A program made the translations under genes and the position numbers. Source: Antrihabitans stalactiti (GTDB taxonomy: Bacteria > Actinomycetota > Actinomycetes > Mycobacteriales > Mycobacteriaceae). From it: a stretch of DNA of 64,000 nt. The stretch lies in NCBI RefSeq assembly GCF_012932915.1, contig NZ_VCQU01000003.1, positions 62,001-126,000 on the forward strand. Reading direction: 5' to 3'. Below the pieces are notes generated by a model. That model was not told the origin of the DNA. It made no database searches and saw only the letters and a program-made list of their open reading frames with translations. This document shows positions 1 through 64,000 of this stretch, piece after piece; positions within the stretch are counted from its first letter, which is position 1; each line of letters opens with the position of its first letter.

Positions 1-134
1 AGGTCACCGGGGGCAGGAGCGGCGGCCGGGGTAGGAGCCGGAGCAGGCGCGGGATCGGCGTGCACCGTACCGCCGGCGATGCCCAGGGCGGCGATGGTCA
101 GCGCGCTCGTTGCAGCAAATTTGCTGATCTTCAT
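1..134 (-). CDS. Small secreted protein, N-terminal part (runs off left edge)
   Basis: The reading frame starts at ATG 134-132 on the minus strand and stays open to position 1, so only the first 44 codons are visible. The N-terminus MKISKFAATSALTIAALG is a classic Sec signal peptide, with two lysines and a hydrophobic core, and likely cleavage near the alanine of VHADPAP. The mature part begins with a proline/alanine-rich stretch (DPAPAPAPTPAAAPAPGD), common in secreted actinobacterial proteins with a flexible linker after the signal. An AAGGA lies about 11 bases before the start. The rest of the protein is outside the window, so its function cannot be named. Confidence 0.7.
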   Translation of the reverse strand, partial: MKISKFAATSALTIAALGIAGGTVHADPAPAPAPTPAAAPAPGD

Positions 135-234
135 GTCTTCGCGAATCCTTTGCTTTCGTGATCTGCTCCATCTCGAGAGGATGGAGACGTAAGGCACTGC
201 TGCAGATCATGTTTGATGCCTTCGACAGGAGCAT

Positions 235-658
235 CTAACGATCGTTGAACGACGTTCCGGCAACGGGTTGGTAGCGAGATGATTTACATTTGCTAACAGC
301 GACCAAACTCGGCCTGTGAGATTCGACCGTTTTTCGGCATTGAAATACCGCCTGACCAGGCGTTTAACCTTGGTATCAAATTGTTAACTTTTCGGTCTGC
401 TGTGGCACAGGTCACATGACGTTTGACAGGTTTTTCTAAGGGAAATAGGGCACAGGTCTGATGCGCTTGCGGTTTGAATCCGACTGCGCACCGCCCTGGA
501 GCCGTGCAGTTCGGCCGGTTTGCCGCTGTTCAATGCCCGTTTCGGTCGTTATGCACGAACCTGACCGAAATCTGACTGGTCCGCGAAAAGGATGCGGATC
601 GTTGCCAACTCTAAAATCACTGGAGCATTGCTGGATAGCCTGCCCTAAGGCGCGAGTA
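235..658. other. Intergenic region without a convincing gene
   Basis: About 420 bases between the start of the left-edge secreted protein and the end of the DUF5655 gene. It is more AT-rich than its surroundings between 240 and 440. Apart from the CRP-like palindrome at 401-416 I see no structured element. A plus-strand open frame from 461 exists but has a composition unlike a protein and runs antisense into the DUF5655 gene, so I did not call it. Confidence 0.5.
401..416. promoter_or_regulatory. CRP/GlxR-like palindrome
   Basis: TGTGGCACAGGTCACA matches the CRP-family consensus TGTGA-N6-TCACA at nine of ten conserved bases. It sits in the gene-free stretch upstream of the secreted protein starting at 134, about 267 bases from that start, and about 240 bases beyond the end of the DUF5655 gene. 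A cAMP-receptor-type regulator (GlxR, or Crp of mycobacteria) is the natural candidate. The distance from the nearest start codon is large, so a functional role is only a suggestion. Confidence 0.35.
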
Positions 659-1075
659 CTATTCCGGCGCTTCGAGGTAAGCCTCGGTGAGCCAGCCTTT
701 GATCGCGTCGTCGAAATCTTCCGGACCGGCCAGATTGAAGACCGTGTAATACCGGTGTCCGTGCGGCTGCGGCTTCCTGGTCATCAATCGATGCCGGACG
801 ATGTGTGTGAGCGAGAAGCCGAGCGTCTCCCACCGCTGCATCGGTAACAGATAAGCGAACGCCCCTGCTCGTTTGAAGTAGATGCCGACCGACAAGGGCT
901 CGACCACCACAGGTCCGAGCGATTCGATGAATTCGTTCACCGCTTCGAAGATCGGGCGCTCACGTTCCGGGCCGGTGGCGAAATACTCTTCCAACGTCAT
1001 TGCCGGCGCGCACTCGTGGGATTGACCGCGTCGAGCGAATCGGCGCCCGCATTGTGGGCAGTCCCATGCAGGCAT
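659..1075 (-). CDS. Zinc-ribbon DUF5655-type protein
   Basis: A 138-residue protein. The N-terminus has two CxxC/CxxxH-like elements (MPAWDCPQCGRRFARRGQSH followed by a Cys), resembling a small zinc ribbon. The rest (FEAVNEFIESLGPVVVEPLSVGIYF, read in pieces, with a conserved basic H-R-L segment) resembles the DUF5655 family, small proteins of unknown role often described as DNA- or metal-related. It starts three bases after the stop of the upstream thioesterase gene, so the two are very probably co-transcribed. No function can be assigned. Confidence 0.6.
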   Translation of the reverse strand: MPAWDCPQCGRRFARRGQSHECAPAMTLEEYFATGPERERPIFEAVNEFIESLGPVVVEPLSVGIYFKRAGAFAYLLPMQRWETLGFSLTHIVRHRLMTRKPQPHGHRYYTVFNLAGPEDFDDAIKGWLTEAYLEAPE

Positions 1076-1078
1076 CGC

Positions 1079-1519
1079 TTAACGCACATCCCCGAGCGCT
1101 GCGCGAAACTCTGCAGGGGGCTCGCGCTTGCCCGAACCGTCGGTGGCAATAACGACATAGACGGTGTGACCGACCAGCACCGGAGGTGCACCGACACGAT
1201 TCGACACCCGAAACTCCATGGTGAACGAGGTGCGACCCAGTTTGATCAGCTCCACCTCGACAGCAACGTCATCGCCCCAGCGCAGTGAACCCGACCAGTC
1301 CAACTCGGTGTGTACCAACTGCACATCGACGCCCGCCGCGATCATGTCGTCGAACGACATGCCATTGCGCGTGAGGAACGCACCGAACGCCTCGTCCATA
1401 TACGCGAGGTACCACATGTTGAATACGACGCCCTGCTGGTCGACCTCGAGATAGCGCACAGGCACGGTGTAGGTGAAGGCGTCGGTCACAGGTCCCATCA
1501 TGCGCCGTGGGTACGACAC
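1079..1519 (-). CDS. Acyl-CoA thioesterase, hot-dog fold (4HBT/YbgC type)
   Basis: A protein of up to 146 residues with the hot-dog thioesterase signature: VRYLEVDQQGVVFNMWYLAY contains the Asp and the Y/N-x-x-Y pattern of the 4-hydroxybenzoyl-CoA thioesterase family. It should hydrolyse an acyl-CoA in the cytosol; substrate unknown. The start is uncertain: the frame opens at GTG 1519, with ATG at 1501 and 1498 and GTG at 1489 as alternatives; the last lies closest to the conserved core. It is divergent from rraA (about 20 bases between starts) and followed closely by the DUF5655 gene. Confidence 0.75.
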   Translation of the reverse strand: MSYPRRMMGPVTDAFTYTVPVRYLEVDQQGVVFNMWYLAYMDEAFGAFLTRNGMSFDDMIAAGVDVQLVHTELDWSGSLRWGDDVAVEVELIKLGRTSFTMEFRVSNRVGAPPVLVGHTVYVVIATDGSGKREPPAEFRAALGDVR

Positions 1520-1538
1520 GGCTGATTAACTGTCCTCC

Positions 1539-2018
1539 ATGAGCGACGACGTAGCCACCGCCGACCTTGCCGACGAGATCGGCCCCGAGATCCGCAGTTG
1601 CGACACGCAGTTCACCCAATACGGTGGGCGCGCGGTGTTCGCGGGCCCGATCACGACCATCCGGTGCTTCCAAGACAACTTGCTCGTCAAGCAGACCCTG
1701 AACGAGCCGGGCAACGGTGGCGTCCTCGTCGTCGATGGTGATGCGAGCGTCCACACCGCACTGGTCGGCGACATCATTGCTGGTCGCGGGGTCGACAACG
1801 GGTGGGCAGGCGTGATCGTCAATGGCGCGGTGCGTGACTCGGCGATCCTGCGGACACTCGACATCGGCGTGAAAGCACTCGGCACGAATCCCCGCAAGAG
1901 CACCCAGACCGGCTCCGGCGAACTCAACGTCCCCGTCGAATTCGGCGGTGTGACGTTCAACCCCGGCGAGACCGTCTACAGCGACGACGACGGCGTGGTC
2001 GTTCGCGCCGACGCTTAG
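1539..2018 (+). CDS. rraA: RraA family protein (RNase E inhibitor-like / HMG aldolase-like)
   Basis: A 159-residue protein with the RraA fold signature: an N-terminal [20 protein letters not shown], a central [14 protein letters not shown] loop and a C-terminal D-D-D-G-V-V-V. The size fits the short RraA form exactly. Members either bind RNase E and reduce RNA turnover, or act as 4-hydroxy-4-methyl-2-oxoglutarate aldolase/oxaloacetate decarboxylase; the G-x-x-R-D element needed for metal and substrate binding in the aldolases is present, so an enzymatic role is open. Its stop (TTAG, 2015-2018) overlaps the stop of the convergent S4 gene by four bases. Confidence 0.85.
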
Positions 2019-2251
2019 GACTCGGACGCCACGCGAACGGATTGTCCGGCGACCGTCACCAGGTCGCCCGCTCGAAGCTGTCTGCCACGCCGTATTTCGA
2101 CCTCGCCGTTCACATCGACCTGTCCATCAGCGATAACGATCTTGGCTTCCGCACCGCTGTCGATCAGGTTGGCCAGCTTCAGGAATTGACCGAGTCGAAT
2201 CGACTCGTCACGAATGGTCACTTCTGGGACGGATCGATCACGACGCGGCAT
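2015..2251 (-). CDS. Small S4-domain RNA-binding protein
   Basis: A 78-residue protein that is almost entirely one S4 domain: [12 protein letters not shown] followed by [19 protein letters not shown] and a basic [10 protein letters not shown] turn. This is the YbcJ/YaaA-like single-domain S4 type thought to bind structured RNA, for example on ribosome subunits. I chose ATG 2251 over an upstream alternative at 2272, because the conserved part begins shortly after it. It converges on rraA with overlapping stop codons. Confidence 0.75.
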
Positions 2252-2322
2252 GGTGGCAATCTTGCAGGGCACACCGGACTACGGTCTACTCGAAAGTGCC
2301 GGGGATTAAGGAGAACTACGCT

Positions 2323-5300
2323 GTGACCAGCAAGTTGGACGAACGCGCGGTCGACGAGCAGCATCGGAGCACGGCGCGCCCATGGGGGCGGCGCCTATTG
2401 TCCGAAGTGCCCCACCTCGCTGGGCTGATCGTCGGCATCTTCACCGTGTTGTCCTTCTTCTGGAGTATTTCTCCACATTTGCGACGGCTCACGCGAATCC
2501 CGCGCGAATACATCGACAACTACTACTTCAGTGCGCCCGACACCAGCCTCGCCTGGACTCTCGTCGTCGGGCTGCTGGCAGGCGCACTCGCAAGCCGCAA
2601 GCGGATCGCGTGGTGGCTGCTCACCGTGTATTTGGCACTCTTCACGATCACGAATGCCACCGAAGTTGCGATGAACCGCAACATGAACGCGGCCCTCGCG
2701 ATCGTTCTCCACCTTCTCGCAATCGGGCTGCTGATCGCCTCGCGCTCGGAGTTCTACACGAAGGTCCGGCCTGGTGCTGTATGGAAGGCCTTGGGGGTGC
2801 TGATCGCCGGACTGGCGGTCGGATCGCTGCTCGGGTGGGGTCTGGTGCAGCTGTTCCACGGCACCCTCCAGGGGGTCGAACGACCGCTGTGGGCGCTCAA
2901 TCGCGTCACAGCCCTGGTCCTCGTCGACAACGAACAATTCGACGGGCATACGTATGGCTTCGTCAATTTCGTCCTCGGCCTGTTCGGCGCAATCGCGCTG
3001 CTCGCAGCGGTGATCGTCTTGTTCCGTTCGCAGCGCGCCGATAACGCTCTGACCGGAACGGACGAGTCGGCGATCCGGGGGCTCTTGGAAGGCTCCGACG
3101 TCGAGGACTCGCTCGGCTACTTCGCGACCCGACGCGACAAGGCCGTCGTCTTCGCCGCCAACGGCAAAGCAGCGGTGACCTATCGCGTCGAACTCGGCGT
3201 GTGCCTGGCCAGCGGCGACCCGATCGGCATGAAGGAGTCGTGGCCGCACGCCATCGACGCGTGGCTGGAGATGAGCGAGCAATACGGCTGGGCGCCTGCT
3301 GTGATGGGCGCGAGCGAACTCGGCGCCACCGCGTACAAACGTGGCGGCCTGTCGGTTCTGCAGCTCGGCGACGAGGCAATCCTTCACACCCGGTCGTTCT
3401 CGCTGAACGGCAGTGAGATGAAGCCGGTCCGTCAGGCGGTGAACCGGCTGCGCAAGCAGGGGTTCGACGTCCGCATTCGCCGACATCGGGACATCGCCCC
3501 CGACGAGATGGCGACGGTCATCGAACGCGCGGACGCTTGGCGAGGAAGTGAAACCGAACGAGGCTTCTCGATGGCCCTCGACCGGCTCGGCGACAGCCTG
3601 GACGGCGATTGCCTCCTGGTCGAATGCATCGATGCCGACAAACGCGTGCTCGGCATGATCTCGCTCGTGCCATGGGGGCGCGCAGGCGTCTCGCTGGATC
3701 TCATGCGTCGCGACCCCAAGGGTCCGAACGGTGTGATGGAACTGATGATCTCGGACCTCGCGCTGAACTCCGATCGCTACGGCGTCACGAAGGTATCGCT
3801 GAACTTCGCCGTGTTCCGGTCAGCATTCGAGGAGGGCGCGCGTATCGGCGCCGGACCGATCCTGCGCGTATGGCGCAGCGTCCTGCTGTTCTTTTCCCGC
3901 TGGTGGCAGCTGGAGGCGTTGTACCGCTCGAACGTGAAGTACCAGCCGGAGTGGGCGCCGAGATACCTGTGCTTCGAAGACAACCGTGCAATTCCGCGCG
4001 TCGCCATCGCGTCGGCGTTGGCCGAGGGATTCATCCCGCGGTTCGGCCGCGATTCGGGGCCGAAACATACGGGCACACACGAATCGGTACCGACCGCCCT
4101 CGCGGAGGGCGGTGCGTTGCACTCCGACGGCAGTGCTCCGGACACGACGGACTGCGAGCCGGCAAAAGCAATCGGGCCGCGCCGCCCCGACCAGGTCCGG
4201 GTGCGGATGGCCAAGCTCGACCGGCTCACCGCCGCAGGCATCGACGCCTACCCGGTCGCATATCCCCCGACGCACTCCATCGACGCCGCTCGGAAATCGC
4301 CCATCGGCACGACCGTCCGCCTCGCCGGCCGGTTGTTGCGAATCCGCGACTACGGCGGCGTGGCCTTCGCCGTACTGCGCGACTGGTCGGGTGACATTCA
4401 GCTGCTCATCGACCGCGCGCGAGTCGGCCCCGACAAGACCGCGGAATTCGCATCGTATTTCGATCTCGGCGACCTGATCGAAGTCAGCGGCACGATCGGG
4501 ACCAGCCGCAAGGGCGAGCTTTCGCTGCTCGCATCCGACTGGCGGATGACCGGCAAGTGCTTGCACCCGCTGCCCGACAAATGGAAAGGCTTGTCCGACC
4601 CCGAGGCTCGGGTGCGCCAGCGCTACGTCGACATGGCGATCAGTCAGGAGACGCGGGAGATCACGGTCGCCCGAAGCGCGGTCGTTCGGTCGCTGCGGGG
4701 CACGTTGAACGACTGGGGTTACCTCGAAGTCGAGACACCGATCCTCCAACAGGTCCACGGCGGTGCGAACGCGACACCGTTCACCACGCACATCAATGCC
4801 TACGACCTGGACCTCTACCTCCGGATCGCGCCCGAGCTCTACTTGAAGCGGCTCTGCGTCGGCGGCATGGAGAAGGTGTTCGAACTTGGCCGGACCTTCC
4901 GCAACGAAGGGGTCGACTTCAGCCACAACCCAGAATTCACCATCCTCGAGGCGTACGAAGCGCACAGTGACTACGACCGGATGCTCGTCAAGTGCCGCAC
5001 CCTGATTCAGAACGCGGCCATCGCGGCGCACGGTGAAGCGATCGCTCTGCGACCGGGTCCGGACGGCAAGCTCGTACCGGTCGACATTTCCGGAGAGTGG
5101 GCGGTCAAGACGTTGCACGGCGCGGTCTCCGAGGCGCTGGGCGAAGAGATCACGCCCGACACCGAGGTCCATACGTTGCGTCGGCTCTGCGACAAGGCGG
5201 GCGTGCCTTTCCAAACTGCATGGGACGCCGGGCAAGTGGCGCTCGAGATGTACGAGCATCTCGTCGAGGACCGCACCGAGGCACCGACGTTCTACAAGGA

Positions 5301-5640
5301 CTTCCCTACCTCGGTCTCGCCGCTGACGCGATCACATCGAACGATCGCGGGGGTCACCGAACGCTGGGACCTCGTCGCCTGGGGCGTCGAGTTGGGCACC
5401 GCCTACAGCGAACTCACCGACCCGGTCGAGCAGCGGCGACGCCTCACCGAGCAGTCCATGCTCGCCGCGGGCGGCGATCCGGAGGCGATGGAATTGGACG
5501 AGGACTTCCTGCAGGCCCTCGAACACGCAATGCCCCCCACCGGCGGCCTCGGCATGGGCGTCGACCGCGTGGTCATGCTCATCACCGGCCGCAGCATTCG
5601 CGAAACCCTCCCCTTCCCCTTGGCCAAACCTCGCCAGTAG
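2323..5640 (+). CDS. lysX: LysX: lysyl-phosphatidylglycerol synthase fused to lysyl-tRNA synthetase
   Basis: A bifunctional protein of about 1105 residues that makes Lys-tRNA and transfers the lysine to membrane phosphatidylglycerol, lowering surface charge and raising resistance to cationic peptides. Residues 1 to about 230 hold several membrane segments. About 240-560 is the DUF2156/MprF-type transferase domain. From about 620 a lysyl-tRNA synthetase follows: OB-fold near 660-740, class II motif 2 near 860 ([20 protein letters not shown]) and motif 3 near 1080 ([15 protein letters not shown]). The length is slightly below mycobacterial LysX (1172). Start GTG 2323 is chosen because AAGGAG lies nine bases upstream. 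A perfect inverted repeat follows the stop at once. Confidence 0.93.
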
Positions 5641-5692
5641 CCCCTCGTGAGTCTTTTTGGAGTCCAGGGACTCCAAAAAGACTCACGAGGGG
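5641..5692. terminator. Perfect 25-bp inverted repeat after lysX
   Basis: Bases 5641-5665 and 5668-5692 are exact reverse complements, separated by only AG. The arms contain a TTTTT/AAAAA run in the middle rather than a poly-U tail at the end. It begins one base after the lysX stop codon and ends about 20 bases before the start of the histidine phosphatase. It should form a very stable hairpin in RNA of either strand and is most simply a bidirectional transcription terminator or 3'-end stabiliser. Its perfect symmetry also fits a dispersed palindromic repeat. Confidence 0.8.
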
Positions 5693-5712
5693 TGGGTGGC
5701 AGAGTAGGGCGA

Positions 5713-6327
5713 GTGCAGCTCCTGATGGTTCGTCATGCCTTGCCGTTGCGGATCGACCATGCGGCCGAGGGAGCGGATCCCGGACTGGCCGAGCTGGGCA
5801 TCGAACAGGCAGGACGGGTGCCCGATGCACTCGCGCGCCACCGGATTGTGCGGGTCGTCGCAAGTCCGCAGGCTCGCGCCAAGCAGACGGCAGCTCCGAC
5901 CGCGGCAAAGCTCGGTCTCGATGTCGAGATCGAAGACGGTATCGCCGAATACGACCACGGACTGAGCACCTACATCCCCATCGAGGATGCGAAGACCGAG
6001 TTCCGCGCGATCTACGACCGGATCAAGAGCGGCCACCTGCCCGAGCAGATCGACGGACCGGCTTTCATCGGTCGAGTCATCGAGTCGGTCGGCGCATTGG
6101 CCGCTTCGGTCGACCATGACGACACGATCGTCGCCTTCACCCACGGCGGGGTGATCAACTCGTACTTGCAGAACGTGCTGGGCAGCGAGAAGACGCTCGC
6201 CTTCCCGATCGACTATTGCTCGGTCACGCGAATCCTGTTCTCCCGCAACGGTAAGCGCACGGTCGCGAGCGTCAACGAGACCGAGCACGTGTGGGACCTG
6301 CTGCCCCGCAACCGCAACCGCGACTAG
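5713..6327 (+). CDS. Histidine phosphatase (phosphoglycerate mutase-like) family protein
   Basis: A 204-residue protein with the histidine phosphatase hallmarks: LLMVRHALPLR at the N-terminus (the RH motif holding the phospho-accepting His), a SPQARAKQTA second arginine region, and FTHGGVINS carrying the second catalytic His near residue 140. It is a soluble phosphatase of unknown substrate. I use GTG 5713 (VQLLMVRH), because longer frames would have to be read through the lysX hairpin. Its stop shares the bases CTAG (6324-6327) with the stop of the convergent DUF2252 gene. Confidence 0.8.
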   Translation: MQLLMVRHALPLRIDHAAEGADPGLAELGIEQAGRVPDALARHRIVRVVASPQARAKQTAAPTAAKLGLDVEIEDGIAEYDHGLSTYIPIEDAKTEFRAIYDRIKSGHLPEQIDGPAFIGRVIESVGALAASVDHDDTIVAFTHGGVINSYLQNVLGSEKTLAFPIDYCSVTRILFSRNGKRTVASVNETEHVWDLLPRNRNRD

Positions 6328-7673
6328 AGACCCGGGATTCGGCCGTTTCGGAAGAGGTCGACGAAGATCTGGTGGTCCTGCCGGGCGCGGGCACCGTAGT
6401 CGTGCGCGAACTCGACCAGCATCTTCGCGAAGCCGTCTTCATCGGTCGCGATCGCCTTGTCGATCGCGTGCTCGGTAGAGAACGGCACCAGGCTCTGACC
6501 GCTCGATGATGCGTCCGCGGCTGCGTGCGCCGTCGCGGTAGCGCGACCGAGGCAGTCGATGACGGCCGTCAAGTCGTCGGGTTCGTTCACGTCGGTCCAG
6601 TCGAGATCGTTTGCGTATGGCGACACCTCGGCGATCAGCTGACCCTGACCACGAAGGACCGCGTAACCCAGCCACGGATCGGCGTGTGACTGCAACGCGC
6701 GCTGCGAGATCACCGTTCGATGACCTTCGTGCTCGAAGTAGTTGCGGATCTCGGGGTCGGTGATGTGTTTGCACACGGCCGGCGTCTGACCCTGCTTCAT
6801 GTAGATGATGACGTCGTTTTCGAGCGCGTCCGTATAGCCCTCGAGCAGCAGGTTGTACGACGGCAAGCCTGCGCTCCCGATCCCGATCCCGCGCCGGCCG
6901 ACCACATCTTTGACGCGCAGCGCGCCCGGTGTTGCGCGAGTGGTGGACGGCAGCGTGTTGAGGTAATCCTCGAAGCTGGCGAGAACGTCCGCCTTCGTGG
7001 ACTCGTCGAGCGGAATCACCCCACCACCGCTGCGGAAGTGCCGGTCGTAGGAATCGATGGCCGTTTGGCTGTCCAGCAGCTCTACCCGCGTCAACAGTCG
7101 GGCTTGGTGCAGGGTGTCCAGAATCGGTCCGGTGGCGGTGTCGAGAGTGAATTCGGCCCCGCGGCCCTCGTGGGCGAGGTCACGGATCTGGCTGCGATAG
7201 GCCTTCGCAAAGGCCGTGACGAGATCGCTGATCGTCGCGTCCGACAACGCCTTCGCGTATCCGATGAGCGCGACGCTGGCTGCGAGGCGCTGAACGTCCC
7301 AGGTGAACGCTCCTACATACGCCTCGTCGAAGTCGTTGACGTTGAAGACAAGTCGGCCTTCGGAGTTCATGTACGTGCCGAAGTTTTCGGCGTGCAGGTC
7401 GCCGTGAATCCACACCCGGCTCGTCTGCTCGTTCAGGTAGCCGGCGCCGTAGGAGTCGTAGGGCGTTGTGGTGAGGTCTGCGTAGAACAGTCCCGCGGTG
7501 CCTCGATAGAACGCGAACGGTGAGGCCGCCATCTTGCGGAATTTGACGCGAAACGCGGCAGCGTCATTCGCGAGCAGTTCGCCGAAGGCGTGGTCGAACA
7601 CTTCCAGAATCGTCTCTGCCCGTTCGGGTTCACGATCAGCGGCGACGATTGGCGCAGACATGGTGAAAATCAT
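6324..7673 (-). CDS. DUF2252 family protein (kinase-like fold, function unknown)
   Basis: About 449 residues. The segment VWIHGDLHAENFGTY followed by FNVNDFDEA is the best landmark of the DUF2252 family: HGDxHxxN and NDFD resemble the catalytic loop and metal-binding element of aminoglycoside-phosphotransferase-like kinases. Also seen are FYRGTAGLFYAD near the start and GRRGIGIGSAGLPSYNLLLEG in the middle. No substrate is known for the family. The start is ATG 7673 or ATG 7661 (MSAPIV); neither has a clear ribosome site. It is divergent from the alpha/beta hydrolase, with 35 bases between starts. Confidence 0.8.
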   Translation of the reverse strand: MIFTMSAPIVAADREPERAETILEVFDHAFGELLANDAAAFRVKFRKMAASPFAFYRGTAGLFYADLTTTPYDSYGAGYLNEQTSRVWIHGDLHAENFGTYMNSEGRLVFNVNDFDEAYVGAFTWDVQRLAASVALIGYAKALSDATISDLVTAFAKAYRSQIRDLAHEGRGAEFTLDTATGPILDTLHQARLLTRVELLDSQTAIDSYDRHFRSGGGVIPLDESTKADVLASFEDYLNTLPSTTRATPGALRVKDVVGRRGIGIGSAGLPSYNLLLEGYTDALENDVIIYMKQGQTPAVCKHITDPEIRNYFEHEGHRTVISQRALQSHADPWLGYAVLRGQGQLIAEVSPYANDLDWTDVNEPDDLTAVIDCLGRATATAHAAADASSSGQSLVPFSTEHAIDKAIATDEDGFAKMLVEFAHDYGARARQDHQIFVDLFRNGRIPGL

Positions 7674-7708
7674 GCCACTCGCGCCCAGTGTGGCAGGGTG
7701 GTTGACAA

Positions 7709-8581
7709 ATGTGCAGCGAGCAGATCGTCCAAAGCAACGGCGTCGAGTTGTGTCTAGAGACCTTCGGCGACCGCGTCGATCCCGCGATCCTGTTGATCGC
7801 GGGCGCGGGGAGCTGCCTGCTGTCATGGGACGAAGAGTTCTGCCGCCGACTCGCAGACGCTGGCCGCTTCGTCATCCGCTACGACAATAGGGATTCGGGC
7901 AGGTCGACGAGTTACGAAGTCGGCAGTCCGCCGTACTCGCTTAACGACGTCGTGAGCGACGCTGTCGGACTGCTCGACGCGCTCGCGATCGACCGTGCTC
8001 ACGCTGTCGGTGTCTCCGGCGGTGGCGCGGTGACACAGTTGCTCGCGCTCGATCACCCTGACCGAGTCGACACGATCACTCTCGCCTCGACGACGCCAGG
8101 CGGACCCGGCCACGAAGCTCTGGACCTGCCGCCCATGTCGAGCGCGCTGGCCGAAGCCTTCTCGGGCGAGGAACCCCAACAAGATTGGTCGGACCGGACC
8201 GGCGTGGTCGAGAGTCTCGTCGCCTTCGAGCGGCTGTTCGCCGCGCAGACAGTGGAATTCGACGCGGCCGCGTCAGCCGAGTTCTGGGGCCGGGTGTTCG
8301 ATCGGACTGTCGACATCGCCGCGCAGATGACCAACCCGTTCCTTATCGATGCCGGCGAGCCGTGGCGAGCGCGACTCGGTGACATCGCTACTCCCACTTT
8401 GGTCCTGCACGGCACCGAGGATCCGCTGTTTCCGTACGAGCACGGCCTTACGCTGGCCAAGGAAATCCCCCGCGCATCGTTCGTCGCGATGAAGCAGACA
8501 GGTCACGAGAATCCCCCGCGACGCGTGTGGGACGTCGTCGTTCCCGCGCTGCTCGAGCACACTTCTCGTCGTAGCTCGTAG
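7709..8581 (+). CDS. Alpha/beta hydrolase
   Basis: A 290-residue cytosolic alpha/beta hydrolase without a signal peptide. The nucleophile elbow is VGVSGGG (G-x-S-x-G, near residue 94), the acid is in VLHGTEDPLFPYEHG, and the catalytic His is probably in KQTGHENPP near the C-terminus. The oxyanion region LLIAGAGSCLLSWDEEF and a following YDNRDSGRS resemble the DUF-free hydrolases near aromatic-polyketide and dehalogenase-type esterases. The substrate cannot be inferred. It ends three bases before the convergent stop of the proline-rich membrane protein gene. Confidence 0.8.
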   Translation: MCSEQIVQSNGVELCLETFGDRVDPAILLIAGAGSCLLSWDEEFCRRLADAGRFVIRYDNRDSGRSTSYEVGSPPYSLNDVVSDAVGLLDALAIDRAHAVGVSGGGAVTQLLALDHPDRVDTITLASTTPGGPGHEALDLPPMSSALAEAFSGEEPQQDWSDRTGVVESLVAFERLFAAQTVEFDAAASAEFWGRVFDRTVDIAAQMTNPFLIDAGEPWRARLGDIATPTLVLHGTEDPLFPYEHGLTLAKEIPRASFVAMKQTGHENPPRRVWDVVVPALLEHTSRRSS

Positions 8582-8584
8582 ATC

Positions 8585-9061
8585 TCAGCGTGGTTGCTGC
8601 GGCCGCGGCGGCCATTCCCGATAGATCAAACCTGGTGCGGTCACGCCGTTCTCGTCGTGGAGGATCGGGGGCGTAGAGCTCCGCGCAGGCGGCGCGACGA
8701 CCGGCGGCTCCGTGAACGGATCGGGAATCGGCGGCGCCGAAGGCCCAGGCATCGGCAGCGGCGCAACCTCGGGTGCGAAACTCTGCTCGGCCGCTCGCGG
8801 TTCCGGCGCGAAGGACTGTTCCGGTGTTCGGGGTTCAGGTGCCCGAGGTTCAGGCGCCCGAGTGTCAGGGGCGTAGCGCTGCTCGGGGGCTTGGTGGCGC
8901 CCTCCGGTCGGCGGCACGTAGCCGCCCATCGCAGGCACGAACTCTTCGGTCACGTCCACGGTTTTCTTACGGAACACCAACGCGATGGCGAACCCGATCA
9001 ACAATCCGACGACGAATGCGATGAAGATCCAAATCCACATCTGCCCCAACAGGTAAGTCAT
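8585..9061 (-). CDS. Single-span membrane protein with proline-rich repeat tail (ArfB/C-like)
   Basis: A 158-residue protein with one N-terminal membrane helix (about 5-30, WIWIFIAFVVGLLIGFAIAL) and a cytoplasmic or periplasmic tail rich in Pro, Glu, Arg and Ala. The tail carries degenerate repeats of the form APEPR/TPEQSF between about 65 and 105. The start ATG 9061 follows AAAGGGGG with good spacing. It lies just downstream of the OmpA/ArfA-like gene on the same strand, the order of mycobacterial arfA followed by small membrane partners arfB/arfC, so I infer a partner role rather than seeing it in the sequence. Confidence 0.6.
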   Translation of the reverse strand: MTYLLGQMWIWIFIAFVVGLLIGFAIALVFRKKTVDVTEEFVPAMGGYVPPTGGRHQAPEQRYAPDTRAPEPRAPEPRTPEQSFAPEPRAAEQSFAPEVAPLPMPGPSAPPIPDPFTEPPVVAPPARSSTPPILHDENGVTAPGLIYREWPPRPQQPR

Positions 9062-9074
9062 GGCTGCCCCCTTT

Positions 9075-10052
9075 CTAGAGAACGATGATCTCAACGCGGC
9101 GGTTGGCCGTCTGGCCTGCGGATGTGCTGTTCGTATCGACAGGCCTGCTCGACCCGAAGCCGACCGCGTCGATACGGTCGGCGGCAATGCCGAGCTCGAC
9201 CAATCGCGCCTTCACAGTTCTGGCGCGCTGCTCGCTCACAGCCTGCGAGTTGACGTTTTCACCGGTGTCGGCCACGTGACCGTCCACTTCGATCCGCACG
9301 CGCGTCGGCCGCAACAGGTCCGCCACCTTGGCGACCGTCGCACTGCCTTCGCTGGTGAGATCGGAAGAATTCGGGCTGAACGCGATTCGGCCGCCCGCAA
9401 TCAACTGGTTGATCTGTTGCTGCAGAGCAGCCTTGTCGCCTTGCTGCGGCTGCTGCGTTGGGAGCGGCGGAGAAATCCGCCGGGCATCCTCGACTGCGGC
9501 ACGGACCTGCGCCGGATCGAGCACCTGCGCGGCCGAATTGAAAGTGAGTTCATCAACGACGGGTGCTCCACCCGACGCTGCGCGGGCAGCGTCCACCACA
9601 GCGTTTCGCGCGTTCTCGTCACGAACGTCGCCGGTGAGAACGATCTTGTCGCCGACGATTCGAACTTCGAACGGTTTGCCCGTTGCCGCCGCCGCGGGTG
9701 CGATGACGCCGTCGACGTCGGCGACTCGGACTCCGTCGACACCGAGGACCGTGTCTTTCGCCGTCTCTGCACGGTCCGACGCGACGTTGGAAATGGTGGC
9801 GTCGCGACCGTCGAAATCCACCCGAACGTCAGGAAGGCCAGCGCTCGCGAGTGCGACTTCTGTTCGTTGCCGGAGATCGTCCTCGACGCTGCTGCGGCCG
9901 ACGAAGACGGCGAGCGCGGTGATCGCAATCGGCACGATCACCAACGCGATCAATAGTGGCAACCACGGCAGTCGGCGATAGTGCGTCGTCGTGGTGAGTC
10001 GTCGAATGGCAGGCTGACCAGGTCCGGGTGGTTCGAACATCGTGCTGGACAT
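9075..10052 (-). CDS. arfA: ArfA-like OmpA-family envelope protein
   Basis: A 325-residue protein. A cytosolic start of about 30 residues is followed by a membrane helix (LPLLIALVIVPIAITALAVF), then two BON-like lobes (about 70-190; VRVDFDGRDATISN and VRIVGDKIVLTGDVRDENAR), and a C-terminal OmpA domain (about 220-325) with VDGHVADTGENV, SEQRARTVKARLVELGI and GFGSSRPV...NRRVEI, which bind peptidoglycan. The layout is that of mycobacterial ArfA (Rv0899), linked to ammonia release and growth at low pH. Start ATG 10052 is preceded by GAGGAG. Confidence 0.85.
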   Translation of the reverse strand: MSSTMFEPPGPGQPAIRRLTTTTHYRRLPWLPLLIALVIVPIAITALAVFVGRSSVEDDLRQRTEVALASAGLPDVRVDFDGRDATISNVASDRAETAKDTVLGVDGVRVADVDGVIAPAAAATGKPFEVRIVGDKIVLTGDVRDENARNAVVDAARAASGGAPVVDELTFNSAAQVLDPAQVRAAVEDARRISPPLPTQQPQQGDKAALQQQINQLIAGGRIAFSPNSSDLTSEGSATVAKVADLLRPTRVRIEVDGHVADTGENVNSQAVSEQRARTVKARLVELGIAADRIDAVGFGSSRPVDTNSTSAGQTANRRVEIIVL

Positions 10053-10101
10053 GTCACTCCTCATCCCCCATGCCACCCGAACGGCTGCGGCTTCGCAAAG
10101 A

Positions 10102-11001
10102 TTACCCGGCCGACGGGCGCGCGAGGGGTTGCAAACCCATCGGGTTACCCGCCATGAAGCCACCGCCGTCGAGGACTGCTCCCACGATCGGCCGCGCAAG
10201 GTCGAACAACCGCTGGGTGCGCTCGAGCCCCAGTGCACGCCAGGGCGCGTCGGAGCCCTCGTCCGTTCGCTCTTCGACCCAGGTTCGAAGCCGCGCACCT
10301 TCCGCGGTCAGCGCGTCGTTGGCATCGAGCAGACCGCGCTCGCGTAAGCGATTGGACGCGTCCAGCCAATCCTGCTCAGGCCACGCGCGCGACTGCGCAA
10401 GCGTTGCAGCAGAGACTCTTCCGGACGCCGCCATCACGACGAGGCACTCGCAGGGGTCGAGGCGTGCGGTGACCAGCGCCGCGACATGTGCGTCCCCACG
10501 CGATTCGCGCAGCAATGTCTGCGCATGCCACAGCGCCAGGTGTGGCTCGACGGGCCATTCCAACGCTTCGTTCGCTGCCGCCAGCGCGCGTCCAGCGAAC
10601 TCTGCCGCGCAGGCTGCCTCGCGCCCGAGCGCGGCTGCCTCCGCCAGTTCATCGGACGCGAGGACCTCTGGCGTCAAGAGCCTGCGCAGCGCGGAGTCCA
10701 CACCAGCAACGCGAGCAGCGAGCAACTGCTCGGGCGAGGCGACCTGCCACACATCCGGGATGGCGCGAACCACCCGTGACCGGTTGAAGTTGTAGAACGT
10801 CGCCGTCACGATCTCGGGCGCTACCGCGCCCAAAGGTGCCGCCCGACAACCGAAGTAGCCCATCCAATAGCCCTTGCACCCCGCCGCGTCGGCCGCGGCC
10901 TTCGCCTCGGGGCTGAAGTAGGTCACGGCATGGTAGGGCTCGAGCGCGCGCCACATCGTGCGCGAAGTGCTGTCGCCGGACGGGTCCTCTATGGCGGTCA
11001 T
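10102..11001 (-). CDS. SCO6745-type conserved actinobacterial protein
   Basis: A 299-residue soluble protein without a signal peptide. The N-terminal YFSPEAKAAADAAGCKGYWM and the segment FYNFNRSRVVRAIPDVW are typical of the SCO6745/SalK family, found widely in actinobacteria with no proven biochemical role. The C-terminal third has a helix-turn-helix look (LRERGLLDANDALTAEGARL), as in winged-helix regulators. I prefer ATG 11001 (MTAIED) to a GTG nine bases earlier. It is the gene before arfA on the same strand, 49 bases apart, and follows the cutinase gene closely. Confidence 0.65.
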   Translation of the reverse strand: MTAIEDPSGDSTSRTMWRALEPYHAVTYFSPEAKAAADAAGCKGYWMGYFGCRAAPLGAVAPEIVTATFYNFNRSRVVRAIPDVWQVASPEQLLAARVAGVDSALRRLLTPEVLASDELAEAAALGREAACAAEFAGRALAAANEALEWPVEPHLALWHAQTLLRESRGDAHVAALVTARLDPCECLVVMAASGRVSAATLAQSRAWPEQDWLDASNRLRERGLLDANDALTAEGARLRTWVEERTDEGSDAPWRALGLERTQRLFDLARPIVGAVLDGGGFMAGNPMGLQPLARPSAG

Positions 11002-11011
11002 ACGACCCACG

Positions 11012-11884
11012 CTAGGCGATCTGGCTCAACCACCCATGGACCCAAGAGGTTGCCCAGCCGTAGTCCTCGTGTGTGCGGGTGCCGTAGAACTGCGCAAGCT
11101 TGCGGGCGCGTTCCTGATTGGCTTGCGGATTGACCTGACTTTCGAGGATCGGCAGCCCACCGGCGCTCGCTAAATCGCCGAAGATTGCGCCTGCTTCCTG
11201 CTGATAACGCCACAGCTGCGCCGGGTTCGGGTCGGACGTCTGCGCGAGGAAACCAGCAAACCGGGTCACGAAGTCGTCGCGGTCGGTCGAGCAGTAGAGA
11301 TCACCCGGGGTGCAGAAGGACCTGACGGCTGGCGTCACGAACCCGAATCCGCCGACCCGCGCGCCGCCTGCGCCGAATCCGCCCACCGAGGGCCCCACCA
11401 TCAGGTCGGTCGGCGAACGGCGCGGATCCGAGAGGAGCGCGACCGCCGCCACGCGATTCGGTGACACGACGCCCAGGCCCGTGCCGATCTCGGCTGCGAT
11501 GTCACCGGCTGCGTCGGCACCTTGGCTGAAGCCGACGATGGCAATACGGCTCGCTGCGCACCGCGATGCGACGCCGGCGATCATTGCTCGCCCGCGCTCG
11601 ACTGCCTGCTGCTTGGAGCGACCGTAGACCTCGGCCTCCCACGGAAAGGCCGTCGCGGCGTAGCTCACGTACTCGGTCGTGACGTTGCCCGGCAAGCCGT
11701 TCGTAGCGTTCGCCAACATTCCGGTCGAATTCCCGCCTGTTTCCCATGTTCCAGGAACCGCGAGCACGTACAGCCCCGGGCAACCCGCGGGATCGGCGCT
11801 GGCGGTCGCGGTTCCGACCACGAGCGCTCCAGAAGCAGCTGCTACCAGTGCAGCCGCAACTGCGCCTAGTCTTTTCAATCGCAT
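11012..11884 (-). CDS. Secreted cutinase-family serine esterase
   Basis: A 290-residue secreted protein. Residues 1-31 are a Sec signal peptide (MRLKRLGAVAAALVAAASGA, cleavage near ASADPAG). The nucleophile is in IVGFSQGADAAG (G-x-S-x-G, near 120), and DLYCSTDRDDF gives the typical Cys and Asp of the cutinase/Culp family, with a candidate His near the C-terminus. It should hydrolyse esters or lipids outside the cell. AGGAGC lies upstream of ATG 11884. The stop abuts the SCO6745-type gene start by about ten bases, so these genes may be co-transcribed. Confidence 0.8.
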   Translation of the reverse strand: MRLKRLGAVAAALVAAASGALVVGTATASADPAGCPGLYVLAVPGTWETGGNSTGMLANATNGLPGNVTTEYVSYAATAFPWEAEVYGRSKQQAVERGRAMIAGVASRCAASRIAIVGFSQGADAAGDIAAEIGTGLGVVSPNRVAAVALLSDPRRSPTDLMVGPSVGGFGAGGARVGGFGFVTPAVRSFCTPGDLYCSTDRDDFVTRFAGFLAQTSDPNPAQLWRYQQEAGAIFGDLASAGGLPILESQVNPQANQERARKLAQFYGTRTHEDYGWATSWVHGWLSQIA

Positions 11885-12001
11885 GTTCCAAGCTCCTGAA
11901 GAAATCTCTGTGTAATGCTGACGACCCGATGCTTACATCGACTGATGTCGGAACGATGCACGATCGGTAAACGAAAGTTACCTGGCATAAGGATGGATTC
12001 G

Positions 12002-12439
12002 ATGGTTACCCCCGCCGCACGTTCCCTTGTCGCAGTTGCCATCACCGTGCTCACGATCCTCGGCCTGGCGGGCTGCACGGCCGACACCATCAAGGGCACA
12101 GCGGTCGCAGCCGACAAGTCCGGCACCGCTTCCAACGAGCCCGACTTGGGCGGAACCCGTTGGCGGACAAACGAATCCAATCAGAACATCCAGATCTTCT
12201 TCCTACGCGCCGACGGTTACGTCGACTACAAGACCAAGACGCCCGGCGAGACCGACTTCCGTTCGTATTCAGGCGACGAGGACAACTCCACCTGGACCTT
12301 GAGTGGGACGAAGCTCACGCTCGAGATCAACGACGCGTACGCGATTTACACCGCCACGGTGAAGGGCAACAAGCTCGTCGACGGGGCAGCCCACAATGTT
12401 GCAGGCGCGAAATGGACCTGGACCGCCGCGAAGCAATAG
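12002..12439 (+). CDS. Small secreted lipoprotein of unknown function
   Basis: A 145-residue protein. The N-terminus has a lipoprotein signal with lipobox LAGC (Cys near residue 24), so it is attached to the outer face of the membrane. The mature part (GTRWRTNESNQNIQIFFLRA, then LSGTKLTLEINDAYAIYTA) has alternating strand patterns reminiscent of small beta-barrel or lipocalin-like domains that report a difference between a test and a control line, but I do not recognise a family. I use ATG 12002, preceded by AAGGATGG; longer starts are possible in frame. Confidence 0.65.
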   Translation: MVTPAARSLVAVAITVLTILGLAGCTADTIKGTAVAADKSGTASNEPDLGGTRWRTNESNQNIQIFFLRADGYVDYKTKTPGETDFRSYSGDEDNSTWTLSGTKLTLEINDAYAIYTATVKGNKLVDGAAHNVAGAKWTWTAAKQ

Positions 12440-12444
12440 CGTCG

Positions 12445-12912
12445 TCAGGCCGCGCGTAAAGCGTCGAGGTACGCCGTGATCGTCGCCGAATCCCAGCCGT
12501 GTGCCTCGACCAGACCGCGAGCGATCATGTCCAGATATGCCTGCGCGGGTTCGGTATTCGCGACCTCGCTCTTGGTGTACTGGCTCGTGAAGGTCAGCAT
12601 TCGGACGCCGTCGCGGGTCCCGACTTCCAGGATGCGGTCGTAGACCGGCGGCTCCTGCGCTTTGACATCGTCGAACTGCCCGCCGGCAAGCAAGTATGCG
12701 CGCGCCGGTGCGGTGCCCGACGCCGTCGGGTCGTAGTACGCGCGCCCACCACCCCAAGTCAGCGACTCGCCGGCGAAGTACACGGTGCCCGGCAACGTCA
12801 CCGGTAGCCACTCACGTGGCCCGGTCGAGTCGCGAGCACGCGCTAAGTACCGGCCAAGCCGTTCGGCGCACATGTTGGAGCCATATGCGACGTACCAGAC
12901 GTGGCCGGACAA
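12445..12912 (-). CDS. Gamma-glutamylcyclotransferase-like protein
   Basis: About 155 residues. VWYVAYGSNMCAERLGRYL at the N-terminus is the Y-G-S-N phosphate/substrate loop of the gamma-glutamylcyclotransferase fold. The family releases 5-oxoproline from gamma-glutamyl substrates or acts on related small molecules, but the catalytic Glu cannot be placed with certainty here. The Val before YGSN is encoded by GTC, so the likely start is TTG 12912, one base after the gltD stop; this implies it is the third gene of the gltB-gltD operon. Its end is five bases from the convergent lipoprotein gene. Confidence 0.6.
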   Translation of the reverse strand: MSGHVWYVAYGSNMCAERLGRYLARARDSTGPREWLPVTLPGTVYFAGESLTWGGGRAYYDPTASGTAPARAYLLAGGQFDDVKAQEPPVYDRILEVGTRDGVRMLTFTSQYTKSEVANTEPAQAYLDMIARGLVEAHGWDSATITAYLDALRAA

Positions 12913-12913
12913 C

Positions 12914-14380
12914 TCAGCGCTGCGGCGCCGCCGTGGGCACGATCGGTGACGGAAGTGCGGTGTCGCCTTCGAGGTACTTGTCGACCGCCGCCGCACAGGC
13001 GCGGCCTTCGGCGATAGCCCACACGATCAGCGACTGACCACGACCGAGGTCGCCCGCAGCGAAGATGCCGTCGACCGTCGTCGCCCACTCGTTGCTGCGC
13101 GCGACGTTTCCGCGGTCGGAGTATTCGACACCGAGATCGTCGAGCAGACCGGGCTTCTCGGGTCCTACGAAGCCCATGGCGAGCAGGACCAGATCGGCGT
13201 CGAGTGTGAAGTCCGAGCCGTCGACCTTCTCGAACCGGCCGTTGACCATCTTGACCTCGTGCGCCTCGAGACCGGTGACCTTGCCGTCCACACCGACGAA
13301 ACGTTCGGTGTTCACGGAGAAGACGCGCTCGCCGCCTTCCTCGTGGGCAGACGACACGCGGAACATCAGCGGATACGTCGGCCACGGAGTGTGATCGGCG
13401 CGCTCCTCGGGCGGGCGCGGCATGATCTCGAACTGATGCACACTGGCCGCGCCCTGGCGGTGCGAGGTGCCGAGGCAGTCTGCGCCGGTGTCGCCACCGC
13501 CGATGATGACGACCTTCTTGCCCTTCGCCGTCAATGGCGGTTCGCCATCGGGACCGAGGACGTCGTCGCCGAGCTGCACGCGGTTGGCCCACGGCAGGAA
13601 CTCCATGGCCTGATGGATACCGTCGAGCTCGCGACCGGGAATCGGCAGGTCACGCGCGGCGGTGGCACCACCGGCCAGCACGATTGCATCGAAATCGGCC
13701 CGCAACTGCTGCGCGGTGATGTCGACGCCGACATTGACACCCGGCTTGAAGACGGTGCCTTCGGCCTCCATCTGCGCCAGACGGCGATCGATGTGACGCT
13801 TTTCCATCTTGAACTCGGGGATGCCGTAACGCAGCAAACCACCGATGCGGTCTTCACGTTCGAACACCGTGACCGTGTGGCCCGCGCGCGTCAACTGCTG
13901 CGCCGCCGCAAGACCGGCGGGACCGGAGCCGACGACCGCGACCTTCTTGCCGGTCAGGCGCGTCGGATACACCGGCTGCACCCAGCCTTCGGCGAAGGCG
14001 TGGTCGATGATTTCGACCTCGACCTGCTTGATGGTGACCGGGTCCTGATTGATGCCCAGGACGCACGACGCCTCGCAGGGCGCCGGACACAACCGTCCGG
14101 TGAACTCCGGGAAGTTGTTCGTCGCGTGCAAGCGGTCGATCGACTCGCGCCAACGGTCCTTGTAGACGAGGTCGTTCCACTCGGGAATCAGATTCCCGAG
14201 CGGGCAACCGTTGTGGCAGAACGGAATTCCACAGTCCATGCAACGACTCGCCTGCGTGCGCAGCGTGTCGTCGGAGAACTCCTCATAGACCTCTTTCCAG
14301 TCCATCAGGCGCAAAGGCACAGGTCGGCGGGAAGGAAGTTCCCGCGTGGTGTGCTTCAGAAAACCACTCGGGTCACCCAC
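12914..14380 (-). CDS. gltD: Glutamate synthase (NADPH) small subunit
   Basis: A 488-residue iron-sulphur flavoprotein that passes electrons from NADPH to the large subunit. The N-terminal cysteine clusters ([17 protein letters not shown] and [12 protein letters not shown]) bind two 4Fe-4S centres. The FAD site is [20 protein letters not shown] near 150 and the NADPH site is [17 protein letters not shown] near 300; both Rossmann motifs are complete. Start GTG 14380 is chosen because GGAGG stands seven bases before it. The first codons overlap the end of gltB by eight bases, so translation is coupled. Confidence 0.95.
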
Positions 14381-17300
14381 GTGCTGCCTCCATAATTGCC
14401 TCGTCGACATCCCGGCCGTTTTTCTCGGCTTCGGAGATCGCGAGCAGGACCTTCTTGTAATCGCGCGGCATCACCTTGACGAAGTGATTCACCTGCTGGC
14501 TCCAATCGGCCAGAATGCGCTCCGCCACAGCGGAACCCGTCTGGTCGCGGTGCCGGGTGATAGTCGCCTTCAGCCAGGTGAAGTCCTCGCCGACCAGCTT
14601 GTCCAGGTCGACCAACTCCGTATTGAGGTTGGCCTCGAACGTACCGTCCGGGTTGTAGATGTAGGCGACGCCACCCGACATACCTGCGCCGAAGTTGCGC
14701 CCGGTTTCACCGAGGATGACGACCTTGCCGCCGGTCATGTACTCGCAACCGTGGTCGCCAACGCCCTCGACGACGGCCGTAGCTCCCGAGTTACGCACGC
14801 AGAAGCGCTCACCTGCGATGCCCCGGATCAAAACCTCACCGCTGGTCGCGCCGAACAGGATGACGTTGCCGGCGATGATGTTGTTCTCCGCCACGAAGTC
14901 CGCCGGTGCCGTCAACGACGGCCGAAGCACGAGGTGGCCGCCGGAAAGGCCCTTGCCGACGTAGTCGTTCGCGTCACCCTGCACGCGAAGCGTGATGCCT
15001 GCAGGAACGAACGCACCGAAACTGTTGCCAGCCGAACCGTTGAACGTGATGTCGATCGTGTCGTCAGGCAAACCGGCACCGCCGTAAGCCTTGGTGACTT
15101 CGTGACCGAGCATCGTGCCGACAGTGCGGTTGACGTTGGAGATCTTCGTTTCGAAGACAACTCGCTCACCACGATCGAGCGCGTTGCGACTCTGGGTGAT
15201 CAGCTGCTGGTCCAGCGCCTTGTCGAGCCCGTGATCCTGAGTCCCCGTGTTGTAGAGGTCCTGGTTCATGAACGCCGTCTCGACGTCCTGAAGGATCGGC
15301 GACAGGTCCAGCTTCGACGCCTTCCAATGCTCCTTGGCCTTGGTGGTGTCGAGCAGTCCGACCTGGCCGACCGCCTCGTTCAGTGTCCGGAAACCGAGTT
15401 CCGCCAACAGTTCCCGGACCTCTTCGGCGATGAACATGAAGAAGTTCTCGACGAATTCGGGCTTGCCGGTGAAACGCTTGCGCAAGATCGGGTTCTGTGT
15501 GGCAACACCGACAGGGCAGGTGTCGAGGTGGCAGACGCGCATCATGATGCAGCCCGTCACGACCAGAGGCGCGGTTGCGAAACCGAACTCCTCGCCACCG
15601 AGCAGCGCGGCGACCATGACGTCGCGGCCGGTCTTGAGCTGACCGTCGACCTGGACCACGATGCGGTCGCGCAGACCGTTGAGCAGCAACGTCTGCTGGG
15701 TCTCGGCCAGGCCAAGCTCCCACGGAGCGCCCGCGTGCTTCATCGACGTCAGCGGCGTCGCGCCGGTGCCACCGTCGTGACCGGAAATCAGGACCACGTC
15801 GGCATGGGCTTTCGACACACCAGCGGCGACCGTTCCCACGCCGACCTCGGATACGAGCTTGACGTGAATGCGCGCACTGGGGTTGGCGTTCTTCAGGTCG
15901 TGGATCAGCTGAGCGAGATCCTCGATCGAGTAGATGTCGTGGTGCGGCGGCGGACTGATCAGCCCGACGCCAGGCGTCGAGTGCCGGACCTCGGCAACCC
16001 ACGGATACACCTTGTGAGCCGGAAGCTGACCGCCTTCACCGGGCTTGGCACCCTGGGCCATCTTGATCTGGATGTCCGAGCAGTTCGTCAAGTAGTGGGC
16101 CGTGACACCGAAACGTCCCGACGCGACCTGCTTGATCGCACTGCGGCGCCAGTCGCCGTTCTCCTCCGGCTCGAAGCGGGCCGGGCTTTCGCCGCCCTCA
16201 CCCGAGTTGGAGCGGCCACCGATGCGGTTCATCGCAATGGCCAGCGTCTCGTGGGCCTCGGCCGAGATGGAGCCGTAGCTCATCGCGCCGGTCGAGAACC
16301 GCTTGACGATCTCGCTTGCCGGCTCGACTTCGTCGATCGAGATGGCCTTGCGGCCCTCGGTCTTGAAGCGGAACAGGCCACGCAGCGACGCGAGCCGCTC
16401 GGACTGGTCGTCGACCAGCTTCGTGTACTCCTTGAAGACCTTGTACTGACCGGTCCGGGTGGAGTGCTGCAGCTTGAACACCGTGTCCGGGTTGAACAGG
16501 TGGTATTCGCCTTCGCGACGCCACTGGTACTCGCCACCGACCTCGAGCTCGCGATGCGCGCGCTCCTGCCGGTTCTCGAGATACGCGGTCGCGTGGCGGG
16601 CCGCCGTGTCGGCTGCGATCTCGTCGAGGCCGATGCCACCGAGATGCGACCGCAGACCGCTGAAGTACTCGTCGACCAGTTCCTGCGAAAGGCCGATGAC
16701 CTGGAACAACTGCGCGCCGGTGTATGAGGCGACCGTCGAGATGCCCATCTTGGACATCACCTTCAGCACACCCTTGCCCGCTGCCTTGATGTAGTTCTTG
16801 ACCGCCGTCTTGTTGTCGATGCCGGTCAACGCGCCGCGGTCGATCATGTCCTCGATCGACTCGAACGCCATGTACGGGTTGATCGCGGCTGCGCCGAAAC
16901 CGACCAGCGTCGCCATGTGGTGCACCTCGCGGGCGTCACCGGCCTCGATGATCAGTCCGACCTTGGTGCGGGTGCGCTCGCGAACGAGGTGGTGATGCAC
17001 CGCCGCGGTCAGCAACAGCGACGGAATCGGCGCGAGCTTCTCGTTCGATTCGCGGTCCGATAGGACGATGATGCGAGCGCCACCGTCGATCGCGGCCGAG
17101 ACCTGTGCCTGAATGGCGAGCAGCGCGTTGCGCAGCCCTTCCCCACCCTCGGCCACGGGGTACAACCCGCGCACGACGACCGACCGGAGCGCTTCCTGGG
17201 TGCCGTCGTCGTTGATGTGGACGAGCTTCGACAGGTCGTCGTTGTGCAGGATCGGCTGCGGCAGCACGATCTGCTTGCACGAATCCGGACCCGGGTTGAG

Positions 17301-18983
17301 CAGGTCGCCCTCGGGACCGATCGTTCCGCCGAGGCTGGTGACGACTTCCTCGCGGATCGCGTCGAGCGGCGGGTTGGTGACCTGAGCGAACAGCTGCTGG
17401 AAGTAGTCGAACAGCAGACGCGGGCGTGCCGACAAGACGGCGACCGGAGTATCGGTGCCCATCGAGCCGAGCGCTTCACCACCGGTCTTCGCCATCGGCG
17501 AGATCAGCATGCTCAGCTCTTCGGTGGTGTAACCGAAGATCTGCTGCCGAATGAGGATCCGGTCGTGCGGCATGTGGACGTGCGGACGACCCGGCAGATC
17601 GTCGAGTTCGGTCAAGCCCTCGTCCAGCCACTGCTGGTAGGGCTGCTCTGCCGCGAGCTGCGACTTGATCTCGTCGTCCTCGACGATACGGCCCTGCTCG
17701 GTGTCGACCAGGAACATGCGCCCTGGCTGCAGACGGCGCTTCTCCACGACCTTGGCCGGATCGATATCCAGGACGCCGACCTCGGACGCCATGACAACCA
17801 AGCCGTCGTCGGTGACCCAGATGCGGCTCGGGCGTAGGCCGTTGCGGTCGAGCACGGCGCCGACGACGGTGCCGTCGGTGAACGTGACCGATGCCGGTCC
17901 GTCCCATGGCTCCATCAGCGAGGCGTGGTAGCGATAGAACGCGCGCTGCGCGGGGTCCATGCTCTCGTGACGTTCCCAGGCTTCGGGGATCATCATCAGC
18001 ACGGCATGGGGCAAGCTGCGCCCGCCGAGGTGCAGCATCTCGAGCACCTCGTCGAAGCGAGCGGTGTCGCTCGCCCCGGGCGTACAGACGGGAAAGATCT
18101 TGTCGAGCGAGCCGTCACCGAACACGTTCGATTCGATGAGGGCCTCGCGGGCACGCATCCAGTTCTCGTTGCCGGTGACCGTGTTGATCTCGCCGTTGTG
18201 CGCGACGCGACGGAACGGGTGCGCCAGCGGCCACGACGGGAAGGTGTTCGTGGAGAAGCGCGAGTGCACGAGACCGAGGGCGCTCTCCAGCCGGTCGTCC
18301 TGCAGGTCCAGGTAGAAGGCCTTCAGCTGCGGAGTGGTGAGCATGCCCTTGTAGACGAAGGTCTTACCCGACAAGCTCGGGAAGTAGACCGTCTCGCTAC
18401 CGGTGGCGCCGCGGCCTGCGCCGTCGGTGCCGAGTTCGTGTTCGGCGCGCTTACGAATGACGTACGCGCGACGCTCGAGGTCCATGCCGGTGATCGGCGA
18501 CCGAGTGCCGGCACGTTGGCCGATGAACACCTGGCGGAATGTGGGCATTGCGTCACGAGTGAGGGCGCCGAGCGACGACTCGTCGATCGGGACCTCGCGC
18601 CACCCGATAACGGCGAGGCCTTCTTCGCTGACGATCTGCTCGACACCGATTGCTGCCTTCGCTGCCTCGGCGCGTGCCTGAGGCAGGAATGCGATGCCCG
18701 TGACGTACGAACCTTCTTCGGGCAGGTCGAAGTCGACGACTGCACGGAAGAACTTGTCCGGTACCTGCAACAGGATGCCAGCACCGTCACCGGTGTTGGG
18801 CTCAGCTCCAGCTGCGCCACGATGCTCGAGATTGACGAGCGCGGTAATCGCCTTGTCGACGATGTCGCGACTACGCCGACCGTGCATATCGACGACGAAT
18901 GCGACGCCGCACGAATCGTGCTCGTTCGCTGGGTCGTAAAGGCCTTGAGGTTTTGGATACCTGTGGCCTGGAAGTTGCGTCAT
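14373..18983 (-). CDS. gltB: Glutamate synthase (NADPH) large subunit
   Basis: A 1536-residue protein that converts glutamine plus 2-oxoglutarate to two glutamates. Domains in order: class II amidotransferase (Cys25 nucleophile in [11 protein letters not shown], so a 24-residue propeptide is removed), central domain, FMN/3Fe-4S synthase domain with [20 protein letters not shown] near 1145, and the C-terminal beta-helix GXGXG domain. I use ATG 18983 ([10 protein letters not shown]); the longer frame to 19115 adds 44 residues with no similarity to the family's start. It forms an operon with gltD by overlap. Confidence 0.95.
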
Positions 18984-19420
18984 GCCCTTCGCCTTCAAAT
19001 GAACAGCCTTCTGTGCATCGAGGACCAGCGGCGCTGATGGTCGTCTGTGTTGCGTGCCTGCTGTGTTGTTCACCCAGGACAATGCGGAGCGGCGACACGC
19101 GTACGTGTGCACCACCTCCGATCAGCTTTCCCCGTACCCTCGAACTGGGTTCGGCTGCTCGGCTGCCGGACCATTGTGCATCCGGCGTAAGAGGAAACGA
19201 TAAGTCAGAACCGGGTGCCGATACCAACTTAGGGCGACCTAAAATCACGTTCTAGCTGCGCGTCTCGTATCGACTGTTTACACAGGTCGGCCCGTGTATC
19301 CAGTGTAGACGAGCGGCGGGACCTCCCTTTACGCTCCGATTTCGGCTCTTCGAGCACGCGAATCCGCGAAATACCCGGTCATAGCGACGACCAAACGTTG
19401 TGAGTTAACTAACTCGGCGT
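18984..19420. other. Intergenic region upstream of gltB
   Basis: About 435 bases with no gene I trust. It should carry the gltBD promoter. Two small symmetric elements are visible: TTAGG-N4-CCTAA at 19229-19242 and GAGTT-N4-AACTC at 19402-19415. Neither is the 19-bp iron box found elsewhere in the window (the half-site spacing is wrong), and I cannot assign them to a known regulator. The open frames on both strands here look like shadows. Confidence 0.5.
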
Positions 19421-19858
19421 CTAGCCCTGTTCAGCCCAAGCCCGAGCGTTCGCGTCCTTCGCGATGAGGGGATTCTCGGCACGAGCCTTGATTTCCTGCA
19501 CCGCCCAGGAGTTGCCATCTGGATCGGCGAAGCCGAAGAACGTGCCGCCGTCGCTGGGCGCGATGACCTGAAGTTCGGTGACCTCGACGCCTCGGTCGAG
19601 CAGCTCTTGCCGCGCTGCCGCGGCGTCGGCGACGACGAGCTGCAGTGACTTCATCGATCCGGGTTCCATTTGCTTCTGTGCGGGTAGATCGCCGAAGACG
19701 ATCGAGCAGCCGGAGCCGGGCGGGGTCAGTTGGGTGACGCTCATGTGTTCGTTCTTCGTGTGGTGATCGAGATGGAACCCCACCTTGTCGCGGTAGAACT
19801 CGATCGATCGCTCGATATCGCTGACGGGTAGTACGACGACCTCGAGAGTCCAGTCCAT
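19421..19858 (-). CDS. Glyoxalase/VOC superfamily protein
   Basis: A 145-residue protein with the vicinal-oxygen-chelate fold: LEVVVLPVSDIERSIEFYRD at the start (beta-alpha-beta with a typical D-x-x-x-x-x-F-Y-x-D pattern), GFHLDHHTKNEHMSVTQL in the middle, and TFFGFADPDGNSWAVQEI near the end, which supplies the usual metal-ligand glutamate region. It could be a lactoylglutathione-lyase-like, dioxygenase-like or antibiotic-binding protein. ATG 19858 follows GGAAGGGA. It is the second gene after tetR on the same strand, 26 bases from its stop, and is probably in that regulator's operon. Confidence 0.75.
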   Translation of the reverse strand: MDWTLEVVVLPVSDIERSIEFYRDKVGFHLDHHTKNEHMSVTQLTPPGSGCSIVFGDLPAQKQMEPGSMKSLQLVVADAAAARQELLDRGVEVTELQVIAPSDGGTFFGFADPDGNSWAVQEIKARAENPLIAKDANARAWAEQG

Positions 19859-19884
19859 TGGTTCCCTTCCTGTTCGTGTGACTC

Positions 19885-20433
19885 TCACAGTAGGGATGTG
19901 ACCAGATGTGTGATCCGTGGGCGGGGATCGAAATCGGCGACCGGCATCGTGAGCTGGTGCAAGATCGCGCCGTCCAAGTAGTCCATCAGAATCGGTGCGT
20001 CGATCTCGGGCTGCTTCGAGACGGTCGCCATCATGCCGACGACCCAGGTGACCAGACCTTGGCGCGCTTCCAGGAGTGGGGCTTGCAGTTCTTCGGTCGC
20101 TGCGGCCTCGAGAAACAGGGCATAGCGCGCTGCGGTCCGCGTTCGTTCGGGTCCGAGGGAATGCATGAGCAAAGCAACTGCGCTGTCGATCAGTTCCGCC
20201 GCGGTCTGCGGAGTCGGTAGTTGGCCGAGCTGGTCCCAATCGGCGTGGTCGCGTTCGACGAGGCGGCCCGCAACTCCGGCCAGCAGCGTTTCGCGTGTGC
20301 GGAAGTAGTTCGACGTCGACCCTGTCGGCATCGCCGCGATCTCGTCCACCCCTCGGTGCGTCAGTCCTCGCGAACCTTTCGTGCCGAGCAACTCGATCGC
20401 GGCGTCCAACACCTGTTCACGCTTGCTGGTCAT
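19885..20433 (-). CDS. TetR-family transcriptional regulator
   Basis: A 182-residue regulator. The N-terminal helix-turn-helix is clear (KREQVLDAAIELLGTKGSRG, then THRGVDEIAAMPTGSTSNYF), followed by an all-helical ligand-binding domain. I use ATG 20433 (MTSKRE); a GTG nine bases upstream is in frame. It faces a FAD monooxygenase gene with 55 bases between starts, which carries two matching inverted repeats. The arrangement says it represses itself and the monooxygenase, and that the monooxygenase substrate or a related compound is the inducer. Confidence 0.85.
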   Translation of the reverse strand: MTSKREQVLDAAIELLGTKGSRGLTHRGVDEIAAMPTGSTSNYFRTRETLLAGVAGRLVERDHADWDQLGQLPTPQTAAELIDSAVALLMHSLGPERTRTAARYALFLEAAATEELQAPLLEARQGLVTWVVGMMATVSKQPEIDAPILMDYLDGAILHQLTMPVADFDPRPRITHLVTSLL

Positions 20434-20442
20434 ACATGTCAC

Positions 20443-20476
20443 ACTACACCCGTAGTAATTTCACTACATCCGTAGT
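20443..20476. promoter_or_regulatory. Tandem operators of the TetR regulator
   Basis: Two inverted repeats of identical form, ACTAC-N4-GTAGT, at 20443-20456 (spacer ACCC) and 20463-20476 (spacer ATCC). Their centres are 20 bases apart, two helical turns, so two dimers could bind on the same face. They fill the gap between the divergent tetR and monooxygenase starts and probably overlap both promoters. This is inferred from symmetry and position. Confidence 0.75.
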
Positions 20477-20488
20477 AACGTCTTTCGT

Positions 20489-21514
20489 ATGACGAAATCA
20501 GCAGCAATCATCGGTGGCGGAATCGGCGGGCTTGCCACCGCCAACTACTTGGTCCAGCACGGCTGGATAGTCGACGTTTTCGAACGGTCCGCAGCGTTGC
20601 CCGACACCGGAACTGCACTCGGCATGTGGCCGGAGGCCCTGGTCGCACTCGACGCGATAGGCGTCGGCGACCGCGTTCGCAGCATCGGCAGTCAGCAGAA
20701 GCACGGACTCTTCCGCCGAGCGGACGGCTCGACGCTGGCGAAGATCGACATTCGCGACACGGCGGTCCTGATCTCGCGGCCGCGCCTGCTTGAGTCTCTG
20801 GCGAGCACGTTGCCGGACGGAATCGTCAAGTTCTCGACGACAATCGACAACGTCGCCGACTTGGGCGGGTACGACGTGATTGTCGGAGCGGACGGCGTGA
20901 ACAGCCGCGTACGGACCGCTGTGGTCGGGCATCAGGTCGATCCAGAATTTCTCGGCTTCAGCGCGCTGATCGGCCGCGCACATGGCACGACCGACACGGT
21001 GGCCGAGACCTGGGACGAAGAGAAGATCTTCGGCATCAGCCCTCGCGACGGCGGCGTCACGAACTGGTTCGCCGCTTACCGTCAGCCGGCGGACGGTCGG
21101 ATGCCGGCCGATCCGATGGCGTTCCTGCGCAGCAACTTCGGCCACTGGCATTCCGACGTGACCGAGCTACTGGACCGCATCGACACCAACTCGTTCATTC
21201 ACTACAACGTGAAGCAGATGCCGAAGCTCGATAGCTACGTCCGCGGCAATATCGCGCTGATCGGCGATTCGGCGCACGCAATGGCGCCCAACCTGGGACG
21301 GGGCGCTTGCGAAACCCTGATCGACGCTGCGACGCTCGGGCAGGCCCTCGTCTCTCATGACGTCGACGAGGCCCTGCGTCGATACGATCGCAAGCGGCGC
21401 AAGCACACTCAACGCCTGCTGACAGGCGCGCGACTGATGAGCAAAGCCGCGATGAGCACTCGGTTCAACGGTCCACGTGATGCCGCGATTCGGGTGGTCT
21501 CCAAATTCGCGTGA
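20489..21514 (+). CDS. FAD-dependent aromatic-ring-type monooxygenase
   Basis: A 341-residue group A flavoprotein monooxygenase. The dinucleotide fold is AAIIGGGIGGLATANYL at the N-terminus; VIVGADGVNSRVR near 135 is the DG motif that contacts FAD and NAD(P)H; NIALIGDSAHAMAPNLGRG near 255 is the GD motif binding the FAD ribose. Members hydroxylate small aromatic or polyketide substrates using NAD(P)H and O2. The gene is controlled by the divergent TetR. It lacks a clear ribosome site before ATG 20489. The substrate is not evident. Confidence 0.85.
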   Translation: MTKSAAIIGGGIGGLATANYLVQHGWIVDVFERSAALPDTGTALGMWPEALVALDAIGVGDRVRSIGSQQKHGLFRRADGSTLAKIDIRDTAVLISRPRLLESLASTLPDGIVKFSTTIDNVADLGGYDVIVGADGVNSRVRTAVVGHQVDPEFLGFSALIGRAHGTTDTVAETWDEEKIFGISPRDGGVTNWFAAYRQPADGRMPADPMAFLRSNFGHWHSDVTELLDRIDTNSFIHYNVKQMPKLDSYVRGNIALIGDSAHAMAPNLGRGACETLIDAATLGQALVSHDVDEALRRYDRKRRKHTQRLLTGARLMSKAAMSTRFNGPRDAAIRVVSKFA

Positions 21515-21535
21515 CGTTTCACGTGGACCGGTCAA

Positions 21536-22288
21536 TCAGTTGGGGCCGGGGAGCAGAGTCTGGCCGACGCTGATCGAGCCGTCCGGATCGTTGACGAATG
21601 TGCCGACGCAGTTCCCCTGCAGCGCGCTGACAGTGAGATCGATGACCCGCGGATCGGCTACCTCGGACAGGTGGTTGACGTCCGGAACAGGTGTCATGCG
21701 GCACTGCCCACCATCGAGGCGACCGTCGACGGGCTCGGTCGTTCCGCGAATCGAGTAGTAGTTGATGTTGCCGGGAGTGTCGTCACCGGTGTTCAGCGAG
21801 TTGATGAACGGCGTGACGGGGCAACCATCGAAGCCCGAGCCCGGCAGCTGGAAGCAGCCACCCGGGGTGCCGTACTGCGGCGCACCGATCGAGATGTAGG
21901 TATCGACGACGTCGACGCCGCCGAGCGCGCGGATGTAGTTGCGCGCGCTCAGTGCGCCGTAGCTGTGCCCGACGAGCGCGATCGATTCGACGTTGGCCCC
22001 GCGAGTCGCGTTGTCGACGGCATCCTTGACCACGTACGACTCGCGGACGAGGTCCAGGCCACCGGTCGGCACCAGAACGACCTTGTAGCCGAGGCCGGTG
22101 AGCCGCGCGTCCATGTCCTTGTACATGTCGAGCGCGAGGGTTCCTGGAACGGGCTCCTGGCCCGGAATCAGGAACACGAGCCGGTCGCCACCGGGCGCAG
22201 CGGCGGCGGTGGGGGCGACGAGACCGGCGACCGAAGCGGCCAGCCCAGCCATCGCAACAAAGGTAAGCATAACCTTAGATAACTTCAC
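21536..22288 (-). CDS. Secreted serine hydrolase with an iron box at its start
   Basis: About 250 residues, exported. With GTG 22288 the signal peptide is VKLSKVMLTFVAMAGLAASV, ending near PTAAAAPGG. The nucleophile is in IALVGHSYGALSARN (G-x-S-x-G), and a cysteine-containing CRMTPVPDVNHLSE gives a likely Asp and His. The fold resembles the PE-PPE/lipase-type alpha/beta hydrolases of mycolic actinobacteria. The iron box 22259-22277 lies inside the first codons, so a start further down (ATG 22255) on a leaderless message is possible. It sits 32 bases after the last NRPS gene, so it belongs to the siderophore locus; a role in siderophore ester cleavage is only a guess. Confidence 0.65.
   Translation of the reverse strand: MKLSKVMLTFVAMAGLAASVAGLVAPTAAAAPGGDRLVFLIPGQEPVPGTLALDMYKDMDARLTGLGYKVVLVPTGGLDLVRESYVVKDAVDNATRGANVESIALVGHSYGALSARNYIRALGGVDVVDTYISIGAPQYGTPGGCFQLPGSGFDGCPVTPFINSLNTGDDTPGNINYYSIRGTTEPVDGRLDGGQCRMTPVPDVNHLSEVADPRVIDLTVSALQGNCVGTFVNDPDGSISVGQTLLPGPN
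22259..22277 (-). promoter_or_regulatory. Iron box (IdeR/DtxR type) at the hydrolase start
   Basis: AAAGGTAAGCATAACCTTA matches the consensus TTAGGTTAGGCTAACCTAA at 13 of 19 positions. It lies just downstream of the preferred GTG start of the secreted hydrolase, or immediately upstream of an alternative ATG at 22255. It would allow iron control of the hydrolase separately from the long NRPS message. Confidence 0.65.
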
Positions 22289-22320
22289 CGGCCGAACGGT
22301 AGCGCCTCGCACCGATTCGG

Positions 22321-25300
22321 TCAACTCGTACGAAACTGCAGGCTTGCCGCGACCTTTTCCACGGTCTCCTGCCAAATCACAGCCAGTCGGTTTGCTTGGT
22401 CCGCGGTCATCGCCGCACTGTTCCACCGCCAGCTTGTGACCAGCTGCGGCCCCGCCACGGTGGGACGGATCGCGCTGTAGACGTCGACCGCAAAGCGCAA
22501 CGGGAAGTCCGGCTCGGGCGCTATCGGAAGCTGTTGGTGCACAGCATTATCCGCTGACGGCAACCAGTGGAGTGGCACGTCTGGACCACCCAGATCGAAC
22601 CGGCCCAGGTAGTTGAACGCCACCTGCGGATCACGCGCGTGTGCCAGCTCAGGAACTGGATTCGTATACGCGAGCAAGCCGTAATCGACGCCGCCGTGCG
22701 GAACCTCATCGAGCTCCGCGGTGACAGCGTCCATCAGCGCATCCGGGCTCGCGTGGTCATGCCCAGCGCCCAGTCGAACCGGATAGAGAGTGGTGAACCA
22801 ACCGACCGTGTTCGCAGTGTCGACAGCACCACCGACGGCCTCGTCCTCGCGTCCGTGGCCACCCAGCGCGACGAGCATTCCTGCTGCGCCGTCTTGCCCG
22901 CGCTCGGCTCGCCAGGTGGCGATGGTGGTCGTCAGCGCGGTGAGCAGCAGCTCGCGCAATTGTCCCGACTTGCCGAGGAGTACCCGAGTCGTCTCGACCG
23001 ATGAATCCGCGGGCGCGATCTTCAGCATCGACCACGTGTCGGTCGTCGGGTCCGGGTAGCGCTCGCCCAGGACCGGGTCGTCGCCCGCCACCTGCGCAAT
23101 CCAGTAGTCGCGTTGCGCCAGAACCTCAGGCGCGTCAGCACGACGGCGCAATGCCTGTGCCCAATCCCGGAACGGTGTCGGCTCGGGCGGCAGGACCGGC
23201 ACCGACGGCGTCTCCGTCAGTTGCGACCACGCGTCTGCCAGGTCGGCGAACAGCACGCGCCAGGACACCGCGTCAACCGCGAGGTGGTGAACGGCGAGCA
23301 GCAATAACTCGCCCGAGTCACGTTCGAGCCGGACTGCCCGGACCATCGCCCCAGCGTGTGGGTCGAGCCCGTCGACCGCGGCGCGTGCCGCTTGCGCGAT
23401 GTCCGCATCCGTCGTCACCAAAATGTCGGCCGCCCTGACGATTCCCGGCTCGCGTGTGACAACACGAGGTCCGTCGGGTGTCTCGACGAGCCGCGAGCGC
23501 AGCATGTCGTGACCGTCGAGCACGGCCTGCAGCACGAGGGCCAGGTCGGCATCGCTCACCCGGGGCGGAAGCGTGAGCGCCATCGTGTGGCAAGCGCGCC
23601 GGAAGCTGCCGTACCGGAACATCCACGCGAAGTTCGGCACGGTCTCGATTTCGCCGTAGCCGATGTGCTCGGTGGCCGTCGCTCGCAGCGCCGCCGCGTC
23701 GATCGCCGCAGCCAGATCGCGGATTGTCGGTGTTGCAAGCACCATTCGTGGACTCACCGGCACCGACTGCCTGCGCAACCGATTGACCAGCGAGATCGCG
23801 ACGACACTGTCCATGCCCAGATCGAAGAAGTCCTCGTCGATGCCGGGCGCGGGACCGCCGAGCACCTCGGCGAACGCACCGGCGAGTGCTTTCTCCGTGT
23901 TCGTACCGGGCAGTGCGCCGGAATCGGACGCGCTCCCGGCAACCAGCAATTTCGCTGCCGCATCGACCAATTCGCGAGTGTCCAGCTTGCCGTTGGATGT
24001 GATGGGAAGGCTCGGCAACACGACAAGGCGCGTCGGCACCATGTAGGCCGGAAGGTGCTCGCCCAGTTCGGTCCGCAGCTTCGCCGGTTCTTTGCCGGAG
24101 GCGACAACGAAGCCGACCAGCGCGGGCCCTGCAGCGCGGCGCACCACCACGACCGCAGCCGCGGAGACGCCGGACAGCCTGCGCAATTCGGCTTCGATGT
24201 CGCCCAATTCGACGCGGTAGCCGCGAATTTTCACTTGATCGTCGACGCGGCCGAGGAACGTCAGCTCACCCGACGGGAGCCGACGCACCAGGTCGCCCGT
24301 GCGATACATGCGACGACCTGCGGCGAAGGGGTCGGCGACGAAACGGTCCGCGGTGTTCGCGCGGCGCTCGACGTAACCGCGCGTCAACTGTCCGCCCGCG
24401 AGATACAGCTCGCCGACCACACCGATCGGCGAGAGCCGCAGGTGTGAATCGAGAACGTATGCCGTTGTTCCTGCTGTCGGCCCGCCGAGATTCGGTGGCA
24501 GGCTGGATCCACGCTGCGCGGTGACCGGGCCGACCAAAGCTTCGACAGTCGTCTCGGTGGGTCCGTAGCAGTTGTAGACGTCGGTGTCGGGCAGCACCTG
24601 CAACTGCGCCCACAGCTGCGGACCGATCGCCTCACCACCGAGCGCGAGCACGGACAGCTGCGCTGCCGACGATCGGTCGCCGAGCAGGCCGGCATCGGAA
24701 AGCTGCGCGAACATCGACGGCGAGGTGTCGATCATGTCGATCCGTCGGGCGGCGATGCCATCGACCACACCTTGGGCATCCCGCATCTCCGCCGAGTCGA
24801 ACAAGTGGATTTCGTGCCCGTCGAGTAGCCCGACCAGCGGTTGCCAGGACGCATCGAAGCTGAGCGACCAGGCGTGTGCGATCCGGAGCTTTCGACCGAG
24901 GCGGGCTACCGCGGGTCGATAGACGCGGTTTCGGTGGTCGGCGAAATAGCTGGACAGGGCGGCGTGAGTACCCATCACGCCTTTGGGTTCACCTGTCGAT
25001 CCTGACGTGAAGATCAGGTATGCGCACTGGTCGGGTCGCGCTGCCACTGGAGCAAACTCCGCCGAAAAACCGAGTGCTGGGTCGTCGATCGTGAAAACGT
25101 CGACATCGAAATCACCGAGCAAGGGCGCACTGTCGCGAACCGAGACAACCAGGTCCGGGGCGGATTGCCGCAGGACCGATTCGATGCGTGAGATCGGTGC
25201 GGCGACATCCACGGGTACGTAAGCAGCACCCGCGGCAAGCGTGGCGAGGATGGCGATGATCGACCGCTCGGACCGTGGCAGTGCCAGCGCGACAACCGAT

Positions 25301-26820
25301 TCGGCACCGATTCCGCGCGCGGTCAGCTCAGCGGAGAGGGCTCCGGCGGCCGCAGCCAACTCGGCGTAAGTGAACTGCACGGCCGCCGTCGTGAGCGCGA
25401 TCGCCTCCGGCGTGCGCGCGGCCTGGCGCGCGAACTGCTCGGCGATGCCGACGTCCGAGACATCGTCGAGTGCAGGCGTGGTGGCCAACCGCAGGAGATC
25501 CGCACGTTCGCCCGGCAGCAGTGGGTCGAGCTCGCCAACGCCTGTGCTGTCAGGCAATCGACGCAGGACAGCCAGCAACCGCGCACCGATGTCGGCGGCC
25601 GAGAAGTGCGGCAGCGCTGCTGTCACGGCTTCGATCTCCAAGACGAGCGTCTCGTCGAGGACGTACGCGACGACGGTGAGCGGATAGTGCGCGAGGCTCT
25701 CCATCGTCTTCGGCACGAACTGCGCACCGTCGCGCGTGTGAATCGCGGCGGTCGCTGCGCCGATCGGCGCGTTCTCGAACACCAACAAGGTGTCGAACAA
25801 CGAATCGTGCCCAGCGGCGCGTTGCACGGTCGACAAGCCGAGGAAGCCTTGCTCGCGCATTGCCGCGGATTCCCGTTGCAGCGCGGCGCATTGCTCGACG
25901 ATCGATGCGGAACGATCGAGGCGAACCGCCATCGGGACCGCATTGATGAAAAGCCCGATCATCGTCTCGACGCCCGCGAGCGATTCGGGGCGACCGGAAA
26001 CAGTCGTGCCGAACACGACGTCGTCGCGATCGGTCAATGCTCCGAGGACGACAGCCCACGCAAACTGCGTGACGGTGTTCAAGGTGAGTCCGTGCTTGCG
26101 CGACCAGGTCCGCAGCGTCGCCGTCGACTCCGGATCCAGCTCGAACCGTGTCGATCCGGGCACGACCCGGCCGACCTGCGCCGAATCGCCCTCGGCCAGC
26201 ATCAGCGGTGCGCTCACTCGATCGAGATAGTCGACCCAGGATTTCGTTGCGGCGGCGGTGTCCTGCTGGGCGAGCCACCCGATGTAATCCCGATACGGTC
26301 GCGGGGTCGGCAGCAGCTCGGGGGCACCTGAGTCATAGATCGCGATCAGTTCGCGGAAGAAGACCGCCATCGCCCAGCCGTCCAACAGGATGTGGTGGGC
26401 GGTGAGGATCAGGCGACGAGACTCACCTGCCGTCGCGATGACCACTCGCCAGAGCGGTCCGCGGGAGAGGTCGAAGTTGCGGCGCCGCTCCGACACTTCG
26501 AGTTCGTCCAGCTCGTGGGCGGAAACCGCGATTTCCGACCACGGAACATCGACCCAGGTCGGCACGATCTGGACTGGCCGCGGCAGGTCCTGGTCCCAGA
26601 ACGATGCCCGCAGGTTCGGATGCCTGACGAACATCGCGTCGAAACTCCGATGCAAACGCTCCAAGTCGACGGGTCCGACGATCTCCATGACGAACTGCAT
26701 CGTGTACAGGTCGACGCCCTCGTCGGCGATCCGCGCGAGCGAAAAGAACCCTTCCTGCAAAGGGCTCAGTGCGAGAACGTCTTCGATACCGGCGGGCTGG
26801 GTGCGGTCGACCGTCGTCAC
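22321..26820 (-). CDS. mbtF: NRPS C-A-T-E, terminal module (MbtF-like)
   Basis: A 1499-residue single-module synthetase ending in an epimerisation-type domain. C domain: HHILLDGW near 142. A domain: LIFTSGSTGEPKG near 610 and YGPTETT near 755; the predicted pocket (D-A-Q-Q-A-G-C-V-E) ends with an acidic residue, which fits a basic amino acid such as (hydroxy)lysine. T domain: FFDLGMDSVVAIS near 997. E domain: HHLAVDAVSWRVL near 1177 with NTVGWFTTLYPV and FNYLGRFDLG. It has no thioesterase. In mycobactin loci this protein adds the last hydroxylysine, released as a cyclic lactam. Start GTG 26820 overlaps the previous stop (GTGA). Confidence 0.88.
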   Translation of the reverse strand: MTTVDRTQPAGIEDVLALSPLQEGFFSLARIADEGVDLYTMQFVMEIVGPVDLERLHRSFDAMFVRHPNLRASFWDQDLPRPVQIVPTWVDVPWSEIAVSAHELDELEVSERRRNFDLSRGPLWRVVIATAGESRRLILTAHHILLDGWAMAVFFRELIAIYDSGAPELLPTPRPYRDYIGWLAQQDTAAATKSWVDYLDRVSAPLMLAEGDSAQVGRVVPGSTRFELDPESTATLRTWSRKHGLTLNTVTQFAWAVVLGALTDRDDVVFGTTVSGRPESLAGVETMIGLFINAVPMAVRLDRSASIVEQCAALQRESAAMREQGFLGLSTVQRAAGHDSLFDTLLVFENAPIGAATAAIHTRDGAQFVPKTMESLAHYPLTVVAYVLDETLVLEIEAVTAALPHFSAADIGARLLAVLRRLPDSTGVGELDPLLPGERADLLRLATTPALDDVSDVGIAEQFARQAARTPEAIALTTAAVQFTYAELAAAAGALSAELTARGIGAESVVALALPRSERSIIAILATLAAGAAYVPVDVAAPISRIESVLRQSAPDLVVSVRDSAPLLGDFDVDVFTIDDPALGFSAEFAPVAARPDQCAYLIFTSGSTGEPKGVMGTHAALSSYFADHRNRVYRPAVARLGRKLRIAHAWSLSFDASWQPLVGLLDGHEIHLFDSAEMRDAQGVVDGIAARRIDMIDTSPSMFAQLSDAGLLGDRSSAAQLSVLALGGEAIGPQLWAQLQVLPDTDVYNCYGPTETTVEALVGPVTAQRGSSLPPNLGGPTAGTTAYVLDSHLRLSPIGVVGELYLAGGQLTRGYVERRANTADRFVADPFAAGRRMYRTGDLVRRLPSGELTFLGRVDDQVKIRGYRVELGDIEAELRRLSGVSAAAVVVVRRAAGPALVGFVVASGKEPAKLRTELGEHLPAYMVPTRLVVLPSLPITSNGKLDTRELVDAAAKLLVAGSASDSGALPGTNTEKALAGAFAEVLGGPAPGIDEDFFDLGMDSVVAISLVNRLRRQSVPVSPRMVLATPTIRDLAAAIDAAALRATATEHIGYGEIETVPNFAWMFRYGSFRRACHTMALTLPPRVSDADLALVLQAVLDGHDMLRSRLVETPDGPRVVTREPGIVRAADILVTTDADIAQAARAAVDGLDPHAGAMVRAVRLERDSGELLLLAVHHLAVDAVSWRVLFADLADAWSQLTETPSVPVLPPEPTPFRDWAQALRRRADAPEVLAQRDYWIAQVAGDDPVLGERYPDPTTDTWSMLKIAPADSSVETTRVLLGKSGQLRELLLTALTTTIATWRAERGQDGAAGMLVALGGHGREDEAVGGAVDTANTVGWFTTLYPVRLGAGHDHASPDALMDAVTAELDEVPHGGVDYGLLAYTNPVPELAHARDPQVAFNYLGRFDLGGPDVPLHWLPSADNAVHQQLPIAPEPDFPLRFAVDVYSAIRPTVAGPQLVTSWRWNSAAMTADQANRLAVIWQETVEKVAASLQFRTS

Positions 26821-29800
26821 TGTCGTGCCTGCCACGCCGAACCGAGCATTGCGAGCGCATCCTCGCTCAAGCCAGACACCGCCATCGGGGCGTGCGACTG
26901 CTCGACGACGGGCTCGGCTGGTTTCTCGGCGGTGACGCCGCTGTCGAGCGCCCTGTCGATGGCACTCGCGAGCTCCGCGATCGTCAGGTACTCGAACACC
27001 ATCTGCGGCGTCAGCGGCAGGCCTGCCTGCGTTGCTCGGCCAGCCCACTGGATCGAGATGACACTGTCGCCACCGAGCGCGAAGAATCCGTCCTCGCGGC
27101 CCACATCCTCGATCTCGAGCAGCTCTTCCAGCAGCTCGATGAGTTGGTGCTCGGTGTCGGTCGCGGCTGCACCGGCGAGAACAGCCTCCTGCGCTTGGCG
27201 CTTCTCCTCCAGAACGACGAGCACCAGCACGCCATCCGATTCCCACCGGGCTCGGACGCCGCTACGGAACACCCGATCGCCCTGCCCGGACCCGCCCAGG
27301 TACAGCTCGCCGACCACACCGCGCGGGACAAGTCGGCCTGCCGAATCGAGCACGAGCGCGCGGACGCCAGGCGCGGGCCGACCCCGGATCGGATCACTGC
27401 CTCCGAACAGCACCTGCGCGAGATCGTCGACGCTGAGGTCGGGTGCCGTGCTCGCCGCCTCCAGATCGAGCTGGTTGGCGTGGCCCCACTCGAGCAGCTG
27501 CACCCGCTCGCCTCGCGTGAGAACGTCGACATCGCCGACAGCGGCGTCGACGTCATCGGCGAACGAGGTGAGTACTCGGAGCAGTCGGTCCGCGAATTCC
27601 TGTCCCGATGCCTCGTCGTACAAATCGGTATTGAGGATCACGCCGCCGTCGAATCCACCCTCGGCATCCGCGAAGAAGCTCACGCTCACGTCGAGGTAGG
27701 CGATGTCGAAGTCGAACGGCAATACCGTCAGAGCTGAACCAGCGAGATCCACTCGGTCCGGCGCGGTCTCGCGGAAATGCAGCATGACCTGGAAAAGCGG
27801 GTTTCGTGACCTGGTTCGCGGCGGGTTGAGCGCTTCGACGAGCCGCTCGACCGGGATGTCCTGGTTGCTGTATGCGCCGAGCGCGTCGTCGCGCACGCGC
27901 GACAGGATCATGCGCATCGTCGGATCCCCGGTGAAGTCGGTCCGGAGGACGACGATGTTCGCGAACAGGCCGATCAAATCGTCGGTCGCCGCGTCGACGC
28001 GCCCCGCAATTGGCGTGCCCACCGGCACGTCGTCGCCTGCGCCCAATTTGTGCAGCAGCGTTCCGAGCGCGGCTTGGTACACCATGAACTCGGTCGTGCC
28101 GACGAGCTCGGCGGTCGCCTTCAGTCGTTCGCGCAGCTGCGCAGGCACGCTGAACGACGTGGCTGCTCCGCGCACACCGAGGCTCGCAGGCCGCGGACGG
28201 TCGTGCGCTACAACGATTTCGTCGGGTGCGCCGGCCAACGCCGTGCGCCAGTAGTCGATCTGCTGCTGTGCCAACCCGCTGACCGCGCCGGTGCCCGGCG
28301 CCTTGTCGAACAGTTCGCGCTGCCATATCGCGTAGTCCGCGTATTGCAGCTCGCGGTCCGGCCAGTCCGGTGCGCCAGACCCGGCTCGGCGCGCGGCATA
28401 CGCAGTCGCCAGGTCCTTGAACAACGCGTCGAAGGACCAATGATCGGCGACCATGTGGTGCACGAGCAGCGACAGCACGCGCACGTCGTCGGTAAGGGTG
28501 AACAGGTGCGGCCGGAAGAGCGGCTCGGATTCGACCGCGAAACTGTGCTGCGCGGCTTCGGCCAATTCCCGATCGAGCCGCTCTTGGTCACCGTCGAGCT
28601 GCGTGCGACCGACCACGACCGACGCGGCAGGATTGACCTGTTGAAACGGAATGCCGTCGTGCTCCGGGAACGTGGTGCGAAGCGACCCGTTGCGCTCGAC
28701 GACGTCGCCGATCGCGGCGACCAGCGCTTCCTCGTCCAGCGGACCGTCGATCCGTACCGCCAGCGGAATATTGCCGACCGCGCTCGGACCCTCCAGCCGA
28801 CGTTGGAACCACATCGCCAGCTGCGAGTACGACAGCGGCACGCGTTCGGGCCGGTCGCGTCTGGTGATCGGTGGACGTTGCGCGCCTTTCGGGATCATGG
28901 CCTCCGCGTCGATGACGCTCGCTAGTCCAACGACGGTCGGAGCGTCGAAAGGAGTGCGGACATCGATGTCGACATTGAATTCGGTCCGCACCTGCGCGAC
29001 CAGTCGGGTCGCTAGCAGCGAGTGTCCACCGAGTTCGAAGAACGAATCGTCCGCGCCCACCGTGTCGCGGCCGAGGATTCGGGCGAACAGCGCGGCAAGA
29101 CGGACCTCGGTCGGCGTGCTCGGCGCGCGATGCTCGGCAGCCGACGCTGCCATCGGCTCCGGCAGTGCAGCACGATCCAGCTTGCCGTGCGCCGTGATCG
29201 GAATTTCGTCGATCGTCAGCACGGCGGTCGGGACCATGTGCTCGGGCAGCGTCGCAGCCACGCGCGTCTTCACCTCGTCGGCGTCGATCGACTCGACACC
29301 GGCCGCAGGTACGACATAGGCCACGAGGATCGAGCCGATTTCCGGACGCTCGGTCGCGATGACGACACAATGCGCGACATCGTCGTGAGCCGCGATCGCA
29401 GCTTCCACTTCGCCCAACTCGATACGGAACCCGCGGACCTTGACCTGCTGGTCGGACCGACCGACAAACTCCAGGTCACCGTCGGTGTTGCGCCGCGCCA
29501 AGTCGCCGCTTCGGTAGATCCGGCCGCCGGGATGGAATGGATCGGCGACGAAGCGCTCGGCCGTCAGCCCGCGTCGATCGAGATATCCGCGCGCTACCTG
29601 GTCACCACCGAGGTAGATCTCGCCGACCACTCCGGTCGGTACTAGCTGTAGGGCGTCGTCGAGCAGGTAGAGGTAGACGTTGCGGTTCGGCGTCCCGATG
29701 GGCACGATGCGGGTGCCTTGGGGTTCCTCGACTGCGTAGTGCGTCGACGAGACGATCGCCTCGGTCGGACCGTAGTGGTTGCGCAGGGTGGCGTCGAGGA

Positions 29801-32084
29801 TCGAGGCGAACTTCTCGCACACCTCGCCCGGGAGCACCTCACCGCCGACCGGCACGAAGCGCAGCGCATGCCAATCACGCACTTCCGGGAGCAGCAGAAA
29901 GCTGCTCAACATCGACGGCACCATATGCAGGACCGTGACGCCCTGGGCCGTGATGACGTCGGCCACGTATCGCACGTCGCGGAACGCATTCGGTTTCGGC
30001 ACTACCAAACGGGCGCCGAGGGTCAAGGTGACGAAGATGTCCAGCAGCGATGCATCGAAGCTCACCGAGGACGACTGCAGCAAACGGTCGTCGGCGGTCA
30101 TTCCGAAGTCGGCGTTGAAACTCTCCAAGTGCTCGGCGATCGCACCGTGCCCGACCTGCACGCCCTTCGGCTTACCGGTCGAGCCCGACGTGTAGATGAC
30201 GTAGGCGAGGTTGTCCGGTCGCAGCGGTGAGCGACGGTCCGAGTCGGTCGGGTCGGCCTCGCTGAGTGCTGCGGCTGCGGTCTCGGCGGCCGCGAGGTCG
30301 TCGAGAGTCAACTGCAACTGCGGCTTGGCGTCGTCGATCAGATAGTCGATGCGATCCTGCGGGTAGGCGGGATCGATCGGAAGGTACGCGCCGCCGGACT
30401 TGAGGACTCCCAACACCGCGACGACGAATTCCACCGAGTTGGTCAACTGCAACGCCACGATGTCTTCCGGCCCAACTCCTTGCGCGATCAGCCAGTGCGC
30501 CAGCCTGTTCGCGCGGGCATTCAGTTCGCCGTAGGTGAACTTCTCGGTATCCGAGGTGATCGCGATCCGGTCTCGGCTGTTAGTCGCCTGCGCTTCGAAG
30601 ATCGCTGTCAAGGTGCTGAACTGCGGCTTTGTCAGCACCCCGTGCGACTGGCTGAGCACCTTGCCGCGTCCGGACTCGCCGAGCATGTCGACATCGCAGA
30701 TCCTCAGCGACGGGTCGGCCAGCGCGGCGTCGAGGAATCGCACGTAGTTGTCCAAGAATTGCTCGACGACCGTTCGCTCGAGCACATCACGCTGGTAATG
30801 CGCCTCGACGTGCGTGCCGGTGCGCCCGAATACCACCATGAACGCGAGCGGCTCCTGCGAGACCGTATTGCCGACATCGAGCTGTGTCACGGCGACGCCG
30901 TCGAACTCGAAGGCCACACGATCGATGCGCGCGCTGAAGCTCAATTCCACGAGTCCGGCGAGACCATCTCGGCCGGCTACGCGTCCCGGGTTGACCGCCC
31001 TGATCACGCGGTCGATGCCGAGCTTCTGGTGGGCGAACGCGCCGACGCAGGTCTCGCGCGTGGTGTCGACGAGCGCATCGAAATCGACTCGCGGGTCGAA
31101 CTGCGCGCGGACGAGGAGGCTGTTGCCGAAGTAGCCGATGAGCGAGTCCGCCGCGCCCCGCCGGTCGGTGACAGGCACCGATATCAGGAAGTCCGAGGAC
31201 GCGGTGTATCGATTGACCACGGCTTCGAACGCTGCGAGCAGCACCATGAACGAGGTCGCCGAATGCTTGCGCGCGAGCCCGTCGACCTGTGTCATTGCGT
31301 CGAGCGAGAGCGCCGCACTGACCGTCTCGGACCGCTTCGATGCGGCGCCGCTACGGCGAGCGGGCAGTTCCAGCGGCTCCGGCAGTGGCTGCAACTGCGA
31401 GCGCCAGTAGTCGAGCTCGGCGGGTTCGGCGGCGGACCGGTCAGCAGCGCCGAGTACCTCGACGTCGACGAACTGCGCTGCCAAGGTCGGCAACGGAGCC
31501 TGTGACGCATACGCGGCGTTGACGTCGGCGAAGAATACGCTCCAGGAATCGTCGTCCCAGGCGATGTGGTGCGTGACCAGCACGAGAACGACCTGGTCCG
31601 GCCCGGTCCGTACGAGGCTGATCCGCAACGGGCGCTCGACGGCAAGGTCGAAGCTGTGGCCATATTCTCGTCGAATGAGCACCTCGAGCCGACGCTCCCG
31701 ACTGGCGGCAGGCAACTCGGTGAGGTCGTGTTCCTGCCAGACCAGATCGCCGTCCGGCGTCGCGATCTGGAACGGCTCGCCCTCGTCGTCGACCGCGTAG
31801 GTCGTCCGCAGAATCTCGTGCCGCAGGACCAGCGCGGTGAAGGCCGCGTGCAGCCGTTCGGTGTCGATCGGCCCGACCAGGCGATACGCGACGCCGACGT
31901 TCAGGGTGGTGTCGTCGCGGTCGCGGGTCTGGAGGAACCACATCCGCCGCTGGCCGTCCGAGAGCGGATTGCGGTCCGAAGTGCGGGGTGCCGCAACCAC
32001 AACAGGCGCAGGGGCTGCGATACCGCCAGCGATCAGTCGCTGGCGGAGCAGTTGCTTGCGACGTTCGAGAACATCTTCCGACAT
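26817..32084 (-). CDS. mbtE: NRPS C-A-T-C-(A remnant)-T (MbtE-like)
   Basis: A 1755-residue synthetase. C1: HHIAWDDDSW near 172. A: VIYTSGSTGKPKG near 632 with HYGPTEA; T1: FFELGGHSLLATR near 1018. C2: HHMVADHWS near 1211. Then, instead of an A domain, only about 60 residues remain (near 1560-1620: RPAPGVRALVLDSAGRLVPR, GVVGELYLGG and DRVFRSGVRARW), equal to the A5-A7 stretch without the ATP-binding core. T2: FFALGGDSVISIQW near 1670. C1-A-T1 should add the first hydroxylysine; C2-T2 may form the ester or hand over the chain. M. tuberculosis MbtE (1682) is also longer than C-A-T. Confidence 0.88.
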   Translation of the reverse strand: MSEDVLERRKQLLRQRLIAGGIAAPAPVVVAAPRTSDRNPLSDGQRRMWFLQTRDRDDTTLNVGVAYRLVGPIDTERLHAAFTALVLRHEILRTTYAVDDEGEPFQIATPDGDLVWQEHDLTELPAASRERRLEVLIRREYGHSFDLAVERPLRISLVRTGPDQVVLVLVTHHIAWDDDSWSVFFADVNAAYASQAPLPTLAAQFVDVEVLGAADRSAAEPAELDYWRSQLQPLPEPLELPARRSGAASKRSETVSAALSLDAMTQVDGLARKHSATSFMVLLAAFEAVVNRYTASSDFLISVPVTDRRGAADSLIGYFGNSLLVRAQFDPRVDFDALVDTTRETCVGAFAHQKLGIDRVIRAVNPGRVAGRDGLAGLVELSFSARIDRVAFEFDGVAVTQLDVGNTVSQEPLAFMVVFGRTGTHVEAHYQRDVLERTVVEQFLDNYVRFLDAALADPSLRICDVDMLGESGRGKVLSQSHGVLTKPQFSTLTAIFEAQATNSRDRIAITSDTEKFTYGELNARANRLAHWLIAQGVGPEDIVALQLTNSVEFVVAVLGVLKSGGAYLPIDPAYPQDRIDYLIDDAKPQLQLTLDDLAAAETAAAALSEADPTDSDRRSPLRPDNLAYVIYTSGSTGKPKGVQVGHGAIAEHLESFNADFGMTADDRLLQSSSVSFDASLLDIFVTLTLGARLVVPKPNAFRDVRYVADVITAQGVTVLHMVPSMLSSFLLLPEVRDWHALRFVPVGGEVLPGEVCEKFASILDATLRNHYGPTEAIVSSTHYAVEEPQGTRIVPIGTPNRNVYLYLLDDALQLVPTGVVGEIYLGGDQVARGYLDRRGLTAERFVADPFHPGGRIYRSGDLARRNTDGDLEFVGRSDQQVKVRGFRIELGEVEAAIAAHDDVAHCVVIATERPEIGSILVAYVVPAAGVESIDADEVKTRVAATLPEHMVPTAVLTIDEIPITAHGKLDRAALPEPMAASAAEHRAPSTPTEVRLAALFARILGRDTVGADDSFFELGGHSLLATRLVAQVRTEFNVDIDVRTPFDAPTVVGLASVIDAEAMIPKGAQRPPITRRDRPERVPLSYSQLAMWFQRRLEGPSAVGNIPLAVRIDGPLDEEALVAAIGDVVERNGSLRTTFPEHDGIPFQQVNPAASVVVGRTQLDGDQERLDRELAEAAQHSFAVESEPLFRPHLFTLTDDVRVLSLLVHHMVADHWSFDALFKDLATAYAARRAGSGAPDWPDRELQYADYAIWQRELFDKAPGTGAVSGLAQQQIDYWRTALAGAPDEIVVAHDRPRPASLGVRGAATSFSVPAQLRERLKATAELVGTTEFMVYQAALGTLLHKLGAGDDVPVGTPIAGRVDAATDDLIGLFANIVVLRTDFTGDPTMRMILSRVRDDALGAYSNQDIPVERLVEALNPPRTRSRNPLFQVMLHFRETAPDRVDLAGSALTVLPFDFDIAYLDVSVSFFADAEGGFDGGVILNTDLYDEASGQEFADRLLRVLTSFADDVDAAVGDVDVLTRGERVQLLEWGHANQLDLEAASTAPDLSVDDLAQVLFGGSDPIRGRPAPGVRALVLDSAGRLVPRGVVGELYLGGSGQGDRVFRSGVRARWESDGVLVLVVLEEKRQAQEAVLAGAAATDTEHQLIELLEELLEIEDVGREDGFFALGGDSVISIQWAGRATQAGLPLTPQMVFEYLTIAELASAIDRALDSGVTAEKPAEPVVEQSHAPMAVSGLSEDALAMLGSAWQARQ

Positions 32085-32119
32085 GGAACGAAACCCCTAA
32101 GCGTGTTGGAAATTTGCGG

Positions 32120-35100
32120 CTAGTTCTGCACGAGAAGTCGAACGACTTCATCGAGCGACGCACCGCCGAGAATCGCGGACACCGGCAACTCCCGGTCGAG
32201 CGACGACTTGACCCGTTTGCGGAAGTCCAGCGCCTGCAGTGAGTCGAGACCGAGCGCGACCAGCGGTATCGACGTGTCGATCAGGTCTGCGTCGTCGATG
32301 CCCATGACGCGGTTGAGCTCATGCAGGACGACGTTCGCGAAGTCGATGCTCGGCGTTGCGAGAACCGGTACTGCAACAGCCGGCGCGGCATCGGCGGGTT
32401 TGACGACTGTTGGCGGCGCATCGAGCTCACCGAGTTCGGACAGCAACGGTCCGTACCCGAACGACCCCAACACCGATCGCACGACCGACCAGTCGGCAGC
32501 GGCGACGATCGCATTGCGACGGTCGTCGGTCAGACCGACAGCGATCGCATCGGCCGGCGCCATCGGGATCACGCCGGTGCTCCGCAATCGAGCCAGTCCG
32601 GCGGCGTCGAGGTCGAAATGGACACTCCACATGCCCCACCCGATGGCAACCGCGTCGATGCCGTCAGCGCGCAACCGCTGAGCAAGCACGTCGAGGATTC
32701 GGTTGGTGACCGCATAAATCACTTGGCCACGGCCACCCAAGTTCGCGGCGATCGACGAGCACAGCACGACGCGGGCCTGCTCGGTGCGATGCAACGCGCG
32801 CAACACGTTATCGACCCCGACGACCTTGGCTCGTGCGGCTGACTCCACGTGTTCGGCAGTGATGTCGGCGAATTCGGAATCGGAGTAGTCGACCGCCGAG
32901 TGCACGATGAGGCTGGCCGGTGCCAGCGCTGCGCTCAGCTCGGCGACCTCCGCCTCGTCGCCGATGTCGCACGCGATCACGGCGACCTGGGTACTACCGA
33001 TCGACCTGATCTTGCGTACCCGGTCTGCGGTGGCCGCACTCTCGCCGGACCGGCTGAGCAGCGTGATCCGTTCCGCGCCTGCACGAGCGAAGTGCTCGCC
33101 GAATTCCAGGCCGAGCTTGCCGGTGCCGCCGGTGATGACGACATGGGACAGGTCCGCGTCGAATGCCTCGTCGGCTGCGGGTGCGGCTTCGACGAGCCGC
33201 TTCACGTAGACCTTCCCGCCGCGCAACGCCAGCTCGGACTCTGTCGCAGTGTGCAGCGCCGACACGACGGCCGCGGCCTGCTCCGGCTTCGGCCGATCCA
33301 GCGATAGATCGAGGTGCCGGAAAGCAATGTCCGGGTATTCGGTTCCGATGCAACGGAACCCCGCACTCACCGAACCGTTGAACAATTCCGGCGCAGCGTC
33401 GCCGTCGAGCACAGTTTCGCCACTCGTCGTCACCAACCAGCAGTCGACGAGCCCGGCGCGCACTTGCGGCCACCACTCGCGGTCACCGAAGAACCGCGCG
33501 ACCGCCGCAATTGTTGCCGTCGCATCCAGCTCGGTCGGCTCCGGCAGCAGCACGACCAAGGTGTCGAATCCGCTCGTCTCGGGCACGAGTCGACGTGCTG
33601 TCGCGCCGTGCTCGATCGCTTCCGCTTCCAGCGCCGTGACCAGGTCGCCGTTGGCATCCGCGAGGTCCACCACCGCGATGGTCCTGGGCTCGAGCAACGA
33701 CCGCCGACCCAACTTCACCCAGGTCTCGACGAGCCGGTGCGGGTACGTGGCCGGTGCATCCGCGGCAAGGGCTTCGTCGGACAGATACGGCAACCAGAGT
33801 TTGCGGTCGTTCATCACGACGGTCGGGAAGCCGCGCAGCGGCAGTTCCACCGGCGCATCATCGTCGGTGCGGAGCACCTCCCACGGATAGTTCGCGTCGT
33901 GTACCGCGATGGTCGCGAGATTCCGGGTGAACTCCCCCAGGTCCGGTGCGGTCCGTCGGGACGTGCCCGCCACTCGGAACGCGCCATCTGTTACGACGGT
34001 CGACAAGTTCTCCTGCACCGCCAACATCAGCGTCGGATGGTCGGCGATCTCGACGAAAGTATCGATGCCATGTCTTGTCGCGGCCGTGGTGATCGCCTGG
34101 TCGAAGCGGACCTTGTTCCGCAGATTCCAGTACCAGTACTCGTCGACGGGGAGATCGGCCGTGATCGCATCGCCGAGCGTTGCCCCGATGCACGGAATAT
34201 CGGTTTCGAAGAACACGTCGCTGTCGGTCTTTCCAGCGATCGCAGTGCGCAGGCCGTCTTGAAAGTCGTCGAGCATGCAGGTGTGCGCGGGGTACTGAAC
34301 GCGAATCTCTTTGGCGAAGGTCCCTTGCGCGACCAGCTTGTCGACGATGTCGCAGACTGCCGGCCGATTGCCGGAGATGCAGATCAGGTTCGGTGCATTG
34401 ATGACGGACAGCTCCATCCACCCCGAATGGCGGGCGAGCAGGGCCTCGCATTCGTCGCGGCCGATGCCGATGACCGCCATCGAGTAGCCCTCGGGGACGA
34501 TCGCGTCGACGACGACGGCTCGGGTCGTCACCACGCGGATCGCGTCGCGCTGCGAGATAGTGCCGGACAGGTAGGCAGCGGTGATTTCGCCCTGGCTGTG
34601 ACCGACCGTCACCGACGGCGCCACCCCGTACGAGCGCCACATCGCCGCGAGGCCGGCCATCTGCATGAACATTGCGGGCTGCACGATCTTGACGTTCGCG
34701 TCGATCGGACCCTCGTCTTCGAGAACGTACGACAACGGCGAGGAACCGTAGAGCTCCTGGAAAACTGCCTCACAGCTGTCGATTTCGGCCCTGAATGCGG
34801 GTGAGCGGTCGTAGAAGAGCCGTCCCATTCCGGGATGCTGGCCGCCCTGACCTGGAAAGACGTACCCGACACGGTGGCTCGCTGCCGGTGTCGTGGTCGC
34901 GACCACCTTGGAATGCTCTTCGCCTGCTGCGATCGCCCGCAGTGCGGCAAGCAGTTCGTCCCGGTCGGCGACCATCGCCAAGGCGCGGTAGCGGCGTGCG
35001 ACGCGGGTACGAAACAGCATCGACGCAATTCGGTCCGGCCCTATTTCGGGATGTGCCGTCGCATAGTCGAACAGCGCGGCTGCCTCGGTGCGCAGCGAAC

Positions 35101-35221
35101 TTGCGGAATCCGACGAGACGAGAACCGGTACGGTTCCGTCCGGAAGCTCATAGGCGGGAATTGTCCTGCTCCTTCTCGGCGGGCATCGCGATGATCGCGT
35201 GAGCGTTCGAACCCCCAGCAC
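32120..35221 (-). CDS. mbtD: Polyketide synthase AT-KR-ACP (MbtD-like)
   Basis: About 1033 residues. AT domain: VFPGQGGQHPGMG near 120 and GHSQGE near 207, with YPAH further on; GHSQG is more typical of methylmalonyl-CoA than malonyl-CoA transferases. KR domain: VVITGGTGKLGLEFGEHFA near 695 and catalytic Ser/Tyr in LCSSIAANLGGRGQVIYAV near 827. ACP: LGLDSLQALDFRKR near 990. It lacks KS and DH; the KS is the separate upstream gene, as in mycobactin loci. Product: an (alpha-methyl-)beta-hydroxy acyl chain. The only in-frame start is GTG 35221, a 74-base overlap with the KS gene; an ATG across the KS stop is out of frame. Confidence 0.88.
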   Translation of the reverse strand: MLGVRTLTRSSRCPPRRSRTIPAYELPDGTVPVLVSSDSASSLRTEAAALFDYATAHPEIGPDRIASMLFRTRVARRYRALAMVADRDELLAALRAIAAGEEHSKVVATTTPAASHRVGYVFPGQGGQHPGMGRLFYDRSPAFRAEIDSCEAVFQELYGSSPLSYVLEDEGPIDANVKIVQPAMFMQMAGLAAMWRSYGVAPSVTVGHSQGEITAAYLSGTISQRDAIRVVTTRAVVVDAIVPEGYSMAVIGIGRDECEALLARHSGWMELSVINAPNLICISGNRPAVCDIVDKLVAQGTFAKEIRVQYPAHTCMLDDFQDGLRTAIAGKTDSDVFFETDIPCIGATLGDAITADLPVDEYWYWNLRNKVRFDQAITTAATRHGIDTFVEIADHPTLMLAVQENLSTVVTDGAFRVAGTSRRTAPDLGEFTRNLATIAVHDANYPWEVLRTDDDAPVELPLRGFPTVVMNDRKLWLPYLSDEALAADAPATYPHRLVETWVKLGRRSLLEPRTIAVVDLADANGDLVTALEAEAIEHGATARRLVPETSGFDTLVVLLPEPTELDATATIAAVARFFGDREWWPQVRAGLVDCWLVTTSGETVLDGDAAPELFNGSVSAGFRCIGTEYPDIAFRHLDLSLDRPKPEQAAAVVSALHTATESELALRGGKVYVKRLVEAAPAADEAFDADLSHVVITGGTGKLGLEFGEHFARAGAERITLLSRSGESAATADRVRKIRSIGSTQVAVIACDIGDEAEVAELSAALAPASLIVHSAVDYSDSEFADITAEHVESAARAKVVGVDNVLRALHRTEQARVVLCSSIAANLGGRGQVIYAVTNRILDVLAQRLRADGIDAVAIGWGMWSVHFDLDAAGLARLRSTGVIPMAPADAIAVGLTDDRRNAIVAAADWSVVRSVLGSFGYGPLLSELGELDAPPTVVKPADAAPAVAVPVLATPSIDFANVVLHELNRVMGIDDADLIDTSIPLVALGLDSLQALDFRKRVKSSLDRELPVSAILGGASLDEVVRLLVQN

Positions 35222-36476
35222 CGAACGAGGACATGGCGCCGTAGCGCACGCCGTCCGTCGGCTCCCAGTGCTCCAACTTGGTCGCCAACCGCAACGACGA
35301 CCGATCCCAGTCGACCTGCGTTGTCGGATTGTCGGCGTACAGGCTCGGTGCGATCTGACCGTTGTCGGCGGAAACCAAAACCTTCAGCAGCCCGAGAATC
35401 CCGGACGCCGCCTGGGCATGGCCGAAGTTGGTTTTGACCGAGCCCAACAGCGGTCCGGTGCCTGCTGCGCCGTAGGTGTTCTGCAGCGCGGTCAACTCCA
35501 GCGGATCGCCGGTGGGCGTCGCAGTTCCGTGGCCCTCGATCATCGTGACCAGACCGGGATCGATGCCCGAGGCAGCGACCGTCTTCGAAACCAACCGTTC
35601 CTGCGCCTCCGCGCTGGGCACGATGATCGGTTTGCCTTTGCCGTTGTGGTTGATTCTCGTGGCCAGCACCCGACCGTAGATCCGGTGGCCGAGCCGTCGG
35701 GCACGGGATTCCCGTTCGACGACGACCACGCCGCCGCCTTCACCCCACACCGTTCCGGACGCGTCGTCCGCGTACGACCGCACGTGACCGTCCACCGCGA
35801 GAGCGTTGTTCTTCGCGAACTCGTAGAACGGAGCGGGTGAGCCCATAACGCAGACCGCGCCTGCCAGCGCCCACTCGCACTCATCGGCGCGGACAGCGTT
35901 CGCGGCGAGATGCAATGCCGTAAGCGATGACGCGCAGGCCGCGTCGACGCTGGTGGACGGCCCGGTCAGACCAAGGCTGTGCGACACCCGACCACAGACC
36001 GACCCGAGCGCGTAACCCGAGATCCGGTGCCCGGTGAACTCGTTGGCCGAGCCTGCTCGTGGCCCGTATTCACTCAGCGAGACGCCGATGTAGCAGCCGG
36101 CCTCCTCGCCCGCGACGGACGCCGGGTTGACGCCGGCATTCTCCAGCGCACGCCAGGCCAGGCGCATGATCACCCGCTGCTGTGGGTCCATCGCGATCGC
36201 TTCACGTGGCGACAAGCCGAAGAACAGTGCGTCGAAATCTGCTGCGCTGTCGAGGAACCCGCCCGCGTCGGGCACCGCGCCCCAACCTTCGCGCTCCCCC
36301 AGTGTCAGCAGTTCGCCGAGCGGCCAGCCGCGGTCGCGCGGCATCGGGCCGATCACTTCGCGTCCTTCCGACAGCACGGCCCAGAAGGACTCGAGGCGGT
36401 CGACGCCGCCGGGAGCCTCGACGGCCATCCCCGAAATGACGATGTGATCGCGAGCCGCGGCTGGTGCGCTGCTCAT
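35148..36476 (-). CDS. mbtC: Ketosynthase (MbtC-like)
   Basis: A 442-residue stand-alone beta-ketoacyl synthase. The active-site Cys is in STSVDAACASSLTALHLAAN near 165, the first His in EGHGTATPTGD near 310 and the second in KTNFGHAQAASG near 345, so the catalytic triad is complete. It should condense a fatty acyl starter with the extender on the AT-KR-ACP protein. Start ATG 36476 overlaps the stop of the thioesterase gene (ATGA). The much longer frame to 36845 is antisense shadow. Confidence 0.92.
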   Translation of the reverse strand: MSSAPAAARDHIVISGMAVEAPGGVDRLESFWAVLSEGREVIGPMPRDRGWPLGELLTLGEREGWGAVPDAGGFLDSAADFDALFFGLSPREAIAMDPQQRVIMRLAWRALENAGVNPASVAGEEAGCYIGVSLSEYGPRAGSANEFTGHRISGYALGSVCGRVSHSLGLTGPSTSVDAACASSLTALHLAANAVRADECEWALAGAVCVMGSPAPFYEFAKNNALAVDGHVRSYADDASGTVWGEGGGVVVVERESRARRLGHRIYGRVLATRINHNGKGKPIIVPSAEAQERLVSKTVAASGIDPGLVTMIEGHGTATPTGDPLELTALQNTYGAAGTGPLLGSVKTNFGHAQAASGILGLLKVLVSADNGQIAPSLYADNPTTQVDWDRSSLRLATKLEHWEPTDGVRYGAMSSFGAGGSNAHAIIAMPAEKEQDNSRL

Positions 36477-37228
36477 GCCGTCGTGCTGCGCACAGGCGTG
36501 AGCAGCTCCGCAATTTCGTCGATGTTGTCGTTCAAGTAGAAATGTCCGCCATCGAATACGGTGACGTCGACGCCGGAATCCGAATGTCGCGACCATCCGC
36601 GCAGGTCGGCAATGGTGATGAAAGGATCGTCGTCGCCGCCGACGGTGTGAATGCGCGCATTGACCTTCACGCCCGCTGCGCACGAATAGCTGTCGAACGC
36701 CCGATAGTCCTTCTTGATCACGGGTAGCGCCATCTTCATGATCTCGCGACTGCCGAGCACCGCGGCACCAGTCCCGTTCAACGTCTCGAGGTGATCGAGG
36801 ATCGCGTCGTCGGACGCCGGGTGATTCGGTTGCGCCTCGACGCAATCGGGAGCAACAGCTGCCGACACGGTCAAGAGGCGAACGTCGAGTCCGGCGGCCT
36901 CAGCGGCGCGAACGAACTCGAAGGCGACGATGGCACCCATGCTGTGGCCGAAGATGGTGATGGGTCCGCCCCGGTTGAAGGTCGAGGTCGAGAACTCTGC
37001 CAGCGCGCCGTGGGCGAGTTCGGGCAGTGTCTCCGCAGCTTCTTCGCGCGCACGGTCCTGCCGTCCGGGGTATTGGAAGACGACGACATCGAAGGTCTCG
37101 CTCAGCTTCTTCGAGAACGTGCGATACGTCGATGCGCCGCTTCCCGCGTGCGGGAATATCAACAGCGTGGGGTTGTCCGCGGCACTCGGCTTGTGAAACT
37201 GCCGGCTCCACGCAAGGCTTCGAGCCAT
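36473..37228 (-). CDS. mbtT: Type II thioesterase (MbtT-like)
   Basis: A 251-residue editing thioesterase of the NRPS/PKS type. LLIFPHAGSGASTYRTFSK holds the oxyanion region, IFGHSMGAIVAFEF the nucleophile Ser (near 97), and VTVFDGGHFYLND the catalytic His near the C-terminus. It removes wrong or stalled acyl groups from carrier proteins. It is the first gene of the left-arm operon, about 64 bases from the iron box at 37292-37310, and overlaps the KS gene by four bases. Confidence 0.9.
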   Translation of the reverse strand: MARSLAWSRQFHKPSAADNPTLLIFPHAGSGASTYRTFSKKLSETFDVVVFQYPGRQDRAREEAAETLPELAHGALAEFSTSTFNRGGPITIFGHSMGAIVAFEFVRAAEAAGLDVRLLTVSAAVAPDCVEAQPNHPASDDAILDHLETLNGTGAAVLGSREIMKMALPVIKKDYRAFDSYSCAAGVKVNARIHTVGGDDDPFITIADLRGWSRHSDSGVDVTVFDGGHFYLNDNIDEIAELLTPVRSTTA

Positions 37229-37291
37229 TCTGACTACTCCGTGTTCTGGCGGAATTCGGTCGTTGGTTCACGACGCCAGGCCGTTCGTAGC

Positions 37292-37310
37292 TTAGCGTAG
37301 GCTAGCCTAA
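37292..37310 (-). promoter_or_regulatory. Iron box upstream of the TE-KS-PKS-NRPS operon
   Basis: TTAGCGTAGGCTAGCCTAA matches the IdeR/DtxR consensus at 16 of 19 positions, the best in the window. It lies between the end of the formyltransferase gene and the thioesterase start on the minus strand. It predicts repression of the left-arm biosynthetic operon when iron is sufficient. Confidence 0.85.
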
Positions 37311-37313
37311 CAT

Positions 37314-38270
37314 CTACCGCTGGGACCGATCGACCGTGCTCGCAAAGAAGCCGCCACGCGCGAGAAAATCGGTGGCGACATGGACGGTGTCATCGTCGGT
37401 ACGGACCTTCTTGATCAACAGGCCGAGGTTGTGCCCACGGAACGAATCGGGGCCGACGACGACCGCCATGCCGTCACCCTCGCGCACGAACACTCGTCCC
37501 GCAGTGCCGCCGTATCGGACCTTCGCGACGGCGGCGTCCACGATCCGCAGCCGCTGACCGCGGTAGAACGTGTACGCGTTCGGATACGGATCGGCGAGTG
37601 CACGGACGAACCGCTCCAGGTCCTCGGCGGGCAGTCGCCAATCGATCAAGCTGTCGCTCTCGGACCGCTTGTGGAAAAACGTCCGCTCCGCCGGGTCTTG
37701 CGGCGTCCAGGTAGCGGTTCCGGCCTCCAACTCGGCCAACGCTTCCTTCAATACGTCCGGGATCAGGTCCATCGTCATCTCGACCAACGCGGGCGCAGTG
37801 TCGGTCGGCCTGATCTCGATCGAGCGCTGCACCAGGATGTCGCCGGCATCGAGTTCTTCGTCCATTCGATGCACCGTCAGCCCGGTGTGGGTGTGACCAC
37901 TGATCACGGCCCACAGCACCGGCGAGAATCCGGCGAACTTGGGCAGCAACGAGTCGTGCAGATTCAGCGTCCCGTGCGGCGGCAAGTTGTACAGCTCAGC
38001 AGGCATCCAGGTGTACCAACTGTTCACGACGATGACGTCGGGTGCGGCTGCGGCGACCTTGTCGATCGTCTCCCGGTCCACGCGTTCGGTGATGTGCACG
38101 TCGATGTCGTTCCCCTTGGCGAGGTCTTCGACCGAGTCCGACCAGAGCGACTTGTACGCGTGCTCGCTCGCCGGATGGGTAACCGACAGCACGACTTCGT
38201 GGTCCGAGTCGATCAAGGCCTGCAAAGTCCTGTATCCCCAGGTCTGATAGCCGAACGTCACAACGCGCAT
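37314..38270 (-). CDS. N10-formyl-THF-dependent hydroxamate formyltransferase
   Basis: A 318-residue protein of the methionyl-tRNA/UDP-sugar formyltransferase family. The catalytic set is present: NLHDSLLPKFAGFSP (Asn and His, near 105-115) and EELDAGDI (Asp, near 145). A C-terminal OB-like domain follows. The housekeeping Fmt has a different C-terminal domain; position between two iron boxes in a siderophore locus marks this as a tailoring enzyme that formylates an N-hydroxylated lysine side chain, completing a bidentate formyl-hydroxamate. It takes the place of the long-chain acyltransferase MbtK of mycobactin loci, which I do not see here. Confidence 0.85.
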   Translation of the reverse strand: MRVVTFGYQTWGYRTLQALIDSDHEVVLSVTHPASEHAYKSLWSDSVEDLAKGNDIDVHITERVDRETIDKVAAAAPDVIVVNSWYTWMPAELYNLPPHGTLNLHDSLLPKFAGFSPVLWAVISGHTHTGLTVHRMDEELDAGDILVQRSIEIRPTDTAPALVEMTMDLIPDVLKEALAELEAGTATWTPQDPAERTFFHKRSESDSLIDWRLPAEDLERFVRALADPYPNAYTFYRGQRLRIVDAAVAKVRYGGTAGRVFVREGDGMAVVVGPDSFRGHNLGLLIKKVRTDDDTVHVATDFLARGGFFASTVDRSQR

Positions 38271-38293
38271 GGTCTCGCTTTCGTAGGCATTAG

Positions 38294-38312
38294 CTAGGCT
38301 AGGCTAGCCTAC
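38294..38312. promoter_or_regulatory. Iron box between formyltransferase and siderophore-binding protein
   Basis: CTAGGCTAGGCTAGCCTAC matches the IdeR/DtxR consensus at 15 of 19 positions, and the surrounding TAGGCTAGG repeats allow overlapping registers. The gap between the two divergent starts is 87 bases, so one box probably controls both genes. Confidence 0.8.
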
Positions 38313-38357
38313 CTAAATTCAGGACTGCACCGAGCAGCCGGATGAGGAGTACGAACG

Positions 38358-39344
38358 TTGAAACCATTTCGCAGCACCAAGAGGGGTTGGCGCCGCATGG
38401 CGATCGCTGCCATTGCAGGCGGCGTCGCTCTCGCTTCGATCGGCTGCAGCTCCGACAGCGACTCCGCAGACTCGACCCACGGCGAATCCGTGACCATCAC
38501 GCACGCGCTCGGCGAGACCACGGTCAAGGGTGTGCCGGAGCGCATCGTCGTCCTCGACGGTCAGTGGTTGGATGCAGCGCTCGCCTTGGGTGTCACGCCC
38601 GTCGCGTACTCCGACGTCGTCAGCAAGATGACCGGCACTCCAGCACCGTGGGAGCCTGAATCGCTGAAAGACGTCAAGACGATCAATTCCGGCGGCGACA
38701 TGGTCGAACAGACGGTGTCGTTCAATCCCGACCTGATCCTGGCCCCCGGGTACGGAATCGACAAAGCGCAGTACGAGAAGCTGTCCCAGGTCGCACCGAC
38801 AATCCCTGCGCTGAGCACGTCCGAAGTGAGCTCGTGGACCGATCAGGTCACGGCATTGGGCAAGGTCTTGCACAAGGAAAGCGCGGCGACCAAGGTCATC
38901 GACGACATCAACGGCCGAATCGACGCCATCGCGGCGCAGAACCCGGGAATCAAGGGCAAGACGTTCCTCACGTCCTACCTGGCGTCGCCCACCCAACTCA
39001 TGGTGCTCGTCGACGCGAAGGACGGTTCCAGCGAACTCTTCACTCGCCTCGGAATGACCCTCCCGCCGAAGTTGGTCGAGGGTGCGGGCGGCAACAGCCG
39101 AATCTCGCTGTCGCCGGAACGTCTCGCCGACCTGAACTCCGACCTGCTTGTCGCGACCGCTACTCCGGAGATGCAGACCCTGTTCAAGGACCTGCCCGGC
39201 TACCCAGGGCTGCCGTCGGTATCGAAGAACAGCCTCGCGTTCTTGGACGTCCTCACCGGAACCGCCCTGAACCTGCCGACACCGCTGAATTTGCCCTACA
39301 TCTTGGACAAGCTCGAACCGGCGATCGTCAACGCCGGCAAGTAG
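38358..39344 (+). CDS. Siderophore-binding lipoprotein of an ABC importer (FecB/FepB type)
   Basis: A 328-residue substrate-binding lipoprotein. The twin-basic N-terminus is followed by a hydrophobic stretch and lipobox ASIGC (near 30). The mature domain has the FecB pattern: VPERIVVLDGQWLDAALALG (helical backbone hinge), FNPDLILAPGYG, and a long central helix. It should bind the ferric siderophore outside the membrane and deliver it to the FecCD permeases at 54-56 kb. Start TTG 38358 follows GAGGAG; an ATG 16 bases upstream is out of frame. An iron box lies directly upstream. Confidence 0.88.
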   Translation: MKPFRSTKRGWRRMAIAAIAGGVALASIGCSSDSDSADSTHGESVTITHALGETTVKGVPERIVVLDGQWLDAALALGVTPVAYSDVVSKMTGTPAPWEPESLKDVKTINSGGDMVEQTVSFNPDLILAPGYGIDKAQYEKLSQVAPTIPALSTSEVSSWTDQVTALGKVLHKESAATKVIDDINGRIDAIAAQNPGIKGKTFLTSYLASPTQLMVLVDAKDGSSELFTRLGMTLPPKLVEGAGGNSRISLSPERLADLNSDLLVATATPEMQTLFKDLPGYPGLPSVSKNSLAFLDVLTGTALNLPTPLNLPYILDKLEPAIVNAGK

Positions 39345-39358
39345 CAGCCGAAGCGAGA

Positions 39359-39392
39359 GCGGCGGTCCACACCCCCCGGTGTCGACCGCCGC
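39359..39392. terminator. Hairpin terminator between fecB-like gene and menD
   Basis: GCGGCGGTC (39359-39367) pairs with GACCGCCGC (39384-39392), and an inner ACACC/GGTGT stem closes on a CCCC loop, with a single C-C mismatch between the two stems. It lies between two converging genes and is probably a bidirectional terminator, although no U-run follows. Confidence 0.7.
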
Positions 39393-39402
39393 TCGCGTCC
39401 TG

Positions 39403-41085
39403 TCACTCCCGAGCCAGCGCGGACTGTGCATAGCCGCTCATCTCGGCTTCGATCTCCTTGCGAATCTCACCGTGCAGGTCCCGCAGCCCGACCCGTGAGG
39501 TCCGTACTTCGACGACCCGAAGACCCTTGCTGGAGTTCGCCTTCCTGGCCAGAACGTCGACGAGCTCACCTTCGGTGACGATCTGATGGGGAATTCCGTG
39601 CGCTCCGCACAGTTGGCCGAAGTCGGTCTCGTGCGGTGTTCCGAAGACCCGCTCGAAGACGTCCGCGTGGGCCGGATCGCCCTGCTCGAGCAAGCTGAAG
39701 ATGCCGCCACCGTTGTCGTTCGCGACCACTATGGTCAGGTCTTTCGGCATCGGTTCGCTGGGACCGGCGAGCATGCCGCCGCTGTCGTGGGCGAAGGTCA
39801 GGTCGCCCAGCAGCGCGATCGTGCGACCCGAACTGCCGATCGCCGCGCCTACCGCAGTCGAGACCAGCCCGTCGATGCCCGCGACACCGCGATTCGCGAC
39901 CACCGTGACGCCACACGGCCGTTTCCAGGTGAGCGCGATATCCCGGATGGGATTGGACGATCCGATGACCAAGGTGTCACCGCTGACCAGTTGGCGGGTC
40001 AATGCGCGCGCGACGTGCAGACCGGTCGTCTCGTCGACCGAGTCGAGAGCACGACCGACCGCTCCGTACGCGATATCGGACGCCCGCTCGCACATCTGCA
40101 ACCAGTCCACCGCAGACCTGCCGACGACGCGCACACTGCGCCCGACTGCATTAGCCGTCCCGGACACATCCGTCCAACTCTTCTCTGCCGCGATCACCAC
40201 GATTCGGACCGCAGGCGACGAGAGCAGCTGAACGACCTGGCGGTGCAGCGTCGGACGCCCCACCACAACGACCTGCTGCGGAGCCAGGTGCGCGATGGCG
40301 TGCGGATGCACCGCATTCGACACTGCCGGTGCTGACGGCTCCGCGATGGTCGGCACGCCGGCCAGCTCCGGGATCTCGCGCGCCCCATGACCGGTGATCA
40401 CCAGCGTGTTCAAGGTGAGGTCCACGGTGACGGGAGCGTCCATTCGGGCCGGCTCGATCGCAGTCCACGGACCGCCGTCGTCGCGACCGAGCGGAACGTC
40501 GACCGGCTGCGGCCCGACCAGCGGCTCAGCGAACGGGACGTCCAGATGCACTGGGCCGGGATGACCGTCCCGCAGCCCGTGCGCAGACGCTGCCAAACGG
40601 CAGATTGTCGCTCGCCATCGAATGTTGTGCTGGACGAGCCGCTGACTGTCCGGCGGATAGTCGTAGTCGGCTTGGGAAAGTGTGGCCTCGGCCCGCACCT
40701 CGGCGCCGAACACTCCGGACTGCAGGATCATCTGGCTCGCACCAGTGCCGAGCAGTTCGCCCGGCCGGTTCGCCGACACCACCATCAGCGGAAGGTTCGC
40801 ATAGCTCGCCTCGAGAATGCCCGGGGCCAGATTCACCACAGCCGAGCCGGACGTCGTGATGATCGGTACCAAACGCGCTGTCGCCGTTGCCAGCCCGAGG
40901 GCTAGAAACGCAGCGCTGCGCTCGTCGATCCGAACATGCAGCCGGACCTTGCCCTCCGCATCTGCGCGATGCAACGCAAATGCCAGCGGCGCATTCCGCG
41001 AACCCGGGCACAGCACCGCATCACGAACGCCGCAGCGAATGAGCTCGTCGACGATCACGCTCGCTTGCGTCAGCGCGGCGGTCAC
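39403..41085 (-). CDS. menD: MenD: SEPHCHC synthase embedded in the siderophore operon
   Basis: A 560-residue ThDP enzyme. N-terminal CPGSRNAPLAFAL and the ThDP-activating Glu in RIDERSAAFLALGLA are present; the ThDP/metal motif GDLTFAHDSGG...ANDNGGGIFSLLEQG near 430-460 is complete and close to the mycobacterial MenD pattern. Known reaction: isochorismate plus 2-oxoglutarate to SEPHCHC in menaquinone synthesis. Start GTG 41085 overlaps the O-methyltransferase stop (GTGA), so it is translated as the last gene of the aryl-activation operon, downstream of an iron box. No other men gene is nearby. Whether it is the only MenD of the cell or a paralogue for the siderophore cannot be told. Confidence 0.92.
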   Translation of the reverse strand: MTAALTQASVIVDELIRCGVRDAVLCPGSRNAPLAFALHRADAEGKVRLHVRIDERSAAFLALGLATATARLVPIITTSGSAVVNLAPGILEASYANLPLMVVSANRPGELLGTGASQMILQSGVFGAEVRAEATLSQADYDYPPDSQRLVQHNIRWRATICRLAASAHGLRDGHPGPVHLDVPFAEPLVGPQPVDVPLGRDDGGPWTAIEPARMDAPVTVDLTLNTLVITGHGAREIPELAGVPTIAEPSAPAVSNAVHPHAIAHLAPQQVVVVGRPTLHRQVVQLLSSPAVRIVVIAAEKSWTDVSGTANAVGRSVRVVGRSAVDWLQMCERASDIAYGAVGRALDSVDETTGLHVARALTRQLVSGDTLVIGSSNPIRDIALTWKRPCGVTVVANRGVAGIDGLVSTAVGAAIGSSGRTIALLGDLTFAHDSGGMLAGPSEPMPKDLTIVVANDNGGGIFSLLEQGDPAHADVFERVFGTPHETDFGQLCGAHGIPHQIVTEGELVDVLARKANSSKGLRVVEVRTSRVGLRDLHGEIRKEIEAEMSGYAQSALARE

Positions 41086-42101
41086 ACCGCACGCGCCTCG
41101 ACGACGCTCATTTCGAGCGGGAGATCACGCACCTCGACCAACTCGAAGCCGGTCTCGACGAGCAACCGGCGGTATTCGTCGACCGATCGTTCCCGACCGC
41201 TCGTCATGACGAACATGTGCAGATCGAACGCTGTGGTGACCGGGGTCGGCTCGTCATCGGAGAGCACCCGCTCGACGATCAACAGACTCGAGCCCGCCGT
41301 CATCGCCGCGCGGACGTTCCGCAAGATCGCCGCGGACGCATTGTCGTCCCAGTTGTGCAGAATTCGGCACAGGATGAAGACGTCGCCACCGCTGGGCAGA
41401 CCGGCGAAGAAGTCACCGGCGACAACGTCGGCGCGACGCTCTTCGACGAACGGCGCGAGGCGCCGCTCCCCCGCGGCAACCGCGGCGGGACGTTCGATCA
41501 GACGACCGGTGGCCGTCGGAGTCGCGTCCAACACGGTCTCGAGCAGCGTGCCGTCGCCGCCGCCGACATCGATGACCTTCTTGCCTGCGAAGTCGACGAC
41601 ATGTGGCAACTCGGCGACGAACGCGCTCCCCACCGCGATGCCGGAGCTGTAGACGGCCAGCGCGTCCGGGCGACTGGCGAGGAACTCGAAGACAGACTCG
41701 CCGTGCGCCTTCGCGAACGGCTGCTCGCCGACTCGCAGTGCCGGTACCAGCTCACTCCACGCGTCGGCGAAGTATTGCTCCTGGTACAGGTTCACGAGGT
41801 TGCGCATCGAGCTCGGATGATCCGTCCGAAGCAACTCACCGGTCGCGGTGAGCGAGTACGTCGAGCCATCGCGCTCGACCAGTCCGAGCGCCTGCAGGAA
41901 TCGGAGCAGGCGCGCAAGCGATTCCGCGCCCACGCCGACCTCGGTCGCGATCCGGTCGACCGGCTGGTCGCCGTCGGCCAGCACGTCCGCGATACCGAGT
42001 TCGGCGGCGGCGCCGACCGCGTTGCTGACCCAGTGCCCGATCATCAGCCGCAGTAGCTCCGATTGGTGGAGCCGGACATCTGGTGCGGAGATCGACGTCA
42101 T
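41082..42101 (-). CDS. SAM-dependent O-methyltransferase (COMT-like)
   Basis: A 339-residue methyltransferase of the plant COMT/antibiotic type. N-terminal helical dimerisation domain (VSNAVGAAAELGIADVLADG), SAM-binding VIDVGGGDGTLLETVLDA near 165, and catalytic-His region ILCRILHNWDDNASAAILRN near 235. It should methylate a phenolic or enolic hydroxyl. ATG 42101 overlaps the stop of the ArCP gene (ATGA). Its place directly after the carrier protein suggests methylation of the aryl cap or of a carrier-bound intermediate, compare methoxy-salicyl siderophores of Nocardia; this is inferred from context. Confidence 0.85.
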   Translation of the reverse strand: MTSISAPDVRLHQSELLRLMIGHWVSNAVGAAAELGIADVLADGDQPVDRIATEVGVGAESLARLLRFLQALGLVERDGSTYSLTATGELLRTDHPSSMRNLVNLYQEQYFADAWSELVPALRVGEQPFAKAHGESVFEFLASRPDALAVYSSGIAVGSAFVAELPHVVDFAGKKVIDVGGGDGTLLETVLDATPTATGRLIERPAAVAAGERRLAPFVEERRADVVAGDFFAGLPSGGDVFILCRILHNWDDNASAAILRNVRAAMTAGSSLLIVERVLSDDEPTPVTTAFDLHMFVMTSGRERSVDEYRRLLVETGFELVEVRDLPLEMSVVEARAV

Positions 42102-42376
42102 AGGGATCGCGCCTTAGTGTCGGCCTGCTCGGAGAGCAGGCGGTACCAGCCGTTTATCGTCGGGTTCTTGGCGAGCTGTCGTAGCGGGATGTCGTAGCCG
42201 CCGGCGCGCATCGCACCCGCGAGCCGCATCATTCGCAGCGAATCCATGCCGTACTCGAGCAGGTTTTCGTCGTCGGATGTTTCCGTCCACGACACGAGGC
42301 CCAGTGAGTGTGCGGCGGCTGCCCGCACGTCTTCGATGGTCCAGGCTCGGGTGGTCGTCACAATCGCGTCGTTCAT
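42098..42376 (-). CDS. Stand-alone aryl carrier protein (EntB C-terminal type)
   Basis: A 92-residue carrier protein. LLEYGMDSLRMMRLAGAM has the phosphopantetheine Ser and matches the ArCP domain of EntB/DhbB (D-S-x-R-M-M) rather than ordinary peptidyl carriers; LAKNPTINGWYRLLSE is the typical ArCP C-terminus. The isochorismatase domain of EntB is absent. It should carry the aryl acid activated by the ligase at 45.6-47.3 kb to the Cy domain of the NRPS. I use ATG 42376 (MNDAIV), which follows AAAGGA; a start 18 bases upstream is possible. Confidence 0.9.
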   Translation of the reverse strand: MNDAIVTTTRAWTIEDVRAAAAHSLGLVSWTETSDDENLLEYGMDSLRMMRLAGAMRAGGYDIPLRQLAKNPTINGWYRLLSEQADTKARSL

Positions 42377-42398
42377 GTGTGGTCCTTTCGACATCCGG

Positions 42399-45300
42399 TC
42401 AGTGCTGCTCGCGCAGCTCGGTGGCGATCTCGGCGTCGCTCAGCGCGAGAATCTCGAGGTAGATTCCCGCGACTTCGTTCAGGCGCCCTGGCATCGGCTC
42501 GGCCGCCAAGAGGTTCTTCGCGAGTCGCTCGACGGTCAGCGAGTCGAGCAGCATGCGCAGGTCGATGCCGGGGTCCACCAGTACCTCGCGCAGTTCCTTG
42601 GTCACCGTGATCGCGATGACCGAGTCGCCGCCGAGCGCGTAGAAGTTGTCGTCGACGGCGACGTCGGGCACGTTCAAGATCTCCTGCCAGACCGCGGCGA
42701 CCACCTTTTCCAACGCGGTCGACGGCTCGCGGCGCGTAACCGACACGGGAGCCCCCGCCCCGATCGCGGTCAGCGCTCGGTAGTCGACCTTGTTGTTGGC
42801 GGTCAGCGGCAGCGCGTCGACGAAACGGAACGTCGCGGGAACCATGTGCAGCGGGAGGAGTTCGAGCAGCGCACCACCGATGGTCCCGGCATCCGAATCG
42901 CCGACCACGTGGGCGACCAGCGCACGGCAGCTGTGCCCGTCACCGGCGACGACCGGGGTGACGACTGCGGTCTCCACCGCCGGCAACGAGGCGAGCGCGC
43001 TTTCGACGTCCCCCAGCTCGACGCGGTGGCCACCGATCTTGACCTGGCGGTCCCGGCGGCCAACGAATTCGATCTCACCGCCCGCCATTCGGCGCCCGTA
43101 GTCGCCGGTGCGAAACAGTCGCTCCCCGGTCGCGGGGTGGAGTGGGAACGATGCGGCGGTTCGTTCGGGATCGCCGAGGTAACCGCGCGCCACCCCGGGT
43201 CCGGCGCAGTACATTTCGCCGACGACACCCGCGGGGACCGGCCGCAGTCCCGAATCCAGCAGGAGGTAACTGGTATTCGCGATCGGCACGCCGTACGGCA
43301 CGGACCGCCAGGCCGGGTCGACGACGTCGACCCGGCGCCAGATGTTCCACAACGTCGTCTCGGTCGGTCCGCCGATGCTGATCAACCCGACATTGGCCGC
43401 GCGCTCCCGGAGCTTGCCGAGCAGCTGTGGTGGGACCCAGTCGCCGCCGGTCAATGCCAGGCGCAGGCTCGGCAACTGTGTGGTCGCGGCCGATCCCAGC
43501 ATGTCGAGCATCGCGGGGACCGAGCACCACAGCGTGACGCGATGGTCGGCGACGAGGTCGGACCAGTGTTCCGGATCGCGATGCCGGTCGGCGTCGGGAA
43601 TCACGACGGTCGATCCAGCGGTCAATGCGACGAAAACGTCGAAGCCGGACATGTCGTGGTGGAGTGCCGAGACGGCGATCGACGCGTCGGCCGTGCTGAC
43701 GTCGAACGTCTCGACGGTGTCGAGGACGCAGTTGACGAGGCCGCCGTGCTCGACCATGACGCCCTTGGGGACGCCCGTGGAGCCGGACGTGAACAAGACG
43801 TATGCCAGGTCCGACGCTGCCGAAGCAAGGTGGGTCCGTTCGGTCGCAGCGTCGGCGACGGCAGGACCGTCGACGTCGACTAGAACGCTGACGGATTGCG
43901 CGACCGCGTCACGGAGGTCCGGCCGAAGTGTCGACTCCGTCAGTGCCGCAGCGGCGCCAGAGCGTTCGAGAATGCTGCGGACCCGATCCGCAGGCAAGCT
44001 CACATCGATCGGCAGATACGCACCGCCGGAGGTCAGCACCGCGTAGACCGCGGCGAACTGCTGCCAGCCCTTCCCGACCAGCACCGCGACGATCGGCCGA
44101 TCATCCTGCAAGGCGAGGGCATTGCCGATTCGATTCACCTGGTCGAGGAGTTGGCCATAGGTGATGGTCGTCGGTCCGTCGATCAGCGCCGGGTGATTGG
44201 GCCGGCTCGTCGCGCGTGCCACGAACAGGTCGGGCACCAGGTCCGTACCGCGGTCCAGGTGCCGACCGTCGAGGCGTGCCTCGCTCAGCGGAACGACCCC
44301 GATGTCGGTCTGGTCCCACAGCTCGGCCGAATCGGCGAGCCGTTCGAGCAGTTCGCGAAACGCGGTGAACATGTCGTCGATCAGTCCGGGTGCGAACGCC
44401 GAATCGACAGTGTCCCAGTTGTAGTAGAGCTCGCCGTCGGCTTCGTGAATCTGCACATCCAGGCTGACCTGGGGTGTTTGCGAGAGCGAAAAGATTTCGG
44501 TCACGCGGCCGTCGAGCGGCGTCCGCTCGCCGTCCGACCAGCCCAACGTGCTGGTCAGCACGATAGGCATGCGGGCGCGGTTCGAGTTGCCGTCGCGCCG
44601 CGTCAATTCGCGCATGAACCGCAGACCGCTGTAATGGCTGTACTCGAGGTCGTCCCAGAGGGTGTCTTGTATTCGTTCGGCCCGCTCGATGAACGTCGCT
44701 GCTGGGTCGTGGTCGATCTCGAGGACCGAGACCGAGGCGAACTCGCCGATGACCTTCTCGACCTCCGGGTGCAGTGGCAGTCGATTCATACCGGGGATGT
44801 TCAGCGCGAACCGGGTCTCCCCCGACCACGCCGCCAGGACCTCGCCGAATGCCGCCATCATGAATGCCGACGGGGTCAGCCCCAGGCTGCGCGCGCGCGT
44901 GGTCAGCTCCTGCCAGCGCCGCGGCTCCAACCCTGCTTCTCGCCTGGTGAAACGTGTGTTTGCCCTGCCTTCGCCGTTGCCCGAACCTGCTGGGAGCACG
45001 GGCGCCGAAGGAAACGACGCCAGGCGCTTCGTCCAGTAACGCTCCGACCGCAGGTACAGCTCCGACGAACCCAATTCCTCGGTCGCGAGCACGTAGTCGC
45101 GGAACGACAGTTCGATCGCTGGAAGTTCCGCGGCCGGATCCGCGTACAGCGCGGTGAGTTCGGCCAACAACAATCGCCAGCTCAAGTAGTCGAAACACAG
45201 TCCGTCGAAGCCGATGTGGATTCGACTGACCTGGTCGTCGATCCGGCTGATCGCAACGTGCCACAGCGGCCAGGTCCCTGGATCGATCACCACGTGCGAG

Positions 45301-45653
45301 TACGTCGTGCGCAGCTCGGCCAGCTTCGCGTCCCGTTCACCGACCGAGAGCCCCCGCAGGTCGTGTTCGGTGGGTTCGAACGTCGGCACCGTCGGCACGA
45401 TGCGTTGTTGGCGAAGGTCGACGTCCACGACCAACCGCAGCGCGTCGTGGCGCTCGATCAGCCGATTCCACACCGCGGTGAATCGCGCGGAGTCGATTGC
45501 ACCCTCGTATTCGTAATAGCCGTGTGCCGCAACGCCGCCGTACTCGTACGAATCTTCTCGGCCCAACACGTATGCGAGCTGAGTGTCGGTAATCGGGAAC
45601 GGCTCGTACCGATCCTCGGGAGCCGGGCGAACATCGGGAAAACCTGTGGTCAT
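42399..45653 (-). CDS. NRPS Cy-A-T (heterocyclising module, MbtB-like without ArCP)
   Basis: A 1084-residue module. Cy domain: FPITDTQLAYVLGR at 19-32 (the Cy1 signature) and FDGLCFDYLSW near 155, giving the D-x4-D motif of cyclisation domains. A: VLFTSGSTGVPKGV near 630, and GGPTETTLWNIW near 770. T: FYALGGDSVIAIT near 1004. It should join the aryl group to Cys, Ser or Thr and form a thiazoline or oxazoline ring. My reading of the A pocket (D, M, F, ..., L, G, I, L, W) is nearest to cysteine codes, with low certainty. No oxidase domain. Overlaps the ligase stop by four bases. Confidence 0.9.
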   Translation of the reverse strand: MTTGFPDVRPAPEDRYEPFPITDTQLAYVLGREDSYEYGGVAAHGYYEYEGAIDSARFTAVWNRLIERHDALRLVVDVDLRQQRIVPTVPTFEPTEHDLRGLSVGERDAKLAELRTTYSHVVIDPGTWPLWHVAISRIDDQVSRIHIGFDGLCFDYLSWRLLLAELTALYADPAAELPAIELSFRDYVLATEELGSSELYLRSERYWTKRLASFPSAPVLPAGSGNGEGRANTRFTRREAGLEPRRWQELTTRARSLGLTPSAFMMAAFGEVLAAWSGETRFALNIPGMNRLPLHPEVEKVIGEFASVSVLEIDHDPAATFIERAERIQDTLWDDLEYSHYSGLRFMRELTRRDGNSNRARMPIVLTSTLGWSDGERTPLDGRVTEIFSLSQTPQVSLDVQIHEADGELYYNWDTVDSAFAPGLIDDMFTAFRELLERLADSAELWDQTDIGVVPLSEARLDGRHLDRGTDLVPDLFVARATSRPNHPALIDGPTTITYGQLLDQVNRIGNALALQDDRPIVAVLVGKGWQQFAAVYAVLTSGGAYLPIDVSLPADRVRSILERSGAAAALTESTLRPDLRDAVAQSVSVLVDVDGPAVADAATERTHLASAASDLAYVLFTSGSTGVPKGVMVEHGGLVNCVLDTVETFDVSTADASIAVSALHHDMSGFDVFVALTAGSTVVIPDADRHRDPEHWSDLVADHRVTLWCSVPAMLDMLGSAATTQLPSLRLALTGGDWVPPQLLGKLRERAANVGLISIGGPTETTLWNIWRRVDVVDPAWRSVPYGVPIANTSYLLLDSGLRPVPAGVVGEMYCAGPGVARGYLGDPERTAASFPLHPATGERLFRTGDYGRRMAGGEIEFVGRRDRQVKIGGHRVELGDVESALASLPAVETAVVTPVVAGDGHSCRALVAHVVGDSDAGTIGGALLELLPLHMVPATFRFVDALPLTANNKVDYRALTAIGAGAPVSVTRREPSTALEKVVAAVWQEILNVPDVAVDDNFYALGGDSVIAITVTKELREVLVDPGIDLRMLLDSLTVERLAKNLLAAEPMPGRLNEVAGIYLEILALSDAEIATELREQH

Positions 45654-47254
45654 GCTGTCGCCTTCTCGGGTGCGCTCGACCGCAGCGTCTTCTTGTCGAC
45701 CTTGCCGATCGCCGTTCGCGGTAGCGCGTCGATCACCCGGACCAGGTCGGGAATCTTGAATGCCGCGACGCCTTGCTCGTTGAGAAATCGGGCCAGTTCG
45801 GCCTGCCGCGGCGCGTCGTCACGGGCTACGACGTACGCGCAGCTGCACTCGCCGAGCACCTCGTCGGCGATCCCCACCAGCGCGACCTCGAGGACCGCTG
45901 GGTGGGCAAGCAGCAAGTTCTCGACTTCTTCGGCAGCGATCTTCTCGCCGCCGCGGTTGATCTGGTCTTTCACCCGGCCTTCGAAGACGACCTGCCCGTT
46001 CGGCAGGTGCCGGATCAGGTCGCCGGTCCGGTAGAAGCCGTCCGTCGTGAACGAGTTCACGTTGTGCTGGCCGCCGCGGTAGTAGCCGCGCACCGTGTAC
46101 GGACCGCGCGTGAGCAGCTGCCCGACCTCGCCGCGCGCGACCTCGTCACCCGCTTCGGAGACCACCCGAATTTCGTCGGCGGGCGACACCGGGCGACCCT
46201 GCGCGTTGATCCGCGTCTCGAGATCGTCGTCGCCGGACTGGAAGCCACACAGTCCTTCGGCCATTCCGAACGCTTGGTGCAACTGACAGCCGAGGGCGGG
46301 CTCCACGCGGCGGGCGAGTTCGGCGGCGAGTTTGGTGCCGCCGATCACGACGCGACGCAGGCTCGACAGATCCTCGGTCGCGTACGGCGCCATTTCGACC
46401 CATGCGAGCGCGATACCGGGCACCAGGCCCGTATCGGTGACCCCGTGTTTCTCGACCAGCTTGAATGCCGTTCCCGGGTCCGGACTTTCGCCGAGCACGA
46501 GCGTGCCTCCAGCGTGAAAGGTCGCCATCAAGCCATGGGTGAGGGTCCAGTTGTGCCCGAGCGGCAGGCAAACCATGTGCCGTGTGGTCGTGTCGTAAGA
46601 ACTGGATTCGGCAGTCGCGCGACCGCTGTAGGACCAGTCGTCATGAGTGCGTGCCACGAACTTCGGTAAGCCGGTGGTTCCGCCGGACATCAGAAGCACG
46701 GCGACGTCGCCGGGATCGGTCGGCGCGTGCGAGGTCGGCTCCTGGCGAAGTGACTCGAGCGAGGTGAACTCCGCTGGATCTCCGAGCACGAGAACGTTCG
46801 CGAGCTTGTCGGTCTGGTTGCGGACGGTCCGCGCCAAATCCCGGTAGTCGAATTCGTCGGCAACATCGGGGATCACGTACGCGACGGCGTCGGTGCATTC
46901 CGCGAAGTGCACGATTTCGGTCGTGCGATGGGCGGGGAGCGCAAAGACTGGGATGGCCCCGATGCGCAGGAGAGCGAACATCACGACGACGAACTCGACC
47001 CGGTTCGGCAGCTGGACAATGACGCGATCGCGATCCTTGATGCCGAAACTGCTCAGTCCGGCCGCATAGTGATCGATCTCGTGATCGAGATCGGCGTAGG
47101 TCCACTCGCCGAAACGGTCGATAACCGCCGTTGCATTGGCGAAGGTCAGGCCATACCGGCGCATAGCCGCATCGAGCGGTTCGCCGTTCCAATAGCCGAG
47201 TTCCCGGTACTTCTGTGCGAACTCATCCGGCCAGGGTTCGAATCCGTCGAGCAT
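45650..47254 (-). CDS. Aryl-AMP ligase (salicyl/DHB-AMP ligase family) with unusual acid pocket
   Basis: A 534-residue stand-alone adenylation enzyme of the EntE/DhbE/MbtA type that loads an aryl acid on the ArCP. The P-loop is LLMSGGTTGLPKF near 190 and the A10 lysine is in GKVDKK near the end. The pocket element is LGHNWTLTHGLM near 230, where salicylate enzymes usually read HN-F-P-L-A-C-P-G, and FGMAEGLCGF near 330 where Leu or Val normally follows GL. The conserved HN is kept. So the aryl substrate may be altered. AAGGAG precedes ATG 47254, and an iron box lies at 47272-47290. Confidence 0.85.
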   Translation of the reverse strand: MLDGFEPWPDEFAQKYRELGYWNGEPLDAAMRRYGLTFANATAVIDRFGEWTYADLDHEIDHYAAGLSSFGIKDRDRVIVQLPNRVEFVVVMFALLRIGAIPVFALPAHRTTEIVHFAECTDAVAYVIPDVADEFDYRDLARTVRNQTDKLANVLVLGDPAEFTSLESLRQEPTSHAPTDPGDVAVLLMSGGTTGLPKFVARTHDDWSYSGRATAESSSYDTTTRHMVCLPLGHNWTLTHGLMATFHAGGTLVLGESPDPGTAFKLVEKHGVTDTGLVPGIALAWVEMAPYATEDLSSLRRVVIGGTKLAAELARRVEPALGCQLHQAFGMAEGLCGFQSGDDDLETRINAQGRPVSPADEIRVVSEAGDEVARGEVGQLLTRGPYTVRGYYRGGQHNVNSFTTDGFYRTGDLIRHLPNGQVVFEGRVKDQINRGGEKIAAEEVENLLLAHPAVLEVALVGIADEVLGECSCAYVVARDDAPRQAELARFLNEQGVAAFKIPDLVRVIDALPRTAIGKVDKKTLRSSAPEKATA

Positions 47255-47271
47255 GGAAGCCAGGCTCCTTC

Positions 47272-47290
47272 TATGTGTAGCCTTACCTAA
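47272..47290 (-). promoter_or_regulatory. Iron box upstream of the aryl-AMP ligase operon
   Basis: On the minus strand TTAGGTAAGGCTACACATA matches the IdeR/DtxR consensus at 14 of 19 positions; one half-site is nearly perfect and the other weak. It lies 18 bases before the ligase start codon and controls the ligase, Cy-A-T, ArCP, O-methyltransferase and MenD genes. Confidence 0.75.
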
Positions 47291-47339
47291 TAAGATGCCC
47301 TGACGGTAGCCGAGACGCGATGTTTTCGCGAATCAAAAC

Positions 47340-47358
47340 TGAGGTAAGCCTATCCATA
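47340..47358 (+). promoter_or_regulatory. Iron box upstream of the salicylate synthase
   Basis: TGAGGTAAGCCTATCCATA matches the IdeR/DtxR consensus at 13 of 19 positions. It is immediately upstream of the ribosome site GGAGG and ATG 47370, and 50 bases from the box serving the divergent ligase operon. Confidence 0.7.
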
Positions 47359-47369
47359 CTGGAGGACGG

Positions 47370-48713
47370 ATGACGATCGCTGATCAACAGCTGCGTGTCG
47401 ACTCGACGGTCGACTCGCTCGAGGCGGTGACGAAGCTCGCATCCTCCGGACTGTTCTCCGAGTACGTCGTCTACGAGCGCCCCGACGACTGCGTGTTTGC
47501 GGCGGGAGTGATCGGTCGGATCCAGCTCGACACCAACGAAATCCGCACTATGTGGAACGGCGAATCGTGGCGCAAGGAATGGTCCGGATCGCCCGCCGCT
47601 GTTCTCGACGAGGCGTTCGCGACTCTGCCGACCGAGGATACGAATGCGTACGGCTGGATCGGGTTCGAGTTCTGCGCCTACAGCCACGGCGCTGCCGCTC
47701 GCCTCGGCCACACTCAGCCGCTTGCCCACCTGATCGTCCCGCGCATCGAAGTGCGATTCACCGACGGCGGCTTCACCATCGTCGGCGGCGACGCCACGGA
47801 ACAGCGCAGCGTATTCGACCTGCTGGCTACCGAGCCGCCGCGCGTCCCTGCGACCGGCACCATCGACATCCGGACCGACCCCACCGCCTACCGCGAGCGC
47901 GTGGCCAGCGCAGTAGCCGAGATCGAGCAGGACCTCTACCAGAAGGTCATCATTTCCCGTCGCGTCGACATCGACTTCGAGGTCGACATGGCCGCGACCT
48001 ACCGTTTGGCCCGTCCACACAACAACCCATCGCGGTCGTTTCTGCTACGGCTCGGTGGGGTGGAGGTCGCCGGATTCAGCCCGGAGATCGTGGCTTCGGT
48101 CGATTCGGCGGGGTGCGTCACCAGCGAACCACTTGCCGGTACGCGCGCCTTCGGGCGTGGATCCGAGCTCGACCTCGCAGCACGGACCGACCTCGAATCG
48201 GACCCGAAGGAGATCGTGGAACACGCCGTCTCCGTGCGGACTTCGCTCGCGGAAATCCAGACCGTCACCGAACCCGGCACCGCGGTCGTGTCCGATTTCA
48301 TGGAGGTCGTCGAGCGCGGCAGCGTTCAACATCTCGCGTCGACGGTGCGCGGCCAGCTCTCCCCCTGCCGTAGCCATTGGGATGCGTTCGACGCGTTGTT
48401 CCCCTCGGTGACAGCGTCGGGCATCCCGAAAGAGCCGAGCATCGACGCCATCTTCCGCCTCGACGGTCCGGCGCGCGGTCTGTACTCGGGCGCCGTCGTC
48501 GCACTCACAACAGGCCACAGCCTCGACGCCGCATTGGTGCTGCGCGCGATCTATCAAGAGGACGGTCAGGCGTGGTTGCGCTCCGGGGCCGGGATCATCG
48601 CGCAATCGGTTCCGGACCGCGAATTCGAAGAGACCTGCGAAAAGCTCGGCAGCATCGCGAAGTACGTCGTGCGCCGAACCAATGCATCAGCCACAGGACA
48701 GGACCGACCTTGA
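47370..48713 (+). CDS. mbtI: Salicylate synthase (MbtI/Irp9 type)
   Basis: A 447-residue chorismate-using enzyme that forms salicylate by way of isochorismate with Mg2+. Visible landmarks follow MbtI closely: SEPLAGTRAFGRGSELD near 252, SDPKEIVEHAVSVR near 275, VERGSVQHLASTVRG near 310, VTASGIPKEPSIDAIFRL near 350 and FEETCEKLGSIAKYVV near the end. ATG 47370 follows GGAGG. It provides the aryl acid for the ligase on the opposite strand; isochorismate is also the substrate of the MenD in that operon. The stop overlaps the exporter ATPase start (TTGA). Confidence 0.93.
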   Translation: MTIADQQLRVDSTVDSLEAVTKLASSGLFSEYVVYERPDDCVFAAGVIGRIQLDTNEIRTMWNGESWRKEWSGSPAAVLDEAFATLPTEDTNAYGWIGFEFCAYSHGAAARLGHTQPLAHLIVPRIEVRFTDGGFTIVGGDATEQRSVFDLLATEPPRVPATGTIDIRTDPTAYRERVASAVAEIEQDLYQKVIISRRVDIDFEVDMAATYRLARPHNNPSRSFLLRLGGVEVAGFSPEIVASVDSAGCVTSEPLAGTRAFGRGSELDLAARTDLESDPKEIVEHAVSVRTSLAEIQTVTEPGTAVVSDFMEVVERGSVQHLASTVRGQLSPCRSHWDAFDALFPSVTASGIPKEPSIDAIFRLDGPARGLYSGAVVALTTGHSLDAALVLRAIYQEDGQAWLRSGAGIIAQSVPDREFEETCEKLGSIAKYVVRRTNASATGQDRP

Positions 48714-49669
48714 CCAGCACAGTTACTCCCGCAGTCCTGCTCGACAACGTTTCGAAGACCATCGGCGACCATCGCGCATTGGACAGCGTGAGCTTCGAGG
48801 TCGCGAAAGGCAGCGTCCTCGGACTGCTCGGACCAAACGGGGCGGGCAAAACCACGACCGTGAACATTCTCGCCACGCTGCGGTCACCGGATTCCGGCCG
48901 CGCGGTCGTTGCCGGCCACGATGTGACGAAAGATCCCGCAGCAGTGCGGCGTTCGATCATGCTCACCGGTCAGTACGCCGCCCTCGACGAACTGCTGACC
49001 GGACGCGAAAGCCTGTTGCTCTTCGCCCGCCTGCTCGGACTATCACGGCGACAGGCTCAGGCCCGGGCTACCGAATTGCTCGAGCAGTTCGACCTTTCAG
49101 ACGACGGCGACCGCCGCATCGGCGAGTACTCCGGTGGCATGCGCCGACGCATCGACATCGCGTGCGGCCTCGTCACCCGTCCCGAGGTGGTGTTCCTCGA
49201 CGAGCCCACCACCGGCCTGGACCCACGTAGCCGCCAACAGGTGTGGTCGCTCGTCGACGGTCTCCGGAATGAAGGGGTCACGATCGTGCTGACCACGCAG
49301 TACCTGGAAGAAGCCGATGCACTGAGCGATCGGATTGTCGTCATCGATCGCGGCGTCGTCGTCGCGGAAGGCACGGCAGCCGAGCTGAAGAAGCGAGTCG
49401 GCGACACCTATTGCGAGGTCGTCACCGCGGACCCCGCGCAAACCGCGCAAGCACACGCATTGCTCGCCGACCTCGCGCCCGCCGATCTCGTACCGAACGC
49501 CGACCGATTCTCGATGCCCGCCACCTCCGGCGTCGCGACACTCGGTGAGGTCATCTCCAGGCTCGATCAGCACGGAATCCCGCTGGCAGACGTCGCATTA
49601 CGCCGGCCGACCCTCGACGACGTCTTCCTGGCACTGACCGGGCAGCACGCGGCGACGTCAAAGTCATGA
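48710..49669 (+). CDS. ABC-2 exporter ATPase (DrrA-like)
   Basis: A 319-residue ATP-binding protein. Walker A LLGPNGAGKTTTVNILATL near 38-56, signature YSGGMRRRIDIACGL near 142, Walker B VVFLDEPTTGLDPRSR near 160, and a C-terminal regulatory segment ending RRPTLDDVFLALTGQ, all typical of the DrrA family of drug exporters. Start TTG 48710 overlaps the salicylate synthase stop; the frame could be opened further up, but only inside the preceding gene. With the two permeases that follow it probably exports the finished siderophore. Confidence 0.88.
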   Translation: MTSTVTPAVLLDNVSKTIGDHRALDSVSFEVAKGSVLGLLGPNGAGKTTTVNILATLRSPDSGRAVVAGHDVTKDPAAVRRSIMLTGQYAALDELLTGRESLLLFARLLGLSRRQAQARATELLEQFDLSDDGDRRIGEYSGGMRRRIDIACGLVTRPEVVFLDEPTTGLDPRSRQQVWSLVDGLRNEGVTIVLTTQYLEEADALSDRIVVIDRGVVVAEGTAAELKKRVGDTYCEVVTADPAQTAQAHALLADLAPADLVPNADRFSMPATSGVATLGEVISRLDQHGIPLADVALRRPTLDDVFLALTGQHAATSKS

Positions 49670-50454
49670 CGACGACGGCGATACCCACAACTCAGGATTC
49701 CGGCAGCTGGGCCACACAGTGGTCCGCACTGAGCGCGCGCTCGGTGCTGCAAGGCGCACGGGAAGGCGAGCTCGCATTCGCACTCGTCGGGCCGCTGGTC
49801 TTCTTCATCTGCTTCTACGTCCCGCTTCGCCACTCGCTGGACGGAAACGGCGGCAGCTACGCGCAATATTTGATTCCGGTGATCGTGCTGCAGGCGATGC
49901 TGTTCACGGCGATGTCCGCCGCGGACCGTGCCGCCCACGACACGCACGGCGGGATGGGTGCGCGGCTACGATCGCTGCCCGTCGGCAGGTTGGTCGGAAT
50001 GTGCGCACGGGCGACGGCGAACACGGCAAGGGCGGCGCTGTCCTTGATCGGCGCCGTCGTGGTCGGCCTGATTTTCGGCTTTCGCATCCATGGCGGCGTC
50101 ACCCACGTCGTAGCGTTCGCAGGCTTGGCCGTGCTGTTTGCACTCGCGATCAGTTTCGGCGCCGACGCGCTCGGTTCGCTGAGCCGCAGCCGAGAGGCGG
50201 CGGGCATCGTGCTGCTCGTTCCCCAGCTCCTCTTGACAATGCTGTCGACAGGAATCGTTCCCGCCGAAGGATTTCCCGAGTGGATTCGCCCGATCGTGCG
50301 GAATCAGCCGGTGTCGGTCATCGCCGACGCGCTGCGGGGACTCGCAGCAGGCGACCCGAGCGGCTCGGCAATTGCCGCGTCCCTGGCCTGGATCGCTGCG
50401 CTGGGCATCGGCTTTGCGCTGATCGCCATCCGTATCGAACACCGGGAGCGTTGA
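49666..50454 (+). CDS. ABC-2 type permease, first subunit
   Basis: A 262-residue membrane protein with about six membrane segments, for example VGPLVFFICFYVPL near 45, ALSLIGAVVVGLIFGFRI near 125 and ASLAWIAALGIGFALIAI at the end. The DrrB-type loop MGARLRSLPVGRLVGMCARA is present. ATG 49666 overlaps the ATPase stop (ATGA). It forms a heteromeric exporter with the next gene. Confidence 0.85.
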   Translation: MTTTAIPTTQDSGSWATQWSALSARSVLQGAREGELAFALVGPLVFFICFYVPLRHSLDGNGGSYAQYLIPVIVLQAMLFTAMSAADRAAHDTHGGMGARLRSLPVGRLVGMCARATANTARAALSLIGAVVVGLIFGFRIHGGVTHVVAFAGLAVLFALAISFGADALGSLSRSREAAGIVLLVPQLLLTMLSTGIVPAEGFPEWIRPIVRNQPVSVIADALRGLAAGDPSGSAIAASLAWIAALGIGFALIAIRIEHRER

Positions 50455-50455
50455 C

Positions 50456-51256
50456 GTGACGACGACCGAGTCAGTGCAGATCGAGACTTCGGCGAAGGTG
50501 CTCGTCCGCTCGAGTGCAATTCAGGCCCAACGGCTGCTGATGCGTTGGTCGCGAGAGCCGCTGATCCTGATCCAATCGATCATCTTCCCGGCGTTCTTGC
50601 TGCTGGTCTTCGACCTCGTTCTCGGTCGCACGCTCACCGCGTCCGCAGGACAGGACAGCATCTACGGGCAGACGGCCCTTGTCGCACTCTGCGGAGCAAT
50701 GTTCGGCGCATTGTCTACCGGACTGGCACTCATCGAAGAACGCGATTCCGGCATCCTGTCCCGATTCTGGGCGTTGCCGGTGCATCGCGCCTCAGGCATC
50801 GGCGCCCGATTGATCGCCGAAGTCTGCCGAGTCTTCGCCGGGACCGTCGTCCTCACTCTTGTCGGGATGGCATTGGGCCTGCGGTTCGAGCACGGTGCCC
50901 TCGGCTTTGTCGGATTCATCCTCGTGCCGGCCCTGTTCACCATTGGATTCGCAGTGCTGGTGTTGGCAATCGCGGCGCGCGGAACCGGTCGTGCGGTGCT
51001 GGATTCGATCTCGATCGTGTGCCTGCTGCTCCTCTTTTTCAACAGCGGTTTCGCGCCGACCAACCATTACCCCGGCTGGCTGCAGCCGGTGGTATCCGCA
51101 CAGCCGATGAGTCCGGCAATCTCGACGATGCGCGGCCTCGCCGATGGCGGTGCAATTGCAGCGCCGATGCTGCAGACCCTTGCGTGGACCTTCGCGCTGG
51201 TCGGGGTGTTCGGCTGGTTCGCGGTGCGTGGTTACCGTCGAGCTGCGGCGGAGTAG
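50456..51256 (+). CDS. ABC-2 type permease, second subunit
   Basis: A 266-residue permease of the DrrB family with about six membrane segments: LIQSIIFPAFLLLVFDLVLG near 40, GFVGFILVPALFTIGFAVLV near 145, and a final helix near 240-260. The loop ERDSGILSRFWALPVHRASG is the usual coupling region. Start GTG 50456 comes one base after the stop of the first permease gene. Two different permeases with one ATPase suggest an asymmetric export complex, placed in the same iron-controlled operon as the salicylate synthase. Confidence 0.85.
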   Translation: MTTTESVQIETSAKVLVRSSAIQAQRLLMRWSREPLILIQSIIFPAFLLLVFDLVLGRTLTASAGQDSIYGQTALVALCGAMFGALSTGLALIEERDSGILSRFWALPVHRASGIGARLIAEVCRVFAGTVVLTLVGMALGLRFEHGALGFVGFILVPALFTIGFAVLVLAIAARGTGRAVLDSISIVCLLLLFFNSGFAPTNHYPGWLQPVVSAQPMSPAISTMRGLADGGAIAAPMLQTLAWTFALVGVFGWFAVRGYRRAAAE

Positions 51257-51354
51257 GTTCCGCGCCCGCGTTTGGGTACGGAACGTCCGCGGCCGACGCT
51301 AATCTTTGTCGGACGCAATAGCGGCATTTCGTGCCTTAGACGCGAGGACCAGCC

Positions 51355-53235
51355 ATGGCCGATGGTGTCCTACCGGGGAGCTCGATCCCTCCTGCGCCGC
51401 CCTCGGGATCGAGCCCGTTTCGTGGCGCATTCATCATTCGCGAAGCACACCGCCGTTGGCCGATTGCGCTGCGTGTTGGACTATGCGCGCTGACAACCAT
51501 CTTCATCGGGTGGGCCGCAGGCGATATCCAGGCCGGGCTGCTTGCCGCGATCGGCGTGTTCACGGCGTCGTACGGCAGTCGGCGCCCCTACCTCAATCGG
51601 GCGATTCACCTCGCGGTGATTGCCGTGTGCATCGCCGTGGCGGTGGCACTTGGCGTCTGGGCGTCGTCGGTGGTCTGGGTGGCGGTTCTCACCGTTTCGG
51701 CGATCGCCGTCGTGGCGACGTTCGTCTGTAATGCACTGAGCGTCGAGCCTCCCGGTGCATACCTGTTCGTGCTGGTCTGCGCGTCGGGCGCCGCGATGGC
51801 CGGAGCGGACGTGAGCCCGGTCCGGGTCGGCGTTCTGGTGTTCGCGGGCGGCGCAATGGCCTGGGTTTTTCATATGGTCGGTGCACTGTTCCAGCCGCGC
51901 GGTCCGGAGAAGGCTGCCGTGACCGCTGCCGGAATGGCGGTCGCCGAGTTCGTCGAGGCGATTGGCACGGCCGCCGAAGAGGCTACTCAGCAGCGGGCGG
52001 CGCAGGCACTGCTCGAATCATGGTCGATGCTCGTAGCCCGCCAGCATGCCCCGGCGAAGAGCGACACAACGTTGCTTCGGTTGCGCGCACTCAATCGCGA
52101 GCAACACTTGGTTTTCGCCGAGGCGCTGAACGTTTCTGCAGGTAACGAGGCTGCCGCAGCTGACCTAGCGAATCGAGCACGCCAACTCGCTGTGCTTGCA
52201 GCGGATCCGTCCCGAATCGAATCGGCCGGTATAGAGGTACCGATCGACACGACCGCGACCCCGATCGGTCGGCCGGGCCCGTTCGCTTTGCTGCGAGCGG
52301 CCGCCAAGCCCGGGTCGAGGAGCGTGCTCGTCGCAGGCCGAGTCGGAGTTGCGGCTCTGCTTGCCGGCGCAGTCGCGTCCGCATTCGGAATCGACCACGT
52401 GTATTGGGCAATCAGCGCGGCAGTCCTGATGCTGCACGGCGATCTCGACTGGCTGCGAACGGTCCAGAAGAGCTTCGAACGGTTACTGGGCACGTGGGCC
52501 GGCCTCCTGATCTCCGGTGTGATCCTCGCAGCTCATCCGCAGGGACTCTGGCTCGCTGTGATCGCCGCGCTACTGAAGTTCGCCGTGCAGATGACCACCG
52601 TTCGCAACTACGCACTCGCCGTCGTTTTCGTCACGCCGGTAGCAATGATGCTGGCATTCGCCGGTCAGGACATCGACGTCATGCACGTGCTGCTGGCTCG
52701 TGGCCTGGACACCTTGGTCGGTTGTGCGTCTGCGCTCGTCGTTTTCGCCGTGACGACACGTCATATGGATTCCAGGCGCCTACCGGACGCGATCGCCCAG
52801 ACGCTCGCCGGCGTTGGAACTACCGTCCGGTTTCTGGCTCGAACCGAGCTGACCACGCCCGCTGCCAGGGCCGCCCGACGTGACCTACACACCTCAGCCA
52901 TGGCGTTGCTGCCGACCTACAGCGCCTCCGTTGGCGGGTCCCCTGGTCAACGCAGCGCGGCCGAGCGCCTGTGGCCGGCGGTGGTTGCCACCGAACGGTT
53001 GGCGTATCGCATGCTTGCAACCTGCTGGTCCGTCGAACAGCCCGACCATCAGGACGCCATGCGTTCGGTGGTCGATCCCGCAGAAGCCGCCGAACTCGAC
53101 GCCGCCCTCGCAGGCCTCGCGACCGCAGTCGTTGCCGAGTCGGCACCCCCAGCCATCGACGCGCCCCCGAATTTCATTGCCGCTCAGATGCTTTCTGTCC
53201 GAGCATCGTTGGTGTGGTCGAAGCCTGGACCGTAG
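51355..53235 (+). CDS. FUSC-family membrane protein (aromatic-acid exporter-like)
   Basis: A 626-residue protein with two blocks of about five to six membrane segments (about 35-170 and 330-465) separated by a soluble helical region, the internal duplication of the FUSC/YccS family. Members include the aromatic acid exporter AaeB and fusaric acid resistance proteins. The start ATG 51355 follows GAGGA. It lies 98 bases behind the exporter operon, with no iron box of its own, and ends three bases before the convergent FecE gene. Export of salicylate or another aryl acid is a reasonable guess, not shown. Confidence 0.8.
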   Translation: MADGVLPGSSIPPAPPSGSSPFRGAFIIREAHRRWPIALRVGLCALTTIFIGWAAGDIQAGLLAAIGVFTASYGSRRPYLNRAIHLAVIAVCIAVAVALGVWASSVVWVAVLTVSAIAVVATFVCNALSVEPPGAYLFVLVCASGAAMAGADVSPVRVGVLVFAGGAMAWVFHMVGALFQPRGPEKAAVTAAGMAVAEFVEAIGTAAEEATQQRAAQALLESWSMLVARQHAPAKSDTTLLRLRALNREQHLVFAEALNVSAGNEAAAADLANRARQLAVLAADPSRIESAGIEVPIDTTATPIGRPGPFALLRAAAKPGSRSVLVAGRVGVAALLAGAVASAFGIDHVYWAISAAVLMLHGDLDWLRTVQKSFERLLGTWAGLLISGVILAAHPQGLWLAVIAALLKFAVQMTTVRNYALAVVFVTPVAMMLAFAGQDIDVMHVLLARGLDTLVGCASALVVFAVTTRHMDSRRLPDAIAQTLAGVGTTVRFLARTELTTPAARAARRDLHTSAMALLPTYSASVGGSPGQRSAAERLWPAVVATERLAYRMLATCWSVEQPDHQDAMRSVVDPAEAAELDAALAGLATAVVAESAPPAIDAPPNFIAAQMLSVRASLVWSKPGP

Positions 53236-53238
53236 CGC

Positions 53239-54057
53239 CTACTCAGGGCCGCCCACGGTTCCGAATACATGCCGAGTCCCGATCGGAACGATGAGTGGCC
53301 GATCCGAGACCGGGTCGTTGATCACGGTGGCTTCGAGCCGAAACACATCACGAAGGAGGTCGGCCGAGATCACGTCAGCGGGCGCTCCGGACGCGATGAC
53401 GCGGCCTTCCGACATCACCACGAGTCGGTCGCTGTAACGGATCGCCAGGTTCAGGTCGTGCAGCACCATCACGACCGTGCGGCCCAGATCGGCGTGCAGC
53501 CGGTCGACGAGATCGAGCACCTCGACCGCGTGCGCCAAGTCGAGGTAGGTCGTCGGCTCGTCGAGCAGCAACAGGTCCGTACCTTGGGCAAGTGCCATGG
53601 AGATCCAGGCGCGTTGGCGCTGCCCGCCGGACAGTTCGTCGATCGACCGATCGGCGAGGTCGCTGATACCGGTCAGCTCGAGCGCTTCCGCAACCAACGA
53701 TTCGTCGTCGGACGACCACTGGCGAACCCACGACTGATGCGGATGCCGTCCCCTGGCGACCAGGTCGACGACCGTCAGACCCTCGGGCGCGATCGGGGCC
53801 TGTGGCAGCACACCCAAGATGCGGGCGACATCGCGCGACCGCATCTTCGAGATCGCTTTTCCGTCGAGCAGGACGTGTCCGGCCTTGGGCGTGAGCAATC
53901 GGGCGAGAGCGCGCAGCAGCGTCGACTTTCCGCAGCCGTTGGGTCCGATGACAGTCGTCACGACGCCCGTCTCGATCTCCAGATCGAGATCGTCGATGAC
54001 GATGGCAGGGCCGTATCCGAGCGTGACACCAGCCGCGACCAATCGCGATTCCGTCAT
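53239..54057 (-). CDS. Ferric-siderophore ABC importer ATPase (FecE-like)
   Basis: A 272-residue ATP-binding protein of the FecE/FepC family. Walker A VIGPNGCGKSTLLRALARL near 35-53, signature ELSGGQRQRAWISMAL near 143, Walker B LLLLDEPTTYLDLAHAVEVL near 160 and the H-loop VLHDLNLAIRYSD near 198. It powers import of the ferric siderophore through the two permeases just upstream. ATG 54057 overlaps the permease stop (ATGA). Confidence 0.93.
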   Translation of the reverse strand: MTESRLVAAGVTLGYGPAIVIDDLDLEIETGVVTTVIGPNGCGKSTLLRALARLLTPKAGHVLLDGKAISKMRSRDVARILGVLPQAPIAPEGLTVVDLVARGRHPHQSWVRQWSSDDESLVAEALELTGISDLADRSIDELSGGQRQRAWISMALAQGTDLLLLDEPTTYLDLAHAVEVLDLVDRLHADLGRTVVMVLHDLNLAIRYSDRLVVMSEGRVIASGAPADVISADLLRDVFRLEATVINDPVSDRPLIVPIGTRHVFGTVGGPE

Positions 54058-55103
54058 ACCGTCACTCTCCTGTTGGCGCGGACGAGCAGATAGAGCAAGA
54101 AGATTCCGCCGAGCGCTGAGGTGATGATGCCGACCGGCAATGCCACCGGGAGCAAGGTGCGGGCAACGATATCGGCGGCGATGAGCAGAATCGCGCCGAT
54201 GACCGCCGAGGCGATCAGCGGTTCACCCGGACACCGCTGAATGCGTTTCGCGATCTGCGGCGCCGCGAGGGCGACGAACCCGACCGGCCCGACAACGGCG
54301 GTCGCGAACGAGGCGAGCAGCACAGCCGCAAGGAGCACCAGGCCCTGTCGCCGTTGCAGTCCGACGCCGAGCGATCGAGCTTTGTCGTCGCCGAGGCGAA
54401 GGGCGGCGATCGACGGCACCGAGACCAGGGCAAAGCCCGCTGCGACGACGAAGCCGGCCAGCAGTGGCCACACCTGCGACCAGTCCGTCGAGTTGAGCGA
54501 GCCGTTCAACCAGATCTGAGTCCGGGCCGCGTCCTCGATCTTCGCGTAGATCAGCATCCAGCCGATCGCGGCGATGAGCATTGCGTTCACGCCGATGCCG
54601 ATGAGGATCAGCCGGAATCCTTCGAAGCCACGACGCCACGCGAGAAGGTAGATCACCAACGCAGTCACCAGGCCGCCGAGCAGCGCAGCACCGGTGACGC
54701 CGAGAGGCAACAACGCGCCACCGGCCGCGGTGGTTTCACCGAACACGATGACCAGGACCGCGCAGAAACTCGCTCCCGCGGTGATTCCAAGCAGGTCCGG
54801 CGAAGCGAGCGGATTGCGCACGGTCGACTGCGTGAGCGCGCCCGCCATCCCGAGCGCGGCGCCGACGAGGACCCCGATGATCACGCGCGGCAGCCTGACG
54901 TCGAGCACGATGAACCGCTCGGCGCGTTTCCCGCCGCCGCCGAACACATCGACGACCTTCGACAGCGAAAGGTCGAAGTCACCACGCGCGACGTCGATGC
55001 AGATCAGGACCAATAGGACCGCGACCAGACTGAGCACAACGGCGACCGCGAACGGCCGAAAGACGACGGATGCCCCGGCGAAGCGAAGCGCGGTACGTTT
55101 CAC
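54054..55103 (-). CDS. Ferric-siderophore permease (FecCD family), second subunit
   Basis: A 349-residue integral membrane protein of the FecCD type. Characteristic segments are VRLPRVIIGVLVGAALGMAG near 72 and STVRNPLASPDLLGITAGAS near 95, and the end FLLYLLVRANRR. About nine to ten membrane helices. GTG 55103 overlaps the stop of the first permease (GTGA); the longer frame to 55745 runs antisense-like through that gene and is not coding. Confidence 0.92.
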   Translation of the reverse strand: MKRTALRFAGASVVFRPFAVAVVLSLVAVLLVLICIDVARGDFDLSLSKVVDVFGGGGKRAERFIVLDVRLPRVIIGVLVGAALGMAGALTQSTVRNPLASPDLLGITAGASFCAVLVIVFGETTAAGGALLPLGVTGAALLGGLVTALVIYLLAWRRGFEGFRLILIGIGVNAMLIAAIGWMLIYAKIEDAARTQIWLNGSLNSTDWSQVWPLLAGFVVAAGFALVSVPSIAALRLGDDKARSLGVGLQRRQGLVLLAAVLLASFATAVVGPVGFVALAAPQIAKRIQRCPGEPLIASAVIGAILLIAADIVARTLLPVALPVGIITSALGGIFLLYLLVRANRRVTV

Positions 55104-56101
55104 AAGGCGACCAGTCGTCGTTTTCGCACGAGGGCGATGAAGAACGGAGCACCGGCGAGCGCGAGCACGATGCCGACGTCGAGTTCGGCGGGGCGAACGA
55201 CGATTCGGCCGACGACGTCCGCGGTCAGGAGGAACAGGCCACCCAGCAGCCCGGCGTACGGCACCAACCAGCGATAGTCGGGTCCCGTGATCGCGCGCGC
55301 GACATGCGGAACCACCAAGCCGACGAAGGCCACTGGACCTGCGGCGGCAGTCGCGCCGCCTGCCAACAAGGTCACGGCTAGCAGGCCGACGGATCGGTTG
55401 AGTGCGACGTTCGTGCCCAGTCCGCGTGCGACGTCCTCCCCAAGATTGAGCACATTCAGTGCGGGCGTATTCGCAGCGGCAAGGATCAGTCCGACCACGA
55501 TGAACGGCAGCACCTGCCAGAAAATATCCAGTCCGCGTCCGGCGACCGAGCCGATCACCCAGAATCGATAGCTGTCGAGCGTGCGGATATCCGACACGAC
55601 AACCGCGCTCGTCATCGCTTGCAGGCACAGCGTGACCGCCGCCCCGGCCAGCGCTAGCGTCATCGGCGTCGCCGCGGCCGACCCGACCGATGCGATCCCG
55701 AACACCACCGCTCCGGCGATCAGCGACCCTGCCAGTGCGAACCACACGTACTGGCTGGGGATTGTCAGGCCGAAGGCATAGATGGCGATCACCACGAGGA
55801 ATGCCGCGCCTGCGTTGAGTCCGAGTAGTCCGGTGTCGGCGAGCGGGTTGCGCGTGTGGCCCTGGATCAGAGCACCCGCGACGCCGAGCGCGACGCCGAC
55901 GATGAGCGCTACGACGGTCCGGGGAATGCGCAGCGTCTGGACCAATTCATCGGACGGAGTGCCCGACGGGGTGAACACGCCGTGCCACACTTCGCCGATC
56001 GAAATCGACAATGCGCCGACCCCGATACTCGCAATGGCGACCAGGACGAGGAGCGCAGCCAGCACAGCCACACCGACGAGCCGGCGTTTCCTGACGGTCA
56101 A
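55100..56101 (-). CDS. Ferric-siderophore permease (FecCD family), first subunit
   Basis: A 333-residue FecCD permease. LRIPRTVVALIVGVALGVAG near 55 and GHTRNPLADTGLLGLNAGAA near 80 are the family's pore signatures, and the C-terminus GAPFFIALVRKRR is typical. With the second permease it forms the hetero-dimeric channel fed by the FecB-like lipoprotein at 38.4 kb. The start TTG 56101 overlaps the stop of the hydroxylase gene (TTGA), continuing the four-base overlap pattern of this operon. Confidence 0.92.
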   Translation of the reverse strand: MTVRKRRLVGVAVLAALLVLVAIASIGVGALSISIGEVWHGVFTPSGTPSDELVQTLRIPRTVVALIVGVALGVAGALIQGHTRNPLADTGLLGLNAGAAFLVVIAIYAFGLTIPSQYVWFALAGSLIAGAVVFGIASVGSAAATPMTLALAGAAVTLCLQAMTSAVVVSDIRTLDSYRFWVIGSVAGRGLDIFWQVLPFIVVGLILAAANTPALNVLNLGEDVARGLGTNVALNRSVGLLAVTLLAGGATAAAGPVAFVGLVVPHVARAITGPDYRWLVPYAGLLGGLFLLTADVVGRIVVRPAELDVGIVLALAGAPFFIALVRKRRLVAL

Positions 56102-57396
56102 CGAATTCGAAGCTCCTCGACTTGCGCATTCTGCGCATAGTCCTTGGCCCCTCGTCCGGCAGGCACCGGGCGCAGAATGCGGTCCGACAGTGCGCCGAGG
56201 CAACTCAAGTTGGGGAAGCCCGGACCCTGGGCGACGCCTGCGAGATTCGGCAGATACAGCTTGGGCGACAATCCTTCGATCGCAAGGTCGTAGCCGATGG
56301 CGGATTCGATGCGCTCTTGGGTGATCGGCCACCCGACGGCGAGTTCGAGCATGTCCACTGCAGCCGGGTCGAAGAGGTCGAGAAACCACAGCGGCTGACC
56401 GCCGGTTGCGTCGATGACCAGATCGAATGCGTGGGTCTGCTCGGATCGCGATTCGTTGTGCAGTGTCAACTCGATCAGGTCACCGCGTTCTTCGACGCCG
56501 ACGACTCGACCTTGTAGATGGTGGACGCGAGCGTCACCGAGAAGTGATTCCTGCACGCGGACCGAGAAGACTCCGCGGTCGGTCCGCCTGATGACGTCGC
56601 GTCGTTCGTCTTTGCTCAACGTCGCCCATTTCGAGGGGTCGCTGAAGAGGGTGTTCTCGAAGAAGCTCTCGCCGCGGGTATACAAGGTCGCCATCGGTGA
56701 GATGACCGAGATCGCCATTGCGTCGTGGCGCGACAATTCGTCCAATGCCGACCCGGCGGTTTCGCCGCCGCCGATCACCGCCGCGCGCGAGGACAGCGGG
56801 ATCTTCCGACGACCCGCCAGATCCCAGAACTCCGCAATGGACAGGATGCGCGGATGTTTGCCGATCGCCTTGCCGCTGAACCCTGGGCCGGTGATCAGCA
56901 CGCCGTCGGATTCGATGATCGTCGACGTTCCGCCAGGCAGCTCGACGGTCGATTCCCAGCCGCTCGTCGTCGGCGAAATTGTGCGGACAGTACCTATAAC
57001 AAGGTCGAGCTGCACCTTCTGGGCGACCCACTGCAGATACCTGGCCCAGAAGTGGTGCTGCGGACTCGGCCGACCGCGATCGATCCACTCCGAGTACGTT
57101 CCGTGCTCGATCAGGAAGGACGACCAGCTGTAGGCGATCATCTTCGCGTTGATCTCGTGGTTGTGCGTGCGGGCCACGTTCGACCGATACGGGAAGCCGA
57201 CATCCTTTTCCGGACTGGTGCCGAGCCGGTGATTGCCGTCGGTCCAGCCGCCGCTGGCCAACCAGTTGCCGCCGACAGCCTGCGCTTCGACCACGATCAC
57301 TCGTGGTGCGGGCAGTCCGACCGCACGCATCGCGGCTGCTTTCGCCGCGACGGCCAGGGCTTTCGGACCAGCTCCGACGACGAGAAGCGTTTCCAC
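56098..57396 (-). CDS. mbtG: Lysine/ornithine N-monooxygenase (MbtG-like)
   Basis: A 432-residue flavoprotein that N-hydroxylates a lysine side chain to make the hydroxamate precursor. FAD fold: LLVVGAGPKALAVAAKAAAM at 4-23; the MbtG-like GNWLASGGWTDGNHRLGTSP near 55; NADPH site AAVIGGGETAGSALDELSRH near 207; C-terminal LPNLAGVAQGPGFPNLSCL. The sequence and setting favour lysine over ornithine. GTG 57396 (VETLLVVGAG) follows GGAG; the frame above it runs through the iron box and is not coding. Encoded together with the importer permeases. Confidence 0.88.
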   Translation of the reverse strand: METLLVVGAGPKALAVAAKAAAMRAVGLPAPRVIVVEAQAVGGNWLASGGWTDGNHRLGTSPEKDVGFPYRSNVARTHNHEINAKMIAYSWSSFLIEHGTYSEWIDRGRPSPQHHFWARYLQWVAQKVQLDLVIGTVRTISPTTSGWESTVELPGGTSTIIESDGVLITGPGFSGKAIGKHPRILSIAEFWDLAGRRKIPLSSRAAVIGGGETAGSALDELSRHDAMAISVISPMATLYTRGESFFENTLFSDPSKWATLSKDERRDVIRRTDRGVFSVRVQESLLGDARVHHLQGRVVGVEERGDLIELTLHNESRSEQTHAFDLVIDATGGQPLWFLDLFDPAAVDMLELAVGWPITQERIESAIGYDLAIEGLSPKLYLPNLAGVAQGPGFPNLSCLGALSDRILRPVPAGRGAKDYAQNAQVEELRIR

Positions 57397-57426
57397 CGAC
57401 CAACTCCGTACTCTCAAAAGGTTGTG

Positions 57427-57445
57427 TAAGCCTAGCCTAACCAAA
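57427..57445 (-). promoter_or_regulatory. Iron box upstream of the N-hydroxylase/importer operon
   Basis: On the minus strand TTTGGTTAGGCTAGGCTTA matches the IdeR/DtxR consensus at 15 of 19 positions. It lies between the stop of the siderophore-interacting protein and the hydroxylase start, 31 bases before that start, so the hydroxylase/permease/ATPase genes have their own iron-controlled promoter. Confidence 0.8.
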
Positions 57446-57452
57446 GGAGCGG

Positions 57453-58187
57453 TCAGAACGGGTTACGGCCGTGCATCCAGTACGCCTGCGATTTGATCGA
57501 CTTCTTGTCCAGCTTGTACTTGGTTTTCAGCACACCGACCGTGGCGCGAGTCGTCTTCATTTCCGAGCCCACCCACCCGAAATAGCCGCTCGCATCGAAC
57601 GCGGCCCCTTCGACCGCAGCCACCAGCGCGTTGCCGCCCTTCTCCCACGGCACCCACGTGACCTCGGTGTTCGCGGTCGCCGCGACAGGCAACGTGCGGT
57701 CATCTTCGTGCTGCCACTCGAGCCAGACCTTCGCGGGCGCGCCGTTGATCGCGCCGAGCAAGGTGTTGATCGCGGGTAGCGAAGCGCTGTCGCCGACGAT
57801 CAGATAGCCCTCCGGATCAGCCTCGGGGAATGCGAACTTCGATCCCATGATCGTCGCGGTGATCTTTCCGCCGATCTCGACTTCCCGCGCCCAGTTCGGC
57901 GCAGGTCCGTCGTGGATCGCGAACTCGAGGTCGAACGAGTCGTTCTCGCGGTCGGGGTTGAGGATCGTGTAGGCGCGCTGCTGCATCACCTTGCTCCCGT
58001 TTTCGAACCACAGCCGGATCCACATGGTCGGATGCGGAGTGCGGTCGACGAGCAGTCCGCCCGCGTCGAAGTTCAAGCGCACATAGTGCGGGGTGACCTC
58101 TTGCCTGCCCGTGACGGTCAGTTCGAAATCCGGTGCGCCCAAAACCTTCATCACGGCACCCTGCCAGCCCCGAGCTTGCCTCGTCAC
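57453..58187 (-). CDS. Siderophore-interacting protein (ViuB-like ferric reductase)
   Basis: A 244-residue flavoprotein that reduces the imported ferric siderophore in the cytosol to free the iron. FAD-binding QQRAYTILNPDRENDSFDLEF near 88 (R-x-Y-[ST] motif) and NAD(P)-binding YLIVGDSASLPAINTLLGAI near 140 are typical of the family; the C-terminus GYFGWVGSEMKTTRATVGVL is the usual closing segment. GTG 58187 follows GGGGAGA; longer starts would read through the iron box at 58208-58226. The next gene downstream has its own iron box. Confidence 0.9.
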   Translation of the reverse strand: MTRQARGWQGAVMKVLGAPDFELTVTGRQEVTPHYVRLNFDAGGLLVDRTPHPTMWIRLWFENGSKVMQQRAYTILNPDRENDSFDLEFAIHDGPAPNWAREVEIGGKITATIMGSKFAFPEADPEGYLIVGDSASLPAINTLLGAINGAPAKVWLEWQHEDDRTLPVAATANTEVTWVPWEKGGNALVAAVEGAAFDASGYFGWVGSEMKTTRATVGVLKTKYKLDKKSIKSQAYWMHGRNPF

Positions 58188-58207
58188 AACGTTCTCCCCT
58201 GCGTTAG

Positions 58208-58226
58208 TTAGGTAAGCATAAGATAA
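58208..58226 (-). promoter_or_regulatory. Iron box upstream of the siderophore-interacting protein
   Basis: TTAGGTAAGCATAAGATAA (plus strand) matches the IdeR/DtxR consensus at 14 of 19 positions. It is 21 bases before the start of the siderophore-interacting protein gene and marks the right boundary of the iron-controlled locus. Confidence 0.75.
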
Positions 58227-58347
58227 CACCGCGTTCTGAACAGCTGCCACCTCGTTAGGCCTGATTTTCGGTAGCCGCTCCGTAACGACCCAGTCACGTC
58301 GGTCGCGAAGCCACCCCTCGCGGCGACGGACCAGGCATCGTCGGGAC

Positions 58348-58779
58348 ATGCGCCTATCGATTGCTGCCACTGGATTCGCCTGCACCGCTGCCGCCGCTGC
58401 ACTACTCGTCTCGGCCGGGACGGCCTCTGCGGCGGACGGAAACACGAAGACGACCATCTACACCCTGGCGAACCCCGGCCTCTGCGCCGGCATCATCGAT
58501 GCAGGTGTGGGGCACTATCCGAGTTCAGCGGTGCTGGGCCTCACCGGAATGCTGTACGGCGTCGGTCCGTGCTCGGTCGAGTTGACGTTCCATTTCAAGC
58601 GCCAAAGTGACGGACTGACCGTCGATTACAAACGAACGCTGAACGGTCCGGGAGCGGTCGGAACCTCGAAAGACGTCGTCGGACCTGGCATCGGGATCTG
58701 GGACGTCACCATCACCAGCAATGCAGCCAGCTTCGGTGCCCAGCCGATGACTATCGACGTCCCGCAGTACCAGGGCTAA
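58348..58779 (+). CDS. Small secreted protein of unknown function
   Basis: A 143-residue exported protein. Signal peptide 1-29 (MRLSIAATGFACTAAAAALL, cleavage near TASAADG). The mature part is short on charged residues and rich in Gly, Thr and Val, with two cysteines about 30 residues apart (GLCAGI and GPCSVEL) that may form a disulphide, consistent with a small beta-sandwich. No family recognised. It starts 122 bases beyond the last iron box but on the other strand, and its stop shares four bases with the stop of the convergent chorismate mutase gene. Confidence 0.7.
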   Translation: MRLSIAATGFACTAAAAALLVSAGTASAADGNTKTTIYTLANPGLCAGIIDAGVGHYPSSAVLGLTGMLYGVGPCSVELTFHFKRQSDGLTVDYKRTLNGPGAVGTSKDVVGPGIGIWDVTITSNAASFGAQPMTIDVPQYQG

Positions 58780-59324
58780 CGGCACAAGGAGACGGCCGCC
58801 CGGACCAACGCCGCCTGATGTAAGGCGTCGACCCGCGCGACCGCATTGAACACGCTGCGCGACAACGAACTGGCGCAGTCGGGACCGGTCAGCGTGTCTG
58901 CGTGGAGCGCGATCTGATCGACGATTGCTACGTTCACCCGGTCGATGACCGGCCGGACCGCACCGAGATCGGGTCGCGCGCTCGGCGCTGCGGCGGGGTC
59001 GAAGCGCCACCACGTGTGCAAACCACGCTGGACCGTCTTGTTCGCCTCGATCTGGCCAGTGAACACGGACCGGACCCATTCGGCAGGCAGTCCTTTGGTG
59101 GAGCCGAGTTCTGTCATCGCCAGGTAGACCTGAGCCTCACGCTCGGGATCGTCGATCGGCGACGGGGTCCCCCACTTTGCGGCCGCAACCGAGTCGGCGG
59201 TTGCGAGCCGTTCCAGGGTGAGGTCGACGAGGGTATCGAGTGGTGCCGGATCCGCAGCAGCCCTCATCGGGGGCAGTGACAGGGCCAGAGCAACGGTCAG
59301 GACGGCGAAACGCAAGAAACGCAT
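58776..59324 (-). CDS. aroQ: Secreted chorismate mutase (AroQ gamma type)
   Basis: A 182-residue periplasmic/secreted chorismate mutase of the M. tuberculosis Rv1885c type. Signal peptide 1-25 (MRFLRFAVLTVALALSLPPM, then RAAADPAP). The catalytic all-helical domain shows LVDLTLERLATADSVAAAKW followed by PIDDPEREAQVYLAM, and two Cys (near 148 and the C-terminal LCR) that probably form the known disulphide. It converts chorismate to prephenate outside the cytosol; the biological reason is unresolved even in mycobacteria. ATG 59324 follows AAGGG. It borders, but does not share the iron boxes of, the siderophore locus. Confidence 0.88.
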   Translation of the reverse strand: MRFLRFAVLTVALALSLPPMRAAADPAPLDTLVDLTLERLATADSVAAAKWGTPSPIDDPEREAQVYLAMTELGSTKGLPAEWVRSVFTGQIEANKTVQRGLHTWWRFDPAAAPSARPDLGAVRPVIDRVNVAIVDQIALHADTLTGPDCASSLSRSVFNAVARVDALHQAALVRAAVSLCR

Positions 59325-59518
59325 CGTGATCACCCTTCTATTACACTGTCTAATCGACTCATCATCCGAGCGGCATTGCGGCTGCTCGAGAGCTGGATAG
59401 CGCGGTCAAGCCCACCAGCGAAGTTGTGAAGCTTTTCACAAGAACTCGCCAGAACTTCTGGTGTGACACCCGTACCTGTCACCCTTGAGAAACCGTGAAA
59501 CAGAATTCGGAGCCTTCC

Positions 59519-61369
59519 ATGAGCAGACATCAAGCCGAAGCCGAGCCCCGGGTCGCCATTATCGGCAGCACCCTGGCGTGGCTGGGTGGTGCCCACGCGA
59601 GCAAGGCCAGCAACACCCCGGAACGGGGCGCGTACGAGGTCGCGGGTCTGGTCGTCGTGTTGGGTGGCTTGCTTGCCTGGCTGGTCGCTACCGTCGCCGT
59701 CGCATCCTCCACAACGTTACCGACCGCGGTAGTTGCGCTGTTCACGCTGCCGATCGGCCTACTGGTCGCGGCTCTCCAACGCGCTCTTGCGAGCGGTCGC
59801 CAGACGAAGTTCGGCGGCCTGCTCGGTCGCGGACTCCTCGCTCTGTTCATCGGTCTCGTCCTCGGTGAGCTCGCCTCGATCGGCATTTTCAACGGCGCGA
59901 TCGACCGCGAACTCGACCAGCAGTCCGCACAGCGCGCAGCAAGCGCGCCCGCAGTCGTAGCTGCCAATCAGACGCTCGAGCAGCTTCGCGGTGACAAGTC
60001 CAGCCTCGAGAACGCCGTCCGTACCGCACGCGATCACGCGAACGCCGCCGAAACCCGCGCCAACTGCGAATACAACCCCACGCCGGGCTGCCCTCCCGGA
60101 ATCACCGGTGACCCAGGCGTCGGACCGCAGACCCGTACCGCCCGTGAACTGTCCGACGACGCAAAGCGTGAGCTCGAGCAGGCGAAGACGAACCTCGCCG
60201 ATCAAGGCAAGGCCATCGACGACAAGATCGCGGTCGCGGAAAGCGCCAAGAACGAAGCAGCCGTCGTCGACCGCGGTCTCGGCGCTCGTTGGACAGCGAT
60301 GCACGATTACACGGTCGCCAACTTCGGTGCGCTGTTGCTGCGTCTGCTCTCGATCGCATTCTTCGCCGTCTTGATGTTGCTGCCCCTTCTGCTCAAGCTG
60401 TGGCGTGGCGAGACCACTGTCGATCACCGCGCTGCCGCGCATGCCGCGCGGGAACGCGCGGAGCTGGACGCCGAGACCGCCATCGCGCTCAAGCGCGCGG
60501 AGGTCCGGGCCGAAGCAGAACGCGTATGGGCCGAGCAAAAGCTCACGTCCGCGCGCTTCGCCGCCGAGGCCGAGACCGCGATCGAGCGCGAACAGCAGCG
60601 TCGCCGCGTCGCCGCCGCATATGAAGAGCCTGCTTCTGTCGGTTACACGCCTCGCCAGCAACTGCCGACCGCACTGGACATGCCGATGGCTGCCCTCCCC
60701 GCCGCAGCCAAGGCGCACGAGGCCGAAATCGAAGCCGAGCCCGAGCAGCAGTACCTGCCGGTCGCGTTCGACGCACCGCTCGACTACGTACCCGGCCGTG
60801 AAGTGAACAACCTGCCTGCGGTCGTGCCGCCTGCGCGGGTCGAACCTCGCAAGCCTGAGCCGCCGAAGGCTCCGTCGATCGGCCTGCCGAAGCTCAACCC
60901 GCTGCCCGACTTGGCCCGCGCTGTCACCGGAGCGGTCAAGCCGTTCGTGCCGCCGGTGGTCTCCAAGATCACGAGCACCAATCCGCTCAAGTCTGCGCGC
61001 AGCGTGTTCGAGGAGTTCGAAGAGATCCGATTCTCGTTCTCCCGCAAGCGGACCGTGACCGTCGACGAGCAGGTCGCCGAGCCACAGGTCACCACGACGA
61101 CCACGCAGGTAGACCAGCTGGCCCCGCCGGAGCCGGCTGCGAGCGCGCTTCCCCACTACGCGTCGACGCGAGTGTTCGCCTCCCGCACCGCCGCCGACCC
61201 GCTCGGCCTGGACTACAACCCGTGGGCGACGGATTCCCTCGGCGCCGCGGCACCGGAGGACGTGTCCCGCGGACTCACCGAACGCGAGGGCCACCCCGAG
61301 CTGGCCGAACGCAAGGGACCGCGAGAGCTCGACGAACGTCAAGGGCCGCGAGAGTTGCCGTCCGCCTGA
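59519..61369 (+). CDS. DUF4407 membrane protein with repeat tail
   Basis: About 616 residues. The N-terminal AIIGSTLAWLGG and two hydrophobic segments near 45-90, another near 125, and one near 275-300 give about four membrane spans, with a long charged, probably coiled-coil region between (about 140-260), the DUF4407 layout. A second coiled coil (ERAELDAETAIALKRAEVRA) near 320-380 leads to a long, low-complexity Pro/Ala/Glu tail. The last 30 residues carry about three copies of a unit like ERKGPREL. Function unknown. ATG 59519 is preceded by GGAG. Confidence 0.75.
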   Translation: MSRHQAEAEPRVAIIGSTLAWLGGAHASKASNTPERGAYEVAGLVVVLGGLLAWLVATVAVASSTTLPTAVVALFTLPIGLLVAALQRALASGRQTKFGGLLGRGLLALFIGLVLGELASIGIFNGAIDRELDQQSAQRAASAPAVVAANQTLEQLRGDKSSLENAVRTARDHANAAETRANCEYNPTPGCPPGITGDPGVGPQTRTARELSDDAKRELEQAKTNLADQGKAIDDKIAVAESAKNEAAVVDRGLGARWTAMHDYTVANFGALLLRLLSIAFFAVLMLLPLLLKLWRGETTVDHRAAAHAARERAELDAETAIALKRAEVRAEAERVWAEQKLTSARFAAEAETAIEREQQRRRVAAAYEEPASVGYTPRQQLPTALDMPMAALPAAAKAHEAEIEAEPEQQYLPVAFDAPLDYVPGREVNNLPAVVPPARVEPRKPEPPKAPSIGLPKLNPLPDLARAVTGAVKPFVPPVVSKITSTNPLKSARSVFEEFEEIRFSFSRKRTVTVDEQVAEPQVTTTTTQVDQLAPPEPAASALPHYASTRVFASRTAADPLGLDYNPWATDSLGAAAPEDVSRGLTEREGHPELAERKGPRELDERQGPRELPSA

Positions 61370-61395
61370 TTCATTGGTGTGGCATCGTTTGTTTC

Positions 61396-63444
61396 ATGAT
61401 GAGCAGACGGCTGGCCGTTGTCGCGGTAGCAATCGTGGTCACAACGGTCGGCTGCGGGTCGACGGGCAGCAGCACCAACACCAAGGACGCTGAGCGCGCC
61501 TTCGATGTCGCCGAGCTGGATCCGTCGCACAGCGCGTGCACGGATTTCTACGGCTTCGTCAACGACAAGTGGATCGAGGCGGCGAAGATCCCCGCGGACA
61601 ACTCCAGCTACGGCCTTTTCGACGAGCTGTACGACCGGACGTTGGACGCGCAGAAGGAGATTGCGGAGTCCGCCGTCGCCGATCTCGGCTCGCTGGACCA
61701 CGATTCCGACCGCTACAAGATCGGCAAGATCTATCAGGCCGCCTTGGACGAGCAGGCGATCAACGCCGCAGGCGCCAAACCGCTCGAACCTGACCTCGCC
61801 CGCGTCGACCGCATCAATTCACCAGCTGACATCGCTGCCTTCATTCGCGAAGACGCGGAACGCGGCGGGGGCATCGTGCTCGGGCTGGGTGCAGGCTCGG
61901 ACTTCAAGGACGCCTCGAAGCAGATCGGATTCGTATACTCCGATGGCCTGCGATTGCCGTCGAAGGAGTACTACACCGACCCGACGCACGCGGACATCCT
62001 CGATGCGTACCGCACCTACGTCACGACGTCGCTGCAGCTCATCGGTGTCAACGATGCCGATGCCGCCGCTCAGTCCGCACAGGCCGTCGCATTCGAATCA
62101 CAGCTCGCGGCAGCAACGCTCTCGCCCACCGAGGCGCGCAAGCCGGAAAACCAGTACAAGCTGGTGACTGTCGACGAGGCAAACGCCATCACGCCCGCCT
62201 TCGACTGGCGAGCCTTCTTCACCGCGTTGAAGGTGTCGCCGGACGAAAAGTTCTCGATGGCGGAGACCCCGTTCTTCACCGAGCTGAATACGTTGATCAC
62301 CACTGCCCCGATCGAGCAGTGGCGCGCGTACTTGCGCGCTCGGGTGGTCGACCGGGCGGCGGCTCGGCTCGCTCAGCCGTTCCGGGACAACCGGTTCGAG
62401 TTCAACAAGCAGCTCTCCGGCGCCGCCGAGCAGCCCGCCCGCTGGAAGGTCGGCGTCTCAGCCATCAACGGTGCAATGGGTCAGGCCGTCGGCCACCTCT
62501 ACGTGGACAAGGCGTTCGACGCGACCGCTAAAGAACGCGCGGAAAAGCTGGTGCGCAACATTCTCGATGCCGTGAAGGCGCGCATCGAGAAGGTCGAGTG
62601 GATGAGCGCCGAGACCAAACAGAAGGCGATCGAGAAGTGGTCGTTGATCGTGCCCAGGATCGGTTACCCCGACAAGTGGCGCGATTACTCGGGGCTGAAA
62701 CTCGATGAGTCGTCGTATTACGCGATGCTCGAGTCGGCTGATCAGTTCGCCCACGAGTACGACCTCGCCAAGATCAACAAGCCGACCGACCGCACCGAGT
62801 GGATCTCGACGCCACAGACGGTCAACGCGTTCTACAGCCGCGACGACAACACGATCAACTTCCCCGCCGGCATTCTGCAGGCGCCGTTCTTCGATCCGAA
62901 CGCCGACGACGCGCTCAACTACGGCGGCATCGGTTCGATCATCGGTCACGAAATCACGCACGGGTTCGACGATCAGGGCAGCAAGTTCGACGGCAAAGGC
63001 AACCAGGTCGAGTGGTGGACCGAGGCAGACCGCGAGGCATTCGAGAAGCGCACGGACCGACTCGTGCAACAGTTCAACGGCTACGCGCCGCTGCCGAGCA
63101 AGCCGGACCTGCACATCAACGGTGAGCTGACGCTCGGCGAGAACCTCGCCGACCTCGGCGGCATCAACGCCGCATTCGACGCATACAAGAATGTGGACCC
63201 CGACGAGCGAGCCAAGGAGATCTCCGGCTACACCGGCGACCAACGGTTCTTCCTCGGCTTCGCGCGGCTGTGGCGGGAGAAGCTTCGCGACGAGTCCGCA
63301 GCTACCCAGATCAGCAGCGATCCCCACTCGATCGCGAGCTACCGCGTCAACGGCGTCGTGCCTAACGTCCCGGCGTTCGGTGAGTCGTTCAAGTGCGCAC
63401 CCACCGATCCGATGGTCAGTTCCGATCCGGTTGTGGTCTGGTAG
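61396..63444 (+). CDS. M13-family zinc metallopeptidase lipoprotein (neprilysin-like)
   Basis: About 682 residues. The N-terminus is a lipoprotein signal with lipobox TVGC (Cys near 20), so the enzyme is held on the cell surface. Zinc-binding IIGHEITHGFDDQ near 515 (HExxH) and ENLADLGGINAAFDAYKN near 575 (third ligand Glu) are complete, and VNAFYSRDDNTINFPAGIL supplies the substrate-binding N-A-F/Y motif. It should cleave short peptides outside the cell. ATG 61396 (or 61399) is the start; no good ribosome site is seen. The stop overlaps the end of the convergent membrane protein gene by 29 bases. Confidence 0.9.
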   Translation: MMSRRLAVVAVAIVVTTVGCGSTGSSTNTKDAERAFDVAELDPSHSACTDFYGFVNDKWIEAAKIPADNSSYGLFDELYDRTLDAQKEIAESAVADLGSLDHDSDRYKIGKIYQAALDEQAINAAGAKPLEPDLARVDRINSPADIAAFIREDAERGGGIVLGLGAGSDFKDASKQIGFVYSDGLRLPSKEYYTDPTHADILDAYRTYVTTSLQLIGVNDADAAAQSAQAVAFESQLAAATLSPTEARKPENQYKLVTVDEANAITPAFDWRAFFTALKVSPDEKFSMAETPFFTELNTLITTAPIEQWRAYLRARVVDRAAARLAQPFRDNRFEFNKQLSGAAEQPARWKVGVSAINGAMGQAVGHLYVDKAFDATAKERAEKLVRNILDAVKARIEKVEWMSAETKQKAIEKWSLIVPRIGYPDKWRDYSGLKLDESSYYAMLESADQFAHEYDLAKINKPTDRTEWISTPQTVNAFYSRDDNTINFPAGILQAPFFDPNADDALNYGGIGSIIGHEITHGFDDQGSKFDGKGNQVEWWTEADREAFEKRTDRLVQQFNGYAPLPSKPDLHINGELTLGENLADLGGINAAFDAYKNVDPDERAKEISGYTGDQRFFLGFARLWREKLRDESAATQISSDPHSIASYRVNGVVPNVPAFGESFKCAPTDPMVSSDPVVVW

Positions 63445-64000
63445 GCCGCGCGTCGGGTAGCAGCAACGCCGCGAACAGCCAACCGACCAAACCGGCGACG
63501 ATCGGTGCGCCGGTCCACATTTCGGTGATGGTGGGGATGCGCCATTCGACGACGCTTGCCGTCGCAAAGTACAGCGACCAGGTCAGGAAGGCGAAGACGG
63601 CGCCGAACACCCAGAATGCGGTCCGGCGGTCACCGGCGGGCTGAATGCGTCGTGCGACGAGGTCGCCGAGGATCCCGGCGATCAGCACCGAGCCGAGCGT
63701 GCTGAGGTTTTCGAAACCAGTCAACGCGGCCGACACGACGATCGATGGTGCGACCACGATGGTGACCGCACCGAACGGCAGCCACCACCGTCGCGCCACC
63801 ACGAGGATCGGCGCGAGCAGAACAAGGTTCGTGACAACCAATTTGACTGCGAGCCAGGATGACTGATGGTCCGCGGTCGTCGAGAACGAGTCGACGATAT
63901 TCGCCGCGCGATAGGTGAGCGCGTTGCCGTAGTTGAGGAAGAGCAGCACCAACGACGTCGCCAAGCCCAGTGCGAGGAGTGCGGGCCACAACTCGCGGAC
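63416..64000 (-). CDS. Multi-pass membrane protein, C-terminal part (runs off right edge)
   Basis: The frame is open from position 64000 to the stop at 63416, so at least 194 C-terminal residues are visible and the start lies outside. It is strongly hydrophobic, with about five membrane segments (for example WPALLALGLATSLVLLFLNY, LVVTNLVLLAPILVVA, FWVFGAVFAFLTWSLYFATA). No family can be named. It ends in a hydrophilic Arg/Pro-rich tail. Confidence 0.6.
   Translation of the reverse strand, partial: VRELWPALLALGLATSLVLLFLNYGNALTYRAANIVDSFSTTADHQSSWLAVKLVVTNLVLLAPILVVARRWWLPFGAVTIVVAPSIVVSAALTGFENLSTLGSVLIAGILGDLVARRIQPAGDRRTAFWVFGAVFAFLTWSLYFATASVVEWRIPTITEMWTGAPIVAGLVGWLFAALLLPDARPTRPQPDRN

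Follow-up and report, generated by a model that had tools for sequence, protein, structure and literature searches.

Five genes on the minus strand of Antrihabitans stalactiti form a single operon encoding an aryl-acid adenylating ligase, a Cy-A-T module, a stand-alone aryl carrier protein (ArCP), an O-methyltransferase (OMT) and MenD. The operon belongs to a mycobactin-type cluster and is preceded by an iron-box-like site. This order, with overlapping junctions, had been given in a preliminary description of the locus and was borne out: four-base overlaps occur at ligase/Cy-A-T (45650-45653), ArCP/OMT (42098-42101) and OMT/MenD (41082-41085). The features of the window, the whole 64 kb stretch of DNA analyzed, are as follows:

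22321..27246, minus strand: MbtF-like NRPS with two condensation domains, A and T
26817..32084, minus strand: MbtE-like NRPS
32120..35221, minus strand: MbtD-like AT-KR-ACP
35148..36845, minus strand: MbtC-like ketosynthase
36473..37228, minus strand: thioesterase
37292..37310, no strand assigned: iron-box-like site, 16/19 consensus match
37314..38270, minus strand: formyltransferase, probably for hydroxamate formylation
38294..38312, no strand assigned: iron-box-like site, 15/19 consensus match
38358..39344, plus strand: iron-siderophore-type substrate-binding protein (Peripla_BP_2)
39403..41085, minus strand: second MenD (SEPHCHC synthase; P0001), TIGR00173, with N97, R277 and S303 in M. tuberculosis numbering
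41082..42101, minus strand: Methyltransf_2-type OMT (PF00891), proposed 4-O-methyltransferase of 1,4-dihydroxy-2-naphthoate (DHNA)
42098..42394, minus strand: stand-alone ArCP (PF00550), given as the open reading frame, with the start probably at 42376
42399..45653, minus strand: Cy-A-T NRPS module with DGLCFDYLS, which we take to be a DxxxxDxxS-type motif
45650..47254, minus strand: aryl-acid adenylating ligase with a remodelled ring pocket, nearest family TIGR02275
47272..47290, minus strand: IdeR/DmdR-like iron box, 14/19, 17 bases before the ligase start
47340..47358, plus strand: IdeR/DmdR-like iron box, 14/19, upstream of the salicylate synthase gene
47370..48713, plus strand: MbtI-type salicylate synthase (TIGR03494), possible isochorismate source

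For the ArCP, the start is more likely to be the ATG at 42376, which follows GAAAGGACC, than the end of the open reading frame at 42394, in agreement with the earlier choice. The OMT matched PF00891 with 127 bits. The iron-box-like sites were scored against a 19-base sequence that we assume to be the consensus, and ten mononucleotide shuffles of the window gave 8 strand-counted matches of at least 14; because a palindromic site is counted twice, this corresponds to about 0.4 chance positions per window. The iron box previously reported at 47272-47290 is present at the 14/19 level, and the control of the MenD operon that had been attached to it is suggested by the sequence.

The cluster contains MbtI, a ligase, a Cy module, a ketosynthase, an AT-KR-ACP protein and two further NRPSs, as expected of the mycobactin type. 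With the mycobactin and nocobactin clusters (mbt, nbt) it shares MbtI, ligase, Cy-A-T, ketosynthase, AT-KR-ACP, MbtE- and MbtF-like NRPSs, thioesterase, formyltransferase and iron-box-like sites. A hydroxyphenyl-oxazoline or -oxazole cap is common to reported nocobactins, and the accessible part of the source makes no mention of MenD or a naphthyl group (PMC7413640). A genome of the same genus (G015) has a matching back end (MbtI 67%, MbtE 57%) and a salicylate-type ligase, and OMT and MenD were absent from the 39 kb fetched.

The salicylate synthase described earlier as divergently encoded was confirmed on the plus strand, with 502 bits against TIGR03494 (cut-off 325). By eye, the alignment showed that the active-site motifs of MbtI-type enzymes are retained, the residue roles in these motifs being those we presume, and therefore salicylate is probably still made. 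Decay of the MbtI-like enzyme to an isochorismate synthase was set aside, as the motifs match those of salicylate synthases. In DHNA-capped metallophore clusters, men genes are expected to replace the salicylate synthase; here MenD is present and the salicylate synthase is present too.

The operon ligase is homologous over its full length to aryl-acid ligases of the DhbE/BasE/PchD type (620 bits with 5wm2 and 580 bits with DhbE), and it scored 622.5 bits against TIGR02275 (2,3-dihydroxybenzoate-AMP ligase), below the cut-off of 723.55. It differs from those enzymes in the ring pocket, where one residue is missing at the ring-contact Ser/Cys (240/241 in DhbE numbering) and Ala, Cys, Gly, Phe and Trp are found elsewhere (V329A, V337C, N338G, Y339F and Y236W). 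The claim is limited to one missing residue because two alignments place the gap differently, at 240 and at 241. The pattern of a DHB/salicylate pocket, Ser/Cys at DhbE 240 followed by Pro together with Val329, is not found in the operon ligase, whereas the family ligases compared have pockets of that type. This pocket argues against a salicylate-derived hydroxyphenyl-oxazoline cap in the predicted product. According to PMC12005286, the missing residue is at the site that contacts the ring 3-position, and V336A in BasE opens the 4-position; the equivalent Val is Ala in the operon ligase. Judging from the structures of the compounds, the second ring of DHNA is fused at the 3,4-bond of salicylate.

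The same pocket class was found in 5 of 48 distinct ligases, the operon ligase and four from Nonomuraea, Actinomyces and the genome G787, which form one clade (100/100). The Cys/Ser contact was kept in all 43 others, none of which had the class pocket. Positions 329/337 are Ala/Cys in two class ligases and Met/Ile in three, and Ala329 is not general to the class since three of the five members have Met. The set comprised 29 family ligases, the best-scoring from the 97 of 151 family genomes with a related ligase at 1e-100, and phylum ligases matching at 1e-150; nine of the 13 other phylum ligase places were used as control loci. The Antrihabitans stalactiti genome has one ligase at E<=1e-100. 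Together with an MbtI-type enzyme that is intact at its motifs and has its own iron-box-like site, this single ligase would suit a family of siderophores with mixed caps, in which MbtI supplies salicylate and one ligase/ArCP pair loads both salicylate and DHNA-type acids. We regard this as unlikely, as the operon ligase lacks the contact kept in every ligase outside the class, and MbtI, which can release isochorismate, may serve instead as the isochorismate source.

The combination of genes recurs in G787, where a class ligase, an OMT, MenB (411 bits, cut-off 343), MenD (424 bits) and a C-A NRPS are encoded within about 9 kb, and another MenD is found elsewhere in the genome. Of the five loci fetched with a class ligase, only two also had MenD. 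The Nonomuraea OMT and class ligase are on different contigs, and the gene preceding the OMT there encodes not a salicylate synthase but an isochorismate synthase (279 bits, cut-off 225); no salicylate synthase over the cut-off was detected in the class-ligase Nonomuraea genome or in the two Actinomyces genomes. OMT homologues are widespread. Among the 32 best-scoring neighbourhoods of the Nonomuraea family, 28 had neither a strong Cy-A-T match nor a class ligase, three of them having another AMP-binding enzyme, and the OMT alone was ruled out as a siderophore marker because most of the homologues examined lie outside siderophore loci. The tree sister of the operon OMT (100/98) comes from an NRPS/FAAL locus of Millisia in which neither MenD nor a class ligase is encoded; the Millisia genome has a salicylate synthase.

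The operon MenD scored 304 bits against TIGR00173 (cut-off 244.2). A second, housekeeping menD (L001) is located on another contig, with menC (467 bits) adjoining it and menB (591 bits), the one MenB over the cut-off in this genome, close by. The preliminary description had considered that the operon gene might be the only menD, and this was ruled out by the copy beside menC; its remark that no other men genes are here held for menB and menC, for which tblastn at 1e-5 gave no homologues in the window. When the best four candidates per genome were scored, a menD match at 1e-60 was obtained in 287 of 301 family genomes, and two matches were obtained only in Antrihabitans stalactiti. In the tree, the operon copy has a long branch, with 2.1 changes per column, and lies outside the other family MenDs; recent duplication of the genome's own menD was set aside on this placement, though a clade with L001 is not rejected by the AU test (p 0.075).

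Among solved structures, M. tuberculosis MenD matches best (529 bits over residues 3-542), and it has the same catalytic motifs. PGSRN, IDER, SANRP, Q118, SNPxRD, NRGVAGIDG, GDLTF and NDNGGGIF are kept in the operon MenD, and GANQT is changed to GASQM; the enzyme is predicted to convert isochorismate and 2-oxoglutarate to SEPHCHC. DHNA is a feedback inhibitor of MenD. Arg97, Arg277 and Arg303 form its cage, with the biggest effect from Arg97, as described in PMC9835592. In contrast to the M. tuberculosis enzyme, the operon MenD has Asn at 97 and Ser at 303, so that two of the three arginines are gone. All three were present in each of 31 other MenDs, including L001; 29 of these are family MenDs from best-scoring loci, a non-random draw. 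Since parts of the cage are also missing from the Nonomuraea and Actinomyces MenDs and from the G787 copy encoded elsewhere in that genome, the loss is informative inside the family only.

The operon MenD is changed at 49 columns that are invariant in the 31 others, including N117S next to Q118, and 9 of the 49 changes are in residues 295-305, the loop of the cage residue Arg303. These changes and the long branch could indicate a MenD that uses another acceptor or donor to make a non-DHNA aryl precursor. Such a new function seems very improbable, considering that the TIGR00173 cut-off is passed, that the ThDP and substrate motifs are kept, that nine of the changes fall in the Arg303 loop and that MenB is alongside MenD in G787. 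Another explanation is that the operon MenD supports menaquinone supply when iron is limiting by offsetting isochorismate lost to salicylate, with the cap remaining salicylate and the OMT methylating another phenol. The kept catalytic motifs, menC and menB elsewhere in the genome, which could finish menaquinone, and an expected competition of MbtI for chorismate are consistent with it. We nevertheless find it doubtful, as it leaves the remodelled pocket and the ligase/OMT/MenD/MenB locus of G787 unexplained, and a related ligase occurs in 97 of 151 genomes (1e-100), yet a second MenD in none of 300 other genomes.

We instead consider it quite probable that a mycobactin/nocobactin-type line has been re-tooled to use a 1-hydroxy-2-naphthoyl group from the menaquinone pathway as its aryl cap. 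When iron is scarce, the second MenD would join isochorismate and 2-oxoglutarate, and the resulting SEPHCHC would be converted to DHNA by menC, menB and the other housekeeping men enzymes. As two of the three DHNA-binding arginines are gone, DHNA build-up should not stop the operon MenD. The remodelled ligase would load DHNA or its 4-methyl ether on the stand-alone ArCP, and the OMT would methylate the 4-hydroxyl either ahead of loading or once the acid is on the ArCP, a step that should also block oxidation to the quinone. The aryl azoline would be formed by Cy-A-T, and the remaining line would complete a mycobactin-type siderophore.

At somewhat better than even probability, the product would be a mycobactin-type siderophore capped with 1-hydroxy-4-methoxy-2-naphthoate and made via a movable module comprising the pocket-deleted ligase and OMT and, in some cases, MenD/MenB. 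In this reading the MenD duplicate would have escaped DHNA feedback, and a primary respiratory pathway would thereby provide precursor for iron uptake. Ordinary DHNA, finished by housekeeping men enzymes shared with the menaquinone pathway, is the most likely precursor, rather than a new MenD product. The preliminary description had offered two readings. The aryl precursor made through MenD and methylated by the OMT is better supported, by the separate housekeeping menD, the two lost feedback arginines, the remodelled pocket and the recurrence in G787, with DHNA likelier than the new compound it had envisaged; the link between menaquinone and iron limitation is less supported and accounts for neither the ligase nor the OMT.

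In Sporomusa termitida DSM 4440, menFDEB are located in an NRPS metallophore cluster with a predicted DHNA chelating group, linked to the karamomycins of Nonomuraea endophytica, which contain a DHNA substructure (eLife 2026, PMC12971057). Men genes inside an NRPS metallophore cluster, a predicted DHNA chelator and a thiazol(id)ine-forming line are common to these systems (PMC12971057). The Sporomusa cluster is pyochelin-like, with menFDEB instead of a salicylate synthase (PMC12971057), whereas the Antrihabitans operon is mycobactin-type, keeps the salicylate synthase, has MenD alone with an OMT and, as proposed, would need the housekeeping men genes. In the literature searched, with subscription journals and preprints outside its scope, no mycobactin-type siderophore with a naphthoate or a MenD came up, and the Sporomusa prediction was the sole direct precedent among the matches listed.

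If the proposed pathway is correct, the mycobactin class would gain a new chelating cap, and a sequence signature (a residue missing at DhbE 240/241, HNW and EGL[CI]GF) would predict naphthoate-type aryl activation from genomes. The Sporomusa/karamomycin prediction would become testable in actinobacterial enzymes. The operon would also represent a natural duplication of a feedback-inhibited enzyme of primary metabolism, in which the inhibitor site was lost and the inhibitor became the product.

The five minus-strand genes lie where the preliminary description had placed them, with 4-base overlaps coupling them at three of the four junctions:

45650-47254, minus strand, aryl ligase
42399-45653, minus strand, Cy-A-T NRPS
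42098-42394, minus strand, ArCP
41082-42101, minus strand, O-methyltransferase (OMT)
39403-41085, minus strand, MenD

They form one arm of a mycobactin/nocobactin-type cluster, which also encodes an MbtI-type salicylate synthase, a KS, an AT-KR-ACP, MbtE-like and MbtF-like NRPSs, a thioesterase, a formyltransferase, a substrate-binding protein and an FecCD permease. Iron-box-like sites were scored against the 19-position consensus:

47272, 14/19, between the cluster arms
47340, 14/19, between the cluster arms
37292, 16/19, between the cluster arms
38294, 15/19, between the cluster arms
57422-57445 and 58208-58226, 15/19, past the FecCD permease gene

Ten shuffles gave 8 strand-counted matches of at least 14, which corresponds to roughly 0.4 positions in 64 kb. 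Chance is therefore an unlikely explanation for the pair at 47272 and 47340, which share a single intergenic gap of 115 bases; iron control of the operon is predicted. A FUSC (fusaric-acid-resistance-like) protein (51355-53235), encoded 3' of the salicylate synthase gene, adjoins ABC-2 exporter subunits, with which it is a candidate aryl-acid or siderophore exporter.

The back end of the cluster in the same-genus genome G015 is as in the window (MbtI 67%, MbtE 57%, binding protein 45%), whereas its front end has a salicylate-type ligase (51%) and a distant Cy module (35%), with no OMT or MenD within 39 kb. A replacement of the front end seems to have taken place.

Compared with DhbE and BasE, the window ligase lacks one residue at the 3-position contact Ser/Cys (DhbE 240, BasE 247), and Ala replaces the valine of DhbE 329/BasE 336; the latter change opens the 4-position in BasE, according to PMC12005286. 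The pocket also differs at 236, where the window ligase has Trp, and at 337-339, which read Cys, Gly, Phe. All 29 family ligases compared, including those of G015 and another same-genus genome, have a DHB-like or salicylate-like pocket. The deletion was also absent from three further ligases of Millisia and Nonomuraea and from 13 other ligase places (two of them repeats) in a 396-genome phylum sample, which makes 0 of 43 distinct ligases compared outside the five that share it (window, L118 of Nonomuraea, L154 of G787, a genome of the Nonomuraea family, and L048 and L049 of Actinomyces). These five form a clade with 100/100 support; residues 329/337 are Ala/Cys in two and Met/Ile in three.

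The possibility that the window menD is the only one in the A. stalactiti genome (6.76 Mb, 26 contigs, completeness 100) did not hold: two MenDs exceed the TIGR00173 cut-off, the window copy and one on contig C26. The latter adjoins menC (NF002782, 467 bits), with a menJ-like gene and menB (NF006186, 591 bits) nearby, and only one MenB in the genome exceeds its cut-off. A search with the window MenD matched 287 of the 301 family genomes at 1e-60, and A. stalactiti alone showed two matches; at 1e-100, 15 of the 396 phylum-sample genomes matched, none outside the family. The window MenD therefore looks like a rare paralogue that originated within the family. In the tree, a long branch places it outside the remaining MenDs of the family; its grouping with the C26 copy was not rejected (p-AU 0.075).

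According to PMC9835592, M. tuberculosis MenD is inhibited by 1,4-dihydroxy-2-naphthoate (DHNA), which binds in a cage formed by Arg97, Arg277 and Arg303, with Arg97 having the largest effect. The window copy was aligned with the M. tuberculosis enzyme, the C26 copy and the 29 family loci that scored best, 31 sequences in all. Each of these 31 carries all three arginines; the window copy has Asn, Arg and Ser. Forty-nine columns invariant in the 31 are changed in it, nine of them at residues 295-305; the catalytic motifs are kept, with N117S and T119M flanking Q118. Parts of the cage are absent from the MenDs of Nonomuraea and Actinomyces and from both G787 copies, so the arginine loss carries weight within the family only.

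A genome scan with the OMT as query gave four loci, two in Actinomyces and one each in Nonomuraea sp. SYSU D8015 and Millisia. In the two Actinomyces, a ligase with the pocket deletion directly precedes the OMT, and no salicylate synthase exceeded the cut-off in either genome; the loci of A. israelii and A. gerencseriae (L048:8352-11029 and L049:8377-11008) hold NRPS, methyltransferase and TE genes with this pair. The Millisia OMT lies in an NRPS/FAAL locus without MenD or such a ligase, and the Millisia genome also encodes a salicylate synthase. The Nonomuraea OMT follows an isochorismate synthase, its locus includes an NRPS 42% like Cy-A-T, and the deletion-bearing ligase is on a different contig:

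Nonomuraea L047:998-10987, isochorismate synthase, OMT, Cy-type NRPS, thiazolinyl imide reductase

This is a candidate karamomycin-type cluster; L174 (genome G954) is a close relative. In the Nonomuraea family, 199 of 297 genomes matched the OMT at 1e-45. The OMT family is broad, since 28 of the 32 best-scoring neighbourhoods fetched had neither a strong Cy-A-T match nor a ligase of this class; OMTs without a strong NRPS neighbour are at L152, L153, L155-L173 and L175-L181. The remaining four were three Cy-NRPS/thiazolinyl-reductase loci and a locus of about 9 kb in G787, which includes MenB (411 bits, cut-off 343) and MenD (424 bits, cut-off 244):

G787:C2:1216446-1225609 (L154:9446-16047 and L188:213-2609), contiguous genes for an MMPL protein, OMT, ligase with the pocket deletion, TE, MenB, MenD and C-A NRPS

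G787 has another MenD elsewhere, and this locus is a candidate second, more complete naphthoate-type cluster. Ten ligase loci served as controls, nine of them drawn from the phylum sample and one from the same genus; seven had MbtI or isochorismate-synthase-like neighbours and none had an OMT or MenD match.

DHNA can be viewed as salicylate carrying a second ring on its 3,4-bond, and the 3- and 4-position sides would be those altered in the ligase. Isochorismate released by MbtI, or made by the isochorismate synthase encoded at C20:587396 (256 bits), could supply the second MenD, which with 2-oxoglutarate and the housekeeping men enzymes would lead to DHNA. The ligase would then load DHNA onto ArCP, the OMT would form the 4-methyl ether and Cy-A-T the azoline; these substrates and the product are predictions. 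A replacement of salicylate by DHNA, via menFDEB, has been predicted in Sporomusa termitida and tied to karamomycins, according to PMC12971057, and no mycobactin-type case was among the matches listed in full-text literature searches.
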